Source: Desulfovibrio gilichinskyi
GTDB lineage: Bacteria > Desulfobacterota > Desulfovibrionia > Desulfovibrionales > Desulfovibrionaceae
Length of the DNA: 64,000 nucleotides
Reading direction: 5' to 3'
Assembly: GCF_900177375.1 (NCBI RefSeq)
Contig: NZ_FWZU01000005.1
Location: 62,001-126,000 of the forward strand
This document shows, in pieces, positions 1-64,000 of the stretch. The position numbers were made by a program, and so were the translations under genes. Each line of letters begins with the position of its first letter. Position 1 is the stretch's first letter. Under the pieces are notes generated by a model, which saw nothing but the letters and a program-made list of their open reading frames with translations, ran no database searches and was not told the origin of the DNA.

Positions 1-1865
1 CGCATAATTTTACCGGAACGTGTTTTGGGAAGCCCTCTGGAGAATTGTATAATTTCCGGGACTGCGACGGGCCCGATTTCTTTGCGTACCCAGTCACGAA
101 GAATGTTGCCCGTCTCTTCATCCTCATCAAGGCCGTCACGCAGGGTTACATATGCGTAAACGGCTTGGCCCTTAACCTCGTGAGGTATACCTACCACTGC
201 CGCTTCAGTCACATCGGGGTGAGCAATCAGTGCGGATTCAATTTCCGTTGTTCCCAGTCTATGTCCTGAAACATTCATAATATCATCTAGCCTGCCCATA
301 ATCCAGATGAACCCGTCTTCATCAATTCTTGCGCCGTCACCTGTTTCATACATGCCGTTAAAACGTTCGAAGTATGTTCTGCTATATCTTTTCTGGTCGT
401 TGTTTATAGCGTGCAGCATTCCAGGCCATGGCTTTGTGATTACCAGATGCCCGCCTTCGTTAACGTCTGCGGGCGTGCCGTCACTGCGCAGAACTGCCAC
501 GCTTATTCCTGGGAGCGGCTTGGTCGCGGACCCCGGCTTAAGCTTAGTCGCGTAGGGAAGCGGAGATATAATGATACCTCCGGTTTCTGTCTGCCACCAT
601 GTGTCGAGCAGTGGCAGTTTATTTTTACCTATATGTTTGTGGTACCACATCCACACTTCAGGGCTGATGGGTTCGCCGACTGTTCCGAGAATTCTAAGGG
701 ATGACATATCGAATTTATCTGTCCACTGTTTCCCTTCCCTCATAAGAGCACGTATGGCTGTGGGGGTGGTATAGAAAATATTTACGCCGAATTTGTTAAT
801 TATGTTCCAGTATCTGTCCGGTTTCGGATAGGTCGGGACTCCTTCATACATCAAAGTCGTAGCCCCGAGAGCGAGCGGGCCGTATACGGTATAGCTGTGT
901 CCTGTAATCCAGCCCAGGTCCGCAGTGCACCAGTGAACATCATCTTCTTTTAGGTCGAAAACCCACTGAGATGTATGTGCCACGCAGGTAAGATATCCGC
1001 CTACAGTATGAACTATCCCTTTGGGTTTGCCCGTGCTGCCGGAGGTGTAAAGGATAAAAAGAGGATCGTTTGAGTTAAGAGGAACAGGAGCGCAGCAATC
1101 AAGGATATCTTCAGCAGCCATTTCTTCATGCCACCACGTATCCCTGCCTTCAATGAATTCTATTTCATTTCCGGTTCTCTTGACTATGATGACCTGTTCA
1201 ATTGACGGGCATGAAAGCAGAGCTTCATCCACATTTTTTTTCAGAGGAATTATTTTGCTGTTTCTGAATACTCCATCGCTTGTGATCAGAACTTTAGCTT
1301 CGCAGTCAAGAATACGGCTTTGCAGGCTGATTGATGAAAACCCTGCAAAAACAATGGAGTGCACAGCTCCGATGCGTGCACAGGCGAGCATGGCTATAAT
1401 CTGCTCTGGGACCATGGGCAGGTATATTGCAATCCGGTCGCCTTTGCTGACACCCATTTTTGTTAGAACATTGGCGAATCTGCACACTTTACGGTGCAGC
1501 ATCTGGTATGTGAAGACAAGTACATCTTCTTCCGGTTCGCCTTGCCATATAAGCGCGGCTTTATTTCTGCGTCCTGCTGTCAGGTGGCGGTCAAGGCAGT
1601 TGTATGCTGCGTTAAGCCTTCCGCCTTCAAACCAGTTGTATTCATGTTTTTCAGGATCAGAGACTAGAGTTTCCCGAAAATCCCGATTCCAGTGGAGCAG
1701 CGTCCGCGCTCTTTCAGCCCAGAATCCTTCGGGATCTTTTGCTGCTTTTGAGTATATTTCATCATATTGCTTCATACTTCCGATAAAAGCCTGATTTTGC
1801 ATATCGGCAGGCGGATCGAAAGTTCTTTGTTCCGTAACCAGATTTTCAATGGATTTTTCACTCAT
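1..1865 (-). CDS. acsA: Acetyl-CoA synthetase, AMP-forming (C-terminus cut by window edge)
   Basis: Activates acetate with ATP and CoA to acetyl-CoA through acetyl-AMP in the cytoplasm. I translated the minus strand from the ATG at 1865: 621 residues are visible of a family length near 650. Seen are the phosphate-binding loop YTSGSTGKPKG, the adenylate-forming signature TWWQTETG, the hinge region YETGDGARIDEDG and, right at the edge, PKTRSGKIM, whose lysine is the residue acetylated by Pat in characterised Acs enzymes. The last codon in view is incomplete, so the gene runs off the left end; nothing suggests it is broken. It is transcribed divergently from a Pat-type acetyltransferase gene across 224 bases. 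An AGGAAT motif lies about 15 bases before the ATG, a weak ribosome site. Confidence 0.96.
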   Translation of the reverse strand, partial: MSEKSIENLVTEQRTFDPPADMQNQAFIGSMKQYDEIYSKAAKDPEGFWAERARTLLHWNRDFRETLVSDPEKHEYNWFEGGRLNAAYNCLDRHLTAGRRNKAALIWQGEPEEDVLVFTYQMLHRKVCRFANVLTKMGVSKGDRIAIYLPMVPEQIIAMLACARIGAVHSIVFAGFSSISLQSRILDCEAKVLITSDGVFRNSKIIPLKKNVDEALLSCPSIEQVIIVKRTGNEIEFIEGRDTWWHEEMAAEDILDCCAPVPLNSNDPLFILYTSGSTGKPKGIVHTVGGYLTCVAHTSQWVFDLKEDDVHWCTADLGWITGHSYTVYGPLALGATTLMYEGVPTYPKPDRYWNIINKFGVNIFYTTPTAIRALMREGKQWTDKFDMSSLRILGTVGEPISPEVWMWYHKHIGKNKLPLLDTWWQTETGGIIISPLPYATKLKPGSATKPLPGISVAVLRSDGTPADVNEGGHLVITKPWPGMLHAINNDQKRYSRTYFERFNGMYETGDGARIDEDGFIWIMGRLDDIMNVSGHRLGTTEIESALIAHPDVTEAAVVGIPHEVKGQAVYAYVTLRDGLDEDEETGNILRDWVRKEIGPVAVPEIIQFSRGLPKTRSGKIM

Positions 1866-2089
1866 AGTATTTACTCTGATAATTCCTGTCTGTTCGCGAT
1901 TTTCACACCTTATATATTAATATACTCTGTTTCAATTAAGATGGATAGTGTTGAGCTCCTAATTTCAATCCTGCATTATTTCTGTTACTGGTAGGATTCA
2001 TGGTAGTTTGTGCTTGATAATGGTTTCAATACATAGGTATGACGACATAGAGCTGTTTTTTATCTTTTCAATATTAAAAAGAGGCTTTC

Positions 2090-4795
2090 ATGAGTGTTGT
2101 TAATCTGGAGTTCCTTTTTCAACCTAGATCCGTAGCCGTTATCGGGGCTACCAACGAACCTGGTAATCCCGGCAATATTCTTATGCGTAATCTTATGGGC
2201 GGAGGTTTTCTCGGTCCTGTTATGCCTGTAAGCACAGATGCGGAAGCAATCTCAGGAGTTCTCACGTATAAGGATGTGGAAGGGCTGCCGAAGGTTCCTG
2301 ATCTGGCGATTATCTGCCGTCCGCTTGAGGAATGTCCTGAACTGCTCATGAAGTTGCGCAAAAGAGGTGTAAGAGCGGCGGCTTTGATAGGTCCGGGCTT
2401 CAGTGAAATGAGTGAAGAGGAAAGGAATAAACTCAGTAAAGAACTTCTGAAAGCGGCAAATTCTCCGCAGATGCGAATTCTGGGTCCGAAAAGTCTCGGC
2501 TTTATTAATCCTTCATTAAATTTGAACGCCAGCATAGCTCCTCTTCCGGCAAAAGCCGGAAAAATTGCATTTGTTTCACAGTCTGACAGTTTTATTCCTA
2601 CAGTTCTTGACTGGGCGCATACCAATGATATCGGATTTTCACATGTTATTTCTATGGGCAGCAGAATCGATCTTTCTTTCGGAGATGTGCTTGATTATCT
2701 CGGTTCTGATTCTTATACCCGCTCTATCCTGCTCTATATTGAGTCTATTAACGACGCCAGAGACTTTATGTCTGCCGCCAGAGCCGCTTCGCGTAATAAG
2801 CCTGTGCTGGTGATCCGGCCCGGTCTTGCCATTCAGCACGTTACGCAGGAACTTGCTCAGCTTGGTAATTCTATGAGCGCGCGGGCTGATGAGGTTTTCG
2901 ATGTCGCTTTCCGTCGTGCGGGGATGTTGCGGGTCCAGACTATTGACGGACTGTTTGACGCGGCCCAGACTCTTGCCAGCCTTCGTCAGCCTGTCCGCGG
3001 CAACAGGTTGGCAATTCTTGCAAACGGAGCAAGCGCGGGACTGACCGCCGCAGACGGACTTATCAGGCGCGGCGGCGAGCTGGCTAAAATTTCAGGTGAG
3101 ACAATAGAGAAACTTGATAAGCTTTTTGCAGGAAGATGGGGAAAGTCCAATCCGGTCAATGTGGGTTTTGACACATCCGGCGAGACATATCTTGAAGCTG
3201 TGAAGATTCTTATTAAGGACAAGGGCGTTGATGCCGTTTTAATTGTGAATGTACCGTTTTCAGGTTTTTCAGGTGTTGAAACAGCTGAAATACTTGCAAA
3301 AGGTCTAAAAAAAATCAGGCGTATGGTTCTGACTGCGTGGCTAGGGTCCGGTATGTCACGTAAGGCCAGAAAAGTTTTTTCTTTTGCCGGAATTCCTACC
3401 TATGAAAGCGCAGATCAAGCTGTGCGCGCGTTTATGTATATGGCTGAATATCAGCGAAATCAGGAACTTTTGACTGAAACTCCTGATTCACTTCCATCTG
3501 ACTTTTTCCCTGACACTACCTCCGCCCGTGAGATTGTCCGCAAAGCTCTTGCAGAGGGGCGCGAGACTTTAAATGAGCCGGAATCGCATCGGGTTCTTGC
3601 TTCTTACGGTATTCCGGTGGTTGAAACCCGAATAGCTGTTTCTGCGCGTGAAGCCGTTATTGCCGCGGATGAACTCGGCTGTCCTGTCGCTCTTAAAATC
3701 CGCTCTCCGCAAATCAGCCAGCCTTATGATGTCGGTGGAGTTGTTCTAGATCTTGAAAGCCCTGAAAAAGTCTGGGAAGCCGCAGCTACTATGCTGACCC
3801 GTGTAAACAGGCAAAGACCTGATGCTTATATTGAAGGTTTTATTGTTCAGAAAATGGGTAGAAGATCCAGAGCACACGAATTATTTATTTCAGCATCTGT
3901 TGACCCGACTTTCGGTCCTATGATCCATTTCGGACATGGAGGAATGACCAGAGAAGTGGTTCGGGATCAGGCTATAGCATTAGTTCCGCTTAATATGAGT
4001 CTGGCCCGTGAGCTGATCAGCCGGACCCATATTTTCAGATTGCTTTCCGGAACTCCGACTCAGCCTCCGGTGGATATTGAAGACCTGTGCTTGACGCTTA
4101 TTCAGGTCTCCCAGCTTTTTATTGATATTCCGCAAATCGAGCATCTAGATATTAACCCGCTTTATGCCGATGATTCAGGCGTACTTGCTTTGGGGGCAAA
4201 AATAAGGATTGCCGAATGCGGAGCGAATTGTCCGAAGCTGGCAATCAGACCTTATCCCAGAGAGCTTGAAGAATGTGTGGTGCTGCGTGACAGCAGGCAG
4301 GTAACCCTGCGCCCCATAAGGCCGGAAGATGAGCCTGCTCATTATACTTTTTTAGAGCAGGTCTCAGACGAGGACATGCGGATGCGCTTTTTCGGAGTGG
4401 TCCGCAGAGATTTTGATCATAAGGATATGTCCCGCTTTACGCAGATTAATTATGACCGTGAAATGGCATTTATCGCTACCGCCATAGGTCCTAAAGGAAC
4501 TCCGGAAACTCTTGGCGTTGTGCGTACTTCAACCAAGCCGGATAACTCAGAGGCGGAATTTGCCATACTGGTCCGGTCCGATCTTAAAGGAACAGGTCTT
4601 GGAAGTATGCTTTTCCATAAAATTATTCGCTACACTCGTGAAAGAGGAACTCATTGGCTGGTAGGACAGACTTTGTTTGAAAATAAAGCCATGCAGGGAT
4701 TGTCACGTAAATTCGGATTTGAAATAAGTGAAAATTACGAAGAAGATCTTGTTGAAATGAGGCTTGATTGTACTAAAGAGCCTGAAAAGAAATAG
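2090..4795 (+). CDS. Pat/PatZ-type protein acetyltransferase (acyl-CoA synthetase-like domains fused to GNAT)
   Basis: A 901-residue fusion: a CoA-binding Rossmann domain at the N-terminus (VAVIGATNEPGNPGN), a succinyl-CoA-ligase-like flavodoxin fold to about residue 460, an ATP-grasp domain at about 485-720, and a GNAT acetyltransferase at about 740-895 with the acetyl-CoA loop KGTGLGS. This is the architecture of Pat/PatZ, which acetylates the active-site lysine of Acs. In true ADP-forming acetyl-CoA synthetases a phospho-histidine lies in a SHTG motif just before the AFRRAGM segment; here that stretch reads QLGNSMSARADEVFDVAFR, without the histidine, so the synthetase half is probably a sensor rather than an enzyme. 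It is divergent from acsA. AGAGGC before the ATG supports the start. The name is by architecture and neighbour, not by alignment. Confidence 0.9.
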   Translation: MSVVNLEFLFQPRSVAVIGATNEPGNPGNILMRNLMGGGFLGPVMPVSTDAEAISGVLTYKDVEGLPKVPDLAIICRPLEECPELLMKLRKRGVRAAALIGPGFSEMSEEERNKLSKELLKAANSPQMRILGPKSLGFINPSLNLNASIAPLPAKAGKIAFVSQSDSFIPTVLDWAHTNDIGFSHVISMGSRIDLSFGDVLDYLGSDSYTRSILLYIESINDARDFMSAARAASRNKPVLVIRPGLAIQHVTQELAQLGNSMSARADEVFDVAFRRAGMLRVQTIDGLFDAAQTLASLRQPVRGNRLAILANGASAGLTAADGLIRRGGELAKISGETIEKLDKLFAGRWGKSNPVNVGFDTSGETYLEAVKILIKDKGVDAVLIVNVPFSGFSGVETAEILAKGLKKIRRMVLTAWLGSGMSRKARKVFSFAGIPTYESADQAVRAFMYMAEYQRNQELLTETPDSLPSDFFPDTTSAREIVRKALAEGRETLNEPESHRVLASYGIPVVETRIAVSAREAVIAADELGCPVALKIRSPQISQPYDVGGVVLDLESPEKVWEAAATMLTRVNRQRPDAYIEGFIVQKMGRRSRAHELFISASVDPTFGPMIHFGHGGMTREVVRDQAIALVPLNMSLARELISRTHIFRLLSGTPTQPPVDIEDLCLTLIQVSQLFIDIPQIEHLDINPLYADDSGVLALGAKIRIAECGANCPKLAIRPYPRELEECVVLRDSRQVTLRPIRPEDEPAHYTFLEQVSDEDMRMRFFGVVRRDFDHKDMSRFTQINYDREMAFIATAIGPKGTPETLGVVRTSTKPDNSEAEFAILVRSDLKGTGLGSMLFHKIIRYTRERGTHWLVGQTLFENKAMQGLSRKFGFEISENYEEDLVEMRLDCTKEPEKK

Positions 4796-4827
4796 TAAAA
4801 GCTAATCTTATTTTAACGTAAGTTTTA

Positions 4828-4863
4828 AAATCCCGGCTCTGAGTAAATTCAGGGCCGGGATTT
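4828..4863. terminator. Bidirectional intrinsic terminator
   Basis: The arms AAATCCCGGC (4828-4837) and GCCGGGATTT (4854-4863) pair perfectly, and an inner CTGA/TCAG pairing tightens the loop. T-rich sequence follows on the plus strand. It separates the convergent acetyltransferase and C69 peptidase genes. Confidence 0.85.
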
Positions 4864-4869
4864 ATTCTT

Positions 4870-6609
4870 TTATTGTTCGCCTTTCTGCTTAATGTAGGTC
4901 AGCGGGCCTTGTTCATATCCGACTTGCTTCAGCCACCACGCTGGATAGAAGACAGGATTGGCAACTCCGGCTGAAGTGTTGAGATAACCGTCATTGTATT
5001 TAATGTAGAGGGTTTCAGACAGCTTCCACCAATCTTTCAAAATATTTTGAGCATTGGTGTCGCAATATTTTGTGAGCATCTGCTTTGCTTCATCAATTTT
5101 TTTGTTTTTGATAAGAGCAAGTGCCGTTTTTTCAATTTCAGCCTGTTTGCCGAATGCTTCCGTTTCATATTGATCACGCACAGCCTTAATATCCTTTATC
5201 ATATAAGAATATTTCAGCATTGCATAATTGGCTACATAGTTAAACGCTGTCCACATGCTGTTGTGGCTGAATTTAAGAATGTCAGCCTGTTGGAGCGGGG
5301 CGGGCAGATTGTTTACTCCTGCATAAAACGGCATCAGGCAGGCTGTAGCCGGACGGTCAGGTCCGAACCATGTGAGGCCGCCGATAGTGTCCGGTAATCC
5401 TTTGCGGGACTGGTTTACGTAAGCATAAACGCATCTGTAAATGTTAAGTGGGCGTTCAAATGCTCCTTTGAGCGGGGTGAGAGCTTCATCGTTGCCGGAG
5501 GTAGCTTCGGCCTGCCCTTCGAATCTGTTAGGATTATTGAAAGGCCCTGATGCCATACCTTTGGTCAGGTCAAACTCAGTTCCTTCATAGTTATCTCTGT
5601 GAACAGAGAAAATATCTTCCACGCTGAGTTTGTTATCCGGCTTAATGGCGAATGGATATTCTTTGGTCAGCGGTCCTTCCACCCATGCTGAAACCTTTTT
5701 GGATGGAGCAACCAGAGACTGTGCTCTCCAGACTCTGCGCAGTGAGTAATACGGATGGTGATATTCTCCGTCACCATAAACTTTAGTCCAGTCCAGTTTG
5801 CCTTCTTTAGGCGACCACCAGCCTTTTTCTTTTGCTGCTGAAAAGATGTTTTTGGAATACATCATGTCGCGCGCGCCTTTGCGTATTTCACGGATGCGGA
5901 ACTGATTTGCGGCAACAAAAAAACTGTCATCAGGAACGCGTTGAGCAACCCATACTCCGTTTGTACCTTCTTTGTCGTAGCCGCACATTTCCATAACCCA
6001 GCCTTCATCGGGATCTGCCACGAGCAGTGTTTCTCCTGTTCCGTAGTATCCGTACTTATCGATAAGTTCGCCCATGAGCTTTACTGCGTCACGTGCTTTT
6101 ATGCACCGCTCCAAAGCAACACGTGAGAGCTCAGACGAATAAAATAAACGTTTGCCCGCAGCCGGTTCAGGTTCCACTTTTGCTTTATCAGTACACTCGC
6201 CGATGGAAAGTTGGTGCTCATTCATAATGGCGTAGTTGGCATCAAAATATGCGTAGGTATGTTTGACCTGCGGAATAAATCCAATGGGTACGCTTTGAGG
6301 ATAGCCTGGAGTGTTATAACCGGGGCCGCGTTCCTTAGAAACAATCCTGTGAGTTTCACTTGCACCCCATTCCGGCTTATATCCCAAAGAGCAACCGTCG
6401 TAGTATACAGCGCGCATGCTTCCTTTCTCATGGTCCATTGCGGGAACGTATATAAGTCGTCCGTCTCCAAGCCCGTCGTCGGAGTGTGAAACCATAACTG
6501 AGCCGTCAGCAGATGCTTTCTTACCAGTGAGAGTGGTTGTGCATGCCGATGCAGGATATGCTGCAAGCAGAAATGCTCCGACTACGAAGATCAGCAGAAG
6601 TTTTTTCAT
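4870..6609 (-). CDS. Secreted C69-family dipeptidase
   Basis: An N-terminal-nucleophile peptidase of MEROPS family C69 (PepD-like), 579 residues from the chosen start. A signal peptide (MKKLLLIFVVGAFLLAAYPASA) precedes CTTTLTGKKASADGS; the exposed Cys is the expected nucleophile after cleavage, and the S/D-rich 'VMVSHSDD' after it is typical of the family. It probably trims peptides in the periplasm. An upstream ATG at 6621 is in frame, but GAGG lies 7 bases before the ATG at 6609 and nothing comparable precedes 6621, so I chose 6609. The gene stands alone, closed by a shared hairpin at its 3' end. The 295 bases before it, up to the TTG of the next gene at 6905, hold no gene I can see. Confidence 0.88.
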   Translation of the reverse strand: MKKLLLIFVVGAFLLAAYPASACTTTLTGKKASADGSVMVSHSDDGLGDGRLIYVPAMDHEKGSMRAVYYDGCSLGYKPEWGASETHRIVSKERGPGYNTPGYPQSVPIGFIPQVKHTYAYFDANYAIMNEHQLSIGECTDKAKVEPEPAAGKRLFYSSELSRVALERCIKARDAVKLMGELIDKYGYYGTGETLLVADPDEGWVMEMCGYDKEGTNGVWVAQRVPDDSFFVAANQFRIREIRKGARDMMYSKNIFSAAKEKGWWSPKEGKLDWTKVYGDGEYHHPYYSLRRVWRAQSLVAPSKKVSAWVEGPLTKEYPFAIKPDNKLSVEDIFSVHRDNYEGTEFDLTKGMASGPFNNPNRFEGQAEATSGNDEALTPLKGAFERPLNIYRCVYAYVNQSRKGLPDTIGGLTWFGPDRPATACLMPFYAGVNNLPAPLQQADILKFSHNSMWTAFNYVANYAMLKYSYMIKDIKAVRDQYETEAFGKQAEIEKTALALIKNKKIDEAKQMLTKYCDTNAQNILKDWWKLSETLYIKYNDGYLNTSAGVANPVFYPAWWLKQVGYEQGPLTYIKQKGEQ

Positions 6610-6904
6610 GGTGTGCCTCATGACTGTTAATGAAATTGTGTTGTTTATCTTTAAATCAGGATGGTTTTATACCATATGTAGAAGCGTGGTACAATTGCCG
6701 AGGTGGATTATTTGACGGATTGTTTATGAAGACTTTGCGGATTTTGCCATAGTTAATCTGGCACGGATCAGCACTTTGAATTATTATATTTATTCAGCTT
6801 CAAAGCGCAGAAAGAGTTTTTTATAAGCAGCTTGCAAAAACATGCTTCCGGTATGTATGGTGTCCCCATAAAGCTCAAACCAATCAAACTGGCGGAGACC
6901 CAAA

Positions 6905-7603
6905 TTGAGAAAATTGTTTACAATTTTTAGTACATTGATCCTGATCTTATCAACAGTGGTAATCAGTTCTGCCCAAAACAGTTCCGCCGTTCCTGCCCAG
7001 CCGTTACTGGATGCCGATCAGGCTTTTGTTCTTTTAAAAGAGGGCAATTTGCGGTTTGTGAAAGGCTCCAGCGTTTATCCGAATCAAACCTCATATCAGC
7101 GAAAGGTACTGGCTCTGAAAGGGGAGCAGCCATTTGCAACCGTTGTTACAGGATCAGATTCCAGAGTTGATCCGGTTTTGATTTTTGATCGCGGTCTTGG
7201 TGATATTTACACGGTTAGAAGTGCGGGAAATGTGGCCGGAACGGATACACTGGCTTCGGTAGAATATTCTATGATTGCACTTGAAACCCCGCTCCTTGTT
7301 GTCATGGGGCATACAAGGAGCAGTATTATCAAAGCTGCAGTGGATAAAGTGAGTGTTAAAGGATACTTGCTTCAACTGGTGGGCAAACTTGATCCGGCCA
7401 TAAAAATGACCAAGCTTATGTACCCTTCGTTAAAAGGAAAGGAACTGGTGGATAAGGTTGCCGAAACAAATGTAAGGCAGGTTTTACGCGATATTTTAGG
7501 TCACTGTCCGGCCGTGCTTGAAAAAGTCAGGTCAGGTAAAGCGCAGGTTATGGGCGCAGTTTATGACACTGATACAGGCGTCGTTAACTGGCTTGGGCCT
7601 TAG
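6905..7603 (+). CDS. Exported beta-carbonic anhydrase-like protein lacking zinc cysteines
   Basis: A 232-residue protein with a signal peptide (hydrophobic to about residue 22, SSAQ cleavage area) and a beta-carbonic anhydrase fold. The diagnostic segments are recognisable: TGSDSRVDP at 82-90 in place of C-x-D-x-R, the RSAGN loop at 105-109, and GHTRSS at 135-140 in place of G-H-x-x-C-G. Of the three zinc ligands only His136 remains; the two cysteines are Gly83 and Ser139. Asp85 and Arg87 of the dyad are retained. It is therefore unlikely to bind zinc in the usual way and may be a non-catalytic relative. The start is TTG, supported by GGCGGAG about 8 bases upstream and by the signal peptide that follows. 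Its stop lies only 6 bases from the converging ntrX stop. Confidence 0.8.
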   Translation: MRKLFTIFSTLILILSTVVISSAQNSSAVPAQPLLDADQAFVLLKEGNLRFVKGSSVYPNQTSYQRKVLALKGEQPFATVVTGSDSRVDPVLIFDRGLGDIYTVRSAGNVAGTDTLASVEYSMIALETPLLVVMGHTRSSIIKAAVDKVSVKGYLLQLVGKLDPAIKMTKLMYPSLKGKELVDKVAETNVRQVLRDILGHCPAVLEKVRSGKAQVMGAVYDTDTGVVNWLGP

Positions 7604-7609
7604 ATCTAG

Positions 7610-8995
7610 TTAATCCGTTTGGATGTCGTAAGATTTAAGTTTACGATACAATGAACTTCTCTCAAGACCGATGGCGTCTGCCAATTTTGATACGCTGCCG
7701 TTGAATTCTTTCAGTTTTGCTTCAAGAAATTGGGCTTCAAAATCAGCACGTGCTTTTTTGAAATCCAGTTGTCCTTCCGGAATCTGGAGAGGCTGTTGAT
7801 CCTGATCAGGTCTTTCAACTCGTGCTCCGTATACTATTTCCGGCGGCAGATTTTCCGGGCCGACTTCCTTCCCTCCGAACATGATAAGCATCCGTTCAAC
7901 AAAATTTTTGAGTTCACGAACATTGCCCGGCCATGCGTACTCGGTCAGAATTTTTAATGCCGCGTCTGTAAATGTTAACGGTTTTAAACCGTGCTGCCTG
8001 TTGAGCCTTGTGATGAATTCTTCGATAAGAAGCTTAATATCTTCAGCTCGTTCTCTCAAAGGAGCAACTTCTAATGGAAAAACTTTCAGTCTGTAATATA
8101 AATCTTCGCGGAAATTACCGTTTTTGATTTCCTGAAAAAGATCTTTATTTGTCGCCGCTATAACGCGGACATTCACATTGATTGTTTTACGACCGCCGAC
8201 TCTTTCAAAACATTGTTCCTGAAGAATTCGGAGTATTTTTGCCTGTGTTTTAAGGCTCATGTCGCCGATTTCGTCAAGAAACAACGTTCCGGTATCTGCC
8301 AGTTCAAATTTGCCTTCCTGGGCTCTTTCGGCTCCGGTGAAGGCACCTTTTTCATGTCCGAAAAGTTCTGATTCAATCAGTTCTTCCGGTATTGCCGCGC
8401 AGTTTACAGCCACCAGCGGCCTGTCTTTGCGGAGGCTTTGTGAATGAATTGAGCGGGCGACTATTTCTTTTCCTGTTCCGTTCTCGCCGGTTATAAGAAC
8501 CCACGCTTCCGTCGGGGCTACTTGTCCGATGACTTCGCGCATGTAAACAATTGCTTCCGAACGTCCTGTTAACTTTGCAGGCTGTTCAGTTTCAATTCTG
8601 GTTCGCAGGGCTTTGTTTTCAGATTGTAATCGTGAAAATTCTACTGCTTTTTCAGCTGTAATAATGACCTTTTCCAGCGAAAGCGGCTTTTCAATGAAAT
8701 CAAATGCCCCTTTTTTAATTGCAGATACGGCTGTTTCAATATTTCCGTGACCTGAAATCATAACAACAGGCAGCCAGTCCCATTCTTTTTTAATGCGTTC
8801 CAGCACTTCAAGTCCATCCATGCCGGGCAGCCAAATGTCCAGAAAAACAAGATCAGGCATATCTTCAGATAAAGATTGCAATGCCGCTTCACCGCTGTCA
8901 GCTTCGCTGACTGAAAAGCCTTCGTCTTCTAAAACGCCTCTCAGAGAATATCTGATCCCGTCTTCATCATCGACAATGAGTATGCTTTTTGTCAT
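7610..8995 (-). CDS. ntrX: NtrX-type sigma-54-dependent response regulator
   Basis: A 461-residue NtrC-class activator: receiver domain (1-120, phospho-acceptor Asp53 in LVFLDIWLPG), AAA+ domain (about 140-370) with Walker A GENGTGKE and the sigma-54 contact loop GAFTGA, then a Fis-type helix-turn-helix at the C-terminus (LADAIGLERSSLYRKLKSY). It would activate RNA polymerase-sigma54 promoters. The GENGTGKE variant and the NtrY-like kinase in the same operon favour NtrX over NtrC. It is the last gene of a minus-strand run, starting 10 bases after the stop of the HD-GYP regulator. No hairpin terminator separates its stop from the converging gene. Confidence 0.9.
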   Translation of the reverse strand: MTKSILIVDDEDGIRYSLRGVLEDEGFSVSEADSGEAALQSLSEDMPDLVFLDIWLPGMDGLEVLERIKKEWDWLPVVMISGHGNIETAVSAIKKGAFDFIEKPLSLEKVIITAEKAVEFSRLQSENKALRTRIETEQPAKLTGRSEAIVYMREVIGQVAPTEAWVLITGENGTGKEIVARSIHSQSLRKDRPLVAVNCAAIPEELIESELFGHEKGAFTGAERAQEGKFELADTGTLFLDEIGDMSLKTQAKILRILQEQCFERVGGRKTINVNVRVIAATNKDLFQEIKNGNFREDLYYRLKVFPLEVAPLRERAEDIKLLIEEFITRLNRQHGLKPLTFTDAALKILTEYAWPGNVRELKNFVERMLIMFGGKEVGPENLPPEIVYGARVERPDQDQQPLQIPEGQLDFKKARADFEAQFLEAKLKEFNGSVSKLADAIGLERSSLYRKLKSYDIQTD

Positions 8996-9005
8996 TTAGT
9001 GTCCG

Positions 9006-10409
9006 TTATGGGGCGAATGAAAATTTTTCGTATTCAATAATATTTATGCAGGCATCTACAACGTCAGCATCATAAACAATTCCGCGCCCTTTTACAATTT
9101 CAGCAATCGCTTTAGCAAATCCAAGAGCTGGACGGTAGGGCCTGTGCGAACTCATTGCTTCAACAACATCTGCAACTGCGATGATTTTTGATTCCGGGAG
9201 TGTAAATTTTTCAGTCAAACCTTTGGGATATCCTGTCCCGTCTAGCCGTTCGTGGTGTTGCAATACTATTTTTGCAACAGGCCATGGGAAAGATATTCCT
9301 TTAAGAATTTCATAACCGGCTTCTGGATGAGTTTTAACCAGACTCATTTCCAGATCAGTAAGCCTTGTAGGTTTAGATAAAATTTCAGCCGGTATAGAAA
9401 TCTTTCCTATATCGTGAAGTAGGCCTGAAATTTTGACGCAGTGAATCTTTTCGAGCGGCAATCTAAGCTTCGTTGCTATTCTGGAGGCCAGTTCCGCCAC
9501 TCTTTCCTGATGTCCGGATGTATAAGGGTCACGTTTTTCGGACATTATTGCAAGGGATGCCACGGTTTCATCAAATGCACGGCGTATTTGTTTAAGGCTG
9601 TTTTTCAGTGCTATTTCACTTTCTTTGAGTTGGGATATATCCCTCATGACAACAACAGTGCCCATGATGGTGTTTCTATCTTGGATTCTGGAAATATTCA
9701 CCGAAACAGGAATAATTTTAACCTTTGTTTTAAGGGCAATATCATCAATTGAGATGTTTTTTTCAGGCTTCTTTTGGAAATCTATTAAAAGGTTCAGAGA
9801 TTTTAATGTGCTAGAGTTAACCATATTAATTTCTGTATTGAAATCTTTTGTGCAGAGCTCATTTTCGGAACAGCCAAGCATATTGACTGCCGTTTTATTG
9901 GCGGATTTAATTATTCCATGCGGATTTGTAGTGATGACCGCGTCACCGATACTGTTGAAAGTAGTTTCAAGCCAGCGACGGCTTTCTTTAATAGAACTTT
10001 CCGCTTTGTGCTTATAAAGAGCCATTTCAATAGTCAGGCTAAGTTCTCTGTCCTCAAACGGCTTGATTATGTAACCGAAAGGTTCTGTTATTTTGGCCCG
10101 CTTCAGCGTTTCTTCGTCTGCGTAGGCAGTGATATAAATAACCGGAATTGAACCGTCACCATTGATTACTTCGGCTGTGTCTATGCCGTCCAAATCTCCT
10201 TCCAGCATTATGTCCATTAAAATCAGATCAGGCGATTGTTTGAGCGCAATTTCAATGGCGTCGATTCCATTGGAAGCAACGCCTATTACCGTGTAACCTA
10301 AGATTTGAAGTCTTGCTTTTATATCAAGGGCGACAATCGCTTCATCTTCTACGATAAGAATTCGCGATGTTTTATTGTATGGTTCTGTATTTTTTGGATA
10401 AGAAGACAT
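9006..10409 (-). CDS. Response regulator with PAS and HD-GYP domains
   Basis: A 467-residue protein with a receiver domain (about 15-130; LILMDIML phospho-acceptor region, YITAYAD, and the IKPFE lysine), a PAS domain (about 142-255, WLETTFNSIGDAVITTNPHG) and an HD-GYP phosphodiesterase domain (about 290-455). The last shows HDIGK, HHERLDGTGYPKGL and other metal-binding histidines intact, so it should hydrolyse cyclic di-GMP. It lies between ntrY and ntrX on the same strand, 140 bases after ntrY and 10 bases before ntrX, and so may be a second output of the NtrY kinase. That pairing is inference. Gln/Glu-rich helices link PAS to HD-GYP. The ribosome site is weak. Confidence 0.88.
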   Translation of the reverse strand: MSSYPKNTEPYNKTSRILIVEDEAIVALDIKARLQILGYTVIGVASNGIDAIEIALKQSPDLILMDIMLEGDLDGIDTAEVINGDGSIPVIYITAYADEETLKRAKITEPFGYIIKPFEDRELSLTIEMALYKHKAESSIKESRRWLETTFNSIGDAVITTNPHGIIKSANKTAVNMLGCSENELCTKDFNTEINMVNSSTLKSLNLLIDFQKKPEKNISIDDIALKTKVKIIPVSVNISRIQDRNTIMGTVVVMRDISQLKESEIALKNSLKQIRRAFDETVASLAIMSEKRDPYTSGHQERVAELASRIATKLRLPLEKIHCVKISGLLHDIGKISIPAEILSKPTRLTDLEMSLVKTHPEAGYEILKGISFPWPVAKIVLQHHERLDGTGYPKGLTEKFTLPESKIIAVADVVEAMSSHRPYRPALGFAKAIAEIVKGRGIVYDADVVDACINIIEYEKFSFAP

Positions 10410-10549
10410 ATAAGGCTCGGTAGTTATATGTGTTTTATTAAAATAAATTAAGTTTTACAAATGCAAGTCGCATAAAAGCTGAGATATATCTATAACTGAT
10501 ATAGTTTAATCACGACTCCTTATTTCAAGCAAGTACAAGGATCAAATTA

Positions 10550-12742
10550 TTAAGTCGGGAGTTCAATAACAAATACGGTTCCATGAGGTTCCGCAGGTTT
10601 AACTCTAATAAATCCGCGATGATCGGTGATAATTGATTTTACAATAGTAAGCCCTAAGCCTGTACCGCTTTTTTTACTGGAAAAATACGGCTCAAACATT
10701 CTTGAGCGTTCGTCGGATGATAGTCCTGGGCCGTTATCCTGAACTTCAATTCTCAGCCAGCCGAGAGTGGCATCATGCATCACACTGATTTTTACTGATG
10801 GATTTTCGCAGTCTCCAAGGGCTTCTGCGGCGTTTGTCAGTAAATTAATAAATGTTCTGCGTAAGGCTTCATGATCAAGCTCCTGATCCGGAATTTTTGA
10901 TAATAATTCAAGATCCCATGAAATGTCAGTATGGCTGTTGCGGTACATGCTGACAATTTCTTCAAGTAAAGGAGTAATATTGCCCGGTGTAAGCTTTACT
11001 TCCGGAAGTTTGGCGTAAGCAGAAAATTCTTGAACCATTTGCTGCAGGTGTTCAACCTGCGTGATGATAAGATCCGTACTTTCTCTGAAAACACCGTCTT
11101 CTATCTGCGATCCGAATTTTTTTTGCAATCGTTGCGCTGAAAGTTTGATAGGGGTCAGCGGGTTTTTGATTTCATGAGCAATGCGCCGCGCCACTTCTCT
11201 CCATGCAGCAATTCGCTGCATTTTTTCCAGCTCAGTAATGTCCTCAAAAACAGCCACAATGCCATTACTTCCGCTTGTGGATTTTAGTGCCACGACATTG
11301 ACCAGAAATTTACGATGCCGCCCGTCAACCATCAGTGAAAGCTGTCTCTGCCATTGCGAGTAAGGACTCGAAGCCATGTGAGATCTTGCATCTGCAATGA
11401 GTGAGGATAAATCCCCTTCCGGCAGAAGGGATAACGGGTCTTTGCCGTGGACGAATCTGGCTGTAATGCCGAGCATTTCTTCAATGGCGTTGTTAACCGT
11501 GCTGATTTTTCCCTGCTCATCAAGAGAAATAACCCCTGCGGTGATGTTATTGAGAACAGCCTCCATGTAACGGCCTCTGCGTTCCAATTCCTGATTCTGC
11601 TGGGCAAGGCGGTCATTGGCTGTTTTTAGACTTTTCTGACTTTCTTCAAGATCTTCAGCCATGCGGTTGAAGGATTGAACCATGAACCCCAGTTCATCAT
11701 CGGAATTGTCTTCAAGCCGGACGGTAAGATCTCCTCTCGCAATTCGCTGGGAACCTGCCGCGAGGGCCTGTATCGGAGCGGATAATTCTTTAGAAAGCCT
11801 GAACCCGAACCAGATAGATCCGAGAATAATGAGCAGAGTTGTTACGCCTAAGGTGAGATACAGACTCATCTTCAATGGGTATTTTAAAGTCTTGAGCTGT
11901 TTGTATTCATCAAGACCTCTGACAACCTTGTCCAATTTAAAAAGTAATCCCTGGCCTATGTTTTCGCCTAGAATAAGAAAGCCTGTGCGGGCTTCATCAA
12001 CGGGAAGAATCCCGATAACCATGTCATTACCGGGCATAGGGTGGATGGTTGACCAGAAATGGGGGTGTTCCCGCATATTTTTCCAGTCAACTTTGTCATA
12101 TATTTCGGACCACGCCTTTTCCCATGATCCTTCGGAATGCCAGTTAAGTTTTTCTCCGTCAGGCTGGATTACTCCCAATAAACCGAGATCATACTCACCG
12201 AGTTTTGTGGTGAGGAACTGGTTCATAGTTTTGCCGCCCCATGCATAGCGACTTTCTTTGATGGCTTTTAGAACATTGTTTCCTCTGCGTTCCAGTCCTT
12301 GCTGTGCAGACGCATAGAAGGCACGACCAAGCTCAAGCGATTGAACCATTGAGTCTTCAACCTGATTCTTAAACCAGTAGTCCACCGAAACCTGTACAAA
12401 CTGCATTGCCATAAAAAACATGAGCAGAGTAGGAATAAGTGATAGCGACATGAACGAAAGGACCATTCTCGTTCTAAGTTTTGACCCGAGAACTTTTCTG
12501 CGCCTTTCCAGAAGCAGTTTGACTCCGTTGCGTACAACAATGAAAAGCACAACCAGCAGCAAAATAAAGTTAAGATTAAAAAGACCGACAAAGAGATAAG
12601 AGTTAACACCGATGTATTTGAGCTGAACAAAGCTTAAGGCCACAAATATAAGCAGGCAGAGAAAAGCTAAAAAGTATTCGCGCTGTCTTTTTTTGCGTTG
12701 TTTTGTGTCCGGCACACTTACTTTAATGGAATCTTCGTTCAT
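10550..12742 (-). CDS. ntrY: NtrY-type membrane sensor histidine kinase
   Basis: A 730-residue kinase. Three hydrophobic helices lie in the first 125 residues and one at about 300-325, framing an extracytoplasmic sensor region. HAMP follows (about 325-380), then PAS (about 395-500, VLNNITAGVISLDEQGKIS), HisKA with REVARRIAHEIKNPLTPIKL, and HATPase with N-box LLTNAAEAL, DNGPGL and GTGLGLTIVKS. The order and the IAHEIKNPLTPIKL box are characteristic of NtrY. It follows a DUF4390 gene by 19 bases and precedes two response regulators; NtrX is the expected partner. The signal is unknown from sequence; in other bacteria NtrY/NtrX responds to nitrogen or redox state, which should not be transferred here without test. 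Confidence 0.9.
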   Translation of the reverse strand: MNEDSIKVSVPDTKQRKKRQREYFLAFLCLLIFVALSFVQLKYIGVNSYLFVGLFNLNFILLLVVLFIVVRNGVKLLLERRRKVLGSKLRTRMVLSFMSLSLIPTLLMFFMAMQFVQVSVDYWFKNQVEDSMVQSLELGRAFYASAQQGLERRGNNVLKAIKESRYAWGGKTMNQFLTTKLGEYDLGLLGVIQPDGEKLNWHSEGSWEKAWSEIYDKVDWKNMREHPHFWSTIHPMPGNDMVIGILPVDEARTGFLILGENIGQGLLFKLDKVVRGLDEYKQLKTLKYPLKMSLYLTLGVTTLLIILGSIWFGFRLSKELSAPIQALAAGSQRIARGDLTVRLEDNSDDELGFMVQSFNRMAEDLEESQKSLKTANDRLAQQNQELERRGRYMEAVLNNITAGVISLDEQGKISTVNNAIEEMLGITARFVHGKDPLSLLPEGDLSSLIADARSHMASSPYSQWQRQLSLMVDGRHRKFLVNVVALKSTSGSNGIVAVFEDITELEKMQRIAAWREVARRIAHEIKNPLTPIKLSAQRLQKKFGSQIEDGVFRESTDLIITQVEHLQQMVQEFSAYAKLPEVKLTPGNITPLLEEIVSMYRNSHTDISWDLELLSKIPDQELDHEALRRTFINLLTNAAEALGDCENPSVKISVMHDATLGWLRIEVQDNGPGLSSDERSRMFEPYFSSKKSGTGLGLTIVKSIITDHRGFIRVKPAEPHGTVFVIELPT

Positions 12743-12761
12743 AATATGTTTTAAATTATTT

Positions 12762-13370
12762 TTAGTAAGTAAATTCGAGTTGGTATGTTGCGGAAGGAAC
12801 TATGTCCCATGACCAGAAGAACAGAGTCTTTTTGAGCCATTGCGGAACGTCTGTCTGGTCAAGGTGCACATCAAGTTTAAGTATGTAACGTTCCCCTCGT
12901 TTAAGAGAGCTCCACGGTCCTAAATCCATTACGATTGAATCCCATCCGTTCTGGAGGAGCATAGTGATTTTTTTATCTCTCAAAGCAATGCTGTTTCCAG
13001 ATTTTTCGAGGATAAATTCTTTTGAAAGGGAGTCGTAGGAAAGTTTATCCGTATAAGTTTTACTCGCAATTTTCGAGTCAGGCCACATGGATCTGTGAAG
13101 ATATAAGGACGCTTTGCATTCGAGTTTCAGTTTGATACCGTTTTCAAGCGCGGTTTCTGTTTCTGTGTCACCTTTAAGATCCAGCCCAAACCTTGCCATT
13201 ATCGACCCGGCCTGATTGTCTAGGACCAGATTTTTTAGATTAAGCGAAGCTGCATCGGCGTAAGATGAAAAAAGTGAAATTATAAAAACGGTGCAGAGAA
13301 TTGCCAATATATTAATTGGTAAAGTGAGTGCAGGAAAGGTGTTACGTGCGGTCAAATTTTCAGCCGTCAT
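12762..13370 (-). CDS. DUF4390 exported protein, first gene of the ntrYX operon
   Basis: A 202-residue protein with an N-terminal hydrophobic segment (about 20-40, ending SSYADA) that is a signal peptide or anchor, then an all-beta-looking domain ending WSWDIVPSATYQLEFTY. That ending and the position just upstream of ntrY match the DUF4390 family, whose function is unknown. Co-transcription with ntrY (19-base gap) suggests a periplasmic accessory of the kinase's sensor region; this is inference. Polar residues before the hydrophobic stretch make the first dozen residues doubtful, but no better start with a ribosome site is evident. Confidence 0.75.
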   Translation of the reverse strand: MTAENLTARNTFPALTLPINILAILCTVFIISLFSSYADAASLNLKNLVLDNQAGSIMARFGLDLKGDTETETALENGIKLKLECKASLYLHRSMWPDSKIASKTYTDKLSYDSLSKEFILEKSGNSIALRDKKITMLLQNGWDSIVMDLGPWSSLKRGERYILKLDVHLDQTDVPQWLKKTLFFWSWDIVPSATYQLEFTY

Positions 13371-13463
13371 TTGGTGTCCTTTAAAAAGATCTTTCTTTTA
13401 GGTAGACTAACAGTCGCTTTTCAATAGTTCAACACTATGATTGGCTATGCAGTATATTTTGTA

Positions 13464-13491
13464 TTGAACTGTCTTTTCGCTAAATTATAAT
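13464..13491 (+). promoter_or_regulatory. Probable sigma-70 promoter of the DUF748 gene
   Basis: TTGAAC (13464-13469) and a perfect TATAAT (13486-13491) are separated by 16 bases, 46 bases before the chosen start at 13538. The site lies in the divergent region between this gene and the ntr operon. Confidence 0.6.
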
Positions 13492-13537
13492 GTAAAAGAT
13501 TATTGTGATGGTTAATCAAACAGGGACGGAGATTCGT

Positions 13538-16500
13538 ATGCTGAAAGATATATATATGAAATGGAAAAATTTGGATCGTAAAATTCGCTGGGGTTCGATT
13601 TTTTCTTCAGTTTTTATTGTGTACACTTTAATCGGATTTTTGCTTGTTCCGCTTATATTAAAGAGTGTCATCCGAAATAAGTTGCCGGAGTTGCTTAGTC
13701 GCCCGGTAGAGATTAAGGATGCCGGATTTAATCCGCTAAATCTGGACCTGCATCTCGAAGGGTTTAGAATCGGCAAAAAAAACGGTGAAGGGAATCTTTT
13801 TTCCTTTAAATCTTTTGATGTTAATTTTGATTCATTCTCACTTTTCAGACTTTCCGCTATATTTGATGATCTTATAATAAATGACCCTCAAATTGATATA
13901 ACTCTTTTCCCGGATGGCAGCAGTGTTTCAGATCTTTTTTCCGGGGATGACGGTAAAGCTGAGAAAAAAAGTACGAGCTTCTTCCCGTTTATCGTACGCA
14001 ATCTTTTGGTAAGTAACGGAACCTGTAAAATCTATGATGATTACAGGCATTTTCAGCATGTTGTTTCCGACTTGAATCTGGCTGTCCCTTTCACTTCATC
14101 TCTTGCCGGTGACAGTAATGAATTTGTTCAGCCTTCGCTTTCAATGGTTATAAACGGAACTCCGTTTGTTCTAAAGGGTAATACGTTACCGTTTAAAAAT
14201 ACACTTCATACCGACTTCAATTTTACTTTAGAGAAGGCTGAGCTCGGTGAGTACTGGGTCTATCTTCCTATTTATAACACTACTGTTCTGAAAAGCGGAA
14301 CCCTCAGTGCTGATTTAAATCTGAGCTTTGAGCGCAGTGAAAACTCGATGCCTACAATGATGCTGGGTGGAAAGTTCTTTATTAGAGATTTTGATTTGGA
14401 ACGTAAAAGCAAGAGTCCACTCTTAAAATTCAAACAGCTTGATATTGATATCGCCGAGTTCGGTCTTTTGCGAAGAGTTTTTAAAATTAAATCTGTTAAT
14501 TTAACGGAACCGTTTTTCAAAATAGCACTAAATCCGGACGGATCTCCTGATATACTGGATATTCTGCCTAAGCCCGTTTCTGCCGGTCAGAATGCAACTG
14601 CTGATCACTCCCCTCAAAAAGAGGAAGAAAAAGGTCCGGATTTATTGGCTGAAATCGGAAGTATGAGCGTCACCGGCGGGACTGTTGATTTCACCGATAA
14701 CGCTTTCGGCAATGGGTTTACGAAAGTAATAGGGCCGGTTTCGGTTACGGCTGAAAATCTAAGTACCGAAAAAGGCAAGGCTGGAACCTACAGCGTTAAT
14801 GTAGGGAATGAAGGCGGCGAAGTTGTAAAAGTTGGCGGCTCACTGGGGCTGATTCCACTTGCAGTTAAAGGTTTTGCCTCTGTCACAAATCTAAACGTTC
14901 CTGATTATGAAAAATACATGGAAGATTCTGTCCCGCTTGCTGTTACATCCGGTAAAATCGCTCTAGGAACCAATTTCAACATAGCTCCTGACGATAACGG
15001 GCTTATACGGCTGGAAGGCATAAAGCTGGATGTGAAAGATTTTACTCTCAGTCCGAAGGGTGGAGGAGACCCGTTGATCTCGCTCGGAGGGTTTGCCGCT
15101 TCCAACGGAACTGTAGATGTAGGAGAAAAGTCGGTAGTTATCGATTCTGTTGATTTGCATAAGGCTCTGATTAAATTGATGCGTGATAGCAAAGGGATTG
15201 ATCTTATAAAGCTGATGGAAAAGCATCAGCAAACCATTGATGCGAAGAAAGGAATTGTTCTTGTAGGGAATGCTACAGAGCCTTCTTTAAAGGAGATTCA
15301 TCCCGCAGCGGAAGCAAGTTCTGATAAATCCGATGCGGGAGCCTGGAAGGTTGCGATAAACAGTGTAAATCTTACCGATTCATCTTTTGGTCTGGTAGAT
15401 AATGCTGCAGCGAAAAAGACGACAACCGATATCAGTGAATTGCATGGCTCCGTCAAAGGAATAAGTTTTCCTGAGAACAAGCCTTTAATCCTTACTTTAG
15501 AAGGTGTTATTAATAAAAGAGGAAACTTAAAAGTCAGCGGACGGGGAGTCTTATCCCCTGTTTCAGTTTCCGGAGACTTGTTTGTCCGTAAGCTTAGACT
15601 GCGTGATTTTAACGGCTATCTGCCCCCTGAAATGCAGATGAATATTGCGCGCGGGCATATTGATGTCTCCGGACAATGGACTTTTGATGCAGAAGATAAA
15701 GCAATAGCAACGTATAAAGGTAAGGCTCAGGTTAAAGATCTGCTTTTGCGGGACAGCAAAGGGGATAAACAGTTCTTTCATCTATACGAGCTTGCCGTAA
15801 GAGATATTGATTTCACTTCCGATCCTTTTAAAGTGAACGTGCGACTTATAGACGTGCTTTCTCCTGAGGTGCTGGTGGACAAAGAGGCCGACGGTACATT
15901 TAATATTTCAAGAATTCTTACCGGTAAGCTTGCGGTTCCAGTTGATGAAAACGTTGTGCAGGAACAGGCACAGGCCGCTGCGTCAAAAGTTGAGGTCGGC
16001 GGAGCTGGGAATTCTTTAGCTGCCGATTCTGCAAATGCCGGTTCGGTGGCAAATTCCACTGCGGCGGAAACCGGTTCTTCGGCAAGTGCTGATAATTTTA
16101 TTTTCTTAAATAAAATAGCGATGACTAACGGAACTGTTTTATTCCAAGATCATACTGTTTCTCCTGTTTTTGAGCTGGATATCACCAAAATGATATCTGC
16201 CGTGCGCGGGCTTGAACTTCCACACGGTAAACGGACAGACTTGTCTTTTAACGCAACATTTGATCAGCAGGCTCCGCTTGTTGCAGAAGGATATCTACAG
16301 CCAACGGATGACGGTGCTGATACAGATTTGAAAGTTACACTTATTAATCTGGATATGACTCAGCTTTCCCCCTATACCAGAAAATTTATAGCCTATCCCG
16401 TAAGCAAAGGAATGCTCAGTGCGGATGTGGCAGTAAGTCTTAAGGGTAAAATTTTGTCTACAAATAATGTTTTTGATATTTATCAGTTTGATGTTGGGAA

Positions 16501-17269
16501 TAAAGTAAGTAGTCCAGATGCACAGAATATTCCTATCGGACTTGGCCTTGCATTGCTGAAAGACAGCAGCGGAAATATCCGTCTTGATATTCCGGTTGAA
16601 GGTAACGTGGATGATCCTCAGTTCCGGCTGGGCAGGGTTATCGGGCGGGCGATTCTCAATATTCTGATTAAAGCGGTAACTTCACCGTTTTCACTGATCG
16701 GCGCAATGATCGGCGGCGGTGAAGACATGGATGTTCTGGTGTTTGAGCCGGGAATAGCCGTGCCGCAGGATTCTTCTAAATCCAAAATTGAATCAGTTGC
16801 AAAGGCAATGAAATCCCGTCCGGGGCTTAAACTTGAGATTACCGGATTTACTGCGCCGGAGGATATTCCTGCACTTAAGGTTGCAATGTTCAAAAGAATG
16901 GTTGCAAAACCGAAATTTCTTGAACTTGAAGAAGACGGCAAGGCCCCTGCGTCAATTGATGACGTTGTTATAAGTAAAGAAGAATACCCTGAATATCTCG
17001 AAGAAGCATACGCAACTGCTCCTTTTGAAAAGCCTAAAAACTTTTTAGGAATGGTTGAAAGTAGACCTGTGCCGGAAATGGAGCAGGCTCTTCGGGATTA
17101 CATAAAGGTGACAGATACAGATTTGGAAGAATTGGCAAGAAGTAGAGCTGAGAAGATCCGCGTTATTCTGACGTCTGACAAGGGTGTAGAAGCCGAGCGG
17201 GTTTTTCTTAAGCGAGCAGCAACAGGCAAGGGAGCCGGACCGAGGGTAGAACTAGGGTTGCAAAATTAA
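13538..17269 (+). CDS. Giant DUF748 / AsmA-like envelope protein
   Basis: A 1243-residue protein with one N-terminal membrane helix (about residues 18-40, VFIVYTLIGFLLVPLILKSV) and a very long periplasmic beta-rich region. Repeated 'nPdi.i.l.pdGs.n' style segments (DPQIDITLFPDGS, EPFFKIALNPDGSPD, EVLVDKEADGTFN) and a C-terminal DVLVFEPG...ITGFT module are typical of DUF748 proteins, relatives of AsmA/TamB proteins that bridge the periplasm and are thought to move or organise lipids. An Ala/Ser/Asn-rich linker lies near residues 815-855. The frame opens at a GTG (13505) and an ATG (13508), but GGACGGAG 7 bases before the ATG at 13538 decides the start. A small lipoprotein gene follows by 28 bases. 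Confidence 0.85.
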   Translation: MLKDIYMKWKNLDRKIRWGSIFSSVFIVYTLIGFLLVPLILKSVIRNKLPELLSRPVEIKDAGFNPLNLDLHLEGFRIGKKNGEGNLFSFKSFDVNFDSFSLFRLSAIFDDLIINDPQIDITLFPDGSSVSDLFSGDDGKAEKKSTSFFPFIVRNLLVSNGTCKIYDDYRHFQHVVSDLNLAVPFTSSLAGDSNEFVQPSLSMVINGTPFVLKGNTLPFKNTLHTDFNFTLEKAELGEYWVYLPIYNTTVLKSGTLSADLNLSFERSENSMPTMMLGGKFFIRDFDLERKSKSPLLKFKQLDIDIAEFGLLRRVFKIKSVNLTEPFFKIALNPDGSPDILDILPKPVSAGQNATADHSPQKEEEKGPDLLAEIGSMSVTGGTVDFTDNAFGNGFTKVIGPVSVTAENLSTEKGKAGTYSVNVGNEGGEVVKVGGSLGLIPLAVKGFASVTNLNVPDYEKYMEDSVPLAVTSGKIALGTNFNIAPDDNGLIRLEGIKLDVKDFTLSPKGGGDPLISLGGFAASNGTVDVGEKSVVIDSVDLHKALIKLMRDSKGIDLIKLMEKHQQTIDAKKGIVLVGNATEPSLKEIHPAAEASSDKSDAGAWKVAINSVNLTDSSFGLVDNAAAKKTTTDISELHGSVKGISFPENKPLILTLEGVINKRGNLKVSGRGVLSPVSVSGDLFVRKLRLRDFNGYLPPEMQMNIARGHIDVSGQWTFDAEDKAIATYKGKAQVKDLLLRDSKGDKQFFHLYELAVRDIDFTSDPFKVNVRLIDVLSPEVLVDKEADGTFNISRILTGKLAVPVDENVVQEQAQAAASKVEVGGAGNSLAADSANAGSVANSTAAETGSSASADNFIFLNKIAMTNGTVLFQDHTVSPVFELDITKMISAVRGLELPHGKRTDLSFNATFDQQAPLVAEGYLQPTDDGADTDLKVTLINLDMTQLSPYTRKFIAYPVSKGMLSADVAVSLKGKILSTNNVFDIYQFDVGNKVSSPDAQNIPIGLGLALLKDSSGNIRLDIPVEGNVDDPQFRLGRVIGRAILNILIKAVTSPFSLIGAMIGGGEDMDVLVFEPGIAVPQDSSKSKIESVAKAMKSRPGLKLEITGFTAPEDIPALKVAMFKRMVAKPKFLELEEDGKAPASIDDVVISKEEYPEYLEEAYATAPFEKPKNFLGMVESRPVPEMEQALRDYIKVTDTDLEELARSRAEKIRVILTSDKGVEAERVFLKRAATGKGAGPRVELGLQN

Positions 17270-17297
17270 AATTTTAATCTAGCAGGAGTGGTGAGTC

Positions 17298-17468
17298 ATG
17301 AAATTAATGAAAAAGTTAATATTTGTTCTATGTCTGGTAGCCTTTATGTCAGTAGCTTACGGCTGCGAAAAAGAAGGATCTGCTGAAAAAGCAGGTAAGA
17401 AGATGGATCAGGCAATTGATAAGGCCGGGGATACTTTGAAAGAACTTGGCGAGAAGATTAAAGAGTAA
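17298..17468 (+). CDS. Tiny lipoprotein (56 residues)
   Basis: Translated by hand. A basic start and a hydrophobic stretch (KKLIFVLCLVAFMSVAYG) lead to Cys22, a plausible though imperfect lipobox (A-Y-G-C), then a short lysine-rich amphipathic helix (KAGKKMDQAIDKAGDTLKEL). AGGAG lies 10 bases before the ATG. The layout is that of entericidin-like or other small envelope lipoproteins; no specific family is recognised. It sits 28 bases after the DUF748 gene and is likely co-transcribed, suggesting a role at the same envelope site. Confidence 0.7.
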   Translation: MKLMKKLIFVLCLVAFMSVAYGCEKEGSAEKAGKKMDQAIDKAGDTLKELGEKIKE

Positions 17469-17831
17469 TGTGTAAAGCCTGATCGGAGGTCTTTTGGGGC
17501 AGACTTTATTTGGTGAATAAGCGAAATTAATAAAATGCATTACCTTGGATCGTTCGCTTTGATGTCTTAGAAAATAATCCGCCACTTATTAACAGTCGAT
17601 TTTGCGATTATATTACTATATGCATTAGTATATTTTTATGATAATTTTATAATAACACCTTAGAGAAATGGATGCTTGTACATAGCAACTAATAGATAAC
17701 AAGTATCGGTAGAAGCAACATCTCCATTTCATAAAATAAAAAGGATGTTGGATATGTTGCAATATGAATATATCCCGTCAGCTAAAATATAATGAGACTT
17801 TGTCTAACTGTTAAAAATAGGAGATCACTGC
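17469..17831. other. Gene-free spacer before the chemoreceptor
   Basis: 363 bases, AT-rich from about 17590. No open frame with a ribosome site. An imperfect inverted repeat (GAAATGGATG near 17666, CATCTCCATTTC near 17719) could form a hairpin, but it has no T-tract. The chemoreceptor's promoter must be here; I cannot place it with confidence. Confidence 0.5.
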
Positions 17832-19871
17832 ATGCGATCATTATCAGCAAAATTCCTTGTTCCTACTTTGGTATTAATACTGGTGTGCATGACTGCAATG
17901 GCCTCACTTATCTATAACAAAGCCTATACATTCTCACTTGAATCAGCGGACAGTATCAATGAATCAAAGCTCTCCAGTACTGTATCACTGATAGATATGT
18001 GGATAGGGGGACTGGAAAATGAAATTGCATTGGCAGGCAGACTTGAAACTGTGGTCGACGCTGCGGCCAACGGTAAAGATAATAAAATTGCGAGTGATGC
18101 CGCTAGCGCAGTTCTAAAAAAGATTAACAATGATAGACCAATTCTTCCTCGAATCAATGTGCTTAATATCACTGGTGAGACCGTGGCCTCAACCAGTGCA
18201 GAATCTATAGGAGCACAATACGGCGACAGAAACTATTTTCAGAAAGCTGTATCAGGTGAGTTATTCCTTTCAAAACCGCTGATTAGTCGTGCCTCTGGAA
18301 CTCCTGTAGTAATCATTTCCAGCCCCATCAGGGATAAAGACAAGATTGTAGGTGTCATCGTAGGAATAATTGAAATAAGTGAGTTTGCTAATAAATTTAT
18401 TAACAATATCAAGGTTGCTAAAACAGGATATATATACATTCTGGACAGCAACGGACTCATCATTTCACACGTAAACCCGAAACTTATTGCTAAAGTTAAT
18501 GTTCAAAAAGAATACGACTGGGGTAAGTATATTGTCGAAAATAAAAACGGGAATATGCATTATGAATTCGATGGCCAAGCACGACTGACATATTTCACCC
18601 AGTCTCCGAAAACAGGATGGATTGCCTGCTCCACCGCTCCGGCGGAACAATTTTTAAGCAAAGCAAAAGAAATCGGAATGTTTATCACGCTGTCCACCGT
18701 GGTCATAGTTTTGATCATCGGAATCGGGGTCTTTTTAATTTTAAAACGAAACGTGACTAAGCCGGTAAAAACCATTGTTGATGCGGCTTCCGAGATAGCA
18801 GAAGGTAAACTTGATACTGAGCTTGAAGTAAACAGAAATGACGAAATAGGTATTTTGCAATCCAGCCTGCTCAAGATGGTTGAAAGACTCCGCCAGAAGA
18901 TAGCCGAGGCGGACGAAAAAACCAAACACGCGGAAGAAGAATCCCGTAGAGCCCAGATTGCCACAGATAAAGCGGAAGAAGCACAGAAGCAGGCGGAAAG
19001 CGCAAAGCAGGAAGGGATGAATCAGGCCGCGCAGGAACTTGATGTAATTGTTAATCAGGTCATTGCCTCCACAACCGACCTTAATGAAAAGATACATCGG
19101 GCACTAGAAGGTGCTGACACCCAGAAAGACCGCGCCACCGAATCAGCCACAGCAATGGAAGAAATGAACGCAACTGTTATGGAAGTAGCCACCAATGCCG
19201 CGCAAACAGCAACGATGGCTGATGCAGCGCAGCAGGAAGGGGTAAAAGGCGGCAAGGTTATCAATGAGGTCGTCCAGAGTATTAAACAGCTCAATAATGA
19301 AACGGATCTGCTTGAGGAAGAACTGAACAAACTCGGTTTAGAAGCGGATTCTATCAACAAAGTCATGGGCGTTATCAATGATATAGCTGATCAGACTAAT
19401 CTTCTGGCACTGAACGCCGCGATTGAAGCTGCACGCGCAGGTGAGGCAGGACGAGGATTTGCCGTAGTCGCGGACGAGGTTCGCAAACTTGCTGAAAAGA
19501 CCATGGCTGCGACTCAAGAAGTGGGTGGAGCAATTAAGACAATTCAGACAGGGACTGCAAGGTCTATCGGAAGAATGAAAGATACCTCCAAGGTTGTTGA
19601 CGGCAGCACGGAGCTTGTTGATCAGGCCGGACAGAATATTAAAACAATTCTCCAGATGATAGCTGAAACCTCAGACAGGGTAAGAGCTATTGCGGCTGCG
19701 TCAGAGCAGCAGTCTGCCGCTTCCGAAGAAATTACCAGCGGTATGAGTGAAGTTAACGCTATTGCGAACGAAACCGCAAAGCTGATGGAAGAGTCTTCAC
19801 AGTCCATGAAAGATCTTTCCGAAATGACCGGCAGATTGGAAAAACTGATGGAAGATCTTAAAAGCAGCTAA
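17832..19871 (+). CDS. Methyl-accepting chemotaxis protein with dCache sensor
   Basis: A 679-residue transmembrane chemoreceptor. TM1 (about 8-28) and TM2 (about 282-304, [18 protein letters not shown]) frame a periplasmic double-Cache domain (about 35-280, with [15 protein letters not shown] and [17 protein letters not shown]). HAMP follows (about 305-358), then a long Ala/Glu-rich coiled coil and the signalling tip [28 protein letters not shown]. Cache domains commonly bind amino acids or organic acids; the ligand here is unknown. There is no C-terminal CheR-docking pentapeptide (it ends MEDLKSS). AGGAGAT 8 bases before the ATG supports the start. No chemotaxis genes lie nearby, so it is an orphan receptor. 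Confidence 0.95.
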
Positions 19872-19920
19872 AAAGCCGTGCCCTGTGTACGTCATACGCG
19901 GGGTTCTATTGAAAACACAA

Positions 19921-19958
19921 AAAACCGGAACAGAAGCACAAGAATCTGTTCCGGTTTT
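19921..19958. terminator. Bidirectional intrinsic terminator
   Basis: The 13-base arms AAAACCGGAACAG (19921-19933) and CTGTTCCGGTTTT (19946-19958) pair perfectly around a 12-base loop, with T-rich flanks. It separates the chemoreceptor from the converging coiled-coil gene. Confidence 0.9.
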
Positions 19959-19981
19959 ATTTTTCGACACAATAAAATGTA

Positions 19982-20539
19982 TTATTTTTGACTACTGCCT
20001 TTGAGAAGCTCTAAAATCTGGCTGGAAATTTGTTGCACTTCGCCCTGAGCCGCTACAACTTTCTGCTGAGCTGCCTCAACTTCAACTAATGCCGTTGATT
20101 TTTCATCATCAGTTGCTGCTTTGCTGGATTTATTTTGCGCAGAGGTGAGTTCTTCGCGGGCTTGTTCAACCTTTTCCTGCGCCTCAGTCAGCTTCTTTTT
20201 AAGTTCTTTAAGAGATTGTGAATCTGCGCTTTCAGATGGCTCGGCTCCTGCTCCTTTTCCAGTCTTTGCCGCACCTGCTTCCTTTTTTTCATCCGCATCG
20301 GTTGAGTCTGAATCGGTTTCGCTCTTGTCACCGCTTGCAGCTTTATCGGTTTTTTCGGACTGTGAGGCATTGTAAAGAGTGCGCGCTTCGTCGGATATTT
20401 CTACTTTTGTATCAGATTTATCAGATGTTCCGGCTGCGGATTTCTGTTCCGCCGCTTTTGTTTCATCAACATGAACATTGAATACACTGTCTGTTTTCTG
20501 ACCAAAGAAACCTGCGCCTGCATACATATCGATTTTCAT
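19982..20539 (-). CDS. Coiled-coil protein of unknown function, paralogue 1
   Basis: 185 residues with no signal peptide. Three parts are visible: a conserved N-terminal head (about 1-60) with VFNVHVDET and KVEISDEARTLYNAS; a low-complexity Ser/Asp/Lys/Ala linker (about 60-110); and a coiled-coil tail (about 110-180, LKKKLTEAQEKVEQAREEL). The 191-residue gene 338 bases upstream has the same head, linker and tail, so they are tandem paralogues. The 'ISDEAR' phrase recalls FlxA-like and flagellar-associated small proteins, a weak resemblance only. AAGGAAGA precedes the ATG. The shared hairpin at 19921-19958 ends it. Confidence 0.6.
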   Translation of the reverse strand: MKIDMYAGAGFFGQKTDSVFNVHVDETKAAEQKSAAGTSDKSDTKVEISDEARTLYNASQSEKTDKAASGDKSETDSDSTDADEKKEAGAAKTGKGAGAEPSESADSQSLKELKKKLTEAQEKVEQAREELTSAQNKSSKAATDDEKSTALVEVEAAQQKVVAAQGEVQQISSQILELLKGSSQK

Positions 20540-20877
20540 TTTTCTTCCTTATCTAAGCGAGGTGGATTAATTGGGCTTATGGGGAATAAGTTTAGTTTAT
20601 TATTCTGTTTATCGGTATGCGGCTTTGAAACTTTAGGATTTTTGTTAGGAAATATTAATTTTTATTAAGATATGAGGGGGGTAGTCGATTTTTGGGGAGT
20701 TGTTGGGCTGGTAGGTAATGGAAATGACCGCTGGAACTTAATTGCCGACGGACTTTTATCCTTATTAAAATAAGTAAAAGTTGTGCTTTCTTAGTTAAAT
20801 ATATGTGTTGCCAATTACTTCGCTTAATTTTTGAAATATAGTAAAAATTGATTGAGTTAAGTATGGCCCTTATATGA
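20540..20877. other. Gene-free spacer between the tandem paralogues
   Basis: 338 bases. No credible gene. CTTATT/AATAAG around 20760-20775 could form a weak AT-rich hairpin downstream of the second paralogue; it is too weak to call a terminator. A promoter for the first paralogue is expected here but not clearly seen. Confidence 0.45.
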
Positions 20878-21453
20878 TCAAATTTCGTTAATTTCACTCT
20901 TGATATCCAGGATTTGCTTGGAAATATCCTGTATTTTATCTTGCGCAGAAGAAACCTCTTGTTGAGCTGCTTCAACTTCAGTTGCTGTCGCTTCCTCTTC
21001 TTTTTCAGTCTTTGCACGAGCTGCTTCAGCTTGAGAGCGGATTAATTTTTCTTGAGCCTTTTCAAGCTTTACTTGGGCCGCATCAAGTTTTTCGTTAGCC
21101 GCAGTCAGCATTTTTTGAAGTTCTTTAATCTGTTGCTGTGTGTTTTCAGAATCCTCGGTCCCATCTTTTTCTTCAGTCTTTACTGATTCGTTTTTTTCCG
21201 TTTCGCCTGCATCGGTTTGAGCGGATGATTCAGTTTTGCTCTGGTCACTGTTTTCAGCTTTTCCGGTCTGTGAGGCATTGTAAAGAGCACGTCCTTTTTC
21301 GGAGATTTCTACCTGTGTATCAGATTTATCAAATAACACCGCCGTTGAGTGCTGCAGTGTAGTTTTTGTTTCATCAACATGAACATTGAATATGTTATTA
21401 GTTTTTGAGTCTGAAGATCCCGAACCAGAATCTATAAATAATTCAATTTTCAT
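20878..21453 (-). CDS. Coiled-coil protein of unknown function, paralogue 2
   Basis: 191 residues with the same plan as the neighbouring 185-residue protein: head with IFNVHVDETKT and QVEISEKGRALYNASQTGK, a Ser/Glu/Lys/Asp linker, then a coiled-coil tail (about 105-185, LQKMLTAANEKLDAAQVKLE) ending QDISKQILDIKSEI. The tails of both copies end with a similar QI-L segment. No signal peptide, membrane segment or known catalytic motif is seen. A strong ribosome site, AGAGGAGG, lies 5 bases before the ATG, suggesting good expression. Function unknown; head conservation with a variable linker suggests a structural or adaptor role. Confidence 0.6.
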   Translation of the reverse strand: MKIELFIDSGSGSSDSKTNNIFNVHVDETKTTLQHSTAVLFDKSDTQVEISEKGRALYNASQTGKAENSDQSKTESSAQTDAGETEKNESVKTEEKDGTEDSENTQQQIKELQKMLTAANEKLDAAQVKLEKAQEKLIRSQAEAARAKTEKEEEATATEVEAAQQEVSSAQDKIQDISKQILDIKSEINEI

Positions 21454-21631
21454 TATTCCTCCTCTTGAAACGATTAATTACATTAGGTTTATTCTTATTT
21501 ATGATTATGGATTATTTTATTTATTTGTGTACAGTTTTTAAACTTTAGTTTTGTGTAGAGATTCATTAATTCATAAAAAGTATTATTTGGGGAGTACTCG
21601 TTTTTTGAAAAGAAAAGATTTTTAAACACAA

Positions 21632-21665
21632 AAAAGCCGCCGGAACTAACGTCCCAGCGGCTTTT
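21632..21665 (-). terminator. Intrinsic terminator of tkt
   Basis: Arms AAAAGCCGC (21632-21640) and GCGGCTTTT (21657-21665). On the minus strand a T-rich stretch follows the hairpin. It lies 23 bases beyond the tkt stop. Confidence 0.8.
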
Positions 21666-21688
21666 CAAATGCTATTTATAAATCAGTA

Positions 21689-23671
21689 TTAGAACTGCGC
21701 TTTCATAATTTTAGCGAGATTGTCAGCGGTGAAGCCGTACTTTTCAGCGAGCTGTCCGGCAGGTGCGGATGCTCCGAAGTGGCTGATTCCGAGCACTGCT
21801 CCGTCGAGGCCCACGTATTTGTACCATGTTTCCGGGCGACCGGCTTCTGCGGCAACACGGGTTCTGACAGTTGGATCGAGAACGGAATCTTTGTACGCCT
21901 GATCCTGTTCTTCGAACAGTTCCATGGAAGGCATACTTACTACGCGGATTTTCTTATCTTTAATCATAGCCGCGGCTTCAATTGCTAAGGATACTTCAGA
22001 TCCTGCTGCAATAGCGATCATGTCCGGTTTGCCTTCGCAATCTTTTACGATGTAACCGCCGCGTTTAACGCCTTCTTCAACCTGCGGGAATTCCTCTTTA
22101 CTCATTACAGGCAGTCCCTGACGGGTCAGCATGAGGCTGGATGGACGATCGGTCTGATTCAGTGCCATTTCTACGCATGCGGCTGTTTCTCTTGCGTCGG
22201 CTGGTCTCAGTACCAAATGGTTCGGAATGAGTCTCAGAGAGGCTACATGTTCGATTGGCTGATGGGTCGGGCCGTCTTCACCTACATAGAATGAATCATG
22301 TGTGTAGATGTAGATAACAGGCAGTTTCTGGAGAGCGGACATTCTCATACCGTTTCTGCAATAGTCAGAGAAGGTAAGGAAGGTTGCACCGAAAGGAATT
22401 ACGCCGCCGTGCAGAGCTATACCGTTAAGAATAACGGACATCGGGAATTCACGGACACCGAAAGCAAGGTTTCTTGAAGTGTAACCGTCGGTAGCGAAAT
22501 CGCCTACTTTCTTGCGGAAGTTAGCAGTCTGGTTGGACGGATCAAGGTCGGCGGAACCGCCGAGCAATGTCGGGAGCTGGTCGGTGATAGCATCAAGGCA
22601 TGCGCCCCATGCTTTTCTTGTCGCTACGGACTGACCTGCTTCAAATACAGGAAGATTCAGTTTGAGATCACTGCGTGATTTGTTGGATTCAGCCCAGAAA
22701 TCAGCGATTTCTTTGTTTCCGGCTAGGACGGAATCAAGCTTGACCTGCCAGTCAGCAGCAAGTTTTTTAAGATCAGGGAAGCGGGAGCGGAAGTGCGTCA
22801 CAACATCTTCAGGAACATAGAAAAGTTCGTCTTCAGGAAGACCGAAACCTTTTTTGGTAGCGGCAATTTCTTCATTGGAAAGCGGGCTGCCGTGTGTGCT
22901 GTGGCATCCTTCAAGAGTTGCAGCTCCGGCTGCCATCTTGGTTTTACCTATGATGAGTGTCGGCTTGCCTGTTTCAGCCTGTCCGGCTTTTATTGCATTG
23001 CGGATAGCTTCGTGGTCGTGTCCGTCAATTTCCAGAACCTGCCAGCACATGCCTTCGAAAACTTTTCTGAAATCTGTGCAGTTACAGCGACAGGTAGGTC
23101 CTGCTAGCTGAATATCGTTGCTGTCATAGAAAACTATGAGCTTGCCGAGCTTCCAGAGTCCTGCAAGGGATGCTGCGCCAAGTGATACAGGTTCCTGAAA
23201 ATCACCGTCGGAAGAAAGAACATATGAATAATGATCAACAACATCGTCGTTGGTCTTGGCGTTCAGAAATGCTTCTGCTGTTGCCATACCTACGCCGACG
23301 CAGAATCCCTGTCCCAGAGGTCCGCTTGTTGCTTCAACACCGGGGGTGACATCATGTTCAGGATGACCGGGGGTGATGGAACCGAGCTGACGGAACTGCT
23401 TGAGGTCTTCAATTGTGATCAGACCTGCAAGATGCAGAATGCTGTAAAGCAGTGGGGATTCATGACCTGCGGCCAGTACGAAGCGGTCTCTGTTGAGCCA
23501 GTTTGTATTGGTTGGGTCATAGCGTAAAAAATCTTTATAGAGGACATAAGCAAAGTCCGCAGAAGACATGGATCCGCCGGGATGGCCTGAATTAGCCTTG
23601 CGGATGGAATCCATGATCAATCCCTTGATGACGTTTGCTGCTTTCTGGTCCATCTGACTGTTGTTACTCAT
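21689..23671 (-). CDS. tkt: Transketolase
   Basis: A thiamine-diphosphate enzyme moving two-carbon units between sugar phosphates in the non-oxidative pentose phosphate pathway. The 660 residues match the family length. Seen are the N-terminal SGHPGGSMS, the ThDP-binding GDGDFQEP-like segment (SSDGDFQEPVS), HSTHGSPL with a catalytic histidine, and the C-terminal pyrimidine-domain phrases DSFYVGEDGPTHQPIEH and RPADARET. The gene follows rpiB on the same strand, but an intrinsic hairpin lies between, so tkt probably has its own promoter as well. Confidence 0.97.
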   Translation of the reverse strand: MSNNSQMDQKAANVIKGLIMDSIRKANSGHPGGSMSSADFAYVLYKDFLRYDPTNTNWLNRDRFVLAAGHESPLLYSILHLAGLITIEDLKQFRQLGSITPGHPEHDVTPGVEATSGPLGQGFCVGVGMATAEAFLNAKTNDDVVDHYSYVLSSDGDFQEPVSLGAASLAGLWKLGKLIVFYDSNDIQLAGPTCRCNCTDFRKVFEGMCWQVLEIDGHDHEAIRNAIKAGQAETGKPTLIIGKTKMAAGAATLEGCHSTHGSPLSNEEIAATKKGFGLPEDELFYVPEDVVTHFRSRFPDLKKLAADWQVKLDSVLAGNKEIADFWAESNKSRSDLKLNLPVFEAGQSVATRKAWGACLDAITDQLPTLLGGSADLDPSNQTANFRKKVGDFATDGYTSRNLAFGVREFPMSVILNGIALHGGVIPFGATFLTFSDYCRNGMRMSALQKLPVIYIYTHDSFYVGEDGPTHQPIEHVASLRLIPNHLVLRPADARETAACVEMALNQTDRPSSLMLTRQGLPVMSKEEFPQVEEGVKRGGYIVKDCEGKPDMIAIAAGSEVSLAIEAAAMIKDKKIRVVSMPSMELFEEQDQAYKDSVLDPTVRTRVAAEAGRPETWYKYVGLDGAVLGISHFGASAPAGQLAEKYGFTADNLAKIMKAQF

Positions 23672-23716
23672 TTTGAGTTTTCCTCATTAAATCTTGGGTA
23701 TTTTATATAATAAAAA

Positions 23717-23745
23717 AATCCCGTCGGCCTTGAGCTTTCGGGATT
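23717..23745 (-). terminator. Intrinsic terminator of rpiB
   Basis: AATCCCG (23717-23723) pairs with CGGGATT (23739-23745); on the minus strand a run of seven T follows. It lies 5 bases after the rpiB stop. Confidence 0.8.
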
Positions 23746-23750
23746 ATATC

Positions 23751-24182
23751 CTATAATTGGTCGAACATATTGATTCTGCGCATGTGACGTTCACCTTCAA
23801 ATTCGGTGGTCATGTATGCACGGATAATCTCTTCAGCAAGGCCTTGTCCGATGACTCTTTCACCCAGACACAAAATGTTTGCATTGTTGTGTGCACGGGC
23901 CATCTTCGCCATGTATTCATTTGTACACATCGCGGCGCGGATGCCTTTGTGTTTGTTTGCAGCCATGGACATGCCGAGGCCGGTTCCGCAGATTAGAATT
24001 CCGCGGATTTCATCGGTTACCTTTGAAGCTACTTTTTCAGCATAGACAGGATAGTCGCAGCTGACGGCGGATTCTGGGCCGGCGTCTTCAACCTCGTACC
24101 CCATTTCTGTAAGTACTTTCTTGGCGAATTCCTTGAGAGCGAACCCCCCGTGGTCTGATCCGATTACTACTTTAGCGGCCAT
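23751..24182 (-). CDS. rpiB: Ribose-5-phosphate isomerase B
   Basis: Interconverts ribose-5-phosphate and ribulose-5-phosphate. The 143-residue RpiB/LacAB fold shows GSDHGGFALKE at the N-terminus, the catalytic Cys65 in ICGTGLGMSMAANK, and ARAHNNANILCLGERV. The frame also opens at an ATG 6 bases earlier (24188), but AGGAG abuts that codon directly, whereas it sits about 6 bases before the ATG at 24182, so the shorter form MAAKVVIG is chosen. It pairs functionally with the downstream transketolase gene. Confidence 0.95.
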   Translation of the reverse strand: MAAKVVIGSDHGGFALKEFAKKVLTEMGYEVEDAGPESAVSCDYPVYAEKVASKVTDEIRGILICGTGLGMSMAANKHKGIRAAMCTNEYMAKMARAHNNANILCLGERVIGQGLAEEIIRAYMTTEFEGERHMRRINMFDQL

Positions 24183-24343
24183 CTCCATCTCCTGATTTCT
24201 GTTGATTAACAGTCATTCTAAAAAATACACCTTTTAAAACGCAATAAAAATCTCACGCGCCAGTAAGCAGTTAACTATCTGTCGATCTAGAGATTCTAAA
24301 GTGTTCGGAATCAGGGTTTATGAACAACCTGTGTGTTTTTTAA

Positions 24344-24667
24344 TTACAAACCCATCTTACGTTCGTTGTCGCGACGTTTGACATCGCGCTTAGCAGCCTG
24401 CTCTTTTTTAAGCTTGCCGATTTCTTCTTTGAAAAAATCAATCTGCTTGCTGCAAAGTTCAATATCACCTTCTGCGTCATCACAAGTAAGCTTTCCGAGA
24501 AGGGCGTATTCTCTTTCGAGACGTTTTTCAAGCTGGCGAACTTCAAAATTTCCGAGTAATCTGGTAAAGATTCCCCTCAATTCCTGTGCCCAAACGGTCA
24601 GCCCTTTCTTAAAATTATCAATAACTCCTGTACTTTTGTCGGTGCAGGTGCTGTTTTGTCCGCTCAT
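24344..24667 (-). CDS. Small charged protein of unknown function
   Basis: 107 residues with no signal peptide or membrane segment. The middle (WAQELRGIFTRLLGNFEVRQLEKRL) and the C-terminal half are predicted to be helical and coiled (IDFFKEEIGKLKKEQAAKR), very rich in Lys, Arg and Glu. Two cysteines (CDDAEGDIELC) and one near the N-terminus are not in a metal-binding pattern I recognise. GGAGAG precedes the ATG at good spacing. Its start lies 31 bases downstream of the lipoprotein gene's stop on the same strand, so it may be the last gene of the rpoH operon. Confidence 0.6.
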   Translation of the reverse strand: MSGQNSTCTDKSTGVIDNFKKGLTVWAQELRGIFTRLLGNFEVRQLEKRLEREYALLGKLTCDDAEGDIELCSKQIDFFKEEIGKLKKEQAAKRDVKRRDNERKMGL

Positions 24668-24698
24668 TTTATTCTCTCCATAACAAAACTAAATTTTT

Positions 24699-25499
24699 TT
24701 AAGAAATATTACTATTCTCGTTTCGATCGAGTTTTATGATCTCAGTTCCGTCAGGAATAGCCATTTCAAGAGATTTCTCATCCCATTTACGGCTGGTAAA
24801 AAATCTTGATTTTATCCGCAGTACGGCTTTTGCTCCGGTCGCTGTATAAACGGTAATTTTTTCAGGTAAATTTTTACCTGAATTATCAAGCTCGTATGAG
24901 TCCATTTTCATTTCCCAAGAAAGTTCACCGCGTCCCGTTATTTCAAGCGGAATTCCCTGCTGAGTGAGCGTGATTGAGCTGACTGGGCCGTGATCGAAAG
25001 TATACAGCAGTCCTTTGTTGTTTTTATCAACGGCAACGGCGTCGAATGAGCTTGGAATGAAGCTTGGATAACAACCTGCAATAAGTCCTGCAAGGTCTTT
25101 TAAAGCGAAAGGAAACGGCAGACCCAGCAGTCTTACCGCGCGCTCCGGTGATGAATGTGTATAGGCCGTTTTATCTTCCGGATAAAAAGCGGTCAGCCCG
25201 TTTTCATCTTCGCGGATGTGCGCGAGGTATGTTCCGATTCCGGCCCGCACATCAAGGCGCAACGGGGATTCCAGATCTCCCCATAAGCTCATTATCGTTC
25301 TGTGCCCCTGTCCTTTGTCTGTATAGTAAAGGCTGGCTGTAAATTTCACTCCAGTGGCATTGCACATGCCGTATTCATTTCTGAATTTTGAGTAAATTTT
25401 ATCCGAATTATGAATTTGAATATTTCTGGCACTGCACCCTGCAACCAGTGTTGCCAGGGTCAGAACAAGGAGTGCAGTCCGCCATAATCTGGAGATCAT
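24699..25499 (-). CDS. LolB-like outer-membrane lipoprotein
   Basis: 266 residues. A lipoprotein signal peptide ends at LVAGC (Cys22). The rest looks like a single beta-rich domain with hydrophobic strands (TIMSLWGDLESPLRLDV, YLAHIREDENGLTAFYPED), a pattern seen in LolB/LppX-like lipoprotein carriers and related families. It overlaps the TPR lipoprotein gene by 4 bases (ATGA), implying translational coupling, and both belong to the rpoH-led run. A role in outer-membrane lipoprotein handling is inferred, not shown. Confidence 0.65.
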   Translation of the reverse strand: MISRLWRTALLVLTLATLVAGCSARNIQIHNSDKIYSKFRNEYGMCNATGVKFTASLYYTDKGQGHRTIMSLWGDLESPLRLDVRAGIGTYLAHIREDENGLTAFYPEDKTAYTHSSPERAVRLLGLPFPFALKDLAGLIAGCYPSFIPSSFDAVAVDKNNKGLLYTFDHGPVSSITLTQQGIPLEITGRGELSWEMKMDSYELDNSGKNLPEKITVYTATGAKAVLRIKSRFFTSRKWDEKSLEMAIPDGTEIIKLDRNENSNIS

Positions 25500-27250
25500 A
25501 ACGAATCCAGTTTCCTGCGCAGTTCTTTGTCTCCAGGATTAAGCTTAAGAGCTTTTGTATAGGCTTTTTTCGCTTCTATCTTGTTTTTCTTGGCGACAGC
25601 TATATCACCGTAGTGTTCCCACAGTTCGGGCTGCTTCGGTTCAAGGGAAAGAGCGCGTCCTATGTTTTCCCATGCTTCATCAAGCTTGCCTTGGCGGTAA
25701 AGAACCCACGCCATGGAATCAAGAATAAATCCGTTATCCGGTTTAAGTTTATTAGCTCTCGATATTAAAACCATCGCGCGGTCAAGCTGCTTGTTTTTGT
25801 CGGCAAGAATGTATCCTACAAAGTTAAGAGCGTCTGCATGGTCCGGTTCCATGGAGATAATTTTTTCCATGTACTTCAGCGTCTGATCAGTATTGCCTTT
25901 TTTTTCTTCCATCATGCCCAGCTGAAAAAGAATCTGGGTTGAATCAGGAATATTTTTATATCCCCGTAGCAGAGTTTCTTCTGCTTCTTCTGGCTGTTTC
26001 TGTTCCACATGCAGAGCCGCTTCCATCAAAAAGAAGTTCGGGTCATCGGGGAATTCTTTTTGCCCTTCACGAAGAACCGCTAAGGCGTCCTGAGTGTTAT
26101 TAAGCTCAATAAGCAGGTGCGCTTTAAATTGAAGGCTGCGGTCATAATGGTCGCTGCCTTTTTTTATTTTATCAAGGAAATCAAGAGCCTTTGCTGGGTC
26201 TTCTTCCCCTTCGTATGCAATTGAAGCTTTGAAAAAGTAATAAGCGTCCGGAACATCTTTTTCTTTAACAAAAATATCTAAGACAGTTGAAGCCTGCCCG
26301 TAAAATTTGTTGTTCAAAAAAATCTGAGCCGCTTCAAGCAGGAAAGAAGTGTTCCGCGGTCCGTCAAGAACAAGCGAGAGTCCGCGATCCGGATTGTTCA
26401 GCTTGAGGCACAGTTCAATCAGGCGCAACCTGATATGATTTGAGACCTCGGGGAATTCGAGCATCTTTGTGTAAATTTTTTCAGCTGAGTCATAGTCTTT
26501 TTCAAGCTCATATAAATAGGCCAGCTCGCCCCATGCTTCTATGTAGTCAGGTTTTATTTTAACAGTTTTCTGAAGAGCTCTTATAGCCTGTTTGGTCAGC
26601 CCTAGTCCTGCACTAGCTTTTGCGTAATAGTACAGAATTTCAGATGTTCTTTGTCCAGCCGGAATGACTTTCAGAATATCTAAAGCCTGTGCAAACTTTT
26701 TCTGCTCCAGCATAATGCGTGCAAGCTGGGTTTTGACAATAAGATCCTTGGGATGCCTGCGGATATAATCCTGAAGAACCCCCTCGGCATCTGCAGTCCT
26801 GTTATCAACAAGATAGGTGCTGGACAGACTCATGGTCAGATCAGGATTTTCAGGGAATTTTTGAAGACCTTCTTTTAAAGCTTCCCGTGCGTCGTCAACT
26901 TGCTGGGCGGCCCAGAAAAGAGAGGCTTTTTCAGCATAAAGCTGAGCACTCGGCTCAACTTTCAGGATACGGTCTAAGACAACAAGAGCTTTTTGCTGCA
27001 GGTCTGTAGCCTTCTCCGACTCTTCTTTGGTTTTAACACCGCTGCGCATTATCTGCCCGAATCTGGATAGATAATCCTGATAAACAAGGTAGTCGTATGT
27101 AAGTTGGCTTTCCGGGCTTAGTTGGGGATTTGCAACTGAAGCGTTAATTCCGTTTTTGGCAGCACATCCGCTTAAAGCAAAAACAAAAAGGATTGCTAAG
27201 GCTGCGGCAGAATATGTTTTTTTGCGAAGAGTTGGTGCTGAATTAATCAT
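25496..27250 (-). CDS. TPR-repeat lipoprotein
   Basis: 584 residues. A lipoprotein signal peptide ends at ALSGC. The remainder is tetratricopeptide repeats from about residue 95 to the end, with phrases such as AWGELAYLYELEKDYDSAEKIY, ADALNFVGYILADKN and ELWEHYGDIAVAKKNKIEAKKAY. These helical repeats usually scaffold other proteins; this one would face the periplasm from a lipid anchor. It overlaps the HD-hydrolase gene upstream and the LolB-like gene downstream by 4 bases each, so the three are likely made together, possibly as parts of one outer-membrane assembly function. Confidence 0.88.
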   Translation of the reverse strand: MINSAPTLRKKTYSAAALAILFVFALSGCAAKNGINASVANPQLSPESQLTYDYLVYQDYLSRFGQIMRSGVKTKEESEKATDLQQKALVVLDRILKVEPSAQLYAEKASLFWAAQQVDDAREALKEGLQKFPENPDLTMSLSSTYLVDNRTADAEGVLQDYIRRHPKDLIVKTQLARIMLEQKKFAQALDILKVIPAGQRTSEILYYYAKASAGLGLTKQAIRALQKTVKIKPDYIEAWGELAYLYELEKDYDSAEKIYTKMLEFPEVSNHIRLRLIELCLKLNNPDRGLSLVLDGPRNTSFLLEAAQIFLNNKFYGQASTVLDIFVKEKDVPDAYYFFKASIAYEGEEDPAKALDFLDKIKKGSDHYDRSLQFKAHLLIELNNTQDALAVLREGQKEFPDDPNFFLMEAALHVEQKQPEEAEETLLRGYKNIPDSTQILFQLGMMEEKKGNTDQTLKYMEKIISMEPDHADALNFVGYILADKNKQLDRAMVLISRANKLKPDNGFILDSMAWVLYRQGKLDEAWENIGRALSLEPKQPELWEHYGDIAVAKKNKIEAKKAYTKALKLNPGDKELRRKLDSL

Positions 27251-28035
27251 ACAATAGGTGTTGGTTTTTTGTCGGTAGAGTATTCTGGTGTTTTGGAAAA
27301 TTCAATCAGGCGGTCATAAATGGCGGATCCTATTGTGATGCCTTGGTGAATCATTTCAGGGCCGTATTTTTTACCGGTATCTGTTCTGAAAGTAGATTCA
27401 ATGGATTTTATCATTTCCAGTCCTTTTGGGAATTTTTGAATGATTTCCTGTAGTGTCCAGTCTTCGTAATCACATATTTCCCAAAGAGTTGTTGAGAAAT
27501 TATCGGGGCCCCACCGGAATTTATCGGCATCATAGAGTGCTCCGCTAAGTAGTTCCAGTTCAGGATCATCAACGATAGGAGTCGCCGGTTTAAATGCCTC
27601 GTGCCGTGCAATAGCCTCGGAAATGAGATCTTTGCTGCGCTCAGAAAGCGGGTACTTATTTAATATGACCCGTGAAGTTTCTGATCCGCGCAGGGCGTGG
27701 TTGTCTTCCAGTCTGCAACTGTCGTGAAGAAGACCGCAGAACTGGGCAAGCAGAACGAGTTCTCTTACAGTGTCCGGAGGCAGATGATCACCGTCTTTAA
27801 GAACGATTGCCCCGGCTTCTATAGCAACCTTTTTAGAGTGATAAATACCGTGAGCATATTCATCGTAAAGAAATGGAAGAACATCTTCTTGTAATCTGAT
27901 TACAAGAGGATGATCAAAAAACATTGCATGTGAAAATTCAAGCTGGGAGTCCGCATCGCGATAAAACTGCGGTGTCTGCTGAGCGGCCGCTATGATCTTG
28001 GCCTCTTTCTTCAGTTCTTTGAGTAGTTTAATCAT
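27247..28035 (-). CDS. HD-domain phosphohydrolase
   Basis: 262 residues with an HD-superfamily metal site: HSKKVAIEAG (first His), GLLHDSCRLED (the HD pair), IARHEAFKP and DADKFRWGPDNF (later His and Asp). Such enzymes hydrolyse phosphate esters of nucleotides; the substrate here cannot be read from sequence. The start overlaps the rpoH stop by 8 bases (ATGATTAA), and its own stop overlaps the TPR gene start by 4, so it is translationally coupled to both. Confidence 0.8.
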   Translation of the reverse strand: MIKLLKELKKEAKIIAAAQQTPQFYRDADSQLEFSHAMFFDHPLVIRLQEDVLPFLYDEYAHGIYHSKKVAIEAGAIVLKDGDHLPPDTVRELVLLAQFCGLLHDSCRLEDNHALRGSETSRVILNKYPLSERSKDLISEAIARHEAFKPATPIVDDPELELLSGALYDADKFRWGPDNFSTTLWEICDYEDWTLQEIIQKFPKGLEMIKSIESTFRTDTGKKYGPEMIHQGITIGSAIYDRLIEFSKTPEYSTDKKPTPIV

Positions 28036-29011
28036 TGTCTGGTATCCAATCTTCAGAAAAATCTGTTACTGTTTCGGCCAGATGCTCTCTCAGTTTGCTT
28101 AACAACCGGGCTTCAATCTGGCGGACTCTTTCTCTGGTCACTCCGAATTCTTCGCCTATTTCTCTAAGTGTGCGCGGAGAATCAGATAGCAATCTGTCAT
28201 CTAATATAACTTGTTCTTTGTCGTTTAATTTATGTGCTACTGTCCTAAGCTGTTCAAGCAATAAAGCCGAAATCTCTTTATTGGCAAGAGTTTCTTCTAT
28301 GCCCATGCCTAAGTCCGGCAGAAAATCCATACGTGTGGCATCAGAATCATCTCCGAATTTTAGATTCAGGGATAGGTCATTCTTTGCCAGTCTTTGATCC
28401 ATTTCCGTAATCTCTTCTTCTGTCACATTGAGATTTTCGGACAATACCGATGTTGTCGGGTCAAACCCCAAAGTCTGGAGTCTTTGACGCTCTTTGTTCA
28501 GATTGTAAAACAGTTTACGCTGGGTCTGGGTGGTTCCTATTTTAACCATGCGCCAGTTGTCCATGATATATTTCAGGATGTAAGCCTTAACCCAGAACGC
28601 TGCGTAGTACGAAAATTTAATTCCTTTATCGGGGTCAAATTTATTGACCGCTTTCATGAGACCGACATTTCCTTCCTGAATAAGGTCCAGTACATTCTGC
28701 ATCCAGCGACGCTGGAAGTCCATGGCGATTTTAACCACCAGTCTAAGGTGTGAAGATACAAGGCGGAATGCTGCTTCCTGATCTCCGTTTTCCTGTACTC
28801 TTTTTGCCAGTTGAAACTCTTCGTCAGGCTCAAGAAGAGGGAAGCGGCTTATCTCGTTAAGATAGAGATGCAGCGGATCTTTAGTTGCTATTTCTCCCTT
28901 TGCTCTAGGAATCGGCAGAAAATCGGGTTCGATATCTATATCGTCAAAGATCTCTTCATCGTCTTCAATAAGCTCTGGGATTATCGGTTCTTTCTTTTGT
29001 TCTGATTTCAT
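28028..29011 (-). CDS. rpoH: RNA polymerase sigma-32 (heat shock sigma factor)
   Basis: Sigma-70 family factor, 327 residues from the chosen start. Region 1.2/2 is present (DPLHLYLNEISRFPLLEPDEE, LIQEGNVGLMKAVNKFDPDKG). QRKLFYNLNK matches the RpoH box that marks sigma-32, and region 4.2 is clear (TLREIGEEFGVTRERVRQIEARLLSKLR). An acidic N-terminal tail precedes region 1.2. The frame extends upstream to a TTG at 29116, but that codon has no ribosome site and adds a Lys/Ser-rich stretch unlike the family; the ATG at 29011, with a distant AGGAAA, is preferred. It leads an operon of an HD hydrolase and two lipoproteins, implying heat- or envelope-stress control. Confidence 0.9.
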   Translation of the reverse strand: MKSEQKKEPIIPELIEDDEEIFDDIDIEPDFLPIPRAKGEIATKDPLHLYLNEISRFPLLEPDEEFQLAKRVQENGDQEAAFRLVSSHLRLVVKIAMDFQRRWMQNVLDLIQEGNVGLMKAVNKFDPDKGIKFSYYAAFWVKAYILKYIMDNWRMVKIGTTQTQRKLFYNLNKERQRLQTLGFDPTTSVLSENLNVTEEEITEMDQRLAKNDLSLNLKFGDDSDATRMDFLPDLGMGIEETLANKEISALLLEQLRTVAHKLNDKEQVILDDRLLSDSPRTLREIGEEFGVTRERVRQIEARLLSKLREHLAETVTDFSEDWIPDND

Positions 29012-29192
29012 TGACCGGGTAATTTTCCTGTATGGCTGACATTTTTTGGACTTTGGTTTACATTGAGAGTCATATTTAGAACTTATAAGGATATAGTTTT
29101 TATTTGTCCTTTTCAATGTTTTTAAGTAGAAGCGATTCGAAGCAATTGTAACTAAAGATTTCGGGTTTTATTCATAACCTTTGGAGTATCTT

Positions 29193-31613
29193 ATGCCGGA
29201 TTTTCGTAAAGCTCTGCGCGATGATCGCGTTTATTTCTTTGATGGTGGATATGGAACACTTCTACAGGGAAGAGGTCTTCCGGCGGGAATGTCTCCTGAG
29301 CTTTTCGGTCTGGAGAGTCCGGAAGTTATTAAATCCGTGCATCAGGATTACGTTTCTGCCGGAGCGGATGTTCTCACTACTAACACTTTCGGCGGCAGCA
29401 GATTAAAGCTCGGTCCGGATGCTGATGTCATCAGCCTTAACAGAAAAATGGCTCTTCTGGCCAGATCCGTAGCCGGGGATAATATTTTTGTTGCGGGTAG
29501 TGTCGGCCCGACCGGACACTTTGTCCAGCCTCTTGGGGAAATGACCTTTAAAGAGATGGTCGAGGTTTACAAAGAACAGATTCAAGGGCTGGTTGAAGGC
29601 GGAGTTGACCTGATTCTCGGTGAAACTCACTTTGACCTTGCTGAGGCGAAAGCTGTTGTTGTTGCAACCCGCGAAGTTTGTGATCTGCCTGTTGCTCTTT
29701 CCATGACTTTTGAATCCCCTTCCGCCTGTCTTACAGGTTCTTCCCCGCTTACATTTATTGATACCATGCAGAACATGGGTGTTGAGCTGATGGGAACCAA
29801 CTGCAGTGCCGGACCTGAACAGATATATGAAGTTTTAAAATCCATGCAGCCGAGGCTTTCCAGCCCGTTGCTGGTTGAAGCCAACGCAGGACTTCCGGAA
29901 CTTGATGAAAATCGTAAGACTGTTTTCAGACTTCAGCCTGAACCGTTTGCTAAGCAATCCGTCCGCTTTCTTGAAGTGGGTGCAAAATTTATCGGAGGCT
30001 GTTGCGGTACAACTCCTGATCATATCAGAGCCCTCAGGAATATAGTAGGCGATGCAAAATGGAAGCGTCCTGTTCCGGAAGATAACTGCCAGATGGTTCT
30101 TACTTCCAGAGCGCAGTCCGTCAAAATCGGATTTGATCAGCGCGGCGTAATTATCGGAGAACGCATCAACCCTACAGGGAAAAAAGTTCTCAGTGCTGAA
30201 CTTCAAAAGGGGCAGTTCACTGAGGCGATGAAGTTTGCCGCTGAACAGATTTCAGCCGGAGCACCTGTGCTGGATATCAATGTAGGAGCCCCTCTGGTTG
30301 ATGAAGTTAAAATTTTACCTGCCCTCGTTAAAGAGGTCATGACGCAGTTTCCAGCTCCATTAAGTATCGATTCTACAAATCCGGACGCAGTTGAAGCCGC
30401 ATTATGGAACTACGCAGGTTCTCCGCTTGTCAACTCCATCAGCGGTGAAGCCGGACGTATGGAACGTCTCGGACCGCTTTGTAAGAAATTCGGAGCTCCT
30501 TTTATTCTGCTGCCTATTATCGGCAGTAAACTTCCCTTCACCTGTGCGGAAAGAATTGAAGTCGTTTCCAAACTACTCGAAGAAGCTGACTCCTACGGCA
30601 TTCCACGCAGGCTCATAATGGTTGATGCTCTTGCTTTGACTGTTTCATCCAAGCCGGAAGCCGCAAGACACTGTCTGGATTTTATAAAACATTGCAAAGA
30701 AGAATGGAATCTGCCGACTGTTCTGGGTCTTTCAAACGTCTCGTTCGGATTACCGGCCCGCGAACTTCTCAACTCAAGCTTTTTGACTCTATGCCAAGGA
30801 CAGGGACTTTGCGCATTCATTGCCAATCCCAATTCTTCAAGGCTCAGGGAAAGTCTTTATTCCGCAGAAGTTCTGCTTGCCAGAGATCCGCAGGCGGAGC
30901 AGTTTATAGCGCAGTATGCCGGATGGACTCCTTCCGGTGACGGCGGCCAGGCTACCGGCGGAGGGCAGAGTCAGGGAAAGCCGAAAGCCGGGGCTGATAA
31001 TCTTTTTGACGCAGTTGTTTCAGGAGACAGGGGCGGAATACTCGCGCTTGTTGAAAGAGATCTTGCCGGAGGGCGTGATCCGTTTGCTCTTGTTAATGAC
31101 GACCTTATTCCTGCCATTATGGAAGTGGGTGAGAAGTACGAGCGCAAAGAATATTTCCTTCCACAGCTTTTGCAGTCTGCCGAGACTCTCCAAAAAGCTT
31201 TTGAAAAACTCAAACCTCTTCTTGAAGCGGCTGGCGGAAAACAGAAACAGGACGTAATTGTCATGGCTACGGTTGAAGGTGATATTCACGATATAGGTAA
31301 AAATATTGTCTGTCTCATGCTTCGCAATCACGGTTTCGATGTGGTTGACCTTGGCAAGGATGTTCCGGCAAAAACGATTGTTGATGTTGCACAGGAAAAA
31401 GGTGCTAAAATTATAGGTCTTTCCGCTCTTATGACAACGACCATGGTCAGAATGGAAGACACTATCGCCCTCTTAAAAGAGCGCAACCTCGATATTAAAG
31501 TTATGATCGGCGGCGCAGTTATCACCGGAGGGTTCAGCGAATCTATCGGTGCTGACGGCTGGTCTACTGACGCGGTTGCAGCTGTGAAGGTGGCTAAAAA
31601 TCTGTTGCAGTAA
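29193..31613 (+). CDS. metH: Cobalamin-dependent methionine synthase (no reactivation domain)
   Basis: Transfers a methyl group from methyltetrahydrofolate through cobalamin to homocysteine. 806 residues: homocysteine-binding barrel (about 5-285; zinc cysteines in GTNCSAGP and GGCCGTTPDH), pterin-binding barrel (about 305-560, GERINPTGKK and INVGAP), B12 cap helices (about 585-680) and the B12 Rossmann domain with DIHDIGKN, whose His ligates cobalt. E. coli MetH has about 1227 residues; the C-terminal AdoMet-binding reactivation domain is absent, as in many anaerobes. The frame also opens at a TTG (29181), but GGAG 6 bases before the ATG at 29193 decides the start. A Gly/Gln-rich linker precedes the B12 cap. 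Confidence 0.95.
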   Translation: MPDFRKALRDDRVYFFDGGYGTLLQGRGLPAGMSPELFGLESPEVIKSVHQDYVSAGADVLTTNTFGGSRLKLGPDADVISLNRKMALLARSVAGDNIFVAGSVGPTGHFVQPLGEMTFKEMVEVYKEQIQGLVEGGVDLILGETHFDLAEAKAVVVATREVCDLPVALSMTFESPSACLTGSSPLTFIDTMQNMGVELMGTNCSAGPEQIYEVLKSMQPRLSSPLLVEANAGLPELDENRKTVFRLQPEPFAKQSVRFLEVGAKFIGGCCGTTPDHIRALRNIVGDAKWKRPVPEDNCQMVLTSRAQSVKIGFDQRGVIIGERINPTGKKVLSAELQKGQFTEAMKFAAEQISAGAPVLDINVGAPLVDEVKILPALVKEVMTQFPAPLSIDSTNPDAVEAALWNYAGSPLVNSISGEAGRMERLGPLCKKFGAPFILLPIIGSKLPFTCAERIEVVSKLLEEADSYGIPRRLIMVDALALTVSSKPEAARHCLDFIKHCKEEWNLPTVLGLSNVSFGLPARELLNSSFLTLCQGQGLCAFIANPNSSRLRESLYSAEVLLARDPQAEQFIAQYAGWTPSGDGGQATGGGQSQGKPKAGADNLFDAVVSGDRGGILALVERDLAGGRDPFALVNDDLIPAIMEVGEKYERKEYFLPQLLQSAETLQKAFEKLKPLLEAAGGKQKQDVIVMATVEGDIHDIGKNIVCLMLRNHGFDVVDLGKDVPAKTIVDVAQEKGAKIIGLSALMTTTMVRMEDTIALLKERNLDIKVMIGGAVITGGFSESIGADGWSTDAVAAVKVAKNLLQ

Positions 31614-31628
31614 TTAAGTTATCCTAAT

Positions 31629-31664
31629 AAGGCCGCCGTCAGAAAGAGCTTCTGGGGCGGTCTT
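31629..31664 (+). terminator. Intrinsic terminator of metH
   Basis: AAGGCCGCC (31629-31637) pairs with GGCGGTCTT (31656-31664) with one G-U, and CAGAA/TTCTG continues the stem. A run of T follows. Confidence 0.88.
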
Positions 31665-31788
31665 ATTTTTTTTAAAAAGTACTTGCTAAGCCGTTTTGCT
31701 CCGTGTCAGCTGTTTTTGAGTTCTTTTTAAGAATCTGTTAGTGCTGACCGTAGTTGATTCTACTAAACGATTTTATACTGGGAGTAGT

Positions 31789-32274
31789 ATGAGATTTATA
31801 AATAAAATTTGTGTAATGTTTGTGCTGTTTTTGATCTTGGCCGCAGGTTGCAGCAAAGCTGAAACAGCAGGTGAAGTTAAAACTCTTAATGCTCAGGCTG
31901 TTCAGGATGTTATCGCGCAGGCAAAAGGGAAAGTCGTGGTTGTTAATTTCTGGGCAACATGGTGTCCGCCCTGCCGTGCGGAGATTCCTGACCTGATTGA
32001 ACTTCGCAAGAAATTCTCCGATGACGATCTGATGATGATCGGAGTTTCTGTTGATTCCGGCGTTGATGCGGTGAAGGAATTCATGGGTAAAGAAGCAGAG
32101 TTTAATTACCCTGTGTACTTCGCGGATAGTGACGTAGCAGGATTTTACGGAATTGAAAGTATTCCGAGAACTTTTGTTTTTAACACCGCAGGGAAAAAGG
32201 TTTTTGATAAGTCCGGCAGTTTTCCCGGTTCCATGTTTGAGGTTTATATCACCAAACTCCTTAAGGACCGGTAA
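31789..32274 (+). CDS. TlpA-like thiol-disulfide lipoprotein
   Basis: 161 residues. A lipoprotein signal ends at ILAAGC, then comes a thioredoxin fold with the active site WCPPC (ATWCPPCRAEIP), VSVDSG and the cis-proline loop IPRTFVF. It would reduce disulfides in the periplasm while anchored in a membrane, as TlpA/ResA proteins do in cytochrome c maturation or protein repair. The open frame starts earlier at 31741, but GGGAG 5 bases before the ATG at 31789 and the signal peptide fix the start. A GNAT gene follows 5 bases after its stop. Confidence 0.9.
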   Translation: MRFINKICVMFVLFLILAAGCSKAETAGEVKTLNAQAVQDVIAQAKGKVVVVNFWATWCPPCRAEIPDLIELRKKFSDDDLMMIGVSVDSGVDAVKEFMGKEAEFNYPVYFADSDVAGFYGIESIPRTFVFNTAGKKVFDKSGSFPGSMFEVYITKLLKDR

Positions 32275-32279
32275 AGTCT

Positions 32280-32738
32280 GTGGCGATTATCAGAAAAGCT
32301 CGAATGGAAGATGCTGAAGGTATCCATTCAATTATAAAAGACAGTACAAAAAATGCGATGGTTCTTCCTCGCTCCAGATCCTCAATTTATAATCATCTTC
32401 GTGATTTTTTTGTTGCAGAGGCGCAAGACGGGCAGATTGTCGGGTGCTGCGCGCTCAGCATCACCTGGGACTGCCTGGCAGAAGTTCGCTCGCTTGTCGT
32501 TACCCCTGAATCTCGCGGGGCTAACCTCGGCGGAAGAATGGTTGAAGCATGTGTTCAGGAAGCCAGAGATCTAGGTGTGCGCGAAGTTTTTGTTCTCACG
32601 AATATTGAGGACTTTTTTAACAAGCAGGGTTTTGTCGCGACGGATAAGAATATACTCCCTCAGAAAGTATGGGCAGATTGTATTAATTGTCCGCTGTTTC
32701 CTGATTGTGACGAAATTCCAATGATAATGAAACTTTAA
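32280..32738 (+). CDS. GNAT acetyltransferase, short N-acetylglutamate synthase type
   Basis: 152 residues with a GNAT fold: VRSLVVTPESRGANLGGRMV carries the acetyl-CoA loop. LPRSRSSIYNHLRDFFVAE and the C-terminal KVWADCINCPLFPDCDE are phrases I associate with the short, stand-alone ArgA-like N-acetylglutamate synthases that start arginine synthesis. The clustered cysteines near the end (C-x2-C-x5-C) might bind a metal. The start is GTG, 5 bases after the TlpA-like stop. No other arginine gene is nearby, so the substrate remains a family-level inference. Confidence 0.72.
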   Translation: MAIIRKARMEDAEGIHSIIKDSTKNAMVLPRSRSSIYNHLRDFFVAEAQDGQIVGCCALSITWDCLAEVRSLVVTPESRGANLGGRMVEACVQEARDLGVREVFVLTNIEDFFNKQGFVATDKNILPQKVWADCINCPLFPDCDEIPMIMKL

Positions 32739-32766
32739 ATATATTAAATTAATAAGGAATCCAGAT

Positions 32767-33291
32767 ATGGGCCATTGCCTAAAAGAAGTGTTTTCTTCTG
32801 AAGTTATTGCGGCTAGAATTAAAGAGCTTGGTAAAGAAATTTCTGAAACATACGGAGATCAGCCTTTAGTGTGCGTATGTGTACTAAAAGGAGCTTATCT
32901 CTTTTTTGCAGATCTGACCCGCAGTCTTAAGGCTGAGCCGGAAATAGATTTTGTCCGTCTTTCAAGTTATGGAAACGGAAAAAGCAGAACAGGAAGTATG
33001 AATTTCTCAAAAGATCTTGAAGGTTCTATTGCCGATAAGCATGTTCTTATCGTAGAAGATATCGTAGATACTGGACATTCTGTTGAATTTTTGAAACATG
33101 TTTTTTCTAGGCGTAATCCGCTCAGCATTAGAACCTGTTCTTTGATTGATAAAAATGAGCGTAGAGAAATTGATCTTAAGGTTGATTTTGCAGGTTTCGT
33201 TGTTGAGAATGGCTTTCTTGTCGGATACGGAATGGACTACGCAGAGAAATACAGGTATCTAAATGCAGTATATGAATTAGAGAATGACTAA
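32767..33291 (+). CDS. hpt: Hypoxanthine phosphoribosyltransferase
   Basis: Salvages hypoxanthine or guanine with PRPP to make nucleotides. The 174 residues show the PRPP-binding loop VLIVEDIVDTGHS, the flexible-loop region (LSSYGNGKSRTGSM), the early LKGAYLFFADL and the VVENGFLVGYGMDY base-contact segment, all typical of Hpt. AAGGAATC precedes the ATG. It follows the GNAT gene by 28 bases. Confidence 0.93.
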   Translation: MGHCLKEVFSSEVIAARIKELGKEISETYGDQPLVCVCVLKGAYLFFADLTRSLKAEPEIDFVRLSSYGNGKSRTGSMNFSKDLEGSIADKHVLIVEDIVDTGHSVEFLKHVFSRRNPLSIRTCSLIDKNERREIDLKVDFAGFVVENGFLVGYGMDYAEKYRYLNAVYELEND

Positions 33292-33366
33292 TTATATAAT
33301 TTTATGTATTAATTTTTCAATGATTTGCATTGATTTAAACCTCTTGAAGAGCAGGTAGAGCGGTCC

Positions 33367-34782
33367 ATGATTATTACGTGTCCAAACTGTGAGACCAAGT
33401 TCAACTTACCGGATAGTAAAATTCCAGCAGGCGGAGCTAAAGTTAAGTGCTCTAAATGTGCGAATGTTTTTAAGGTAACCCCTCCTGCTTTAGAGCCGGA
33501 AGACGAAGTTGCGTCTATGCTCGAAGAAGATGTTGCACCGACTCCTGCTCCTAAGCCGAAACCTGAGCCCAAGCCAACGCCGAAACCGAAACCTAAACCG
33601 GAACCGGAAGCCCCTGCTGAAGATGAGTTGGATGATGATTTCTTCGGTGAAGATTCAAGCGAAGAAACTGAGGATAGTCTTGATGAAGATCTTTTCGGTG
33701 AGCTTGGAGCAGATGATGAAAAATCAGCTGCTGCCGGAACTGATGATCTGGAAGATGATCTTTTCGGTGCAGGTAATACCGGTGACGACGCTGATTTAGG
33801 CGCGGACCTTTTTGATGATGACGAGCCTGCCGCAGCAACTGCTGACGGCGAAGATGCTTTTGATATAGATGAAGAGCTTTTCGGCAGCGATGACGACGAG
33901 GAAATCGGGGGAGAGACTGAAGAGTCTTCTGCTGATAGTGATGATATCGCTGATGAAGATGTTACTGATGAAGAAACCTTCGATGACGATGATCTTTTTG
34001 GTGAAGACGGCGAAACGGAATCTTTTTCTGAAGACGAGCTTTTCGGAGATGATGAAGAAGTAGAAGAAGAGACTTACGAGGACGATAATTCTCTTGAGGA
34101 AGAAGAAAACTTTGTTGAAGAAGATGAAGAAGACCATAGTTTCCCTCTTGACGATGGAGAGATAAACGGATTCGATCTTGATGACGGGATAACTCATTCT
34201 TCCGGTAAAAAGGGCGGTAAGAAAAAAGGCAAAGGAATGATCATTACTTTGATCATTGTTCTGCTTTTTGCCGGAGGAGCCGGAGCTGCATGGTACCTGA
34301 AACTCTGGGAAAAACTTCCGGCTGGCATTCCTTTTATTTCTTCTTCTGACAACGGAGAGATGGATGCGTCTGAACCTCCGTCTAAAAGATTCAGTAAATT
34401 TTCATTTAAAGATTTACGCCAATTCTATGTGAACAATGATAAAGCTGGGCAGCTTTTTATAATCGAAGGTAAAGTCGTAAATAATTTCAGTAGCCCTAAA
34501 GAGCTTATTGAAGTTGAGGCTCAGCTTTTTGATGATAAAGGGCAAGTGCTCGATTCTCAAAGACTTCTTTGCGGAAACACTCTTTCATTGTTCCAGCTTG
34601 AAGTTCAGTCCAGAGAGGAAATTGAAGCAGCCTTGGCTTCTAAAGTGGGTGTTTTATCTAATAATACTCTGCTTAAGCCGGGAATGGATACACCTTTCAT
34701 GGTTGTGTTCTTTAAACCATCTCCGGCAGTCAAAGAATATGTGATCAACGTGGTGGAAGCAAAGAATCCGCCTAAGAAATAA
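33367..34782 (+). CDS. Zinc-ribbon / DUF3426 membrane protein with acidic DxLFG repeats
   Basis: 471 residues. The N-terminus is an MJ0042-type zinc ribbon (Cys5, Cys8, Cys28, Cys31). A Pro/Lys-rich stretch (about 58-80) leads to about 190 strongly acidic residues containing six copies of an acidic-x-[F/L]-F-G unit (DDFFGED, DEDLFGE, EDDLFGA, DEELFGS, DDDLFGE, EDELFGD). One membrane helix (about 292-312, IITLIIVLLFAGGAGAAWYL) precedes a DUF3426 domain (about 345-471), which would be on the other side of the membrane. Zinc ribbon plus DUF3426 is a known pairing of unknown function; the repeat region looks like a docking array for a cytoplasmic partner, an inference. Confidence 0.8.
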   Translation: MIITCPNCETKFNLPDSKIPAGGAKVKCSKCANVFKVTPPALEPEDEVASMLEEDVAPTPAPKPKPEPKPTPKPKPKPEPEAPAEDELDDDFFGEDSSEETEDSLDEDLFGELGADDEKSAAAGTDDLEDDLFGAGNTGDDADLGADLFDDDEPAAATADGEDAFDIDEELFGSDDDEEIGGETEESSADSDDIADEDVTDEETFDDDDLFGEDGETESFSEDELFGDDEEVEEETYEDDNSLEEEENFVEEDEEDHSFPLDDGEINGFDLDDGITHSSGKKGGKKKGKGMIITLIIVLLFAGGAGAAWYLKLWEKLPAGIPFISSSDNGEMDASEPPSKRFSKFSFKDLRQFYVNNDKAGQLFIIEGKVVNNFSSPKELIEVEAQLFDDKGQVLDSQRLLCGNTLSLFQLEVQSREEIEAALASKVGVLSNNTLLKPGMDTPFMVVFFKPSPAVKEYVINVVEAKNPPKK

Positions 34783-34854
34783 ATATTGTTTTGAAGCGTA
34801 ATTCTTTAAATATAAAGGGTGCGCAGCTGAATTGAATTATAAGATTTAAATATG

Positions 34855-34881
34855 AAAAGCCGGACTGATTGTCCGGCTTTT
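34855..34881 (+). terminator. Intrinsic terminator of the DUF3426 gene
   Basis: AAAAGCCGGA (34855-34864) pairs with TCCGGCTTTT (34872-34881) around a 7-base loop, followed by T-rich sequence. It lies 31 bases before the radA start. Confidence 0.88.
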
Positions 34882-34912
34882 TGTTTATGGTTTTACCACT
34901 GCGGAGATGCTG

Positions 34913-36235
34913 ATGAAGACTAAAGATATTTATGTTTGTTCCAGTTGCGGAGCTCAGGCTATTAAGTGGCAGGGGCAATGCCCCCGTTGCGGTGAGTGGA
35001 ACACACTTCAGGAAAAAGTTGTTGTCCGCAAAGGCGGCTCAGTAAGTCATGTACATGCCGGTGTGAAAATAACCGCTTTAGCAGATATTTCGACTGAGAA
35101 TACACAGGCCCGTTCAACTGGATTTGCTCCGCTTGATACTGTGCTTGGTAAAGGGTTTGTTCCTGGAGGAGCCGTGCTTGTCGGCGGTGAACCCGGTATC
35201 GGTAAATCCACCTTGCTTCTGCAGCTTGCCGCAGCTCAGTCTCAGATGGGGAATCTGGCAGTATATTTTTCAGGTGAGGAATCTTTGGCCCAAATCAGGG
35301 GACGTGCTGAAAGACTTGGATTACTTGATTCAGGACTGCTCGCCATTGCCAGCACTTCTTCGGATGAAGCTCTGGCAATTCTTGAGGCACCTGAAAAGCC
35401 GGATCTTCTTATTATTGATTCCGTGCAGACGCTTAACTCGGCACGCGCGGAAGGTATTCCGGGGTCCGTCAGTCAGGTACGCGCCGTTTCCTCAGAGCTT
35501 GTGGACGCAGCCAAAAAGACCAAAACAACTTTGGTACTGGTCGGCCATGTGACCAAAGACGGACAGATAGCCGGACCGAAATTACTTGAGCACATGGTTG
35601 ATACAGTTCTGTATCTCGAAGGTGACCGTAAGCATATGATGCGTATTATGCGCGTGCTTAAAAACAGGTTCGGGCCCAGTGACGAGCTGGTTGTTTTTTC
35701 CATGCGCGAATCTGGTATGGAAATAGTAGAAGATCCTTCAACTCTTTTTCTTGGCGATAGGGACGATTCTTTTTCCGGCGCCGCAGTTGTTATGGCAATG
35801 GACGGGCACAAACCATTTGCCGTTGAAGTTCAGGCTTTAGCGAGCCGTTCTGTGCTTTCCATACCGCGCCGGACAGCACTCGGGTTTGACACCAACAGGC
35901 TTAATCTTATCCTCGCTGTGCTTGAAAAAAGGCTTAACTTAAATCTTGGACAGCTTGATATATACGCCAAAATAGGAGGAGGACTTGCCATGCGCGATCC
36001 CGGTCTCGATCTTGGAGTCGCTGCCGCAGTTCTTTCTTCATTTTATGACCGTCCGGTTCCATCCGGAGCAGTCTTCTGGGGCGAGGTTGACCTGAACGGG
36101 CGAATCCGTCCGGCATCAGGCGGGGAAACCAGATTAAAGCAGGCCGGAAGACTTGGGTACGGTCCTATTTTTCAGTCCGAAACATGCCGGACTTTGGATG
36201 AATTGCAGAATAAACTTTTTGGTCCTAATGGTTAG
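34913..36235 (+). CDS. radA: DNA repair protein RadA/Sms
   Basis: A DnaB-like branch-migration ATPase for recombinational repair. 440 residues: C4 zinc finger (Cys9, Cys12, Cys23, Cys26), RecA-like domain with Walker A GEPGIGKST, the RadA-specific LKNRFGPSDE motif, and a C-terminal Lon-like domain (GGLAMRDPGLDLGVAAAVLSS). The ATG at 34907 is in frame but GGAG touches it; with 6 bases between GGAG and the ATG at 34913 the latter is the better start. Confidence 0.96.
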   Translation: MKTKDIYVCSSCGAQAIKWQGQCPRCGEWNTLQEKVVVRKGGSVSHVHAGVKITALADISTENTQARSTGFAPLDTVLGKGFVPGGAVLVGGEPGIGKSTLLLQLAAAQSQMGNLAVYFSGEESLAQIRGRAERLGLLDSGLLAIASTSSDEALAILEAPEKPDLLIIDSVQTLNSARAEGIPGSVSQVRAVSSELVDAAKKTKTTLVLVGHVTKDGQIAGPKLLEHMVDTVLYLEGDRKHMMRIMRVLKNRFGPSDELVVFSMRESGMEIVEDPSTLFLGDRDDSFSGAAVVMAMDGHKPFAVEVQALASRSVLSIPRRTALGFDTNRLNLILAVLEKRLNLNLGQLDIYAKIGGGLAMRDPGLDLGVAAAVLSSFYDRPVPSGAVFWGEVDLNGRIRPASGGETRLKQAGRLGYGPIFQSETCRTLDELQNKLFGPNG

Positions 36236-36246
36236 TATATCAAGAG

Positions 36247-36395
36247 CAGGTGATTTCGCCTTCGGCTGGACCAAAGGGGATAATCCCCTTTGGAAACCTT
36301 GTTAGGGAGATTCTATTTGGGCTTGTCTTGTAGAGGCTATGTGTTTTAAGCAAAAGGTCTTAAGCCGCCGGAGGCCTTCTTCCTTCGACTAATTT
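36247..36395. repeat. Intergenic element with CCAAAGGGGA hairpin, REP-like
   Basis: CGCCTTCGGC is followed by a perfect 10-base hairpin, CCAAAGGGGA (36271-36280) / TCCCCTTTGG (36284-36293) with a TAA loop; further on, GCCGCCGGAGGCC (near 36364) is self-complementary too. There is no T-tract, so a simple terminator is unlikely. The 'GCCTTCGGC...CCAAAGGG..CCCTTTGG' phrase resembles elements I recall between genes in Desulfovibrio genomes. Only one copy lies in this window, so repeat status rests on recollection. Confidence 0.4.
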
Positions 36396-36412
36396 CAATC
36401 GAGAGTATATAA

Positions 36413-37510
36413 ATGAAAAAAGTTTTTCTGGTAGCCGGAGCGCGTCCTAATCTGATGAAAGTAGCCCCTATTTTCAGGGCATCGCGTAATCTAGAATCTA
36501 TTGAATGCGACATCGTTTATACCGGTCAGCATTATGACCGTCAGATGTCTCAGGTATTCTTTGAGGATCTGGATATTGATGAACCTAAATATAACATGGG
36601 TAAATCTACAGGTTCCCATGCCGAACAGACTGCTGCGATAATGGTCTCCTTTGAAAAAATGTGTGTTGAACATAAGCCTGACCTTGTCGTTGTTGTGGGG
36701 GATATTAACTCTACATTGGCTTGTTCTATTGCCGCCCGTAAACTGCATATTCCTGTCGCACATGTTGAAGCAGGTTTAAGAAGCGGTGATCTGGATATGC
36801 CGGAAGAACTTAATCGTATGGTTACCGATTCGATCAGTAATTTATTTTTTACAACTGAAGAACACGGGTTTGATAATTTACGGCGCGAAGGAAAAGATGC
36901 TGCGTCAATTTTTCAGGTCGGCAATGTCATGATCGACAACTTGTTCTATAATGTAAAACGGCTGGGAGATGATGTTACGTCCGGCTATGAGTCGCGTCCG
37001 TTAAAAGAAAAGATCGGCAAGTATGCATTCTTGACCATGCACCGCCCTTCAAATGTAGATTGCAAGGACGTGCTGAAAGGTATTGTTTCCGCTCTTAATA
37101 AAATTTCAGAGAAATTACCTATTCTGTTTCCTATCCATCCGCGCACAGCAAAGATGATGGAAGAATTTTCGATTTCTTTTTCGAACAATGTATATACCTT
37201 TCCGCCTCTTTCGTTTCGTGAATCACTTTACCTGTGGAAAGATGCACAGGTTGTGATTACTGACAGCGGAGGATTACAGGAAGAGACCACCGCTCTCGGT
37301 GTTCCTTGCGTTACTGTGCGTAAAAATACAGAACGTCCGGTCACGGTTGATCTCGGAACTAATGTTCTAGCCGGAGTTCTGGAAGATGATATTCTCCGTG
37401 AAGTAGATGCTGCTTTGGTGAAAACAGGGGCTCCTGCTCCTATTATACCCGGCTGGGATGGTCACGCCGCAGAACGGATCTGGAAAATTCTGATTGATTA
37501 TTTAAAATGA
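36413..37510 (+). CDS. wecB: UDP-N-acetylglucosamine 2-epimerase
   Basis: Converts UDP-GlcNAc to UDP-ManNAc for surface polysaccharides. The 365 residues start MKKVFLVAGARPNLMKVAP and contain TGQHYDRQMSQ, VVVVGDINSTLACS, HVEAGLRSGDLDMPEELNR, TMHRPSNVD and TDSGGLQEET, the family's substrate-binding phrases including its histidines. GAGAG precedes the ATG. It is transcribed alone between the intergenic element and a hairpin; its product may feed the glycan genes 8-28 kb downstream. Confidence 0.95.
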   Translation: MKKVFLVAGARPNLMKVAPIFRASRNLESIECDIVYTGQHYDRQMSQVFFEDLDIDEPKYNMGKSTGSHAEQTAAIMVSFEKMCVEHKPDLVVVVGDINSTLACSIAARKLHIPVAHVEAGLRSGDLDMPEELNRMVTDSISNLFFTTEEHGFDNLRREGKDAASIFQVGNVMIDNLFYNVKRLGDDVTSGYESRPLKEKIGKYAFLTMHRPSNVDCKDVLKGIVSALNKISEKLPILFPIHPRTAKMMEEFSISFSNNVYTFPPLSFRESLYLWKDAQVVITDSGGLQEETTALGVPCVTVRKNTERPVTVDLGTNVLAGVLEDDILREVDAALVKTGAPAPIIPGWDGHAAERIWKILIDYLK

Positions 37511-37549
37511 TATTAAACAATTAATCATATTTTGTGTTTTTTAATTGCA

Positions 37550-37573
37550 GGGGTTACCATAACAGGTAATCCC
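37550..37573 (+). terminator. Intrinsic terminator of wecB
   Basis: GGGGTTACC (37550-37558) pairs with GGTAATCCC (37565-37573), one G-U, then seven T. Confidence 0.88.
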
Positions 37574-37639
37574 TTTTTTTGTTTTTAATGGTATTACGAA
37601 ATTCAGTCAGTTAATATTTGATTTGAAAAGGAGAATGCT

Positions 37640-38089
37640 ATGCCGGATTCTAATTCAGATTCACTACACATTGTATGTTCTAAATGTCAGGCAATAAACA
37701 GGGTTATTTCGGGTAAACTTATCGATAATCCTACTTGCGGTAAATGCGGAGAATTAGTGCTTAGTTCAAAGCCTGTTAATCTGAGTGATTTGACTTTTGA
37801 AAGATTCATTTCAAAAACTGAATTACCTGTGCTGGTGGATTTCTGGGCTTCATGGTGCGGTCATTGCCGGACAATGGCTCCATCATTTCAAGCTGCTGCG
37901 CAAGAATTGTTTCCCAAAATTCTGACCGTTAAAGTGGATACAGAAAGCTCGAAAGCAATATCTGCTAAATTCGGTATAAGGTCACTGCCCACTATGGCTG
38001 TTTTTAAAAAAGGGCGTGAAGTAAATCGTATCTCAGGAGCTATGTCCACTCAGCAGATTGTGGCATGGGCGAAGCAGTCAGCGGAGTAA
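37640..38089 (+). CDS. trxC: TrxC-like thioredoxin with zinc ribbon and CGHC active site
   Basis: 149 residues: an N-terminal zinc ribbon (Cys13, Cys16, Cys33, Cys36) followed by a thioredoxin domain, the plan of thioredoxin 2 (TrxC). The active site is WCGHC (Cys73, Cys76) instead of the usual WCGPC; His between the cysteines is the protein disulfide isomerase arrangement and raises the redox potential in studied proteins. The cis-proline loop SLPTMAVF is present. There is no signal peptide, so it acts in the cytoplasm. A strong AAGGAG site lies before the ATG. An MscS gene follows by 34 bases. Confidence 0.88.
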   Translation: MPDSNSDSLHIVCSKCQAINRVISGKLIDNPTCGKCGELVLSSKPVNLSDLTFERFISKTELPVLVDFWASWCGHCRTMAPSFQAAAQELFPKILTVKVDTESSKAISAKFGIRSLPTMAVFKKGREVNRISGAMSTQQIVAWAKQSAE

Positions 38090-38123
38090 TATGTTTTGAA
38101 TCATAATGGATGATGGAGATCTG

Positions 38124-39770
38124 ATGCGTTATTCAGTAAAGTCTTTATTGGTGGCAGTTCTTTTTTTGCTGGCTGTTCCTTCAGTTGGCTTAAGTTCGAT
38201 AATGTTTCCTCTTGAACCGCCGGACACTTCAAGCCCGCGGGCAACTTTGGACAGTTTTATATATTATACAGATAAGTTGTACGAGGCTGCCTCCATTTCT
38301 GACGATGATTTTACGTTGGAAGCGGAGTATTTGCAGAGAGCTGAAGGTTGTTTTGATTTTAGTGAAATTCCGCCTACTTTGGTTGCAGATCTCAGCATTG
38401 AGGCTGTGCTCAGACTGCGCGAGATATTGGATAGAATCGATTTACCGGACTTAAACGATGTCCCTGATAAAAATGATATAAAAAGCATAGATGTTGTTGC
38501 ATGGCGCATGCCGCACACAGAGATAACCATTGGAAGGGTAGCAAAAGGTCCGCGAGTCGGATCGTATCTTTTTACCCCTGAAACTGTGACCAAATTGGCT
38601 GAATATTATGATGAAGTTAGAGAGTTACCGTACAAGCAAAACAAAGTTGATCCAGATTATTGTGGGCTATACGAGCAATTCATTTATTCTTCTGGGTGGA
38701 TGATTCCGGATGGTCTTTTAAGCGAATTACCGCCGTGGATGAAATCAGGTTATATGGGACAGGCTGTTTGGCAGTGGGTTGGACTTTTCATACTTCTTGT
38801 ACTCGGCGGGCTGTGTCTTTGGATCGTATGGCTTATAAATAAACGTATGAAATGCAGATTTGAAAGCTACTCCTGGGCACCATGGCGGTTGGCTTTTCCA
38901 TTGTTCGGGATGGCTCTATGTGCATTTCTTGAGTATCTTATCGATAAACAGATTAATATCACGGGGCATGTTCTTTCAATTGTCATTATGGGGCTTGAAG
39001 GCGTCTTTTTTATTTTCTTTGGGTTTGCAATAATCGTTGCCGGAAATGTTATTATGCACGGGATTATTGCATCTTCAAAAATCAAAGAAGAAGCTCTTGA
39101 TGCGGATGTTATTAAGCTTGTTGTCAGGCTTGCTACATTCGGTTTAGTTTTTGTTTTATTTTACAATGCCGGGAGTTATTTCGGTGTTCCTGTAACGGCT
39201 GTTTTCGCTTCTGCCGGTATTGTAGGTATCGCGGTCGCTCTCGCCGCTCGGGAAACATTGGCCAACTTTTTCGGAGGTGTTTCAATCTTTCTGGACAGGC
39301 CGTTCAGAGCCGGTGATTATATAGTCCTTGATTCAGGAGAGAGGGGAGAAGTTAAGGCCGTCGGTATGCGCAGTACCCGCTTGCTCACGCGTGATAATAT
39401 TCTGATCACTATTCCTAATTCCGTTATCACTAATGTTAAAATTACAAATCAGAGTATGCCGGAACCGCATTTCAGGGTGCGTATCAAGTTAGGGGTAGCT
39501 TACGGTTCTGATGTTGATAGAGTTGAAGCTTTGTTAATGGATCAGGCCCTTAATAATGAGCTTGTTGTCGCTTCGCCAGCGCCACGCGTTCGTTTTCGTG
39601 CTTTCGGTGACTCTGCATTAGAGTATGAATTACTCTGCTGGGCGGCTTGCCCTGAGGATAAAGGTAGAGTTATTCATACACTTAGCCGTGATATTTATAA
39701 GAAATTTAACGAAGAAGGGATCGTCATGCCATTTCCGCAACGGGATGTGCATTTGCATAAGGCTGAGTGA
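38124..39770 (+). CDS. MscS-family mechanosensitive channel
   Basis: 548 residues. A signal peptide (MRYSVKSLLVAVLFLLAVPSVGLSS) precedes a periplasmic domain of about 190 residues, then about five membrane helices. The MscS core follows: the pore helix VFASAGIVGIAVALAARETLANFFGG, the beta domain IFLDRPFRAGDYIVLDSGERGEVKAVGMRSTRLLTRD, and IPNSVITNVKITNQS. It would open under membrane tension to release solutes. An in-frame ATG at 38106 exists, but GGAG sits 5 bases before the ATG at 38124, and the signal peptide begins there. The extra periplasmic domain makes it longer than minimal MscS (about 286). Confidence 0.92.
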   Translation: MRYSVKSLLVAVLFLLAVPSVGLSSIMFPLEPPDTSSPRATLDSFIYYTDKLYEAASISDDDFTLEAEYLQRAEGCFDFSEIPPTLVADLSIEAVLRLREILDRIDLPDLNDVPDKNDIKSIDVVAWRMPHTEITIGRVAKGPRVGSYLFTPETVTKLAEYYDEVRELPYKQNKVDPDYCGLYEQFIYSSGWMIPDGLLSELPPWMKSGYMGQAVWQWVGLFILLVLGGLCLWIVWLINKRMKCRFESYSWAPWRLAFPLFGMALCAFLEYLIDKQINITGHVLSIVIMGLEGVFFIFFGFAIIVAGNVIMHGIIASSKIKEEALDADVIKLVVRLATFGLVFVLFYNAGSYFGVPVTAVFASAGIVGIAVALAARETLANFFGGVSIFLDRPFRAGDYIVLDSGERGEVKAVGMRSTRLLTRDNILITIPNSVITNVKITNQSMPEPHFRVRIKLGVAYGSDVDRVEALLMDQALNNELVVASPAPRVRFRAFGDSALEYELLCWAACPEDKGRVIHTLSRDIYKKFNEEGIVMPFPQRDVHLHKAE

Positions 39771-39807
39771 GTTTGTGGGAAAAATGAAGAATAGATAATT
39801 AAAAATT

Positions 39808-39847
39808 CATCCCGCCCCTTGTATAAATGTATGCAAAGAGCGGGATG
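39808..39847. terminator. Bidirectional intrinsic terminator
   Basis: CATCCCGC (39808-39815) pairs with GCGGGATG (39840-39847), and the inner TTGTATA/TATGCAA continues the stem with one G-U. It separates the converging MscS and lipoprotein genes. Confidence 0.8.
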
Positions 39848-39858
39848 AAAATTATAGA

Positions 39859-42009
39859 TTACTTTTCTTTTTTAACAGTTAAGATAACCGGAGCGGCCGT
39901 GACCAGTCCCGTAGCAACTACTTCTTCCCCGCGCATTGCTTTTATTTCGACAATGACGTTTGTTCCGGCATTTAAATCATAAAGAGGAATTGTTACCAGT
40001 CCGTCTCTTGGAACTGTCCGCCAGCCGGGGTATTTTTTGTCTAGTACAAAACCATTCTGTTTTAAGACAGAATCTCCAACAGCACCGTTTTGTACTTTCA
40101 TTAAGCAGGTTGCGCCGCCTGTTTTCACTCCGCTGAAGACAACCTGAAGGTTGCCATGCCCCTTTTCTGTGACGATATTATTCATCGTAGAGTGTATTTC
40201 AAAAGAGCATTTTGCCGAAGACTCTTTACCTGTCATCTGATATAGCACTATATTTTTTTGATTTCTGCCTGCGAAACTGAGCTCCATTTTAGCAGAGCTG
40301 AAACCCTTTATATCTTTAAATGATTGAAATGATATATTGCACCCCGTTCCATCCGTAGTTCCTGCAATTGCCAATGGGGGGAATGTTAACTTCTTTTTGT
40401 TAACGAACGCTATTAACAGCGGTTTAATGTTTTTTTTGCTTATATTATTCCCCCCAGCTACAAAGACGTTTGTTCTCGTTCCGTCATCGATAGCAGGAAA
40501 TACAAATTGTGAACTGGGAAGAGTCGCTTCAACCTCTTTATGTTCAATATTAGATTTAACTTGAAACGATGTGTATGAATATTGTCCGCCAATCCAAAGG
40601 TTTGCAATATCGGTCCAAATTTGCTCTTTGATCAGCTTGGCCGCTTTGCATCGAATGGTTGCATTGTCTTTTTTTTCAGTCGCAGACCCCAGAGACTCAC
40701 AAAATGTGTCATAATCAGTATCGAAGCAATCCCAGCGGTTGGTTTGAACGTCTGCAGCAAGCTTTATAAAATTAGTAGCAACTTTTTTGTCAGTATGACT
40801 GTCATGATTAATATATTCCGGGAAGGGAATTTCGTATTTCTCTAGGATTAAAGCTGCCTCACTGATCATAGTGGATTTCTCTGTCCACATAAGATCTTTT
40901 CCTGTGTTTATATTTACAAGATTTGTTCGTGCTACAGCCATTAACTTGTTATTTTGTCCATTTGGGACCATGAGTAAGAGAGTCACATAGTGAGTTCTTG
41001 GAATCATTACGTATTCTTTTGCCGTACCTTTTTCGTTTGCAGTAAGCATTGCTCCAAAACGTACGCGTATAGAATTGTCGCTAATCCGTCCTACGGTCAT
41101 TAAGCTGTTGTAATTTTTACCTGTTGTTTTTAAAAAGTTTTTAGCTGTAGATGAAAAACCTGCCTCTGCACCGATTCCATTAATTGTTGCCATTAAGGCC
41201 ATTCCAAGCTGAAGAATTTTTTCATTTGTACGATTATATGATGAGCTTTCTAAATCTTCAGTTGCAAGAAGTGGGATAACGTAAGGGGTTCGCATTTCGG
41301 TGTTATTCTGTCCGAATTTCTCACAAGTAGAATGGGAAAACCTATCCGGAAAAAATGAAATTGTAGAGTATGCATCATATGGCGCGTTATGGGTTTTTGG
41401 ATTAAGCGAAACCTGCATTCTTACGAGGTAAGGAGTGTACCCATCTCTTTTTGCCGCGTATTTAACATACTTATTTAAAAGCTTAACTTCTTGATATAAT
41501 GCTGTTGCTGCAGAGTAGCGTAACCTGGGATTTATAATGGTACTCTCTAATTCTTTATTTTCTGGAGTACTCATAAGGCCTGCTTCATTGTGATTTATAT
41601 TGAGGCCGCTTATGTCAGGTTGCGTAAAGGATTTAGTTTTTGACTCACTAAATGAATCAGCGACTTCGCTTCCTTTAAGGCTGGTTGCGGTTGTTGAACT
41701 AAGAGCACCCGTCAGTCCGGCTTTTAAATATGCACTGATCGCTTTGAGTATTAATTTATCTTCAGCAAAAGTGGTGGGTATCGCCAGATCGAAAGCTTTT
41801 GCAGAATCCATTTTAAAGTCAGGTTGTAATTCGTCTTTTATTTCGTCCCATGGAATTACCGTCAGGACACTTGCGTGAGTGGAAGCAATTTTGTGTTGGT
41901 AGTGTTTGTCGTAGGCTGTTTTTTGATATCTAGACGGGAGCGTTTTATAGCATCCGAGCATTATTGCGACGATCATAAAAACGCATAATAAGGTAATTTT
42001 TCTAAACAT
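39859..42009 (-). CDS. Large lipoprotein of unknown function
   Basis: 716 residues. A lipoprotein signal ends at IAIMLGC (Cys20). The rest is soluble, without membrane helices or repeats I recognise. The N-terminal third is helical-looking (LILKAISAYLKAGLTGAL), the middle is mixed, and the C-terminal 250 residues look like two or three beta-sandwich modules (GLVTIPLYDLNAGTNVIVEIKAMRGEEVVATGLVTAAP). Mature enzyme motifs are not apparent. AAGGAG lies 5 bases before the ATG. The next gene upstream (FabH-like) ends with its own hairpin, so this is probably a single-gene unit. No function is offered. Confidence 0.7.
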   Translation of the reverse strand: MFRKITLLCVFMIVAIMLGCYKTLPSRYQKTAYDKHYQHKIASTHASVLTVIPWDEIKDELQPDFKMDSAKAFDLAIPTTFAEDKLILKAISAYLKAGLTGALSSTTATSLKGSEVADSFSESKTKSFTQPDISGLNINHNEAGLMSTPENKELESTIINPRLRYSAATALYQEVKLLNKYVKYAAKRDGYTPYLVRMQVSLNPKTHNAPYDAYSTISFFPDRFSHSTCEKFGQNNTEMRTPYVIPLLATEDLESSSYNRTNEKILQLGMALMATINGIGAEAGFSSTAKNFLKTTGKNYNSLMTVGRISDNSIRVRFGAMLTANEKGTAKEYVMIPRTHYVTLLLMVPNGQNNKLMAVARTNLVNINTGKDLMWTEKSTMISEAALILEKYEIPFPEYINHDSHTDKKVATNFIKLAADVQTNRWDCFDTDYDTFCESLGSATEKKDNATIRCKAAKLIKEQIWTDIANLWIGGQYSYTSFQVKSNIEHKEVEATLPSSQFVFPAIDDGTRTNVFVAGGNNISKKNIKPLLIAFVNKKKLTFPPLAIAGTTDGTGCNISFQSFKDIKGFSSAKMELSFAGRNQKNIVLYQMTGKESSAKCSFEIHSTMNNIVTEKGHGNLQVVFSGVKTGGATCLMKVQNGAVGDSVLKQNGFVLDKKYPGWRTVPRDGLVTIPLYDLNAGTNVIVEIKAMRGEEVVATGLVTAAPVILTVKKEK

Positions 42010-42110
42010 TTTATTCTCCTTGATTATATTTATAGCATATTATACCATTATAATAATTATAAACAAGAAGAAAAGTAAACGTTATGCACTTGTAATTTAT
42101 TTGAAAATAA

Positions 42111-42136
42111 AAAAGTCCGGCAAAAGCCGGACTTTT
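42111..42136. terminator. Intrinsic terminator after the FabH-like gene
   Basis: AAAAGTCCGGC (42111-42121) pairs with GCCGGACTTTT (42126-42136) around AAAA. T-rich flanks on both strands. It lies 29 bases beyond the ketosynthase stop. Confidence 0.85.
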
Positions 42137-42165
42137 CAATTCAAAGCTATGACAACTCACTAGAA

Positions 42166-43140
42166 TTAATATTCGATAATAGCTCCGGACCAACTTAGCC
42201 CGATTCCGAAGCCGAAGAGTAATATTTTATCGCCGCGTTTAAGTATCCCACGGTCTTCTGCTCTTTTCATAGCGATGGGGATAGAAGATGAAGTTGTATT
42301 TCCTACCTCTTCAAGGTCGATAATCAATTTCTCTTCCGGTATGGAAAGTTTTTTACCTATTTCTTCAAGCACTTTTCGACTGGCTTGGTGGAAGATAAAA
42401 AGGTCAATGTCATCAAGCGAAATCTTTGCAGACTTTGCAAGCTTTATAATTTCGGGAGGAATTGTTTTGATTGTAAACTGGAGGACTTTGTAGCCATCCA
42501 TCTGAAAGTCAGGTGGTAAAATCGGAGCTTCAGGGTCTTTGCCTGTTGTAACGCTTATTCCGGTATTTTCGCATATAATGGATTTACAGCGACTGCCGTC
42601 AGTTCCAAATTGGAAGACAGGTAAAATTTCAGGTTTGTCGATGATAGTAGCGCATGCACCGTCGGAAAAGAGCAGGAAGGCTTTATTGGTATCCGGATTG
42701 ATGATTTTTGAATAATTATCAACAGTAACAAAAAGCACTCTTTGAGAAATTTCGGCAGCCAGATAAGCGTAAGCGGTTGAAAGTCCGTAACAGAACCCGC
42801 TGCAACCTAAACTGATATCAAAACATTTGGTGGAAGAAGGAAGTCCAAGCTCATGTTGCAAACATGCAGAGACATGCGGAAGAAGGTTATCCGGAGTTTG
42901 AGTGCAGACTATAAGAGTATCCGGTAGCGCTGAGTTTGATATATTTTTAAGAGCCTTCTCAGCGGCTTTGCGAGCCATTTGAAGAGTTGTTTCATCTTTA
43001 TCTGAATGATGTAGAAAACGAACGCCTGTTTTTGGCAGAGAATTGCGGACATGCCATTCCGGTTTGCGTTCATCTAATTCGAAACAATCAACTGTTTCAT
43101 CGGGGATATAATAGTCTATTGTATTAATAAGAGGCTTCAT
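42166..43140 (-). CDS. FabH-like 3-oxoacyl-ACP synthase III
   Basis: 324 residues with a complete KAS III triad: Cys113 (ISLGCSGFCYG), His251 (FIFHQASRK) and Asn281 (EVGNTTSSS). The enzyme would condense an acyl-CoA with malonyl-ACP, either starting fatty acid synthesis or building a special lipid. No other fatty-acid gene lies nearby, and the triad context (DNYSKIINPDTNKAFLLFSDGACATII) looks like the FabH-like/secondary group rather than the housekeeping copy. The open frame extends 48 codons upstream, but the ATG at 43140 follows GGAAAAATTA and starts MKPLINTIDYYIPDE, the normal family N-terminus. Confidence 0.85.
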   Translation of the reverse strand: MKPLINTIDYYIPDETVDCFELDERKPEWHVRNSLPKTGVRFLHHSDKDETTLQMARKAAEKALKNISNSALPDTLIVCTQTPDNLLPHVSACLQHELGLPSSTKCFDISLGCSGFCYGLSTAYAYLAAEISQRVLFVTVDNYSKIINPDTNKAFLLFSDGACATIIDKPEILPVFQFGTDGSRCKSIICENTGISVTTGKDPEAPILPPDFQMDGYKVLQFTIKTIPPEIIKLAKSAKISLDDIDLFIFHQASRKVLEEIGKKLSIPEEKLIIDLEEVGNTTSSSIPIAMKRAEDRGILKRGDKILLFGFGIGLSWSGAIIEY

Positions 43141-43356
43141 TAATTTTTCCGTAGTTAATCTATTGTATATGTCACTAACTATGTGGGAGCACGATTGTTT
43201 GTAACATGTGCTACGTGTTTTTATAAAAGAGAGGAATCGAACGATACATTCAGGTGTGTATTTAATCCCCGACACTGCAAACACGGCTCTAATAACGATT
43301 ATTCAGGCTTGGCGCAAGGTAATAAAAGTGAACATTTTACATTGTCATATAAAATA

Positions 43357-43389
43357 AAAGCCCAACGTTATAAAATAACGTTGGGCTTT
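43357..43389 (-). terminator. Intrinsic terminator of the small exported protein gene
   Basis: The perfect 14-base arms AAAGCCCAACGTTA (43357-43370) and TAACGTTGGGCTTT (43376-43389) flank a 5-base loop, with T-rich sequence beyond on the minus strand. Confidence 0.9.
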
Positions 43390-43421
43390 AGCAATCTTTT
43401 TAATGGAGCAAAATTTAATAT

Positions 43422-44012
43422 TTAGTTGTTCTCATTAATAATTTTAATCGCTTGCGGAATAAATAAACCGAATGAATCATGAAGTCCTGCCATCAGTTTT
43501 CCTGCATTGTCACCGGTATTAGCAAATTCTTTTTCCTGTTTTGAAATATAATTTTTTGAAAAAAGCAATTTATTATCTTTTGTCACCATGCCATCAAGCT
43601 CAACTTTATATTTCATTTCCAATTGTCCGGGGCGGTCTATATAAACCTTGTTAGCCACTCCGGTAAGGATGAAACTGTCTCCGGCCTCGTCCATTGTTTC
43701 AAAATATTCGACATTGTAACCTTGGGATTTCAGCTGAGTGTATAGCGATTTTGCCATCCAGGTTCCTACATCAATTGAAGGAATATATTTGAATAGATTG
43801 CTTTGACCGATTTCTTTGATCGGTGAGCTTTCAGTAAATTTTACAACTGCAATTTTAGTTGAACATGACGGAGAGTCTATTTGGATGGGCGTGTATTCAA
43901 GATTAAGAATGGTCTCTTTCATCTTTTTTTCAGCTGAAAAACCTGAGGATGGAAGCATAAGCACTGCTGCAGCAAGAAGTAAGACAGCTATAAATAGAGG
44001 CTGTTTTTTCAT
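43422..44012 (-). CDS. Small exported protein of unknown function
   Basis: 196 residues with a clear signal peptide (MKKQPLFIAVLLLAAAVLMLPSSGFSA). The mature part has strand-rich segments (TKIAVVKFTESSPIKEIG, SFILTGVANKVYIDRPG, YKVELDGMVTKDNKLLFSK) and a Y-T-Q-L-K-S-Q-G-Y-N-V helix like the YajG/CsgG-type periplasmic fold, a loose likeness only. No lipobox is present. AGGAGA precedes the ATG. It is transcribed alone and closed by its own hairpin. Confidence 0.7.
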   Translation of the reverse strand: MKKQPLFIAVLLLAAAVLMLPSSGFSAEKKMKETILNLEYTPIQIDSPSCSTKIAVVKFTESSPIKEIGQSNLFKYIPSIDVGTWMAKSLYTQLKSQGYNVEYFETMDEAGDSFILTGVANKVYIDRPGQLEMKYKVELDGMVTKDNKLLFSKNYISKQEKEFANTGDNAGKLMAGLHDSFGLFIPQAIKIINENN

Positions 44013-44236
44013 AATCTCTCCTTTTGTTGTACGAGGTGATGGGGATAAACTTGATATTCTCTATAAATGTACTGGAATTGTGAGGTTGCTGTCAAAGTTC
44101 TTTTAGAATGCGAGGTTTTTAGTTTGAAGAATATGTTGCCTTTTAAAGCGGGTTGACCATGAGTGTACACTTGGATTACTTGCAATGTTTATTGCTGGCG
44201 AGCGAACAGATTAAAACAACACAGGGCTCATAATAT

Positions 44237-45760
44237 ATGACTGACAATCGTACTTGTTATAATTTTTCAGATTTATCCATAAATATATTTTATGTGCTGG
44301 GTATAGTCGCTTTGTCTACAGCTGTACGGGCTCTCTCACTTGAGTATGTAGAAATAGGCGGGGACTCGCTTTCTGTTTGGGAAAATGTTGTTAACCTTGT
44401 TAATAACGGCAGTTACATCGAGTGGACTCATCATACTATCAGATGGGCTATCAACCTGCCGCTGTATTTGATGCTTAAAGCATTCGGAACGGCTTCCACT
44501 AATTATTATATTTTACCGATTCTTTATTCTGCGATCAGTGCTGTGCTTGTTTTTTATGCCGGCTCTGTTCTGAAAGATAGACACTTCGGCTTTCTCTCAG
44601 CTCTGCTCCTTATTCTATACCCCAAAATGACTACAATGGGCAGTCAGCTCTGGCCTGGGCTATACGAAATGACCTATTTACTGGGAGGTGTTCTTGCCCT
44701 GCTTTACTGGCGCAAGTATGGTGGATGGCATCTGCTCGCCATTGCAGGAATACTTGCCGGATGTGCATGGGGTTCGAGAGTTACCAGTATTTATTATGGT
44801 CCCGGAATTTTGGCCTTACTTTACCTGGGCAAAAAAAGATTGAGACCAATACTTATTTTTTCTGTTTTTTTCTTAGCTGTTGTCGTGCTTGAATGGTTTT
44901 GTTTTTATAGCATAACAGGAAGGGCTCTAGGGAAATTTAGCATTATTCTTCGCAATCATGTTTCGCAAGGTCAATTGCTAATAACATCCGGTGAATATCT
45001 GCTTAATTTTCTAAATCTCATAAAATTAAGAGGACTTTTAATCGTATTTTTGGCTGGATTTGCGGTCTCCGTCTGGTTTCTGAAACGAGGCGATGATAAT
45101 GAAAAATGTATATCTATTTTGTTTCTGGGCGGCCTGTTTTTTAACGTATTTATGATATCCAGTTTGCACCCCCTTAAACTTGCAGCACCAATCGGCAGTA
45201 GGTACCTTACCGCTGGTACGCCATACTTGGTAATGATTCTTTTGTTAGGACTCAGGAAGTGGTATGAATCCTCCCCGCGCGCTGCAAAATTTTTTAAGTA
45301 TGGTTTGATTATTGCTTTTGCCGCATTTACATTGAAAGAGGTTCCCTCGCAGAATACGTTCAGTCGATTGCAGGAAGATTTACAAAACGGACGCATCATT
45401 ACTGAAGAAAAAATTCCGGTTCTTATGCGATACACTGCATGGTCTCCGAATATTATTGAGCAAAGCGTGATGAGCTTATTCGGGTATGAGAAGCAGGGAA
45501 GGCTCAAGATAAACGAAGATATAAAAATGGCGAAGAATGCCCGCCGGATGCGCATCATGCTTTTCGGAAAGCAGCCGGATGAAAATTACAAGCCTGAAAA
45601 TATTAATGGATATTACTATTTCTATTCTGGTAATGAAGACGACTTGGCTAAGTCCTCACGTGTCGGTATTTCCGATTTCGACCGCAAGGGGCATAAATTG
45701 ATGATAATTCCTAAAACATCACTACCGCAAGATCTTTTGAAAGGGGCTCCGATAAAATGA
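44237..45760 (+). CDS. GT39-type membrane glycosyltransferase
   Basis: 507 residues with about ten hydrophobic helices from residue 14 to about 360, then a soluble C-terminal tail of about 130. The first loop carries an acidic pair (VEIGGDSLSVWENV), the place of the catalytic aspartates in PMT/ArnT-like GT39 enzymes, which move sugars from polyprenyl phosphates to periplasmic acceptors. The next gene, overlapping by 4 bases, is a polyprenyl-phosphate sugar synthase-like GT2, the usual donor maker, and GtrA follows. The acceptor is unknown: lipid A, O-antigen or protein. Confidence 0.78.
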   Translation: MTDNRTCYNFSDLSINIFYVLGIVALSTAVRALSLEYVEIGGDSLSVWENVVNLVNNGSYIEWTHHTIRWAINLPLYLMLKAFGTASTNYYILPILYSAISAVLVFYAGSVLKDRHFGFLSALLLILYPKMTTMGSQLWPGLYEMTYLLGGVLALLYWRKYGGWHLLAIAGILAGCAWGSRVTSIYYGPGILALLYLGKKRLRPILIFSVFFLAVVVLEWFCFYSITGRALGKFSIILRNHVSQGQLLITSGEYLLNFLNLIKLRGLLIVFLAGFAVSVWFLKRGDDNEKCISILFLGGLFFNVFMISSLHPLKLAAPIGSRYLTAGTPYLVMILLLGLRKWYESSPRAAKFFKYGLIIAFAAFTLKEVPSQNTFSRLQEDLQNGRIITEEKIPVLMRYTAWSPNIIEQSVMSLFGYEKQGRLKINEDIKMAKNARRMRIMLFGKQPDENYKPENINGYYYFYSGNEDDLAKSSRVGISDFDRKGHKLMIIPKTSLPQDLLKGAPIK

Positions 45761-46731
45761 AAACAGCCGTTTTAATTCCATGTTTGAATGAAGAAGAAGC
45801 CATTACAAGTGTTGTTCGTGATTTTACTGAGCAATTACCGGGGTGTGTAATTTACGTTTATGATAACGGTTCAACTGATAGAACTGTTGAGGTCGCACGG
45901 GCTGCCGGAGCCTTTGTTGCTACGGAGAAAAGACGCGGTAAAGGTAATGTCGTAAGCCGCATGTTCGCAGATATTGATGCGGATATTTATGTGCTGGTAG
46001 ATGGTGATGATACGTATGATGCTGCCGCCGCTCCGGCCATGGTTGAAAGACTCTTGAGCAATAATTTAGATATGGTTGTAGGCGTCCGCGATCATAAAGA
46101 TGAAGATGAAGCATACAGATCAGGGCATCAGGCCGGAAATGCTGTCTTTAATAAGTTTCTGGGCGTGATATTTGAGAAGACTTTTACAGATATTTTTTCC
46201 GGGTATCGTGTCTTTTCAAAACGATTTGTAAAATCGTTCCCCTGCTTAAGCCGCGGATTTGAAATTGAAATGGAAATGAGCATTCATTCAATTACTGCCA
46301 GACTTCCTGTTGAAGAAATGGTTACAACTTACGGTAAGCGTCCGGAAGGAAGCCATAGTAAGCTGAATACATACAAAGACGGAATGCGTATTTTTTGGAC
46401 GATGTTGCAACTGTTCAAACATATTTTTCCGCTCAAATTCTATGCTGGAATCGGGGGTGTTTTGGCTCTGATTTCTCTGGCTCTGGGGCTTCCTATTGTC
46501 GGAGAATGGGTGATTACCGGGCTTGTTCTAAAGTTACCTACCGCTGTGCTTGCTGCGTCAATCGGCATTATTGCCTGTTTATCTATTGCGATCGGAATTA
46601 TTCTGGATTGTGTAAGCAAAGGGCATATGGAAATGAGGAGGCTGGAATATTTAAACTTCACTTCGCCTGCGGTAATTTGTCCGGACTGCTGTCCAAAAGA
46701 TAATTCTGATGGTGGCGCTATTGTTAAGTAG
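45757..46731 (+). CDS. GT2 glycosyltransferase, polyprenyl-phosphate sugar synthase type
   Basis: 324 residues: an N-terminal GT-A domain (VLIPCLNEEEAITSVV, YDNGSTDRT, the nucleotide-binding LVDGDDTYDA, FSGYRVFSKRF) and two C-terminal membrane helices (about 233-255 and 265-290). This is the plan of DPM1/GtrB enzymes that load a sugar onto undecaprenyl phosphate at the cytoplasmic face. The start codon overlaps the GT39 stop (ATGA), and GtrA overlaps its end, so the three work as a lipid-linked sugar relay. Confidence 0.9.
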   Translation: MKTAVLIPCLNEEEAITSVVRDFTEQLPGCVIYVYDNGSTDRTVEVARAAGAFVATEKRRGKGNVVSRMFADIDADIYVLVDGDDTYDAAAAPAMVERLLSNNLDMVVGVRDHKDEDEAYRSGHQAGNAVFNKFLGVIFEKTFTDIFSGYRVFSKRFVKSFPCLSRGFEIEMEMSIHSITARLPVEEMVTTYGKRPEGSHSKLNTYKDGMRIFWTMLQLFKHIFPLKFYAGIGGVLALISLALGLPIVGEWVITGLVLKLPTAVLAASIGIIACLSIAIGIILDCVSKGHMEMRRLEYLNFTSPAVICPDCCPKDNSDGGAIVK

Positions 46732-47095
46732 CAGGTTTTTGCGTTTTTGCTGTATCGGAGGACTGGGGTTTATTATTTACTCTGCGGCGACATATGCTGG
46801 TGTGGGGTTAGGTCTCCCCTCATTATACGCAGTTATCCCCGGGATAATAATTGCGTTGGCGGTTTGTTACAAGGCTCATCATGCCTTCACATTTCGTAAA
46901 GAAGGCAAAATTTCTTTACGAGGCTGGTATAAATTCTTGATCGCTAACGGGGTCGGAAGCGTAATTAATTATGGCTGTTATGCGATAGTTTTACTAATGT
47001 GGCCTACTATTCCTTTGATTATTCCTCTGGCTGTCGGTTCAGGGATGGCTCTTATTGCAAATTATATTTTATCAGCACGTTATGTCTTTCGCTGA
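46709..47095 (+). CDS. GtrA-family membrane protein
   Basis: 128 residues with four hydrophobic helices (FCCIGGLGFIIYSAATYAGV, LYAVIPGIIIALAVCY, FLIANGVGSVINYGCYAIVL, IIPLAVGSGMALIANYILS) and the family ending SARYVFR. GtrA proteins are thought to flip polyprenyl-phosphate sugars. The start lies 23 bases inside the preceding GT2 gene, so translation is probably coupled. It is the third element of a GT39-GT2-GtrA set. Confidence 0.88.
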   Translation: MVALLLSSRFLRFCCIGGLGFIIYSAATYAGVGLGLPSLYAVIPGIIIALAVCYKAHHAFTFRKEGKISLRGWYKFLIANGVGSVINYGCYAIVLLMWPTIPLIIPLAVGSGMALIANYILSARYVFR

Positions 47096-47233
47096 TTTTG
47101 CACAAAGAGATAAGCTTGTTTTTGAAGTTAAAGGGCGTCTGGACTTTATTTAACCGGTGTGCTTATTGCGTCCCTTCAAAAAAATAAATTGATTTTTTGA
47201 ATTATAATATCTTGAAAGTGAGTTTTCCAAATA

Positions 47234-48268
47234 GTGAATGATATAACAGCAATTAATCCGAAACGAATTCTGGTCTGCCAATTGCGGCAAATCGGCGATG
47301 TCGTTTTAGCCACAGCATCCGTATATTTGTTGCATAAAAAATATCCGCAGGCTGAGATTCATGTATACACTGAAGAGAAGTGCGCTCCGGTTTTTGATAA
47401 TAATCCTGCAGTTAAGTATGTCTGGTCCATAAATAAGGAGGAGCTGCGGAATCCATTTAAAGCATTAGCTTTTTATCGTAAAGTCGGAAAAGCCGGTTAT
47501 GATCTGGTTGTGGATTTTCAGCAGCTTCCCAGATGTCGGTGGATGCTTTTCTTTTGTGGTGCTCCTGTGCGGCTTTCATTTAATCCTCCATGGTATAATC
47601 GTTTCTTATATACGAACTGGCCTGAATCTATTCCCGGGGGTTACGCGGCAAAATATAAGGCTGGGGTTCTGAGTCCTTTAGGAATAGAATGGGGAGATGC
47701 TAAGCCTCAGATTTTTGTCAGCGAAAAGGAACGGGAGGAAGCTAGATCATGTCTTGCTTCACTTGGTGTAAAAGATGATGAGCTTCTAATTACTTTAGAT
47801 CCGTCTCACAGAAGATATACCCGACGATGGCCGGCAGAACATTATGGAAAATTAATTTCATTGCTGGCTGAAAAACGAAAAGATATTAAATTTTTTATAA
47901 TTTATGGACCAGGCGAGAAAGACGTTGCGTTAAAAGTTAAATCAGTATCAACCCTTGAAAGCAGATGTGTAATGCTTGAGAAAGCCGGGTCATTGCGGCT
48001 TATGGCTGCGCTTATTGAAAGAGCTGTTTTACATATAGGAAACTGTTCCGCGCCGAGGCATTTTGCCGTTGGGGTCGGGACTCCGAGTATAACTATCCCG
48101 GGTTCATCGAGCAGTGCGTGGACTTTTCCTTCTCCTGATCACATAGAAGTGGTGCCTGAGCTTGAATGTCAGCCATGCAGCAGTGAAAGTTGTTCCAGAG
48201 GTGATCTGGCATGTCTTAAAGATCTATCTCCTGAAGATGTGCTTGCGAAGGTTTTAGAAAAAATTTGA
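47234..48268 (+). CDS. GT9 heptosyltransferase-like glycosyltransferase
   Basis: 344 residues with a GT-B fold like ADP-heptose:LPS heptosyltransferases: the N-terminal RILVCQLRQIGDVVLATASVYLLHKKYP, then LITLDPSHRRYTRRWPAEHYGKLI, and a donor-site region with HIGNCSAPRHFAVGVGTPSITIPGSS. It probably adds a heptose or related sugar to the LPS core. Near the end, CQPCSSESCSRGDLACL gives four clustered cysteines, common in this family. The start is GTG with a rather distant AGTGAG. An intramembrane protease gene follows after 48 bases. Confidence 0.85.
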   Translation: MNDITAINPKRILVCQLRQIGDVVLATASVYLLHKKYPQAEIHVYTEEKCAPVFDNNPAVKYVWSINKEELRNPFKALAFYRKVGKAGYDLVVDFQQLPRCRWMLFFCGAPVRLSFNPPWYNRFLYTNWPESIPGGYAAKYKAGVLSPLGIEWGDAKPQIFVSEKEREEARSCLASLGVKDDELLITLDPSHRRYTRRWPAEHYGKLISLLAEKRKDIKFFIIYGPGEKDVALKVKSVSTLESRCVMLEKAGSLRLMAALIERAVLHIGNCSAPRHFAVGVGTPSITIPGSSSSAWTFPSPDHIEVVPELECQPCSSESCSRGDLACLKDLSPEDVLAKVLEKI

Positions 48269-48316
48269 GTTTTTTGTTCAGCAAAAATAATGTTAGAGAT
48301 TAAAAATAGGGCATCT

Positions 48317-48769
48317 ATGGTTTATGAATTTTTTGTAAACAGAATCCTTAAAGGAATTTGGAACCAGTTGAAATGGGGAGCATGTAGTTTTACTGATCCT
48401 ATTTTTTATCTGTTTTTATCTTTTGGATTTGTCGGATTGTATGTACCCAGTCCTGATTTAAAGCTTTCGCTTGCATTGTTGTTTGCTAAGGCTTTTATAG
48501 AAGAGCTTTTTTTCCGATTTCTTCTTCAAGAGGGACTTGATCGTTTTTTCCGTTATGGGTACAGAGTCGGCCCTCTCAGCCTTGCTAATGTTCTTGCTTC
48601 ACTTGTTTTTTCCAGTATGCACTTGGTCAGTCAGCCTTTGAGCTGGGCTGCACTTACTTTTATTCCTTCACTTGCTTTTGGATTTATATGGCAACGCTAC
48701 CGTAGCGTTGTTCCGGGAACAATCATTCATTTTGCTTATAATGCCTTTTTGTTCTATCAGTTCATGTAA
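48317..48769 (+). CDS. Short glutamic-type (CAAX/CPBP) intramembrane protease, CTERM-system type
   Basis: 150 residues, mostly four or five membrane helices. The three catalytic motifs of the Abi/CPBP family are intact: EELFFR (EExxxR), FSSMH (FxxxH) and HFAYN (HxxxN). The protein is much shorter than general CPBP proteases and resembles the small enzymes that accompany GC-type C-terminal sorting signals; I recall these as 'JDVT-CTERM system' proteases (MrtJ), reported in Desulfovibrio among others. A matching target, with Gly-Cys, helix and basic tail, ends at 56862. The frame opens at 48290 without a ribosome site; AGGG 7 bases before the ATG at 48317 supports the shorter form. Confidence 0.75.
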   Translation: MVYEFFVNRILKGIWNQLKWGACSFTDPIFYLFLSFGFVGLYVPSPDLKLSLALLFAKAFIEELFFRFLLQEGLDRFFRYGYRVGPLSLANVLASLVFSSMHLVSQPLSWAALTFIPSLAFGFIWQRYRSVVPGTIIHFAYNAFLFYQFM

Positions 48770-48941
48770 ATTAAAATGTAAAGATGGCTGCGCTTGACGG
48801 ATTTTTGCAAGTATAGGATGATTCTTTCTATATATATCGAAGACGTAGCTGTTTGAAGAAATTATTTTGAAGTTTTGAATTTATATCAAAAACTTATTTT
48901 TTGAAAAATTATTCTTTCCGAATTGTACTTCGGTGGAGATT

Positions 48942-50945
48942 GTGAAACTGAATATGCTTAAATTATTATATAAAGTAGTTATTGCACTGGCTATAGCCAT
49001 TACCCTCCTGTCCTCAGGAGCTTTTGCTCAGCCTGAGGGCGGTGATTCTGTTCACGCAAATTTGGAAAGTATTTCTCTAGAAGAATTTATAAAATTTGTC
49101 GGGCGATATACCGGGCGGAATATTGTTTTTAATAAAGGAGCCTTACCGGGGACTCATGTAAGTATTTACGCTGGTCAGGCTTTGACTGAACCTGAACTTA
49201 TGGCTGTTTTTCAGCAAGTTCTTTCAGGCGCAGGTTTTTATGCTGTTACACGTGACAATGTAACTTATATACTGCCTTCCCGAGATGCCAAGTTGATTTC
49301 ACCTGACATTAAAGCAAATTCCTCAGGAGGTTCTGGAGAAGAGATTGTAACTTCTGTTTTTCAGCTCGCAGGGAAGATGGACCCGGATAAAGTTACAGCT
49401 CTTTTACAGCCGTTTTCGTCACAGATCGGATCTGTTGTATCGGTCCCCATGGCCGATGCTGTGCTTGTCCGCGATCTGCAGACAAATGTTGATAAAATGC
49501 GGAAACTGCTTGGAATTGTTCGTAAAGTCGGAGCCGGGCAGGATACGGCGATTATTGACTTGCAAAAAACAAGTGCAAAGTCCGTAGCCGCTAAGCTGGA
49601 GTCTTTTTATAAGAAACTTTCAACTGCCGGTAAAGTTGGTAACGTTCCTGTCATTGAACCTGTTGAATGGGCAAACAGCCTTCTTGTGTCAGGAAGCGCA
49701 GATCAGTTAACTACTATACGCGCTCTTGTTTCTAAGCTTGATAAGGCAACTGAATCATATTCAAAACTTAAAGTTTATCGTTTGCATAATATCGAAGCTG
49801 TTGTTGCCGGAGATGTTTTAAAGAGTCTGATTACCGGCGGCGGTATCCCTACGGCAAAAGGATCTGGTGAGAGTGGCGCAGCAACTAATACCGCCAAAAA
49901 AAATGATTCGCTAGGATCTGATAACAATGACGGAGTACAGGTTTCCGCGGATGAAACGACTAATACGCTGATTGTTATGGCCGATGCCTCTCAGCTCCCG
50001 CAAATAGATAAGTTTGTTGAACAGCTGGATCAGGCTCAGGATCAGGTTTATATAGAGGCACTTGTTCTTGAAACATCACTTTCTAATGCGAAAGAGTTCG
50101 GAGTGGAATGGGAGGGTGCTGTTAAAATGGGAAACAGCGTTTCTACCATCGGCTCCACTAAGACTTCTGAGAGTAATCTTGCTGGATATGCGGCAAATCC
50201 AAGTGCTATGCCCGGTGGCTTCTCCATGGGTGTTTTAGGTGATATGATTTCCTATGGGGGGAAGAGTTATCCGTCGATAGCGGCTTTAGTTAATTTCACC
50301 AAATCTTCTTCAGATTTTAATCTTATTTCAGCTCCGCAGATTATGACAATCGACAATTCAGAAGCAGAAATCTTTGTCGGTGAAAACAGGCCATATAAAA
50401 CAGGTGAGAGTACTACTACAGGATCGGGTGTAGTTTCAACGTATTCTTATAAAGATGTAGGTATTAAGCTTACCATCAAGCCGCACATTAATCGTAAGGA
50501 TGGTTTGATAAAACTTGAAGTTGCTCAGGAATATAACACTATGTCTACTGCAGGAACTCTTGATTTGCCTGTAACAAATGATCGCACCACTAAGACAACT
50601 ATTATTTTAGCTGACGGATCAACAATGGTCATCGGCGGTATGATCCAGTCTGAGCAGACTAGAGGGCAAAGCGGTGTCCCGTATCTTTCAGATTTACCTT
50701 TGCTTGGCTGGTTATTTAAAACGCAGTCCAACAGTGGATCGAAAAAAACTTTGATGGTTTTTCTGTCAGCCAGAATAATCAGGACAACCGAGCAGCTTGA
50801 AGCTCTCAGTAAGGCCAAAATGGACAAGTACCGCAATCAACGGGCCCGGTTTAACCAGTATATTGAGAAAGAATTTAATACTTACAAAAATAATGATGTT
50901 CCGACAGATGAACCTGAAATATCTTCAACCCAGTCTGATGGTTAA
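48942..50945 (+). CDS. gspD: Type II secretion secretin, GspD-like
   Basis: About 667 residues. A signal peptide (LLYKVVIALAIAITLLSSGAFA) is followed by an N0 domain (about 40-115), three KH-like N1-N3 modules (about 130-385, with VFQLAGKMDPDKVTALLQPF and YRLHNIEAVVAGDVLKSL) and the secretin barrel domain (about 410-625) ending in the hallmark VPYLSDLPLLGWLFK. It forms the outer-membrane channel of a type II system. The neighbouring gspE starts 12 bases after its stop. Starts at GTG 48933 or 48942 are possible; GGTGGAG favours 48942. No pilotin-binding S domain is obvious, and gspF, gspG and gspC are not in this window. Confidence 0.92.
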   Translation: MKLNMLKLLYKVVIALAIAITLLSSGAFAQPEGGDSVHANLESISLEEFIKFVGRYTGRNIVFNKGALPGTHVSIYAGQALTEPELMAVFQQVLSGAGFYAVTRDNVTYILPSRDAKLISPDIKANSSGGSGEEIVTSVFQLAGKMDPDKVTALLQPFSSQIGSVVSVPMADAVLVRDLQTNVDKMRKLLGIVRKVGAGQDTAIIDLQKTSAKSVAAKLESFYKKLSTAGKVGNVPVIEPVEWANSLLVSGSADQLTTIRALVSKLDKATESYSKLKVYRLHNIEAVVAGDVLKSLITGGGIPTAKGSGESGAATNTAKKNDSLGSDNNDGVQVSADETTNTLIVMADASQLPQIDKFVEQLDQAQDQVYIEALVLETSLSNAKEFGVEWEGAVKMGNSVSTIGSTKTSESNLAGYAANPSAMPGGFSMGVLGDMISYGGKSYPSIAALVNFTKSSSDFNLISAPQIMTIDNSEAEIFVGENRPYKTGESTTTGSGVVSTYSYKDVGIKLTIKPHINRKDGLIKLEVAQEYNTMSTAGTLDLPVTNDRTTKTTIILADGSTMVIGGMIQSEQTRGQSGVPYLSDLPLLGWLFKTQSNSGSKKTLMVFLSARIIRTTEQLEALSKAKMDKYRNQRARFNQYIEKEFNTYKNNDVPTDEPEISSTQSDG

Positions 50946-50957
50946 TAGGTCTTTAAA

Positions 50958-52442
50958 TTGAGAATCTCCTATGACCTTAGCAAGGTCCCTCGTGAAGTTG
51001 TGGATCTTTTTTTAACTTTCCCACAACGAAGTGAGTTTATTCCTGTGGAAGTCAGTGACCGCGAAATCAAGGTGCTGCTTCAGAATGAAAGTTCTTTACC
51101 TATGGCGGACTTTCTTGCGTGGAAGCTCGGGAAAAAGGTTACCACAGAAATTGTGGAAGAAGACCAGTTTTTTCCTCTGCTTGAGCAGGCACTGACTGTC
51201 TGGGAAGAAGAAAGTTCAATAGAATCTGAATCCGAGGAAGGCGGAGCAGGAGAAAACGGTGAAGACCTGCTGGGCTGGTCTCATGATGATGCTCCGATTG
51301 TTCGTCTTGTTAATAAGACAATGCATCAGGCCATAACCTCCGGAGCAAGTGATATCCATTTTGAGGGTCAGGGAAACAATTTTGTTGTTCGCTATCGACA
51401 GGATGGAGTGCTTAAAGCAGTAAAGCGTTTGGACAGAGGGTTACAGGCAACAATTATCGCCCGTATTAAAGTTATGGGTGAGATGGATGTTGCTGAAAGT
51501 CGTAAGCCGCAAGACGGCAGAATTTTTATTAAACTCGGGCAGAAAGAAGTTGATGTCCGTGTCTCTACAATTCCTACAATGAGCGGGGAAAAAGCTGTTC
51601 TGCGTATCCTTGACCGCTCTAAAAATATACTTAACCTCGAAGATTTAGGTCTTAAAGGTAAGGATCTTGAACTTTTCAGAAAAGTTCTGGCTCAGCCGCA
51701 TGGGATTATTCTTGTGACAGGTCCTACCGGGTCCGGCAAAACTACCAGTCTTTACGCAGGACTCAGTGAATTACCGCGTGAAGATAAAAATATTGTTACA
51801 GTCGAAGACCCTGTTGAATATCAGTTGTCCGGCATAAATCAGGTGCAGGTCAATAAGGCCGCGGGTATGACTTTTGCTACCACAATCCGTTCATTTCTAA
51901 GGCAGGACCCTGACATTATTCTGGTTGGTGAAATTCGTGATCAGGAAACGGCCAGTACGGCAGTTCAGGCTGCTCTTACAGGTCATCTTGTACTTTCCAC
52001 CTTGCACACTAATGACGCAGCAACGGCTGTCACCAGAATGCTTGATATGGGTATTGAACCGTTTCTGCTTGCATCTTCTCTTTCATTGGTTCTTGGGCAA
52101 AGGCTCGTCAGAGTTAACTGTCCACACTGTTCCAAAACAGTTCTGATTTCTGAACATACGATTAAGCTTTTTGAAGATATGGAAAACCTCCCTACGACTC
52201 AAACAGCCGGAGACGGTTGCGAGCATTGTAATTTTACCGGGTTCAAAGGTCGAAAAGGCGTTTACGAGTTAATCCCGGTAACCGAAGAAATGCGCGGGCT
52301 GATTATGGACGTTGTTTCTGCCGACCGCATTAAAGCATATGCCAAAGAGCAGGGGCGCGAAACTATGGTCGATCATGGAATCCGTCTTGTTCGTCAGGGA
52401 GTTACTACTCTTGAAGAAGTTGTCAGGGTTACAAAACTGTAA
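50958..52442 (+). CDS. gspE: Type II secretion ATPase, GspE-like
   Basis: 494 residues. An N-terminal domain (about 1-90) is followed by the secretion ATPase core: Walker A GPTGSGKTTS, an Asp box (NIVTVEDPVEYQL), Walker B DPDIILVGEIRD, a His box (GHLVLSTLHTNDA) and a C4 zinc motif (CPHC...CEHC). It powers pseudopilus assembly from the cytoplasm. The start is TTG, 12 bases after gspD, with AGGT before it. In this window gspE and gspD stand without the platform and pseudopilin genes, which must lie elsewhere if the system works. An oligosaccharyltransferase gene follows. Confidence 0.94.
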   Translation: MRISYDLSKVPREVVDLFLTFPQRSEFIPVEVSDREIKVLLQNESSLPMADFLAWKLGKKVTTEIVEEDQFFPLLEQALTVWEEESSIESESEEGGAGENGEDLLGWSHDDAPIVRLVNKTMHQAITSGASDIHFEGQGNNFVVRYRQDGVLKAVKRLDRGLQATIIARIKVMGEMDVAESRKPQDGRIFIKLGQKEVDVRVSTIPTMSGEKAVLRILDRSKNILNLEDLGLKGKDLELFRKVLAQPHGIILVTGPTGSGKTTSLYAGLSELPREDKNIVTVEDPVEYQLSGINQVQVNKAAGMTFATTIRSFLRQDPDIILVGEIRDQETASTAVQAALTGHLVLSTLHTNDAATAVTRMLDMGIEPFLLASSLSLVLGQRLVRVNCPHCSKTVLISEHTIKLFEDMENLPTTQTAGDGCEHCNFTGFKGRKGVYELIPVTEEMRGLIMDVVSADRIKAYAKEQGRETMVDHGIRLVRQGVTTLEEVVRVTKL

Positions 52443-52504
52443 TTGCACCATATTAACACATCTGATTTTTATCAAAATATTAGCATTTTAGAGTGGAGCT
52501 CAAC

Positions 52505-54616
52505 ATGAGGCAGGAATTTCAAAAACCGGCTTGGATGAATGATTGGAAAGTCTTTTTAATTTTTTCATTGATTTCTTTTGCTTTCGCATTTGGACTTAGG
52601 TGTCTTGATTTGCCTAAATGGAGTGACCCATCATTCATGGTTCATGGTGAATACATCATGGGAACACATGATGCATATTATTGGCTTGCTGGAGCAAAAG
52701 GGGTTGGAAGTGCCGTAGGCAATCCTATGTCGGAGCTGATACGTTTTCTCGGGAGTTTAACTGGTATTCAATACGGAAATATTGCGTTTTGGCTTCCGGC
52801 TGTATTTGCAGGTTTTTGTGCAATCGCCGCATTTTCGTGGGGTATGCTGGTTCGCGGTCCTTGGGTTGGGCTGGTAAGTGCAATATATGCGACATCAATT
52901 CCTGCGTATTACTTTCGAACTAGACTTTCATACTATGATACCGATGTCGTTACTCTCTTTTTCCCTCTTTTAATTTCTGTCCTGCTTGCAAGGTGGGTTA
53001 GCCAAGGAATTAGAACCTCGTGGCTTCCTCAAAAAGGAAAAGAAATAGAATTTAATCCTACACTCACTGATTATTGTCTTCCTATTTTAGCTGGAGCCAT
53101 AGCTGCGTATGGGAAATTATGGCATAGTGATGTTTTGACATTTGGGATCATGGTTGCTCTTATTGCAATTGGTCTTTCTGTTGTGTGCGGAACTAAGAAT
53201 AACCGTTCTGAGTTACTGCGTGGCCTAGTTTTATTTTTTTTGGTTGCCTTTGTCGGTTGGTTTGGTCTTGTACTCGCTGTTTTATTCCTGATTGTATTGT
53301 CTTTTCCAGCTGTCAGAAAGCATAAATTTTATAATAATACTTATTTGTATTTGTTAATTCTACTGGCCATTTTTGTCTTAAGTGGATTGGGGCAAGATCT
53401 TATTGCTGTGATTTCCGACAAAATTAGTGCTTATATTAAGCCAGTCGCAGATATTTCATCAGATATTTCTGGCCCACAATACCCGGGGATAGCTCAAAGT
53501 GTCATTGAAGCTCAAAATATAAGTTTTGATGCGTTGTTTGCAAATTTGACGGGAAGTACTCTTTTAGGATGGTTAGGATTTTTATCATTCGTTTTTGTAG
53601 TATTAGTTAGGCCAAATAGTATCTTTTTGGCTCCTTTTGCCGCAATAACTTTTGCAGCCGTTTATATGGGCGGGCGTTTTGCTATGTTCGGCGGCATTGC
53701 TTTGGGGCTTGGGCTAAGTTTTGCATTAGCTTGTTTTATTGAGCGTTATGCTAATTTTACAACAAATAAATTAGTATTAGGTGTTGTTCAGTCTTTAGTC
53801 ATGGTGGGCCTTCTTTTTTCAAATATAATGCCAATGTACGAAGGTGCTCCTGCAACTCCTATAATGGGGCAAAGTCACGCAAAAGCTTTGATTGAAGCTG
53901 GCAAGAAAATGCCCAATAATAGTACTGTTTGGACGTGGTGGGATTGGGGATATGCCACTATGTATTATTCTGGGGTTAATTCCTTTGCTAATGGGGGAAA
54001 TCATGCAGGGCGGACACTTTATCCATTAGCTTTTGTTTATACAACACCTAGTTGCGCACAAGCGAATCAAATGATTAAATTTTCAGCTGTTAACAAAAAT
54101 AATCCTGCAAATGTTTGGGATAAAATGTCAGGTAAAGATGTGGAAAAGATGATCAGTTCTTTTGCTGACGTTAATTACAATTTTAAGCCTAAGGGAAAAC
54201 AGTATATAGTTGTAACTTGGGAAAATTTACGTTTAGCTTATTGGATATTGTATTATGGTTCATGGGATACTTCCATAGGCGGAGGGGCGCACCCTGTTCA
54301 AAGTTTGATAACGACACCATTTACGCTTCAAGGTGAAACTGGTGTTATTGATATTGAAAATGAAGGCAAGGTAGATCTTTCAGGCTATATTATTCTAGAT
54401 AAATCCGGTACTAAAAGTAAATTTTTCCCCGCAAATAATGGTCCAACGCTTGTCTATAATAGCGTCGTAAGGCAAGGCTTTATGGTTGATAAGATGGAAA
54501 CTAGAAGTATGTTATTAAAGCTTCTTATCGGCAATCCACAAGACAAGAGTATTTCTTCGTTTTTTAAAGTCGTGTATGAAGATTTTCCAAGTGTAAGAGT
54601 TTTAGAAGTTTTATAA
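52505..54616 (+). CDS. STT3/PglB-type oligosaccharyltransferase
   Basis: 703 residues: about eleven to thirteen membrane helices over the first 440, then a periplasmic domain. Catalytic hallmarks are seen: the first-loop acidic motif GTHDAYYW (Asp56), the second YYDTDVV, and WWDWG at 478-482, the sequon-binding signature (WWDYG in Campylobacter PglB). The enzyme transfers a lipid-linked glycan en bloc to Asn in N-X-S/T. GGAG 6 bases before the ATG at 52505 fixes the start; an earlier in-frame GTG (52493) overlaps the GGAG. The next gene encodes an exported protein full of sequons. The gene is AT-richer than gspE (20 G/C in the 60 bases from 53341). Confidence 0.92.
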   Translation: MRQEFQKPAWMNDWKVFLIFSLISFAFAFGLRCLDLPKWSDPSFMVHGEYIMGTHDAYYWLAGAKGVGSAVGNPMSELIRFLGSLTGIQYGNIAFWLPAVFAGFCAIAAFSWGMLVRGPWVGLVSAIYATSIPAYYFRTRLSYYDTDVVTLFFPLLISVLLARWVSQGIRTSWLPQKGKEIEFNPTLTDYCLPILAGAIAAYGKLWHSDVLTFGIMVALIAIGLSVVCGTKNNRSELLRGLVLFFLVAFVGWFGLVLAVLFLIVLSFPAVRKHKFYNNTYLYLLILLAIFVLSGLGQDLIAVISDKISAYIKPVADISSDISGPQYPGIAQSVIEAQNISFDALFANLTGSTLLGWLGFLSFVFVVLVRPNSIFLAPFAAITFAAVYMGGRFAMFGGIALGLGLSFALACFIERYANFTTNKLVLGVVQSLVMVGLLFSNIMPMYEGAPATPIMGQSHAKALIEAGKKMPNNSTVWTWWDWGYATMYYSGVNSFANGGNHAGRTLYPLAFVYTTPSCAQANQMIKFSAVNKNNPANVWDKMSGKDVEKMISSFADVNYNFKPKGKQYIVVTWENLRLAYWILYYGSWDTSIGGGAHPVQSLITTPFTLQGETGVIDIENEGKVDLSGYIILDKSGTKSKFFPANNGPTLVYNSVVRQGFMVDKMETRSMLLKLLIGNPQDKSISSFFKVVYEDFPSVRVLEVL

Positions 54617-54754
54617 AAAAGATTGGTGTTTTATAAAAAAAATCTTGTACTTCGCTTTTTTCAGTGGTAGTTATTATCTCGTTAATGAAGAGGGAGTCTC
54701 GGATTGGCTGGGATATCATATCTTTATTTAAATTTTAACTAGGAGAGTTTTTTA

Positions 54755-56862
54755 ATGAAAAAACTTATTGCTCTTATTACAGTACTGCTTATGCTGGTGG
54801 CTTCCAGTGTATTCGCAGCTACTCAGAACCCTAATTCCCTTTCAGAGTATGTGCCTTCTGCGCTTTCAGGTACTACTGCCGCTGGTACAGCGACCGGTAA
54901 AATTGCATATGACGATGCTTATATGTATTTTACAGGATTTTCTACTAATGCAACTACTACAGTTCAAAATGCTGCTACAAATAACAAAAAAGGCGCTAAC
55001 GCAACTTTTGCTTATTACAATAGTCAATAACAGGTATTCTTGTTAACGGTACTGGCCTTGGTCGCGGAGTCAATGCTACGATTTCATCTTTCAACGGAAC
55101 AATTAACCCTGGTACAGAAGGTGACGTTTGGACAAAGTTGCAGCTTACAAACGCTACTAAAGCTAATGCAGTGCTTGTGACTGCTCCTTGGACCTTTGAT
55201 GCGTCTCTTCGTTCTGTTCCAGGTTTGATCTCTCTTGGAAGTAACAACGCAACTAACTCCACTTACTACTTTGTATCAGCAAATGATGCAAATATTCTGG
55301 TTGGTATTACCAACGGTACAGTAAACGGTACTGCTCCAGTAACTACCCAGAGAGGACAGAGCGGTAATGGTACATCCATAGCTGTAATGTACACTCCTGG
55401 CGATTTTGATGCAGCATCTGCTACTAAGACTACTCCTGACATTTATAATACCACATGGGATTATTATGCATATGGCGTAGACTCTGCAACTTCAAAACCA
55501 GCAATTGCAATTGCTCAGGTTAAGTTTGGTGCTTCTACTGCAACAACTGCTCAGGTTAAATACTACGACGAAATTGATTCTACTACTGGAACTCAGCCTG
55601 CAGCAACATGGACAGATTTTACTGTTACAAATACCGGTAACTATTTGAACCTGAGAAACGGTAACGTTTTCTTACTTCAGAATGCTACTGTAAATAATGA
55701 CAATAACCTGATCACTGGTACTATTTTTGACTATGTTGATGGTGATAAATTATTTGTTGTTATGATTAAATCAGGAACAACTCTTGCTACTACAGATTTA
55801 ACTAATCGTGGTTTCAAATTTGTTTACACTGGTTCTCTTGGATCTACTGGTAATGTAGGTAGTGCAACTGCTGGTTTGATGAACTTCTCCATTGATAATA
55901 ATCTTGATATTGATGGTAACATGGCTCGTTTCAATGGAACAACCTTCACTAAAGTAGGTACTTCATCTGCTAACTTTGAAGACTTGTCTTTGTCTGGTTA
56001 CAGAGTAGCACTTGCTAATACTAACCAGTTCGGCATTACTCAGTCTAACATGACTATGTATGACATAGACAATAACGTTTCTGGTAGCTTCATTGGTAAG
56101 CAGGCTGCTGACAAATCATTGTCTGTAGGTATTTATATGCCTGTCGTTTCATCCGTAGATCAGGGTGCATCACTTGCATTCCTTATTCCGAACCCAGCTG
56201 TAGCAGGTGATATTCTTAGAGCTAACTTAAGCTTTCAGGCTAATGCTTCTTTAGATCAAAATATTACTGCTAGAGTTGTTGACTTATCAGCTACTAACAA
56301 TACCTCTTACACTAAGACTGAACTCAGTGCTAGATGGAGCGGTGTTCCAGCTGAGTTTACTCCTTTAACTGATGTTAAGGGTGTAAGAGCTAAACTTCCT
56401 ACCATTGTTGCAAAGAATTCTTTGTACACATTCCAGTTCCCAGTCAAAGGTATTTGCGACAGAATTAGCAATTTGAGACTGTTAGAAGTTCCTACAACTG
56501 CATCTTCTTCTGCAAGAGCATTCTCCTATGCTGGATCTGCTCCAACTCCTTCTGTTGAAGGTTCATGGTGGATTTCTGAAGAAAGAGGGGATAGCTATAA
56601 AGGTCTAGATTCTGTTTTGTCTCCTGCAACTGCTCAAACTTACTATGTTAACTATGTTGTAAGAGATAACGGTGTCTTTGACTCTAATGCTACTGGTGAT
56701 CGTTATATCAGTGATCCAGTTGTTTTCGGTAGTGTACCTACTTCCAGCTCTTCTAGCTCATCAGGTTGTGTATTCAACCCTGCTGCTAGCTTCGGTCTGG
56801 AATGGTTGTTACTGATGCTCGCTCCTATGGTTGCTATCGCTCGTAGCCGCTTCAAGAAATAA
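54755..56862 (+). CDS. Sequon-rich exported surface protein with GC-type C-terminal sorting signal (frameshifted)
   Basis: A signal peptide (MKKLIALITVLLMLVASSVFA) and 70 more residues end at TAA 55028-55030. The protein continues in another frame from about 55024 (ITGILVNGTG) without a stop to 56862; a single extra A near 55026 would restore one 702-residue chain. The product is rich in Asn, Thr, Ser and Ala. It has about 23 N-X-S/T sites, only two cysteines in the mature part, and ends in Ser-rich linker, Gly-Cys, a hydrophobic helix (LEWLLLMLAPMVAIA) and RSRFKK: a tripartite GC-CTERM-like anchor. Codons are strongly biased to GCT, ACT, GGT and AAC, as in abundant proteins. AGGAG precedes the ATG; a strong terminator follows. 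An S-layer or adhesin role is inferred. Confidence 0.8.
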
Positions 56863-56910
56863 TTTGAAGCAGTTATAGCTAGCAGTTCCATTGGATCTAT
56901 AGCTTATATT

Positions 56911-56938
56911 GAGGAGCTAACCTTACGGTTAGCTCCTC
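56911..56938 (+). terminator. Strong intrinsic terminator of the surface protein gene
   Basis: Perfect 12-base arms GAGGAGCTAACC (56911-56922) and GGTTAGCTCCTC (56927-56938), a TTAC loop, then TTTTATT. Confidence 0.93.
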
Positions 56939-57054
56939 TTTTATTATCTTCACACTGAGTTTTAGTTGTTGATAAATAGTGCTTAAATTTATTAAGAAAG
57001 TAATTTTAGCAAAATATTCAAATTATCTTTTTTGAGTTTTAAGGGATGTACATA

Positions 57055-57744
57055 ATGAAAGAATTGATAAAGAAGATACCAGTTATCAACTCCGTGGCTC
57101 GTTTTGTTTATTATTTTTTTACAGTTAAACTTAAAAGTTTTTCAGGATCTCAGTCATATTGGGAAAAAAGATATAGCTGTGGCGGAACTTCCGGGGCAGG
57201 ATCATATGACAAACTTGCTAGGTTTAAAGCAGAATTTTTAAATGATTTTGTTAGGGAAAATAATATAGAAACTGTAATTGAATATGGTTGTGGAGATGGT
57301 AATCAGCTTAAATTAGGCCAATATCCTCTATATACTGGTTTTGATGTTAGCCAAAAAGCTATCTCTTTATGTCAATTTTTTTTTCCGAATGATGAAACGA
57401 AAGTATTCAAATTGGTGAGCGAATACTCTGGAGAGAAGGCTGAACTAACTATGTCTTTAGATGTCATCTATCATCTAATAGAAGATAGTGTTTATGCTGA
57501 TTATATGAACAGACTTTTTGAATCTTCATCAAAATATGTTACGATTTATTCATCTAACAGAAATGAGCAAGATCAGTACCAAGCTCCTCACGTAAAGCAT
57601 CGTATGTTTTCGAAATGGGTAGAGCAGAATAAACCTGAATGGAAGCTGAAACTACATATACCTAATAAATATCCATTAGATAGCAAGAATGAAACAGGAT
57701 CTTGTGCAGATTTTTATGTATATGAGAAGTCGTCTATTTGTTGA
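57055..57744 (+). CDS. Class I SAM-dependent methyltransferase-like protein
   Basis: 229 residues. Motif I of the Rossmann methyltransferases is visible at VIEYGCGDGNQLKL, followed by FDVSQKAI (the acidic ribose contact) and LTMSLDVIYHLIED (motif IV region). The N-terminus has a basic, weakly hydrophobic stretch (INSVARFVYYFFTVKLK) that may touch the membrane. It likely methylates a sugar or small molecule of the glycan pathway, by context. AAGGG 9 bases before the ATG at 57055 is the best ribosome site; an ATG at 57046 directly follows AAGGG. Confidence 0.75.
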   Translation: MKELIKKIPVINSVARFVYYFFTVKLKSFSGSQSYWEKRYSCGGTSGAGSYDKLARFKAEFLNDFVRENNIETVIEYGCGDGNQLKLGQYPLYTGFDVSQKAISLCQFFFPNDETKVFKLVSEYSGEKAELTMSLDVIYHLIEDSVYADYMNRLFESSSKYVTIYSSNRNEQDQYQAPHVKHRMFSKWVEQNKPEWKLKLHIPNKYPLDSKNETGSCADFYVYEKSSIC

Positions 57745-57783
57745 AATATGTACTAAGTATATTTAAATAAAGAAATAATCTTT

Positions 57784-57839
57784 ATAAAAGCTTATGCTGA
57801 TTTTGTTTAAATTAAAACAAATCAGCATAAGCTTTTATA
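57784..57839. terminator. Long bidirectional hairpin terminator
   Basis: Inverted arms of about 25 bases (from TATAAAAGCTTATGCTGAT at 57783 to its complement ending 57839) with one bulged T and a loop near AAATTA. It separates the converging methyltransferase and oxidoreductase genes. Confidence 0.82.
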
Positions 57840-57860
57840 TTAATTATCAATAATATATTA

Positions 57861-58859
57861 TTATCTCTTACATTTTGAAGAGCTACAGCCACAATCAACA
57901 ATTTGAAGAGCTAAGCTTAAAGATTCTAAACCATCTTCGCCTGTCACAAGTGGTGTACCATTGTCGTTGCAGCACTTTAGAAATGCTTCAATCTCAACAC
58001 GTAATGGTTCTTTTTTCTCAACTCTGAAGCTAGTAAAATCGCCTTCTGCAACACCAAATTTTGTAGTAAACCATTCACTCTTAGTTTCATTTTGCTCAGC
58101 GGCATAGTTGGAATGGAGAGATATATTTTGGTTCAGGTAGTCAACAGTGAACATTCCATTTTCACCAGTAATTGCAATTTCACGAATTTTAGTTGGGGTG
58201 ACCCAGTTAACATCTAAGATTCCTAATATTCCGTTTTGAAAGCGTAACAGGCCGAATACAATATCTTCGTTCTGAGTGTTCATAACTTTCGAAACTTCAG
58301 CCGTCATAGTAGAAACCTCAGATCCAGAAATATAACGCATCATATCCAATTCATGGGTAGCTAGATCGCTTGCAACACCAACATCTGTTATTCTACCAGG
58401 ATAGGATGATTGCCTACGAGAATGAATAGTAAATATTTTTCCAAGCTGATTGTCTGCTAGTCTTTGTTTAAGTTGCTGAATTGCTGGATTAAATCTCTCT
58501 ATATGGCCTACTTGTAGAACTTTTCCTACTTGTTTAGCTTTTGCTATCATTTCTTTTGCTTCAGCAACAGTTTTAGCAATAGGTTTTTCAACTAAAACGT
58601 GGATTCCTGCTTCAAGGCAATCCATTGTTGCTTGCTTATGTAGGGCGGTAGGAAGCGCTATAGTCACTGCATCAGGTTTTTCTTTTTCAATAAGTTCGCG
58701 GTAATCTGAATATGCACGCCCACCATAAAGAGAGCAGAGTCGCTTTGTTTGTTCACTATTAGCATCTGCGATACCAACGAGAACGCAATCTTTTATGTCA
58801 GAGTATAAGCGAACATGATTTTGTCCCATTGACCCAGTTCCAATTACTGCAACTTTCAT
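57861..58859 (-). CDS. Gfo/Idh/MocA oxidoreductase, UDP-sugar 3-dehydrogenase type
   Basis: 332 residues. NAD-binding Rossmann N-terminus (VAVIGTGSMGQNHVRLY), the family's VEKPIA motif, GHIERFNPAIQ and DLATHELDMMRYI. The GHIERFNP phrase is typical of the UDP-GlcNAc 3-dehydrogenase (GnnA) and WlbA-like group, which oxidises a UDP-sugar so that an amino group can be added at C3. The hexapeptide acyltransferase gene lies 24 bases upstream, consistent with a 3-acylamino sugar; the expected aminotransferase is not in this window. The C-terminal tail is cysteine-rich (CGCSSSKC). AGGAAA precedes the ATG. Confidence 0.87.
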   Translation of the reverse strand: MKVAVIGTGSMGQNHVRLYSDIKDCVLVGIADANSEQTKRLCSLYGGRAYSDYRELIEKEKPDAVTIALPTALHKQATMDCLEAGIHVLVEKPIAKTVAEAKEMIAKAKQVGKVLQVGHIERFNPAIQQLKQRLADNQLGKIFTIHSRRQSSYPGRITDVGVASDLATHELDMMRYISGSEVSTMTAEVSKVMNTQNEDIVFGLLRFQNGILGILDVNWVTPTKIREIAITGENGMFTVDYLNQNISLHSNYAAEQNETKSEWFTTKFGVAEGDFTSFRVEKKEPLRVEIEAFLKCCNDNGTPLVTGEDGLESLSLALQIVDCGCSSSKCKR

Positions 58860-58883
58860 AATATAATTTCCTAGTTTACTTTG

Positions 58884-59480
58884 TTAAATTAGTTCTGGAC
58901 AAGCCGGTAAGCTTATCTTTGTTTTGCAAGCAGAGCACGTAACTTCTTCTACTTCGCCAATTTTTAAACGTTTATCAAGTTTATGACCACAAGGACATAC
59001 AAAACCTTTTACTCGGGCAGGATTACCATATACTAGAGCATAATCTGGTACATCACGCGTAACTACGCTTCCAGCACCAACTATGGCCCATTTCCCTATA
59101 GTTGTATTACATACGATGATTGAACCAGCGCCGATCCCTGCGCCAGTTTTAACCCTCGTTTTGAAGCATTTCCAGTCATTACAATCTTGAAGGGTTCCGT
59201 CTAAATTAATAGCTCTTGGAAACATATCATTAGTAAAGCACACTGAAGGTCCTACCATTACACCATCTTCAATGGTAACACCTCTAAATATATTGACATA
59301 ATTCTGTATCTTAACACGATTGCCAACTACAGATTCTATGTCAAGAAAAGAACCTTTTCCAACAATACATTCAGATCCAATTTTTGCTTGAGATCTAATG
59401 TGAACGTTCTGCCAGATGTAAGTGTTTTCACCAATAGAACTATCCTGATCAATAACTGCTGTTGGGTGAATAAATCCCAT
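58884..59480 (-). CDS. Hexapeptide-repeat N-acyltransferase with C-terminal zinc ribbon
   Basis: 198 residues. A left-handed beta-helix built from hexapeptide repeats (about 5-150: IGENTYIWQNVHIRSQAKIG, GAGIGAGSIIVCNTTIGK, AIVGAGSVVTRDVPDYALV) ends in YGNPARVKG, typical of the WbbJ/WlbB sugar acetyltransferases. A short tail carries two Cys pairs (CPCGH and CSACK) that look like a zinc ribbon, a less usual addition. It probably acetylates the amino sugar made by the neighbouring oxidoreductase pathway. AAGGAT precedes the ATG. Confidence 0.87.
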   Translation of the reverse strand: MGFIHPTAVIDQDSSIGENTYIWQNVHIRSQAKIGSECIVGKGSFLDIESVVGNRVKIQNYVNIFRGVTIEDGVMVGPSVCFTNDMFPRAINLDGTLQDCNDWKCFKTRVKTGAGIGAGSIIVCNTTIGKWAIVGAGSVVTRDVPDYALVYGNPARVKGFVCPCGHKLDKRLKIGEVEEVTCSACKTKISLPACPELI

Positions 59481-59502
59481 TTTATATATCCTTACAAAAA
59501 TA

Positions 59503-60660
59503 TTATTTGTTATAAGCGTTCTTGTTCCAGCCGTAATCTTTGAATTTCTGTCCTGTTATAAGCGAAATGTAAAATAAAATTTTATCACAAACAATATTAC
59601 AATTGTGCTGTCTATTTACCCACGTATATGAATCTTCGGCTTTAACTGAGATCATATCAAGGTCAGCACATGCTAATATTTGATTATAAATTTCATCTTC
59701 AGACCAACAGTTCATAACTGGAGGTGTATCGCCTCCATATATTAGGCGTGAACAGTTTTTTTCAATGTAGGTGATAACCGGCCGCCCAGAAGCCATTGCT
59801 TCCGCAGCGATGCCTCCAAGACCTCCTACATCAAATTGGTCTACAACTACATGGCAATTAAGAAATTCTTGAAAAAGTTCATCTCTACTTAAATCTTTTT
59901 TCCAAATAAAAGATTCCTTGACTCCTGATTGGTCTATTATGGAATGAGCTTCAGAACTATCAGAACCTCTATCTAAAATTACGCACTGTGCGTTCATTCC
60001 ATTCTTAATAGCTCTAATAAAGGCTCTAATAAATCTGTCATTACCTTTGGAAGAATATCTAACCTTATGTGAGTCAGAGACTTGCCAATCTAAGTGAGAT
60101 GGATGAAAGAAAATAATTTTTATTTTACTATCAGGAAATGGTAATTTTTTATCCGGAAGTCTGAATGCAGGGAATGGCATAAAGTAAACTTTGGGAATTT
60201 TATAATGTAAAATATTTTTTAGAGCATGTGGGTATTCGACCATACAGTTCATGGACGACATTCTTAAATGAAGTCTAAATAAAAAAGATTTTAGATTTTT
60301 TTCACCCATAAATTCTGTTATGTCTGAACCTGTAGCAAAATTAATTATTGGTGGAAATATTGGAAGGAATCGTAACGGGTAAATTTTTTTCATAGGCCCG
60401 AGTACAGCCCCCGTGAAGCTTAATAATATTTTGCATGAACAAGCTTGCAAATAAAAATCTAATGAACTTCTGTAATTATGTATGTCATATTTTGCTGTTG
60501 AGTTGTTATGATAATTATCAATAGTTTTACCTTTTGAGGAGCTATTGGCTTTACTGAAAACTAAAACTTTAACACCTAGCTCAGCCAGAGAGTTCGCGAT
60601 ATTTAGGTCTACAGTACAAAGGTTTCCAATAATACCAACATCATATTTTTTAAAAAACAT
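59503..60660 (-). CDS. GT-B glycosyltransferase (GT4-like)
   Basis: 385 residues. The C-terminal half holds the donor-binding signature GGLGGIAAEAMASGRPVITY, with FDVGGLGG preceding, typical of GT4/GT1 retaining transferases; the N-terminus starts like a Rossmann domain (YDVGIIGNLCTVDLNIANSLAELGVKV). No signal or membrane helices. It would build the glycan repeat in the cytoplasm. Its stop lies 22 bases before the acyltransferase start, so the three genes down to the oxidoreductase form a unit. The DNA is very AT-rich here (18 G/C in the 60 bases from 60301). Confidence 0.82.
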   Translation of the reverse strand: MFFKKYDVGIIGNLCTVDLNIANSLAELGVKVLVFSKANSSSKGKTIDNYHNNSTAKYDIHNYRSSLDFYLQACSCKILLSFTGAVLGPMKKIYPLRFLPIFPPIINFATGSDITEFMGEKNLKSFLFRLHLRMSSMNCMVEYPHALKNILHYKIPKVYFMPFPAFRLPDKKLPFPDSKIKIIFFHPSHLDWQVSDSHKVRYSSKGNDRFIRAFIRAIKNGMNAQCVILDRGSDSSEAHSIIDQSGVKESFIWKKDLSRDELFQEFLNCHVVVDQFDVGGLGGIAAEAMASGRPVITYIEKNCSRLIYGGDTPPVMNCWSEDEIYNQILACADLDMISVKAEDSYTWVNRQHNCNIVCDKILFYISLITGQKFKDYGWNKNAYNK

Positions 60661-60795
60661 TGAATTAAACCCCGCAATTTTTGAGATAAAAACCAGTTAT
60701 GCATTTTAGTTACAAATGATACAAAAATATAATTACTAATATTGTGACTACGATCAGTAGTAGAATGCGATTACAATATTTCCATTAAACGTTTC

Positions 60796-61836
60796 TCATG
60801 ACATAAGAGCTATAAGACGCTTTGTATGCTTAGCTAAAAAATCTTTCGCTGGAATAAAATTTTTGGTAGCAATATTGTATGTAATATATTGGCCTCCCCA
60901 TTTCTTTTTAAAAGATTGAATACCATGCTCTTTTGGAGTCTCTGGATAAGGATTTACTCCTGCTAAATCTAAGCTCTTCGCGCCTAATTTTTTAGCTTCA
61001 GTTATAATATGCCAATGTAGTAGGTCTTGAGCAGGGTATTTTCTTTCTAAGGCTTCAGGGGAAATTGCTGAACCAATTTCAGTTGCAGTTCCGTTAAATA
61101 CGAGCAGGCCAATACATCCAAGAATTTGTTCATCTTTATACGCTAAGTAGTAGTGATAGCCATTGGACGTGTTTTCAGTCCATTGGGATCTACTGGCGGG
61201 ATCACCGTATAAACCTGCAAGGGTTTTAATTTTATTGAGTTCTGGGCAGTAAACAGTTTCAAATTCGCTATAAGATTCTACTTTTTTTATACTAATTCCC
61301 GACCGTAAAGCTTTATTGAGTTTATTCCTAACTTTAGGAGAAAACTTGGCTCGTATAGAGTCATAATCTATTGTCAAATCTATGAGATATGTAGCCCAAG
61401 GCTTAACTTTAAAACCAAACTGCTCAAGACTTGTTTTATTAATTTCAGTGCATTCTTGTTGGAAATTGGGAATTAGTAAAAAATGTGTAGATAAATTTTT
61501 TTGAGCAAGATCAGATAAAGATTTGAGTGTGTATTTAATATTAAGATCTGATGCATTTTGAATAAAAATAGGACCATGTAAGCATTCAAAATAAGGAAGA
61601 AAAAATTTCTTAGTATTAGTGAATCGGTCATAATAAAACCGTTTCATAAGTAAACTTTGCGAAATTAATGATCCATTGCTGTATATACGCACATATAGAG
61701 GCTCAGATTTTTCAATCTCTGTTAAGATATTAGCCCACTGGGAAGACTGAATAAATGGTGCGGTACTACAATGAGCAGTATTCCAAGAATCCCAATCTAT
61801 TGGGGGTGTGGATGTAACTTTAAATAAATTTTTCAT
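60796..61836 (-). CDS. FemAB-like GNAT acyltransferase
   Basis: About 346 residues. Seen are WDSWNTAHCSTAPFIQSSQWANIL at the N-terminus, RNKLNKALRSGISIKKVES, and a GNAT-like core with YHYYLAYKDEQILGCIGLLVFNGTATE and LLHWHIITEAKKLGAKSLDLAG, the pattern of FemAB/lipid II aminoacyltransferases and of sugar-decorating relatives found in polysaccharide loci. In this context it may attach an amino acid or acyl group to a glycan. The frame opens at an ATG at 61932 without a ribosome site; AGTAGGTAC before the ATG at 61836 makes that start more likely. Confidence 0.78.
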   Translation of the reverse strand: MKNLFKVTSTPPIDWDSWNTAHCSTAPFIQSSQWANILTEIEKSEPLYVRIYSNGSLISQSLLMKRFYYDRFTNTKKFFLPYFECLHGPIFIQNASDLNIKYTLKSLSDLAQKNLSTHFLLIPNFQQECTEINKTSLEQFGFKVKPWATYLIDLTIDYDSIRAKFSPKVRNKLNKALRSGISIKKVESYSEFETVYCPELNKIKTLAGLYGDPASRSQWTENTSNGYHYYLAYKDEQILGCIGLLVFNGTATEIGSAISPEALERKYPAQDLLHWHIITEAKKLGAKSLDLAGVNPYPETPKEHGIQSFKKKWGGQYITYNIATKNFIPAKDFLAKHTKRLIALMS

Positions 61837-62019
61837 GTACCTACTTATTAATCTGCTTAAAAAATGTTTATTGATAAATCTAGACGGTTTTATAAAGTTA
61901 GTAAGCTTTTCGTAAGACTGAAGATTCTCCATTGAGAATGGATATTTTTAACAGCTCTCGGTGTTATATTCACAGCACTTTCTTTATGAAATTTTTAGGA
62001 GAGTTGTTGTTAATTGTTT

Positions 62020-62433
62020 TTATAGAAATACCTCTAAACCATGTGCTGTTAAGGAGCCCTCTATGTTCACGCGAACTTTTTGCATGTCTTGCAAACTGGC
62101 TAGTTTTTTGAGAATTTTTTGCTTGTACGTATCTATTACAAAAGTTCCATCGTCTTTAAGATTGCGGTAAGCTTCTGAAAATACCTTGTATTGGTCTTCC
62201 ATAAAGTAGCCTGCTGCAATCATAAAAATAAAATCAAAAGAACTATTTTTAAATAGGCTGTTATGCGCATCATAAATAATGTCAAGACCTTCAAGTTTGG
62301 AAATATTACTAGTTACTTTAAATGATGTATTTTTTAATAGATAGCCATTTGGCTCGCCTGCAATTTCTAAGACTGTATCATGGTTGTTTACCAAGCTTAC
62401 TAGGTAATCGTTAAGTTGCTTGTATATAATCAT
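62020..62433 (-). CDS. Shortened methyltransferase-like protein
   Basis: 137 residues resembling a class I methyltransferase cut down to its core: VLEIAGEPNGYLL stands where the Gly-rich motif I (ExGxG) should be, GLDIIYDAHN takes the acidic loop position, and SFDFIFMIAAGYFMEDQYKVFSEAYRNLKDDGTFVI matches the motif IV-V region. Family members usually have 200 or more residues, and the altered motif I suggests it may not bind AdoMet normally. A TTG at 62439 is in frame; the ATG at 62433 follows AAGG at 6 bases and is preferred. Gene remnant or specialised protein: undecided. Confidence 0.6.
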   Translation of the reverse strand: MIIYKQLNDYLVSLVNNHDTVLEIAGEPNGYLLKNTSFKVTSNISKLEGLDIIYDAHNSLFKNSSFDFIFMIAAGYFMEDQYKVFSEAYRNLKDDGTFVIDTYKQKILKKLASLQDMQKVRVNIEGSLTAHGLEVFL

Positions 62434-62586
62434 TTTCAACCTTAAATCATTATTAGAGTGAGATATTCTTTGAGAAGTAAGTAGTCCTTATCATTATATA
62501 GATAAAAGCTTTAAATACAAACACACATCTAGTTCGTTAAGAAAAACTGAACGTAATGTCAACGGTAATAGCTCAAATATATTATA

Positions 62587-63450
62587 TTATGAGAATAAAT
62601 CTCGGTATAAAACTGTTTTAATTAAAGATAGTTTTGAAAGCATCCTGTCAATTTTATTGTTTTTAATTATATCATACGGATCAAAATAATGTGTTAAAAA
62701 TAACTTGTTCTTAGAGATCACATTAATTGTTTCTACAAATTCTTTTACGAATAAATCATCATCACCCAGAAAAGGATTGTTTTTACGAAGCATGTTCCAC
62801 GAATCAAATATTGCTAAAGGGAAGTGGAGGCTGCATCCTGTAGGAATCTCAATAATTCCATGTGAGTGGACCGATGGAGCCCCGAATCCTTTGTATCCGC
62901 ACGCAGCGGTAGAGCTGCTGTATTTATAACCAAGCTCTGCCAGTATGGGATAGACGCTTTCTGTGTGAAGATTGCCGTAGTGCGGAGTTCTGAAACCGAT
63001 ACTCTCAACTCCAAGAATTCTGTGATAGACTTCATGAGCCTTTTCAATTTCTTCCTTTTGTTCAGCATGCGAAAGTTTATTGAAATACCTGTTCGGTGCC
63101 CAATGAGGGTTATCTGGATGGGTATATGAATGGTTAATTATCTCATGTCCCTCATTCACAGCACGTTTATGAATGTCTGGGTATTTTTCAACAAATTTAC
63201 CGATTACAGCCAGTCCTGCTTTGATGTTGTGCTCCTTTAGCAGGTCAAGAAGTACAGGGAAGGCTTCAATATCTTTTTCAAAATCAAAATCAAATGTTAA
63301 TGCGTATGCAGCGCTATCTAATGGATTTATTTGTTGAAGCATAAACTTCAAGAAGAAATCATCGGGCGAGAATCTGTGGATAATCTCTCTAGTTAAGCGC
63401 GCAACATATTTGTTAGAAACAGGTTTGACTAAGAATTGAGGGTATTTCAT
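62587..63450 (-). CDS. Polysaccharide deacetylase (NodB domain)
   Basis: 287 residues. The NodB fold is marked by LTFDFDFE (metal-binding Asp pair), NHSYTHPDNPHW (two His ligands) and GFRTPHYGNL (the Arg motif). No signal peptide is visible, so the enzyme acts in the cytoplasm, presumably removing an acetyl group from a sugar precursor or nascent glycan. Its ATG overlaps the end of the capsule-type gene by 4 bases, so the two are coupled. The 147-155 bases after its stop hold no gene. Confidence 0.85.
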   Translation of the reverse strand: MKYPQFLVKPVSNKYVARLTREIIHRFSPDDFFLKFMLQQINPLDSAAYALTFDFDFEKDIEAFPVLLDLLKEHNIKAGLAVIGKFVEKYPDIHKRAVNEGHEIINHSYTHPDNPHWAPNRYFNKLSHAEQKEEIEKAHEVYHRILGVESIGFRTPHYGNLHTESVYPILAELGYKYSSSTAACGYKGFGAPSVHSHGIIEIPTGCSLHFPLAIFDSWNMLRKNNPFLGDDDLFVKEFVETINVISKNKLFLTHYFDPYDIIKNNKIDRMLSKLSLIKTVLYRDLFS

Positions 63451-64000
63451 ATGTCGACCCTGCTGAAGTATATTTCCTTGTTCTCGAGAACATGGTTAGC
63501 AAGATTTTGTCCTGAATTTCTTTTTTCAGTAGCATATTTTGTAGAGTGATCCACAAAAAAATCAAATGAAGCTCGATAGCTTGAAGCAAGTACCTGTAAT
63601 TTTTCAATTTCGCTAAGTCGTGTTGGAGCATCAAGAAGAGATAATAGATCTCGCGGTGAATTTATATTTTGGATATATTTGGGGTGGCTGTACCATGCAT
63701 CGCCTAGTGTATAAGCTGGTGTATTATAAAGAAGGGCTTCTAACCCTATTGATCCATTAATTGTGATTACCGCATGAGCTTTTTGGATAAGTTCTTTACC
63801 TGGGTAAGAAATTGGGGCCATCATTACATTCTCTAACCTCAGAAGTTTTTCATAATATTTTTTGCCCTGCCATCCATAGCTAAAAGGGTGCGCCTTAATT
63901 ATTATATTTATATCAGAAGGGCCGTGGATAGCGAGCTCTTCAACAATTTTCCACTGATCTACATATTGAGAAGCGGCTGAGGTTGTGGTCGCTTCTGGTT
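63447..64000 (-). CDS. Capsule polysaccharide biosynthesis protein (N-terminus beyond window edge)
   Basis: The open frame continues to the right edge; I read it from there: about 183 residues of the C-terminal part. IIIKAHPFSYGWQGKKYYEKLL, then VMMAPISYPGKELIQKAHAVITINGSIGLEALLYNTPAYTLGDAWYS are the hallmark of the capsule-synthesis family (KpsS/LipB-like, Kdo-transferring or polysaccharide-handling GT-B proteins). The ATG at 63824 is internal, not the start. It overlaps the deacetylase gene by 4 bases. A role in making the glycan of this locus is likely. Confidence 0.82.
   Translation of the reverse strand, partial: PEATTTSAASQYVDQWKIVEELAIHGPSDINIIIKAHPFSYGWQGKKYYEKLLRLENVMMAPISYPGKELIQKAHAVITINGSIGLEALLYNTPAYTLGDAWYSHPKYIQNINSPRDLLSLLDAPTRLSEIEKLQVLASSYRASFDFFVDHSTKYATEKRNSGQNLANHVLENKEIYFSRVDI

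Follow-up and report, generated by a model that had tools for sequence, protein, structure and literature searches.

Whether an intramembrane protease, a secretin with its ATPase, an oligosaccharyltransferase (OST) and an exported protein that are encoded side by side act on a common substrate, or are neighbours that work apart, is the question raised by a run of five plus-strand genes in the genome of Desulfovibrio gilichinskyi. We analysed this run within a stretch of 64,000 nucleotides (contig NZ_FWZU01000005.1, positions 62,001 to 126,000; referred to as the window) and in related genomes. A preliminary description of the window had proposed a system of secretion, N-glycosylation and C-terminal anchoring built around one surface protein. 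In our reading, to which we assign a probability of about 0.6, the locus would serve the maturation of a major, hypervariable surface glycoprotein, and its protease and type II secretion genes would also serve other tagged proteins. Pointing this way are the gene order, the sequon excess of the surface protein, the PglB positions of the OST, the co-occurrence of tag and protease, the codon usage and the paired divergence of OST and surface protein. Weighing against it are a frameshift in the window's surface gene, a tag that scores below the cut-off of its model, the occurrence of STT3 without the tag, one genome with tags and protease and no STT3 match (G149), one in which the tagged protein behind STT3 shows no sequon excess (G012), and the restriction to a single lineage.

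The locus joins genes of known kinds in a new arrangement

All five of the genes that had been proposed are present in the window, as judged by open frames and domain models. The first encodes an MrtJ-type CPBP glutamic intramembrane protease (48317..48769, plus strand), which reaches 82.8 bits with the NCBIfam model MrtJ NF033192 and thus lies above the cut-off of 75. Its frame is open from 48290; the methionine at 48317, the start previously assigned, is conserved in relatives, two of which carry a stop codon just upstream of it. In an alignment of 16 sequences E71-E72, R76, H111, H147 and N151 are invariant, and these EExxxR, His and HxxxN residues are what we take to be the active-site motif of CPBP proteases. 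A family 9 (heptosyltransferase-type) glycosyltransferase (47234..48268, plus strand; PF01075) is the constant upstream neighbour.

The second and third genes belong to type II secretion. The secretin GspD (48933..50945, plus strand) scores 413.6 bits with TIGR02517 (cut-off 351.35), while the GspE-type ATPase (50958..52442, plus strand; PF00437) has the GspE model TIGR02533 as its best NCBIfam model, at 569.4 bits and under the cut-off of 630.25. In the whole D. gilichinskyi genome we detected a single GspD match (E up to 1e-15) and a single protein with GspF domains. GspF, C, G, K, L and M together with minor pseudopilins are encoded beyond the window, in a single cluster that begins 39 kb and ends 49 kb downstream from the surface gene; GspG alone scores over its cut-off, GspF, C, K, L and M have these as best models yet below cut-off, and the minor pseudopilins were assigned by their pilin motif. 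The window's GspD and GspE complete this cluster as the genome's only detected type II system. That the surface protein might have a type II system of its own was considered and rejected, given the one GspD match and the one GspF-domain protein genome-wide.

The fourth gene encodes the STT3/PglB-type OST (52493..54616, plus strand), which lies above the Pfam cut-offs of PF02516 (45.3 bits) and PF21436 (65 bits) and aligns along its length with structures of Campylobacter lari PglB (profile match, E 1.3e-34), the WWD motif being conserved. In 17 sequences the Asp, Glu, Arg and WWD positions that align with catalytic ones of C. lari PglB are invariant, and we presume that they have the same catalytic roles here. 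With the NCBIfam ProtGlycPglB equivalog NF050801 the protein scores 87 bits, below the cut-off of 1300, and we therefore call it an STT3-type OST and not a member of that equivalog.

The fifth gene, for the putative surface glycoprotein, occupies two frames on the plus strand. The first (54755..55030; ATG at 54755, TAA at 55028-55030) holds the signal peptide and the first 91 residues, and the second (55024..56862) most of the sequons, the C-terminal domain and the tag; the second frame was used for the family alignment and the sequon tests. No Pfam domain was found in the second frame or in two relatives scanned, phage records gave no match to the second frame, and solved structures, searched with a family profile, gave zero matches at E up to 1. 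An AlphaFold2 model from a three-sequence alignment had a mean pLDDT of 36.9 and was unusable. Downstream of the surface gene lies a terminator-like hairpin of 12 pairs (56911..56938, plus strand); in the whole region such sites are about as frequent as in shuffles (12 compared with 9.3, sd 3.3).

Each part of the locus is of a known kind, and what is new is the arrangement, together with the paired variation of OST and acceptor described below. Among the titles and the openings of abstracts covered by our literature search, whether on an OST with type II secretion and CTERM or on an OST in sulfate reducers, no description of this union was found.

Gene order is kept within one genus

The conservation in related genomes that the preliminary description had proposed to look for was found within the genus: the order protease-GspD-GspE-STT3-surface protein is kept in 15 of 17 genomes, that of D. 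gilichinskyi included. As the genus is one lineage, these do not count as 15 independent events. The family 9 glycosyltransferase precedes the protease in 15 of the 17 genomes and also in a displaced block of G012, one of the two exceptions, where heptosyltransferase, protease, GspD and GspE lie about 314 kb from STT3 and STT3 is followed by a different tagged protein of 1226 aa. In the other exception, G001, the protease adjoins STT3, and the type II genes, 23-49% identical to those of the window, are found on another contig. The sequon-rich protein has no full-length homologue in either genome, and matches there are confined to its C-terminal domain. On the 3' side of the surface gene the genes vary between genomes. 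Ten downstream proteins, drawn from seven loci, were scanned: two had no match, and eight belong to types often met in glycan clusters (epimerase, aminotransferase, oxidoreductases, acyl- and acetyltransferases, glycosyltransferase).

STT3 is found in all 17 genomes of the genus, and across the order 126 of 199 genomes have a relative of it, 110 of these without a tag match; G149 has six tag matches and the protease and gave no STT3 match. Ten genomes outside the genus match both STT3 and the protease; among the matches listed, the two are on different contigs in nine of them and 2.6 Mb apart in one. A scan of named genomes yielded nine STT3 loci, two of them within the genus, and tblastn over the fetched flanks of the other seven found no protease, GspD, GspE or surface protein. 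The union of STT3 with the protease is a feature of one genus, a single lineage.

The wide occurrence of STT3 without the tag and its separation from the protease outside the genus, as well as the several tagged clients per genome and the retention of STT3 in G001 and G012 without the sequon-rich protein, would all suit a reading in which a general OST and a general MrtJ/type II route, both general-purpose modules, have come to lie next to each other in an order that is inherited rather than functional, with the surface protein as one abundant client of both. We consider this unlikely, since the order has been kept in 15 genomes despite mean identities as low as 52% for STT3 and 39% for the glycoprotein; two further observations that bear on it, concerning the sequons and the divergence of the genes, are given below.

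The surface protein is dense in sequons

The proposal that the protein carries dense N-glycosylation sites was borne out for the sequons, whose density is far above chance. The 14 family members aligned (8,620 residues once trimmed; G016 not included, and the window represented by its second frame alone) contain 305 N-X-S/T motifs, compared with 144 in shuffled sequences and 122 reversed S/T-X-N motifs. Every member lies above its shuffle mean, and 0 to 36 of 2000 shuffles reach the observed count. Each surface protein has 16-26 sites with a preference for N-[A/G/S]-T: 233 of 306 sequons have Ala, Gly or Ser in the middle, and the same three make up 115 of the 442 residues that follow other asparagines. 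Asparagines in conserved columns (Asn in 10-14 rows) are part of a sequon in 154 of 232 cases, those in columns with Asn in one or two rows in 28 of 238.

As the protein is rich in Asn (7-10%) and Thr (9-13%), such an excess might in principle be a by-product of Asn-, Thr- and Ala/Gly-rich repeats in a protein that is not glycosylated at all. This we regard as highly improbable, because controls of the same composition, shuffled or reversed, stay below half of the observed count, the conserved Asn columns are mostly sequons, and in each of the 15 genomes with the family an OST gene immediately precedes it.

The excess is particular to this family and not a property of tagged proteins generally, since 21 other Gly-Cys-tagged proteins show none (134 sites, with 169 expected and 185 reversed). 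These 21 carriers, 18 from the genus and three from outside it, are each at least 250 aa long and come from fetched loci; two short carriers (122 and 141 aa), one partial protein, carriers that were not fetched and three proteins of the D. gilichinskyi genome were excluded. Scored outside this total, the tagged protein behind STT3 in G012 has 13 sequons with 12.0 expected and thus no excess, and that of G001 has a slight one (16 with 11.5 expected). An excess in the surface protein that is missing from 21 other tagged proteins argues against two general-purpose neighbours.

The candidate sites fit the site choice of Desulfovibrio PglBs as given in the accessible text of one study, where the enzymes of D. 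gigas, D. desulfuricans and D. vulgaris are reported to act on N-X-T with no acidic residue at -2, and where HmcA of D. gigas bears a native glycan at TANGT (PMC4894442). With these enzymes the locus shares an STT3-type OST from the same bacterial group and minimal N-X-T sites. The acceptors in that text are engineered or foreign apart from the one native site in HmcA, whereas here a multi-site candidate is encoded next door. Native acceptors of the relaxed-site Desulfovibrio PglBs are barely known, and the locus names a candidate with 16-26 sites.

A conserved Gly-Cys tag accompanies the protease

The C-terminal tag (56749..56859, plus strand) consists of a Ser run, Gly-Cys, a helix and a basic tail. 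Over its 37 residues the mean column identity in 16 proteins is 94%, Gly-Cys being invariant and most flanking residues likewise identical in 16 of 16; over their full length, 13 members of the surface-protein family are only 33-48% identical to the first row of the alignment. All 16 aligned tags have the Gly-Cys, helix and basic-tail build of JDVT-CTERM (NF033191), yet the tag differs from JDVT-CTERM in scoring under its model (cut-off 27 bits) throughout, with 17.8 bits as the best value among ten carriers scanned. In the D. gilichinskyi genome the best score of this model, 15.5 bits, falls on another protein, and the second frame of the window's surface protein gave no match.

A profile of the tag itself finds matches in all 17 genomes of the genus (E up to 0.01), between one and seven per genome and weak in G001. 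D. gilichinskyi has four proteins tagged with GC-x-x-N-P and, judged by eye, a fifth that is more diverged; with the E limit of 0.01 the profile recovers just two of these. Beta-propeller and FG-GAP/Ig-like proteins are among the other carriers. Because there are several tagged proteins per genome, the protease is not dedicated to one protein, and the notion of a system around one surface protein could not be upheld: four or five tagged proteins are encoded in the genome, the type II system is the only one detected in it, and the OST is widespread without the tag.

The expectation that the protease accompanies tags of the Gly-Cys type agrees with the order-wide scan (199 genomes; tag profile E up to 1e-4, protease E up to 1e-12), in which the tag is matched in 17 genomes of four genera and each of the 17 also matches the protease; the protease without a tag match occurs in 15 further genomes. 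Its association with type II genes extends beyond the genus as well. We read ten loci from the 18 non-genus genomes with a protease match, and in four of them (L108, L110, L114 and L115) the protease gene adjoins type II or pseudopilin genes, the L115 protease also scoring above the MrtJ cut-off. At the other six, type II genes are absent or the locus cannot be judged (at one the contig ends). Gene order thereby links MrtJ-type sorting with type II secretion in several families.

The low scores with the JDVT-CTERM model could also mean that the helix is never cut, so that a glycosylated protein would stay in the inner membrane or periplasm and the adjacent type II genes would act elsewhere. 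We deem this very unlikely: the invariance of Gly-Cys and of most flanking residues in 16 of 16 tags would be superfluous in a plain helix, tag and protease occur together in 17 of 17 tag genomes, and type II secretion takes the related MYXO-CTERM proteins to the surface, according to the accessible part of the description of such systems (PMC11980579).

The OST and the surface protein vary together

In the 15 genomes with intact order, which were used for all identity and Mantel tests, GspE is the most alike, with a mean pairwise identity of 90%, followed by the protease (79%), GspD (73%), STT3 (52%) and the surface protein (39%). The divergence of STT3 correlates with that of the surface protein (Mantel r 0.41, p 0.004), and no correlation with the surface protein is seen for GspD (0.12, p 0.17), GspE (-0.06) or the protease (-0.05); that between STT3 and GspD is weak (0.21, p 0.07). 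A correlated divergence that is limited to the OST and its presumed client again speaks against general-purpose modules that are merely adjacent.

Six pairs of genomes were scanned along their DNA. In three close pairs a high identity extends through GspE and then drops sharply within STT3. The drop lies near base 500 of the gene in G002/G003 and G004/G011; in G000/G008 it comes just past WWD, near base 1500 (about 53990). Of the other three pairs, G009/G007 starts from a lower level and falls less sharply, and the fall is only shallow in G009/G006 and G015/G006. In G002/G003, GspD is 95% and GspE 99% identical, and STT3 residues 201-350 are about 50% identical, where the mean of all pairs is 33-51%; past the step, the pairs are about as dissimilar as any pair of the genus. 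The step at base 500 lies partly at an intrinsic boundary, since residues 1-150 of STT3 are conserved in every pair. That of G000/G008 does not coincide with this boundary, because residues 151-500 stay 80-92% identical. In the same pair STT3 is 78% and the glycoprotein 29% identical, so that OST and glycoprotein can change to an unequal extent.

The locus thus has a comparatively constant side, protease-GspD-GspE, and a variable one formed by the 3' part of STT3, the glycoprotein and the genes that follow. On this pattern, the 3' part of the OST and the glycoprotein seem to have been replaced together by recombination, as an enzyme-acceptor cassette. The genus would thereby offer 15 natural OST-acceptor pairs, some apparently set apart by recombination breakpoints inside the OST. 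With these pairs one could test directly how a bacterial OST chooses its acceptors, and in what order glycosylation, lipidation, cleavage and type II export take place.

A candidate maturation route and its known relatives

In the maturation route that we propose on the basis of the sequences, the surface protein would leave the cytoplasm by way of its signal peptide (Sec export). In the periplasm, STT3/PglB would glycosylate many N-[A/G/S]-T/S sites, probably at a stage when the protein is still tethered to the inner membrane by its C-terminal helix. The Cys of the tag would probably be lipidated and the helix removed by MrtJ in the inner membrane, as in the myxosortase model, and the type II system would then carry the folded, lipid-anchored glycoprotein to the cell surface. 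The glycosylation step appears to be fitted mainly to this client. The preliminary description had placed export before the cut, which is unlikely: the protease is intramembrane, and in the accessible text on MYXO-CTERM proteins, lipidation (itself predicted) and cleavage take place at the inner membrane, before type II transport (PMC11980579), so that cleavage should precede type II export here as well.

As far as that text goes, the locus resembles both MrtJ/JDVT-CTERM and MYXO-CTERM/MrtX in its CPBP glutamic protease and in a tag with an invariant Cys, a helix and a basic tail, and the type II secretion reported for MYXO-CTERM proteins is a further likeness (PMC11980579). The MrtJ neighbourhoods described there, from beta- and gammaproteobacteria, are two-gene pairs of MrtJ with a single JDVT-CTERM protein (PMC11980579). 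Unlike those pairs, GspD, GspE, an OST and a sequon-rich client form one run here, and there are several clients. Rhombosortase with GlyGly-CTERM in Vibrio is similar in that an intramembrane protease cuts the tag of type II secreted surface proteins; it is, however, a rhomboid serine protease acting at a GlyGly motif, and the material available on it showed no link to an OST, whereas a CPBP protease and an OST are found here.

A more distant likeness is to the haloarchaeal S-layer route (AglB, archaeosortase), which in the accessible text likewise joins STT3 N-glycosylation to C-terminal sorting with a lipid on an abundant surface protein (PMC11980579). That route, as described, involves no outer membrane and an unrelated sorting enzyme, in contrast to the type II system and CPBP protease of the locus, and we draw the likeness without claiming membership. 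It is a tentative idea, possible rather than probable in our estimation, that the locus represents a bacterial counterpart of this route. An abundant coat protein, densely N-glycosylated and held by a C-terminal lipid, would then cross the outer membrane through the type II system, and strains would swap it together with the acceptor-binding part of the OST, so that enzyme and acceptor switch in a serotype-like manner as one pair.

The surface gene of the window is frameshifted

What had been described as a single gene for the surface protein is sequon-rich and carries the Gly-Cys tag, as stated, but it is not one open frame in this assembly. Residues 1-82 of the surface-protein family match, by profile, the first frame of the window (54755-55030, signal peptide), and the tag lies in the second (55024-56862); a small indel or an assembly error has put export signal and tag into different frames. 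Of 14 relatives with a homologue at the same place, 13 have one open frame, and G016 is frameshifted in the signal peptide. Programmed frameshifting was rejected as the cause of the two frames in view of these 13 relatives.

For the window's copy only, it is a serious possibility, if somewhat short of even odds, that the frameshift is a real mutation and that the locus is inactive, the coat protein having been lost in this strain. The two frames themselves and the second frameshifted genome, G016, would suit such a loss; a sequencing or assembly error may also account for the frames, and the other four genes are intact. Both halves moreover keep a codon usage like that of ribosomal-protein genes (0.71 and 0.76, the ribosomal genes ranging from 0.66 to 0.78), and a real loss would therefore be recent. 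In codon adaptation, which is a mere proxy for the abundance of the surface protein, the second frame ranks first among the 47 open reading frames of the window.

The C-terminal domain of the putative surface glycoprotein is shared with a family of larger proteins

The C-terminal domain of the sequon-rich glycoprotein is common to a family of proteins of about 1100 amino acids. The D. gilichinskyi genome itself encodes a member (locus L129, about position 5934, corresponding to C4:427934), in which the terminal tag has diverged and reads GCTVG rather than GCxxNP, and similar ORFs of about 1100 amino acids are found in other genomes.

Among the 15 genomes carrying the surface-protein family, two show a frameshift in its gene, namely D. 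gilichinskyi and the congeneric genome G016 (window 54755-56862; locus L041, about 13227-15451), and the two frameshifts sit at differing positions. Perhaps they reflect the loss, during culture, of a phage receptor or coat, or perhaps they are errors.

A neighbouring glycosyltransferase run and components of the secretion and protease systems

A run of genes at window 44237-47095, which occupies this position in only part of the genus, encodes a membrane protein of PMT/GT39-like type, a glycosyltransferase of family 2 and a GtrA protein. The model closest to the family 2 glycosyltransferase is that of AglJ, an archaeal S-layer N-glycosyltransferase, with a match of 211.5 bits, below the cut-off of 325.

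For GspL and GspM, encoded outside the window (L075, 18129-19802, same genome), the sole NCBIfam matches are Synergistota-named models, below cut-off. NCBIfam further includes MrtS, a Synerg-CTERM protease and a relative of the window protease.

At loci L112, L113, L116 and L122, which come from a different family within the order, an MrtJ-like gene is flanked by two small conserved genes, with gyrase or SelB-like genes nearby; neither type II genes nor a tag match was found.

Elsewhere in the window, two tandem paralogous genes on the minus strand (19982-21453) encode Lys/Glu-rich proteins of 185 and 191 amino acids.
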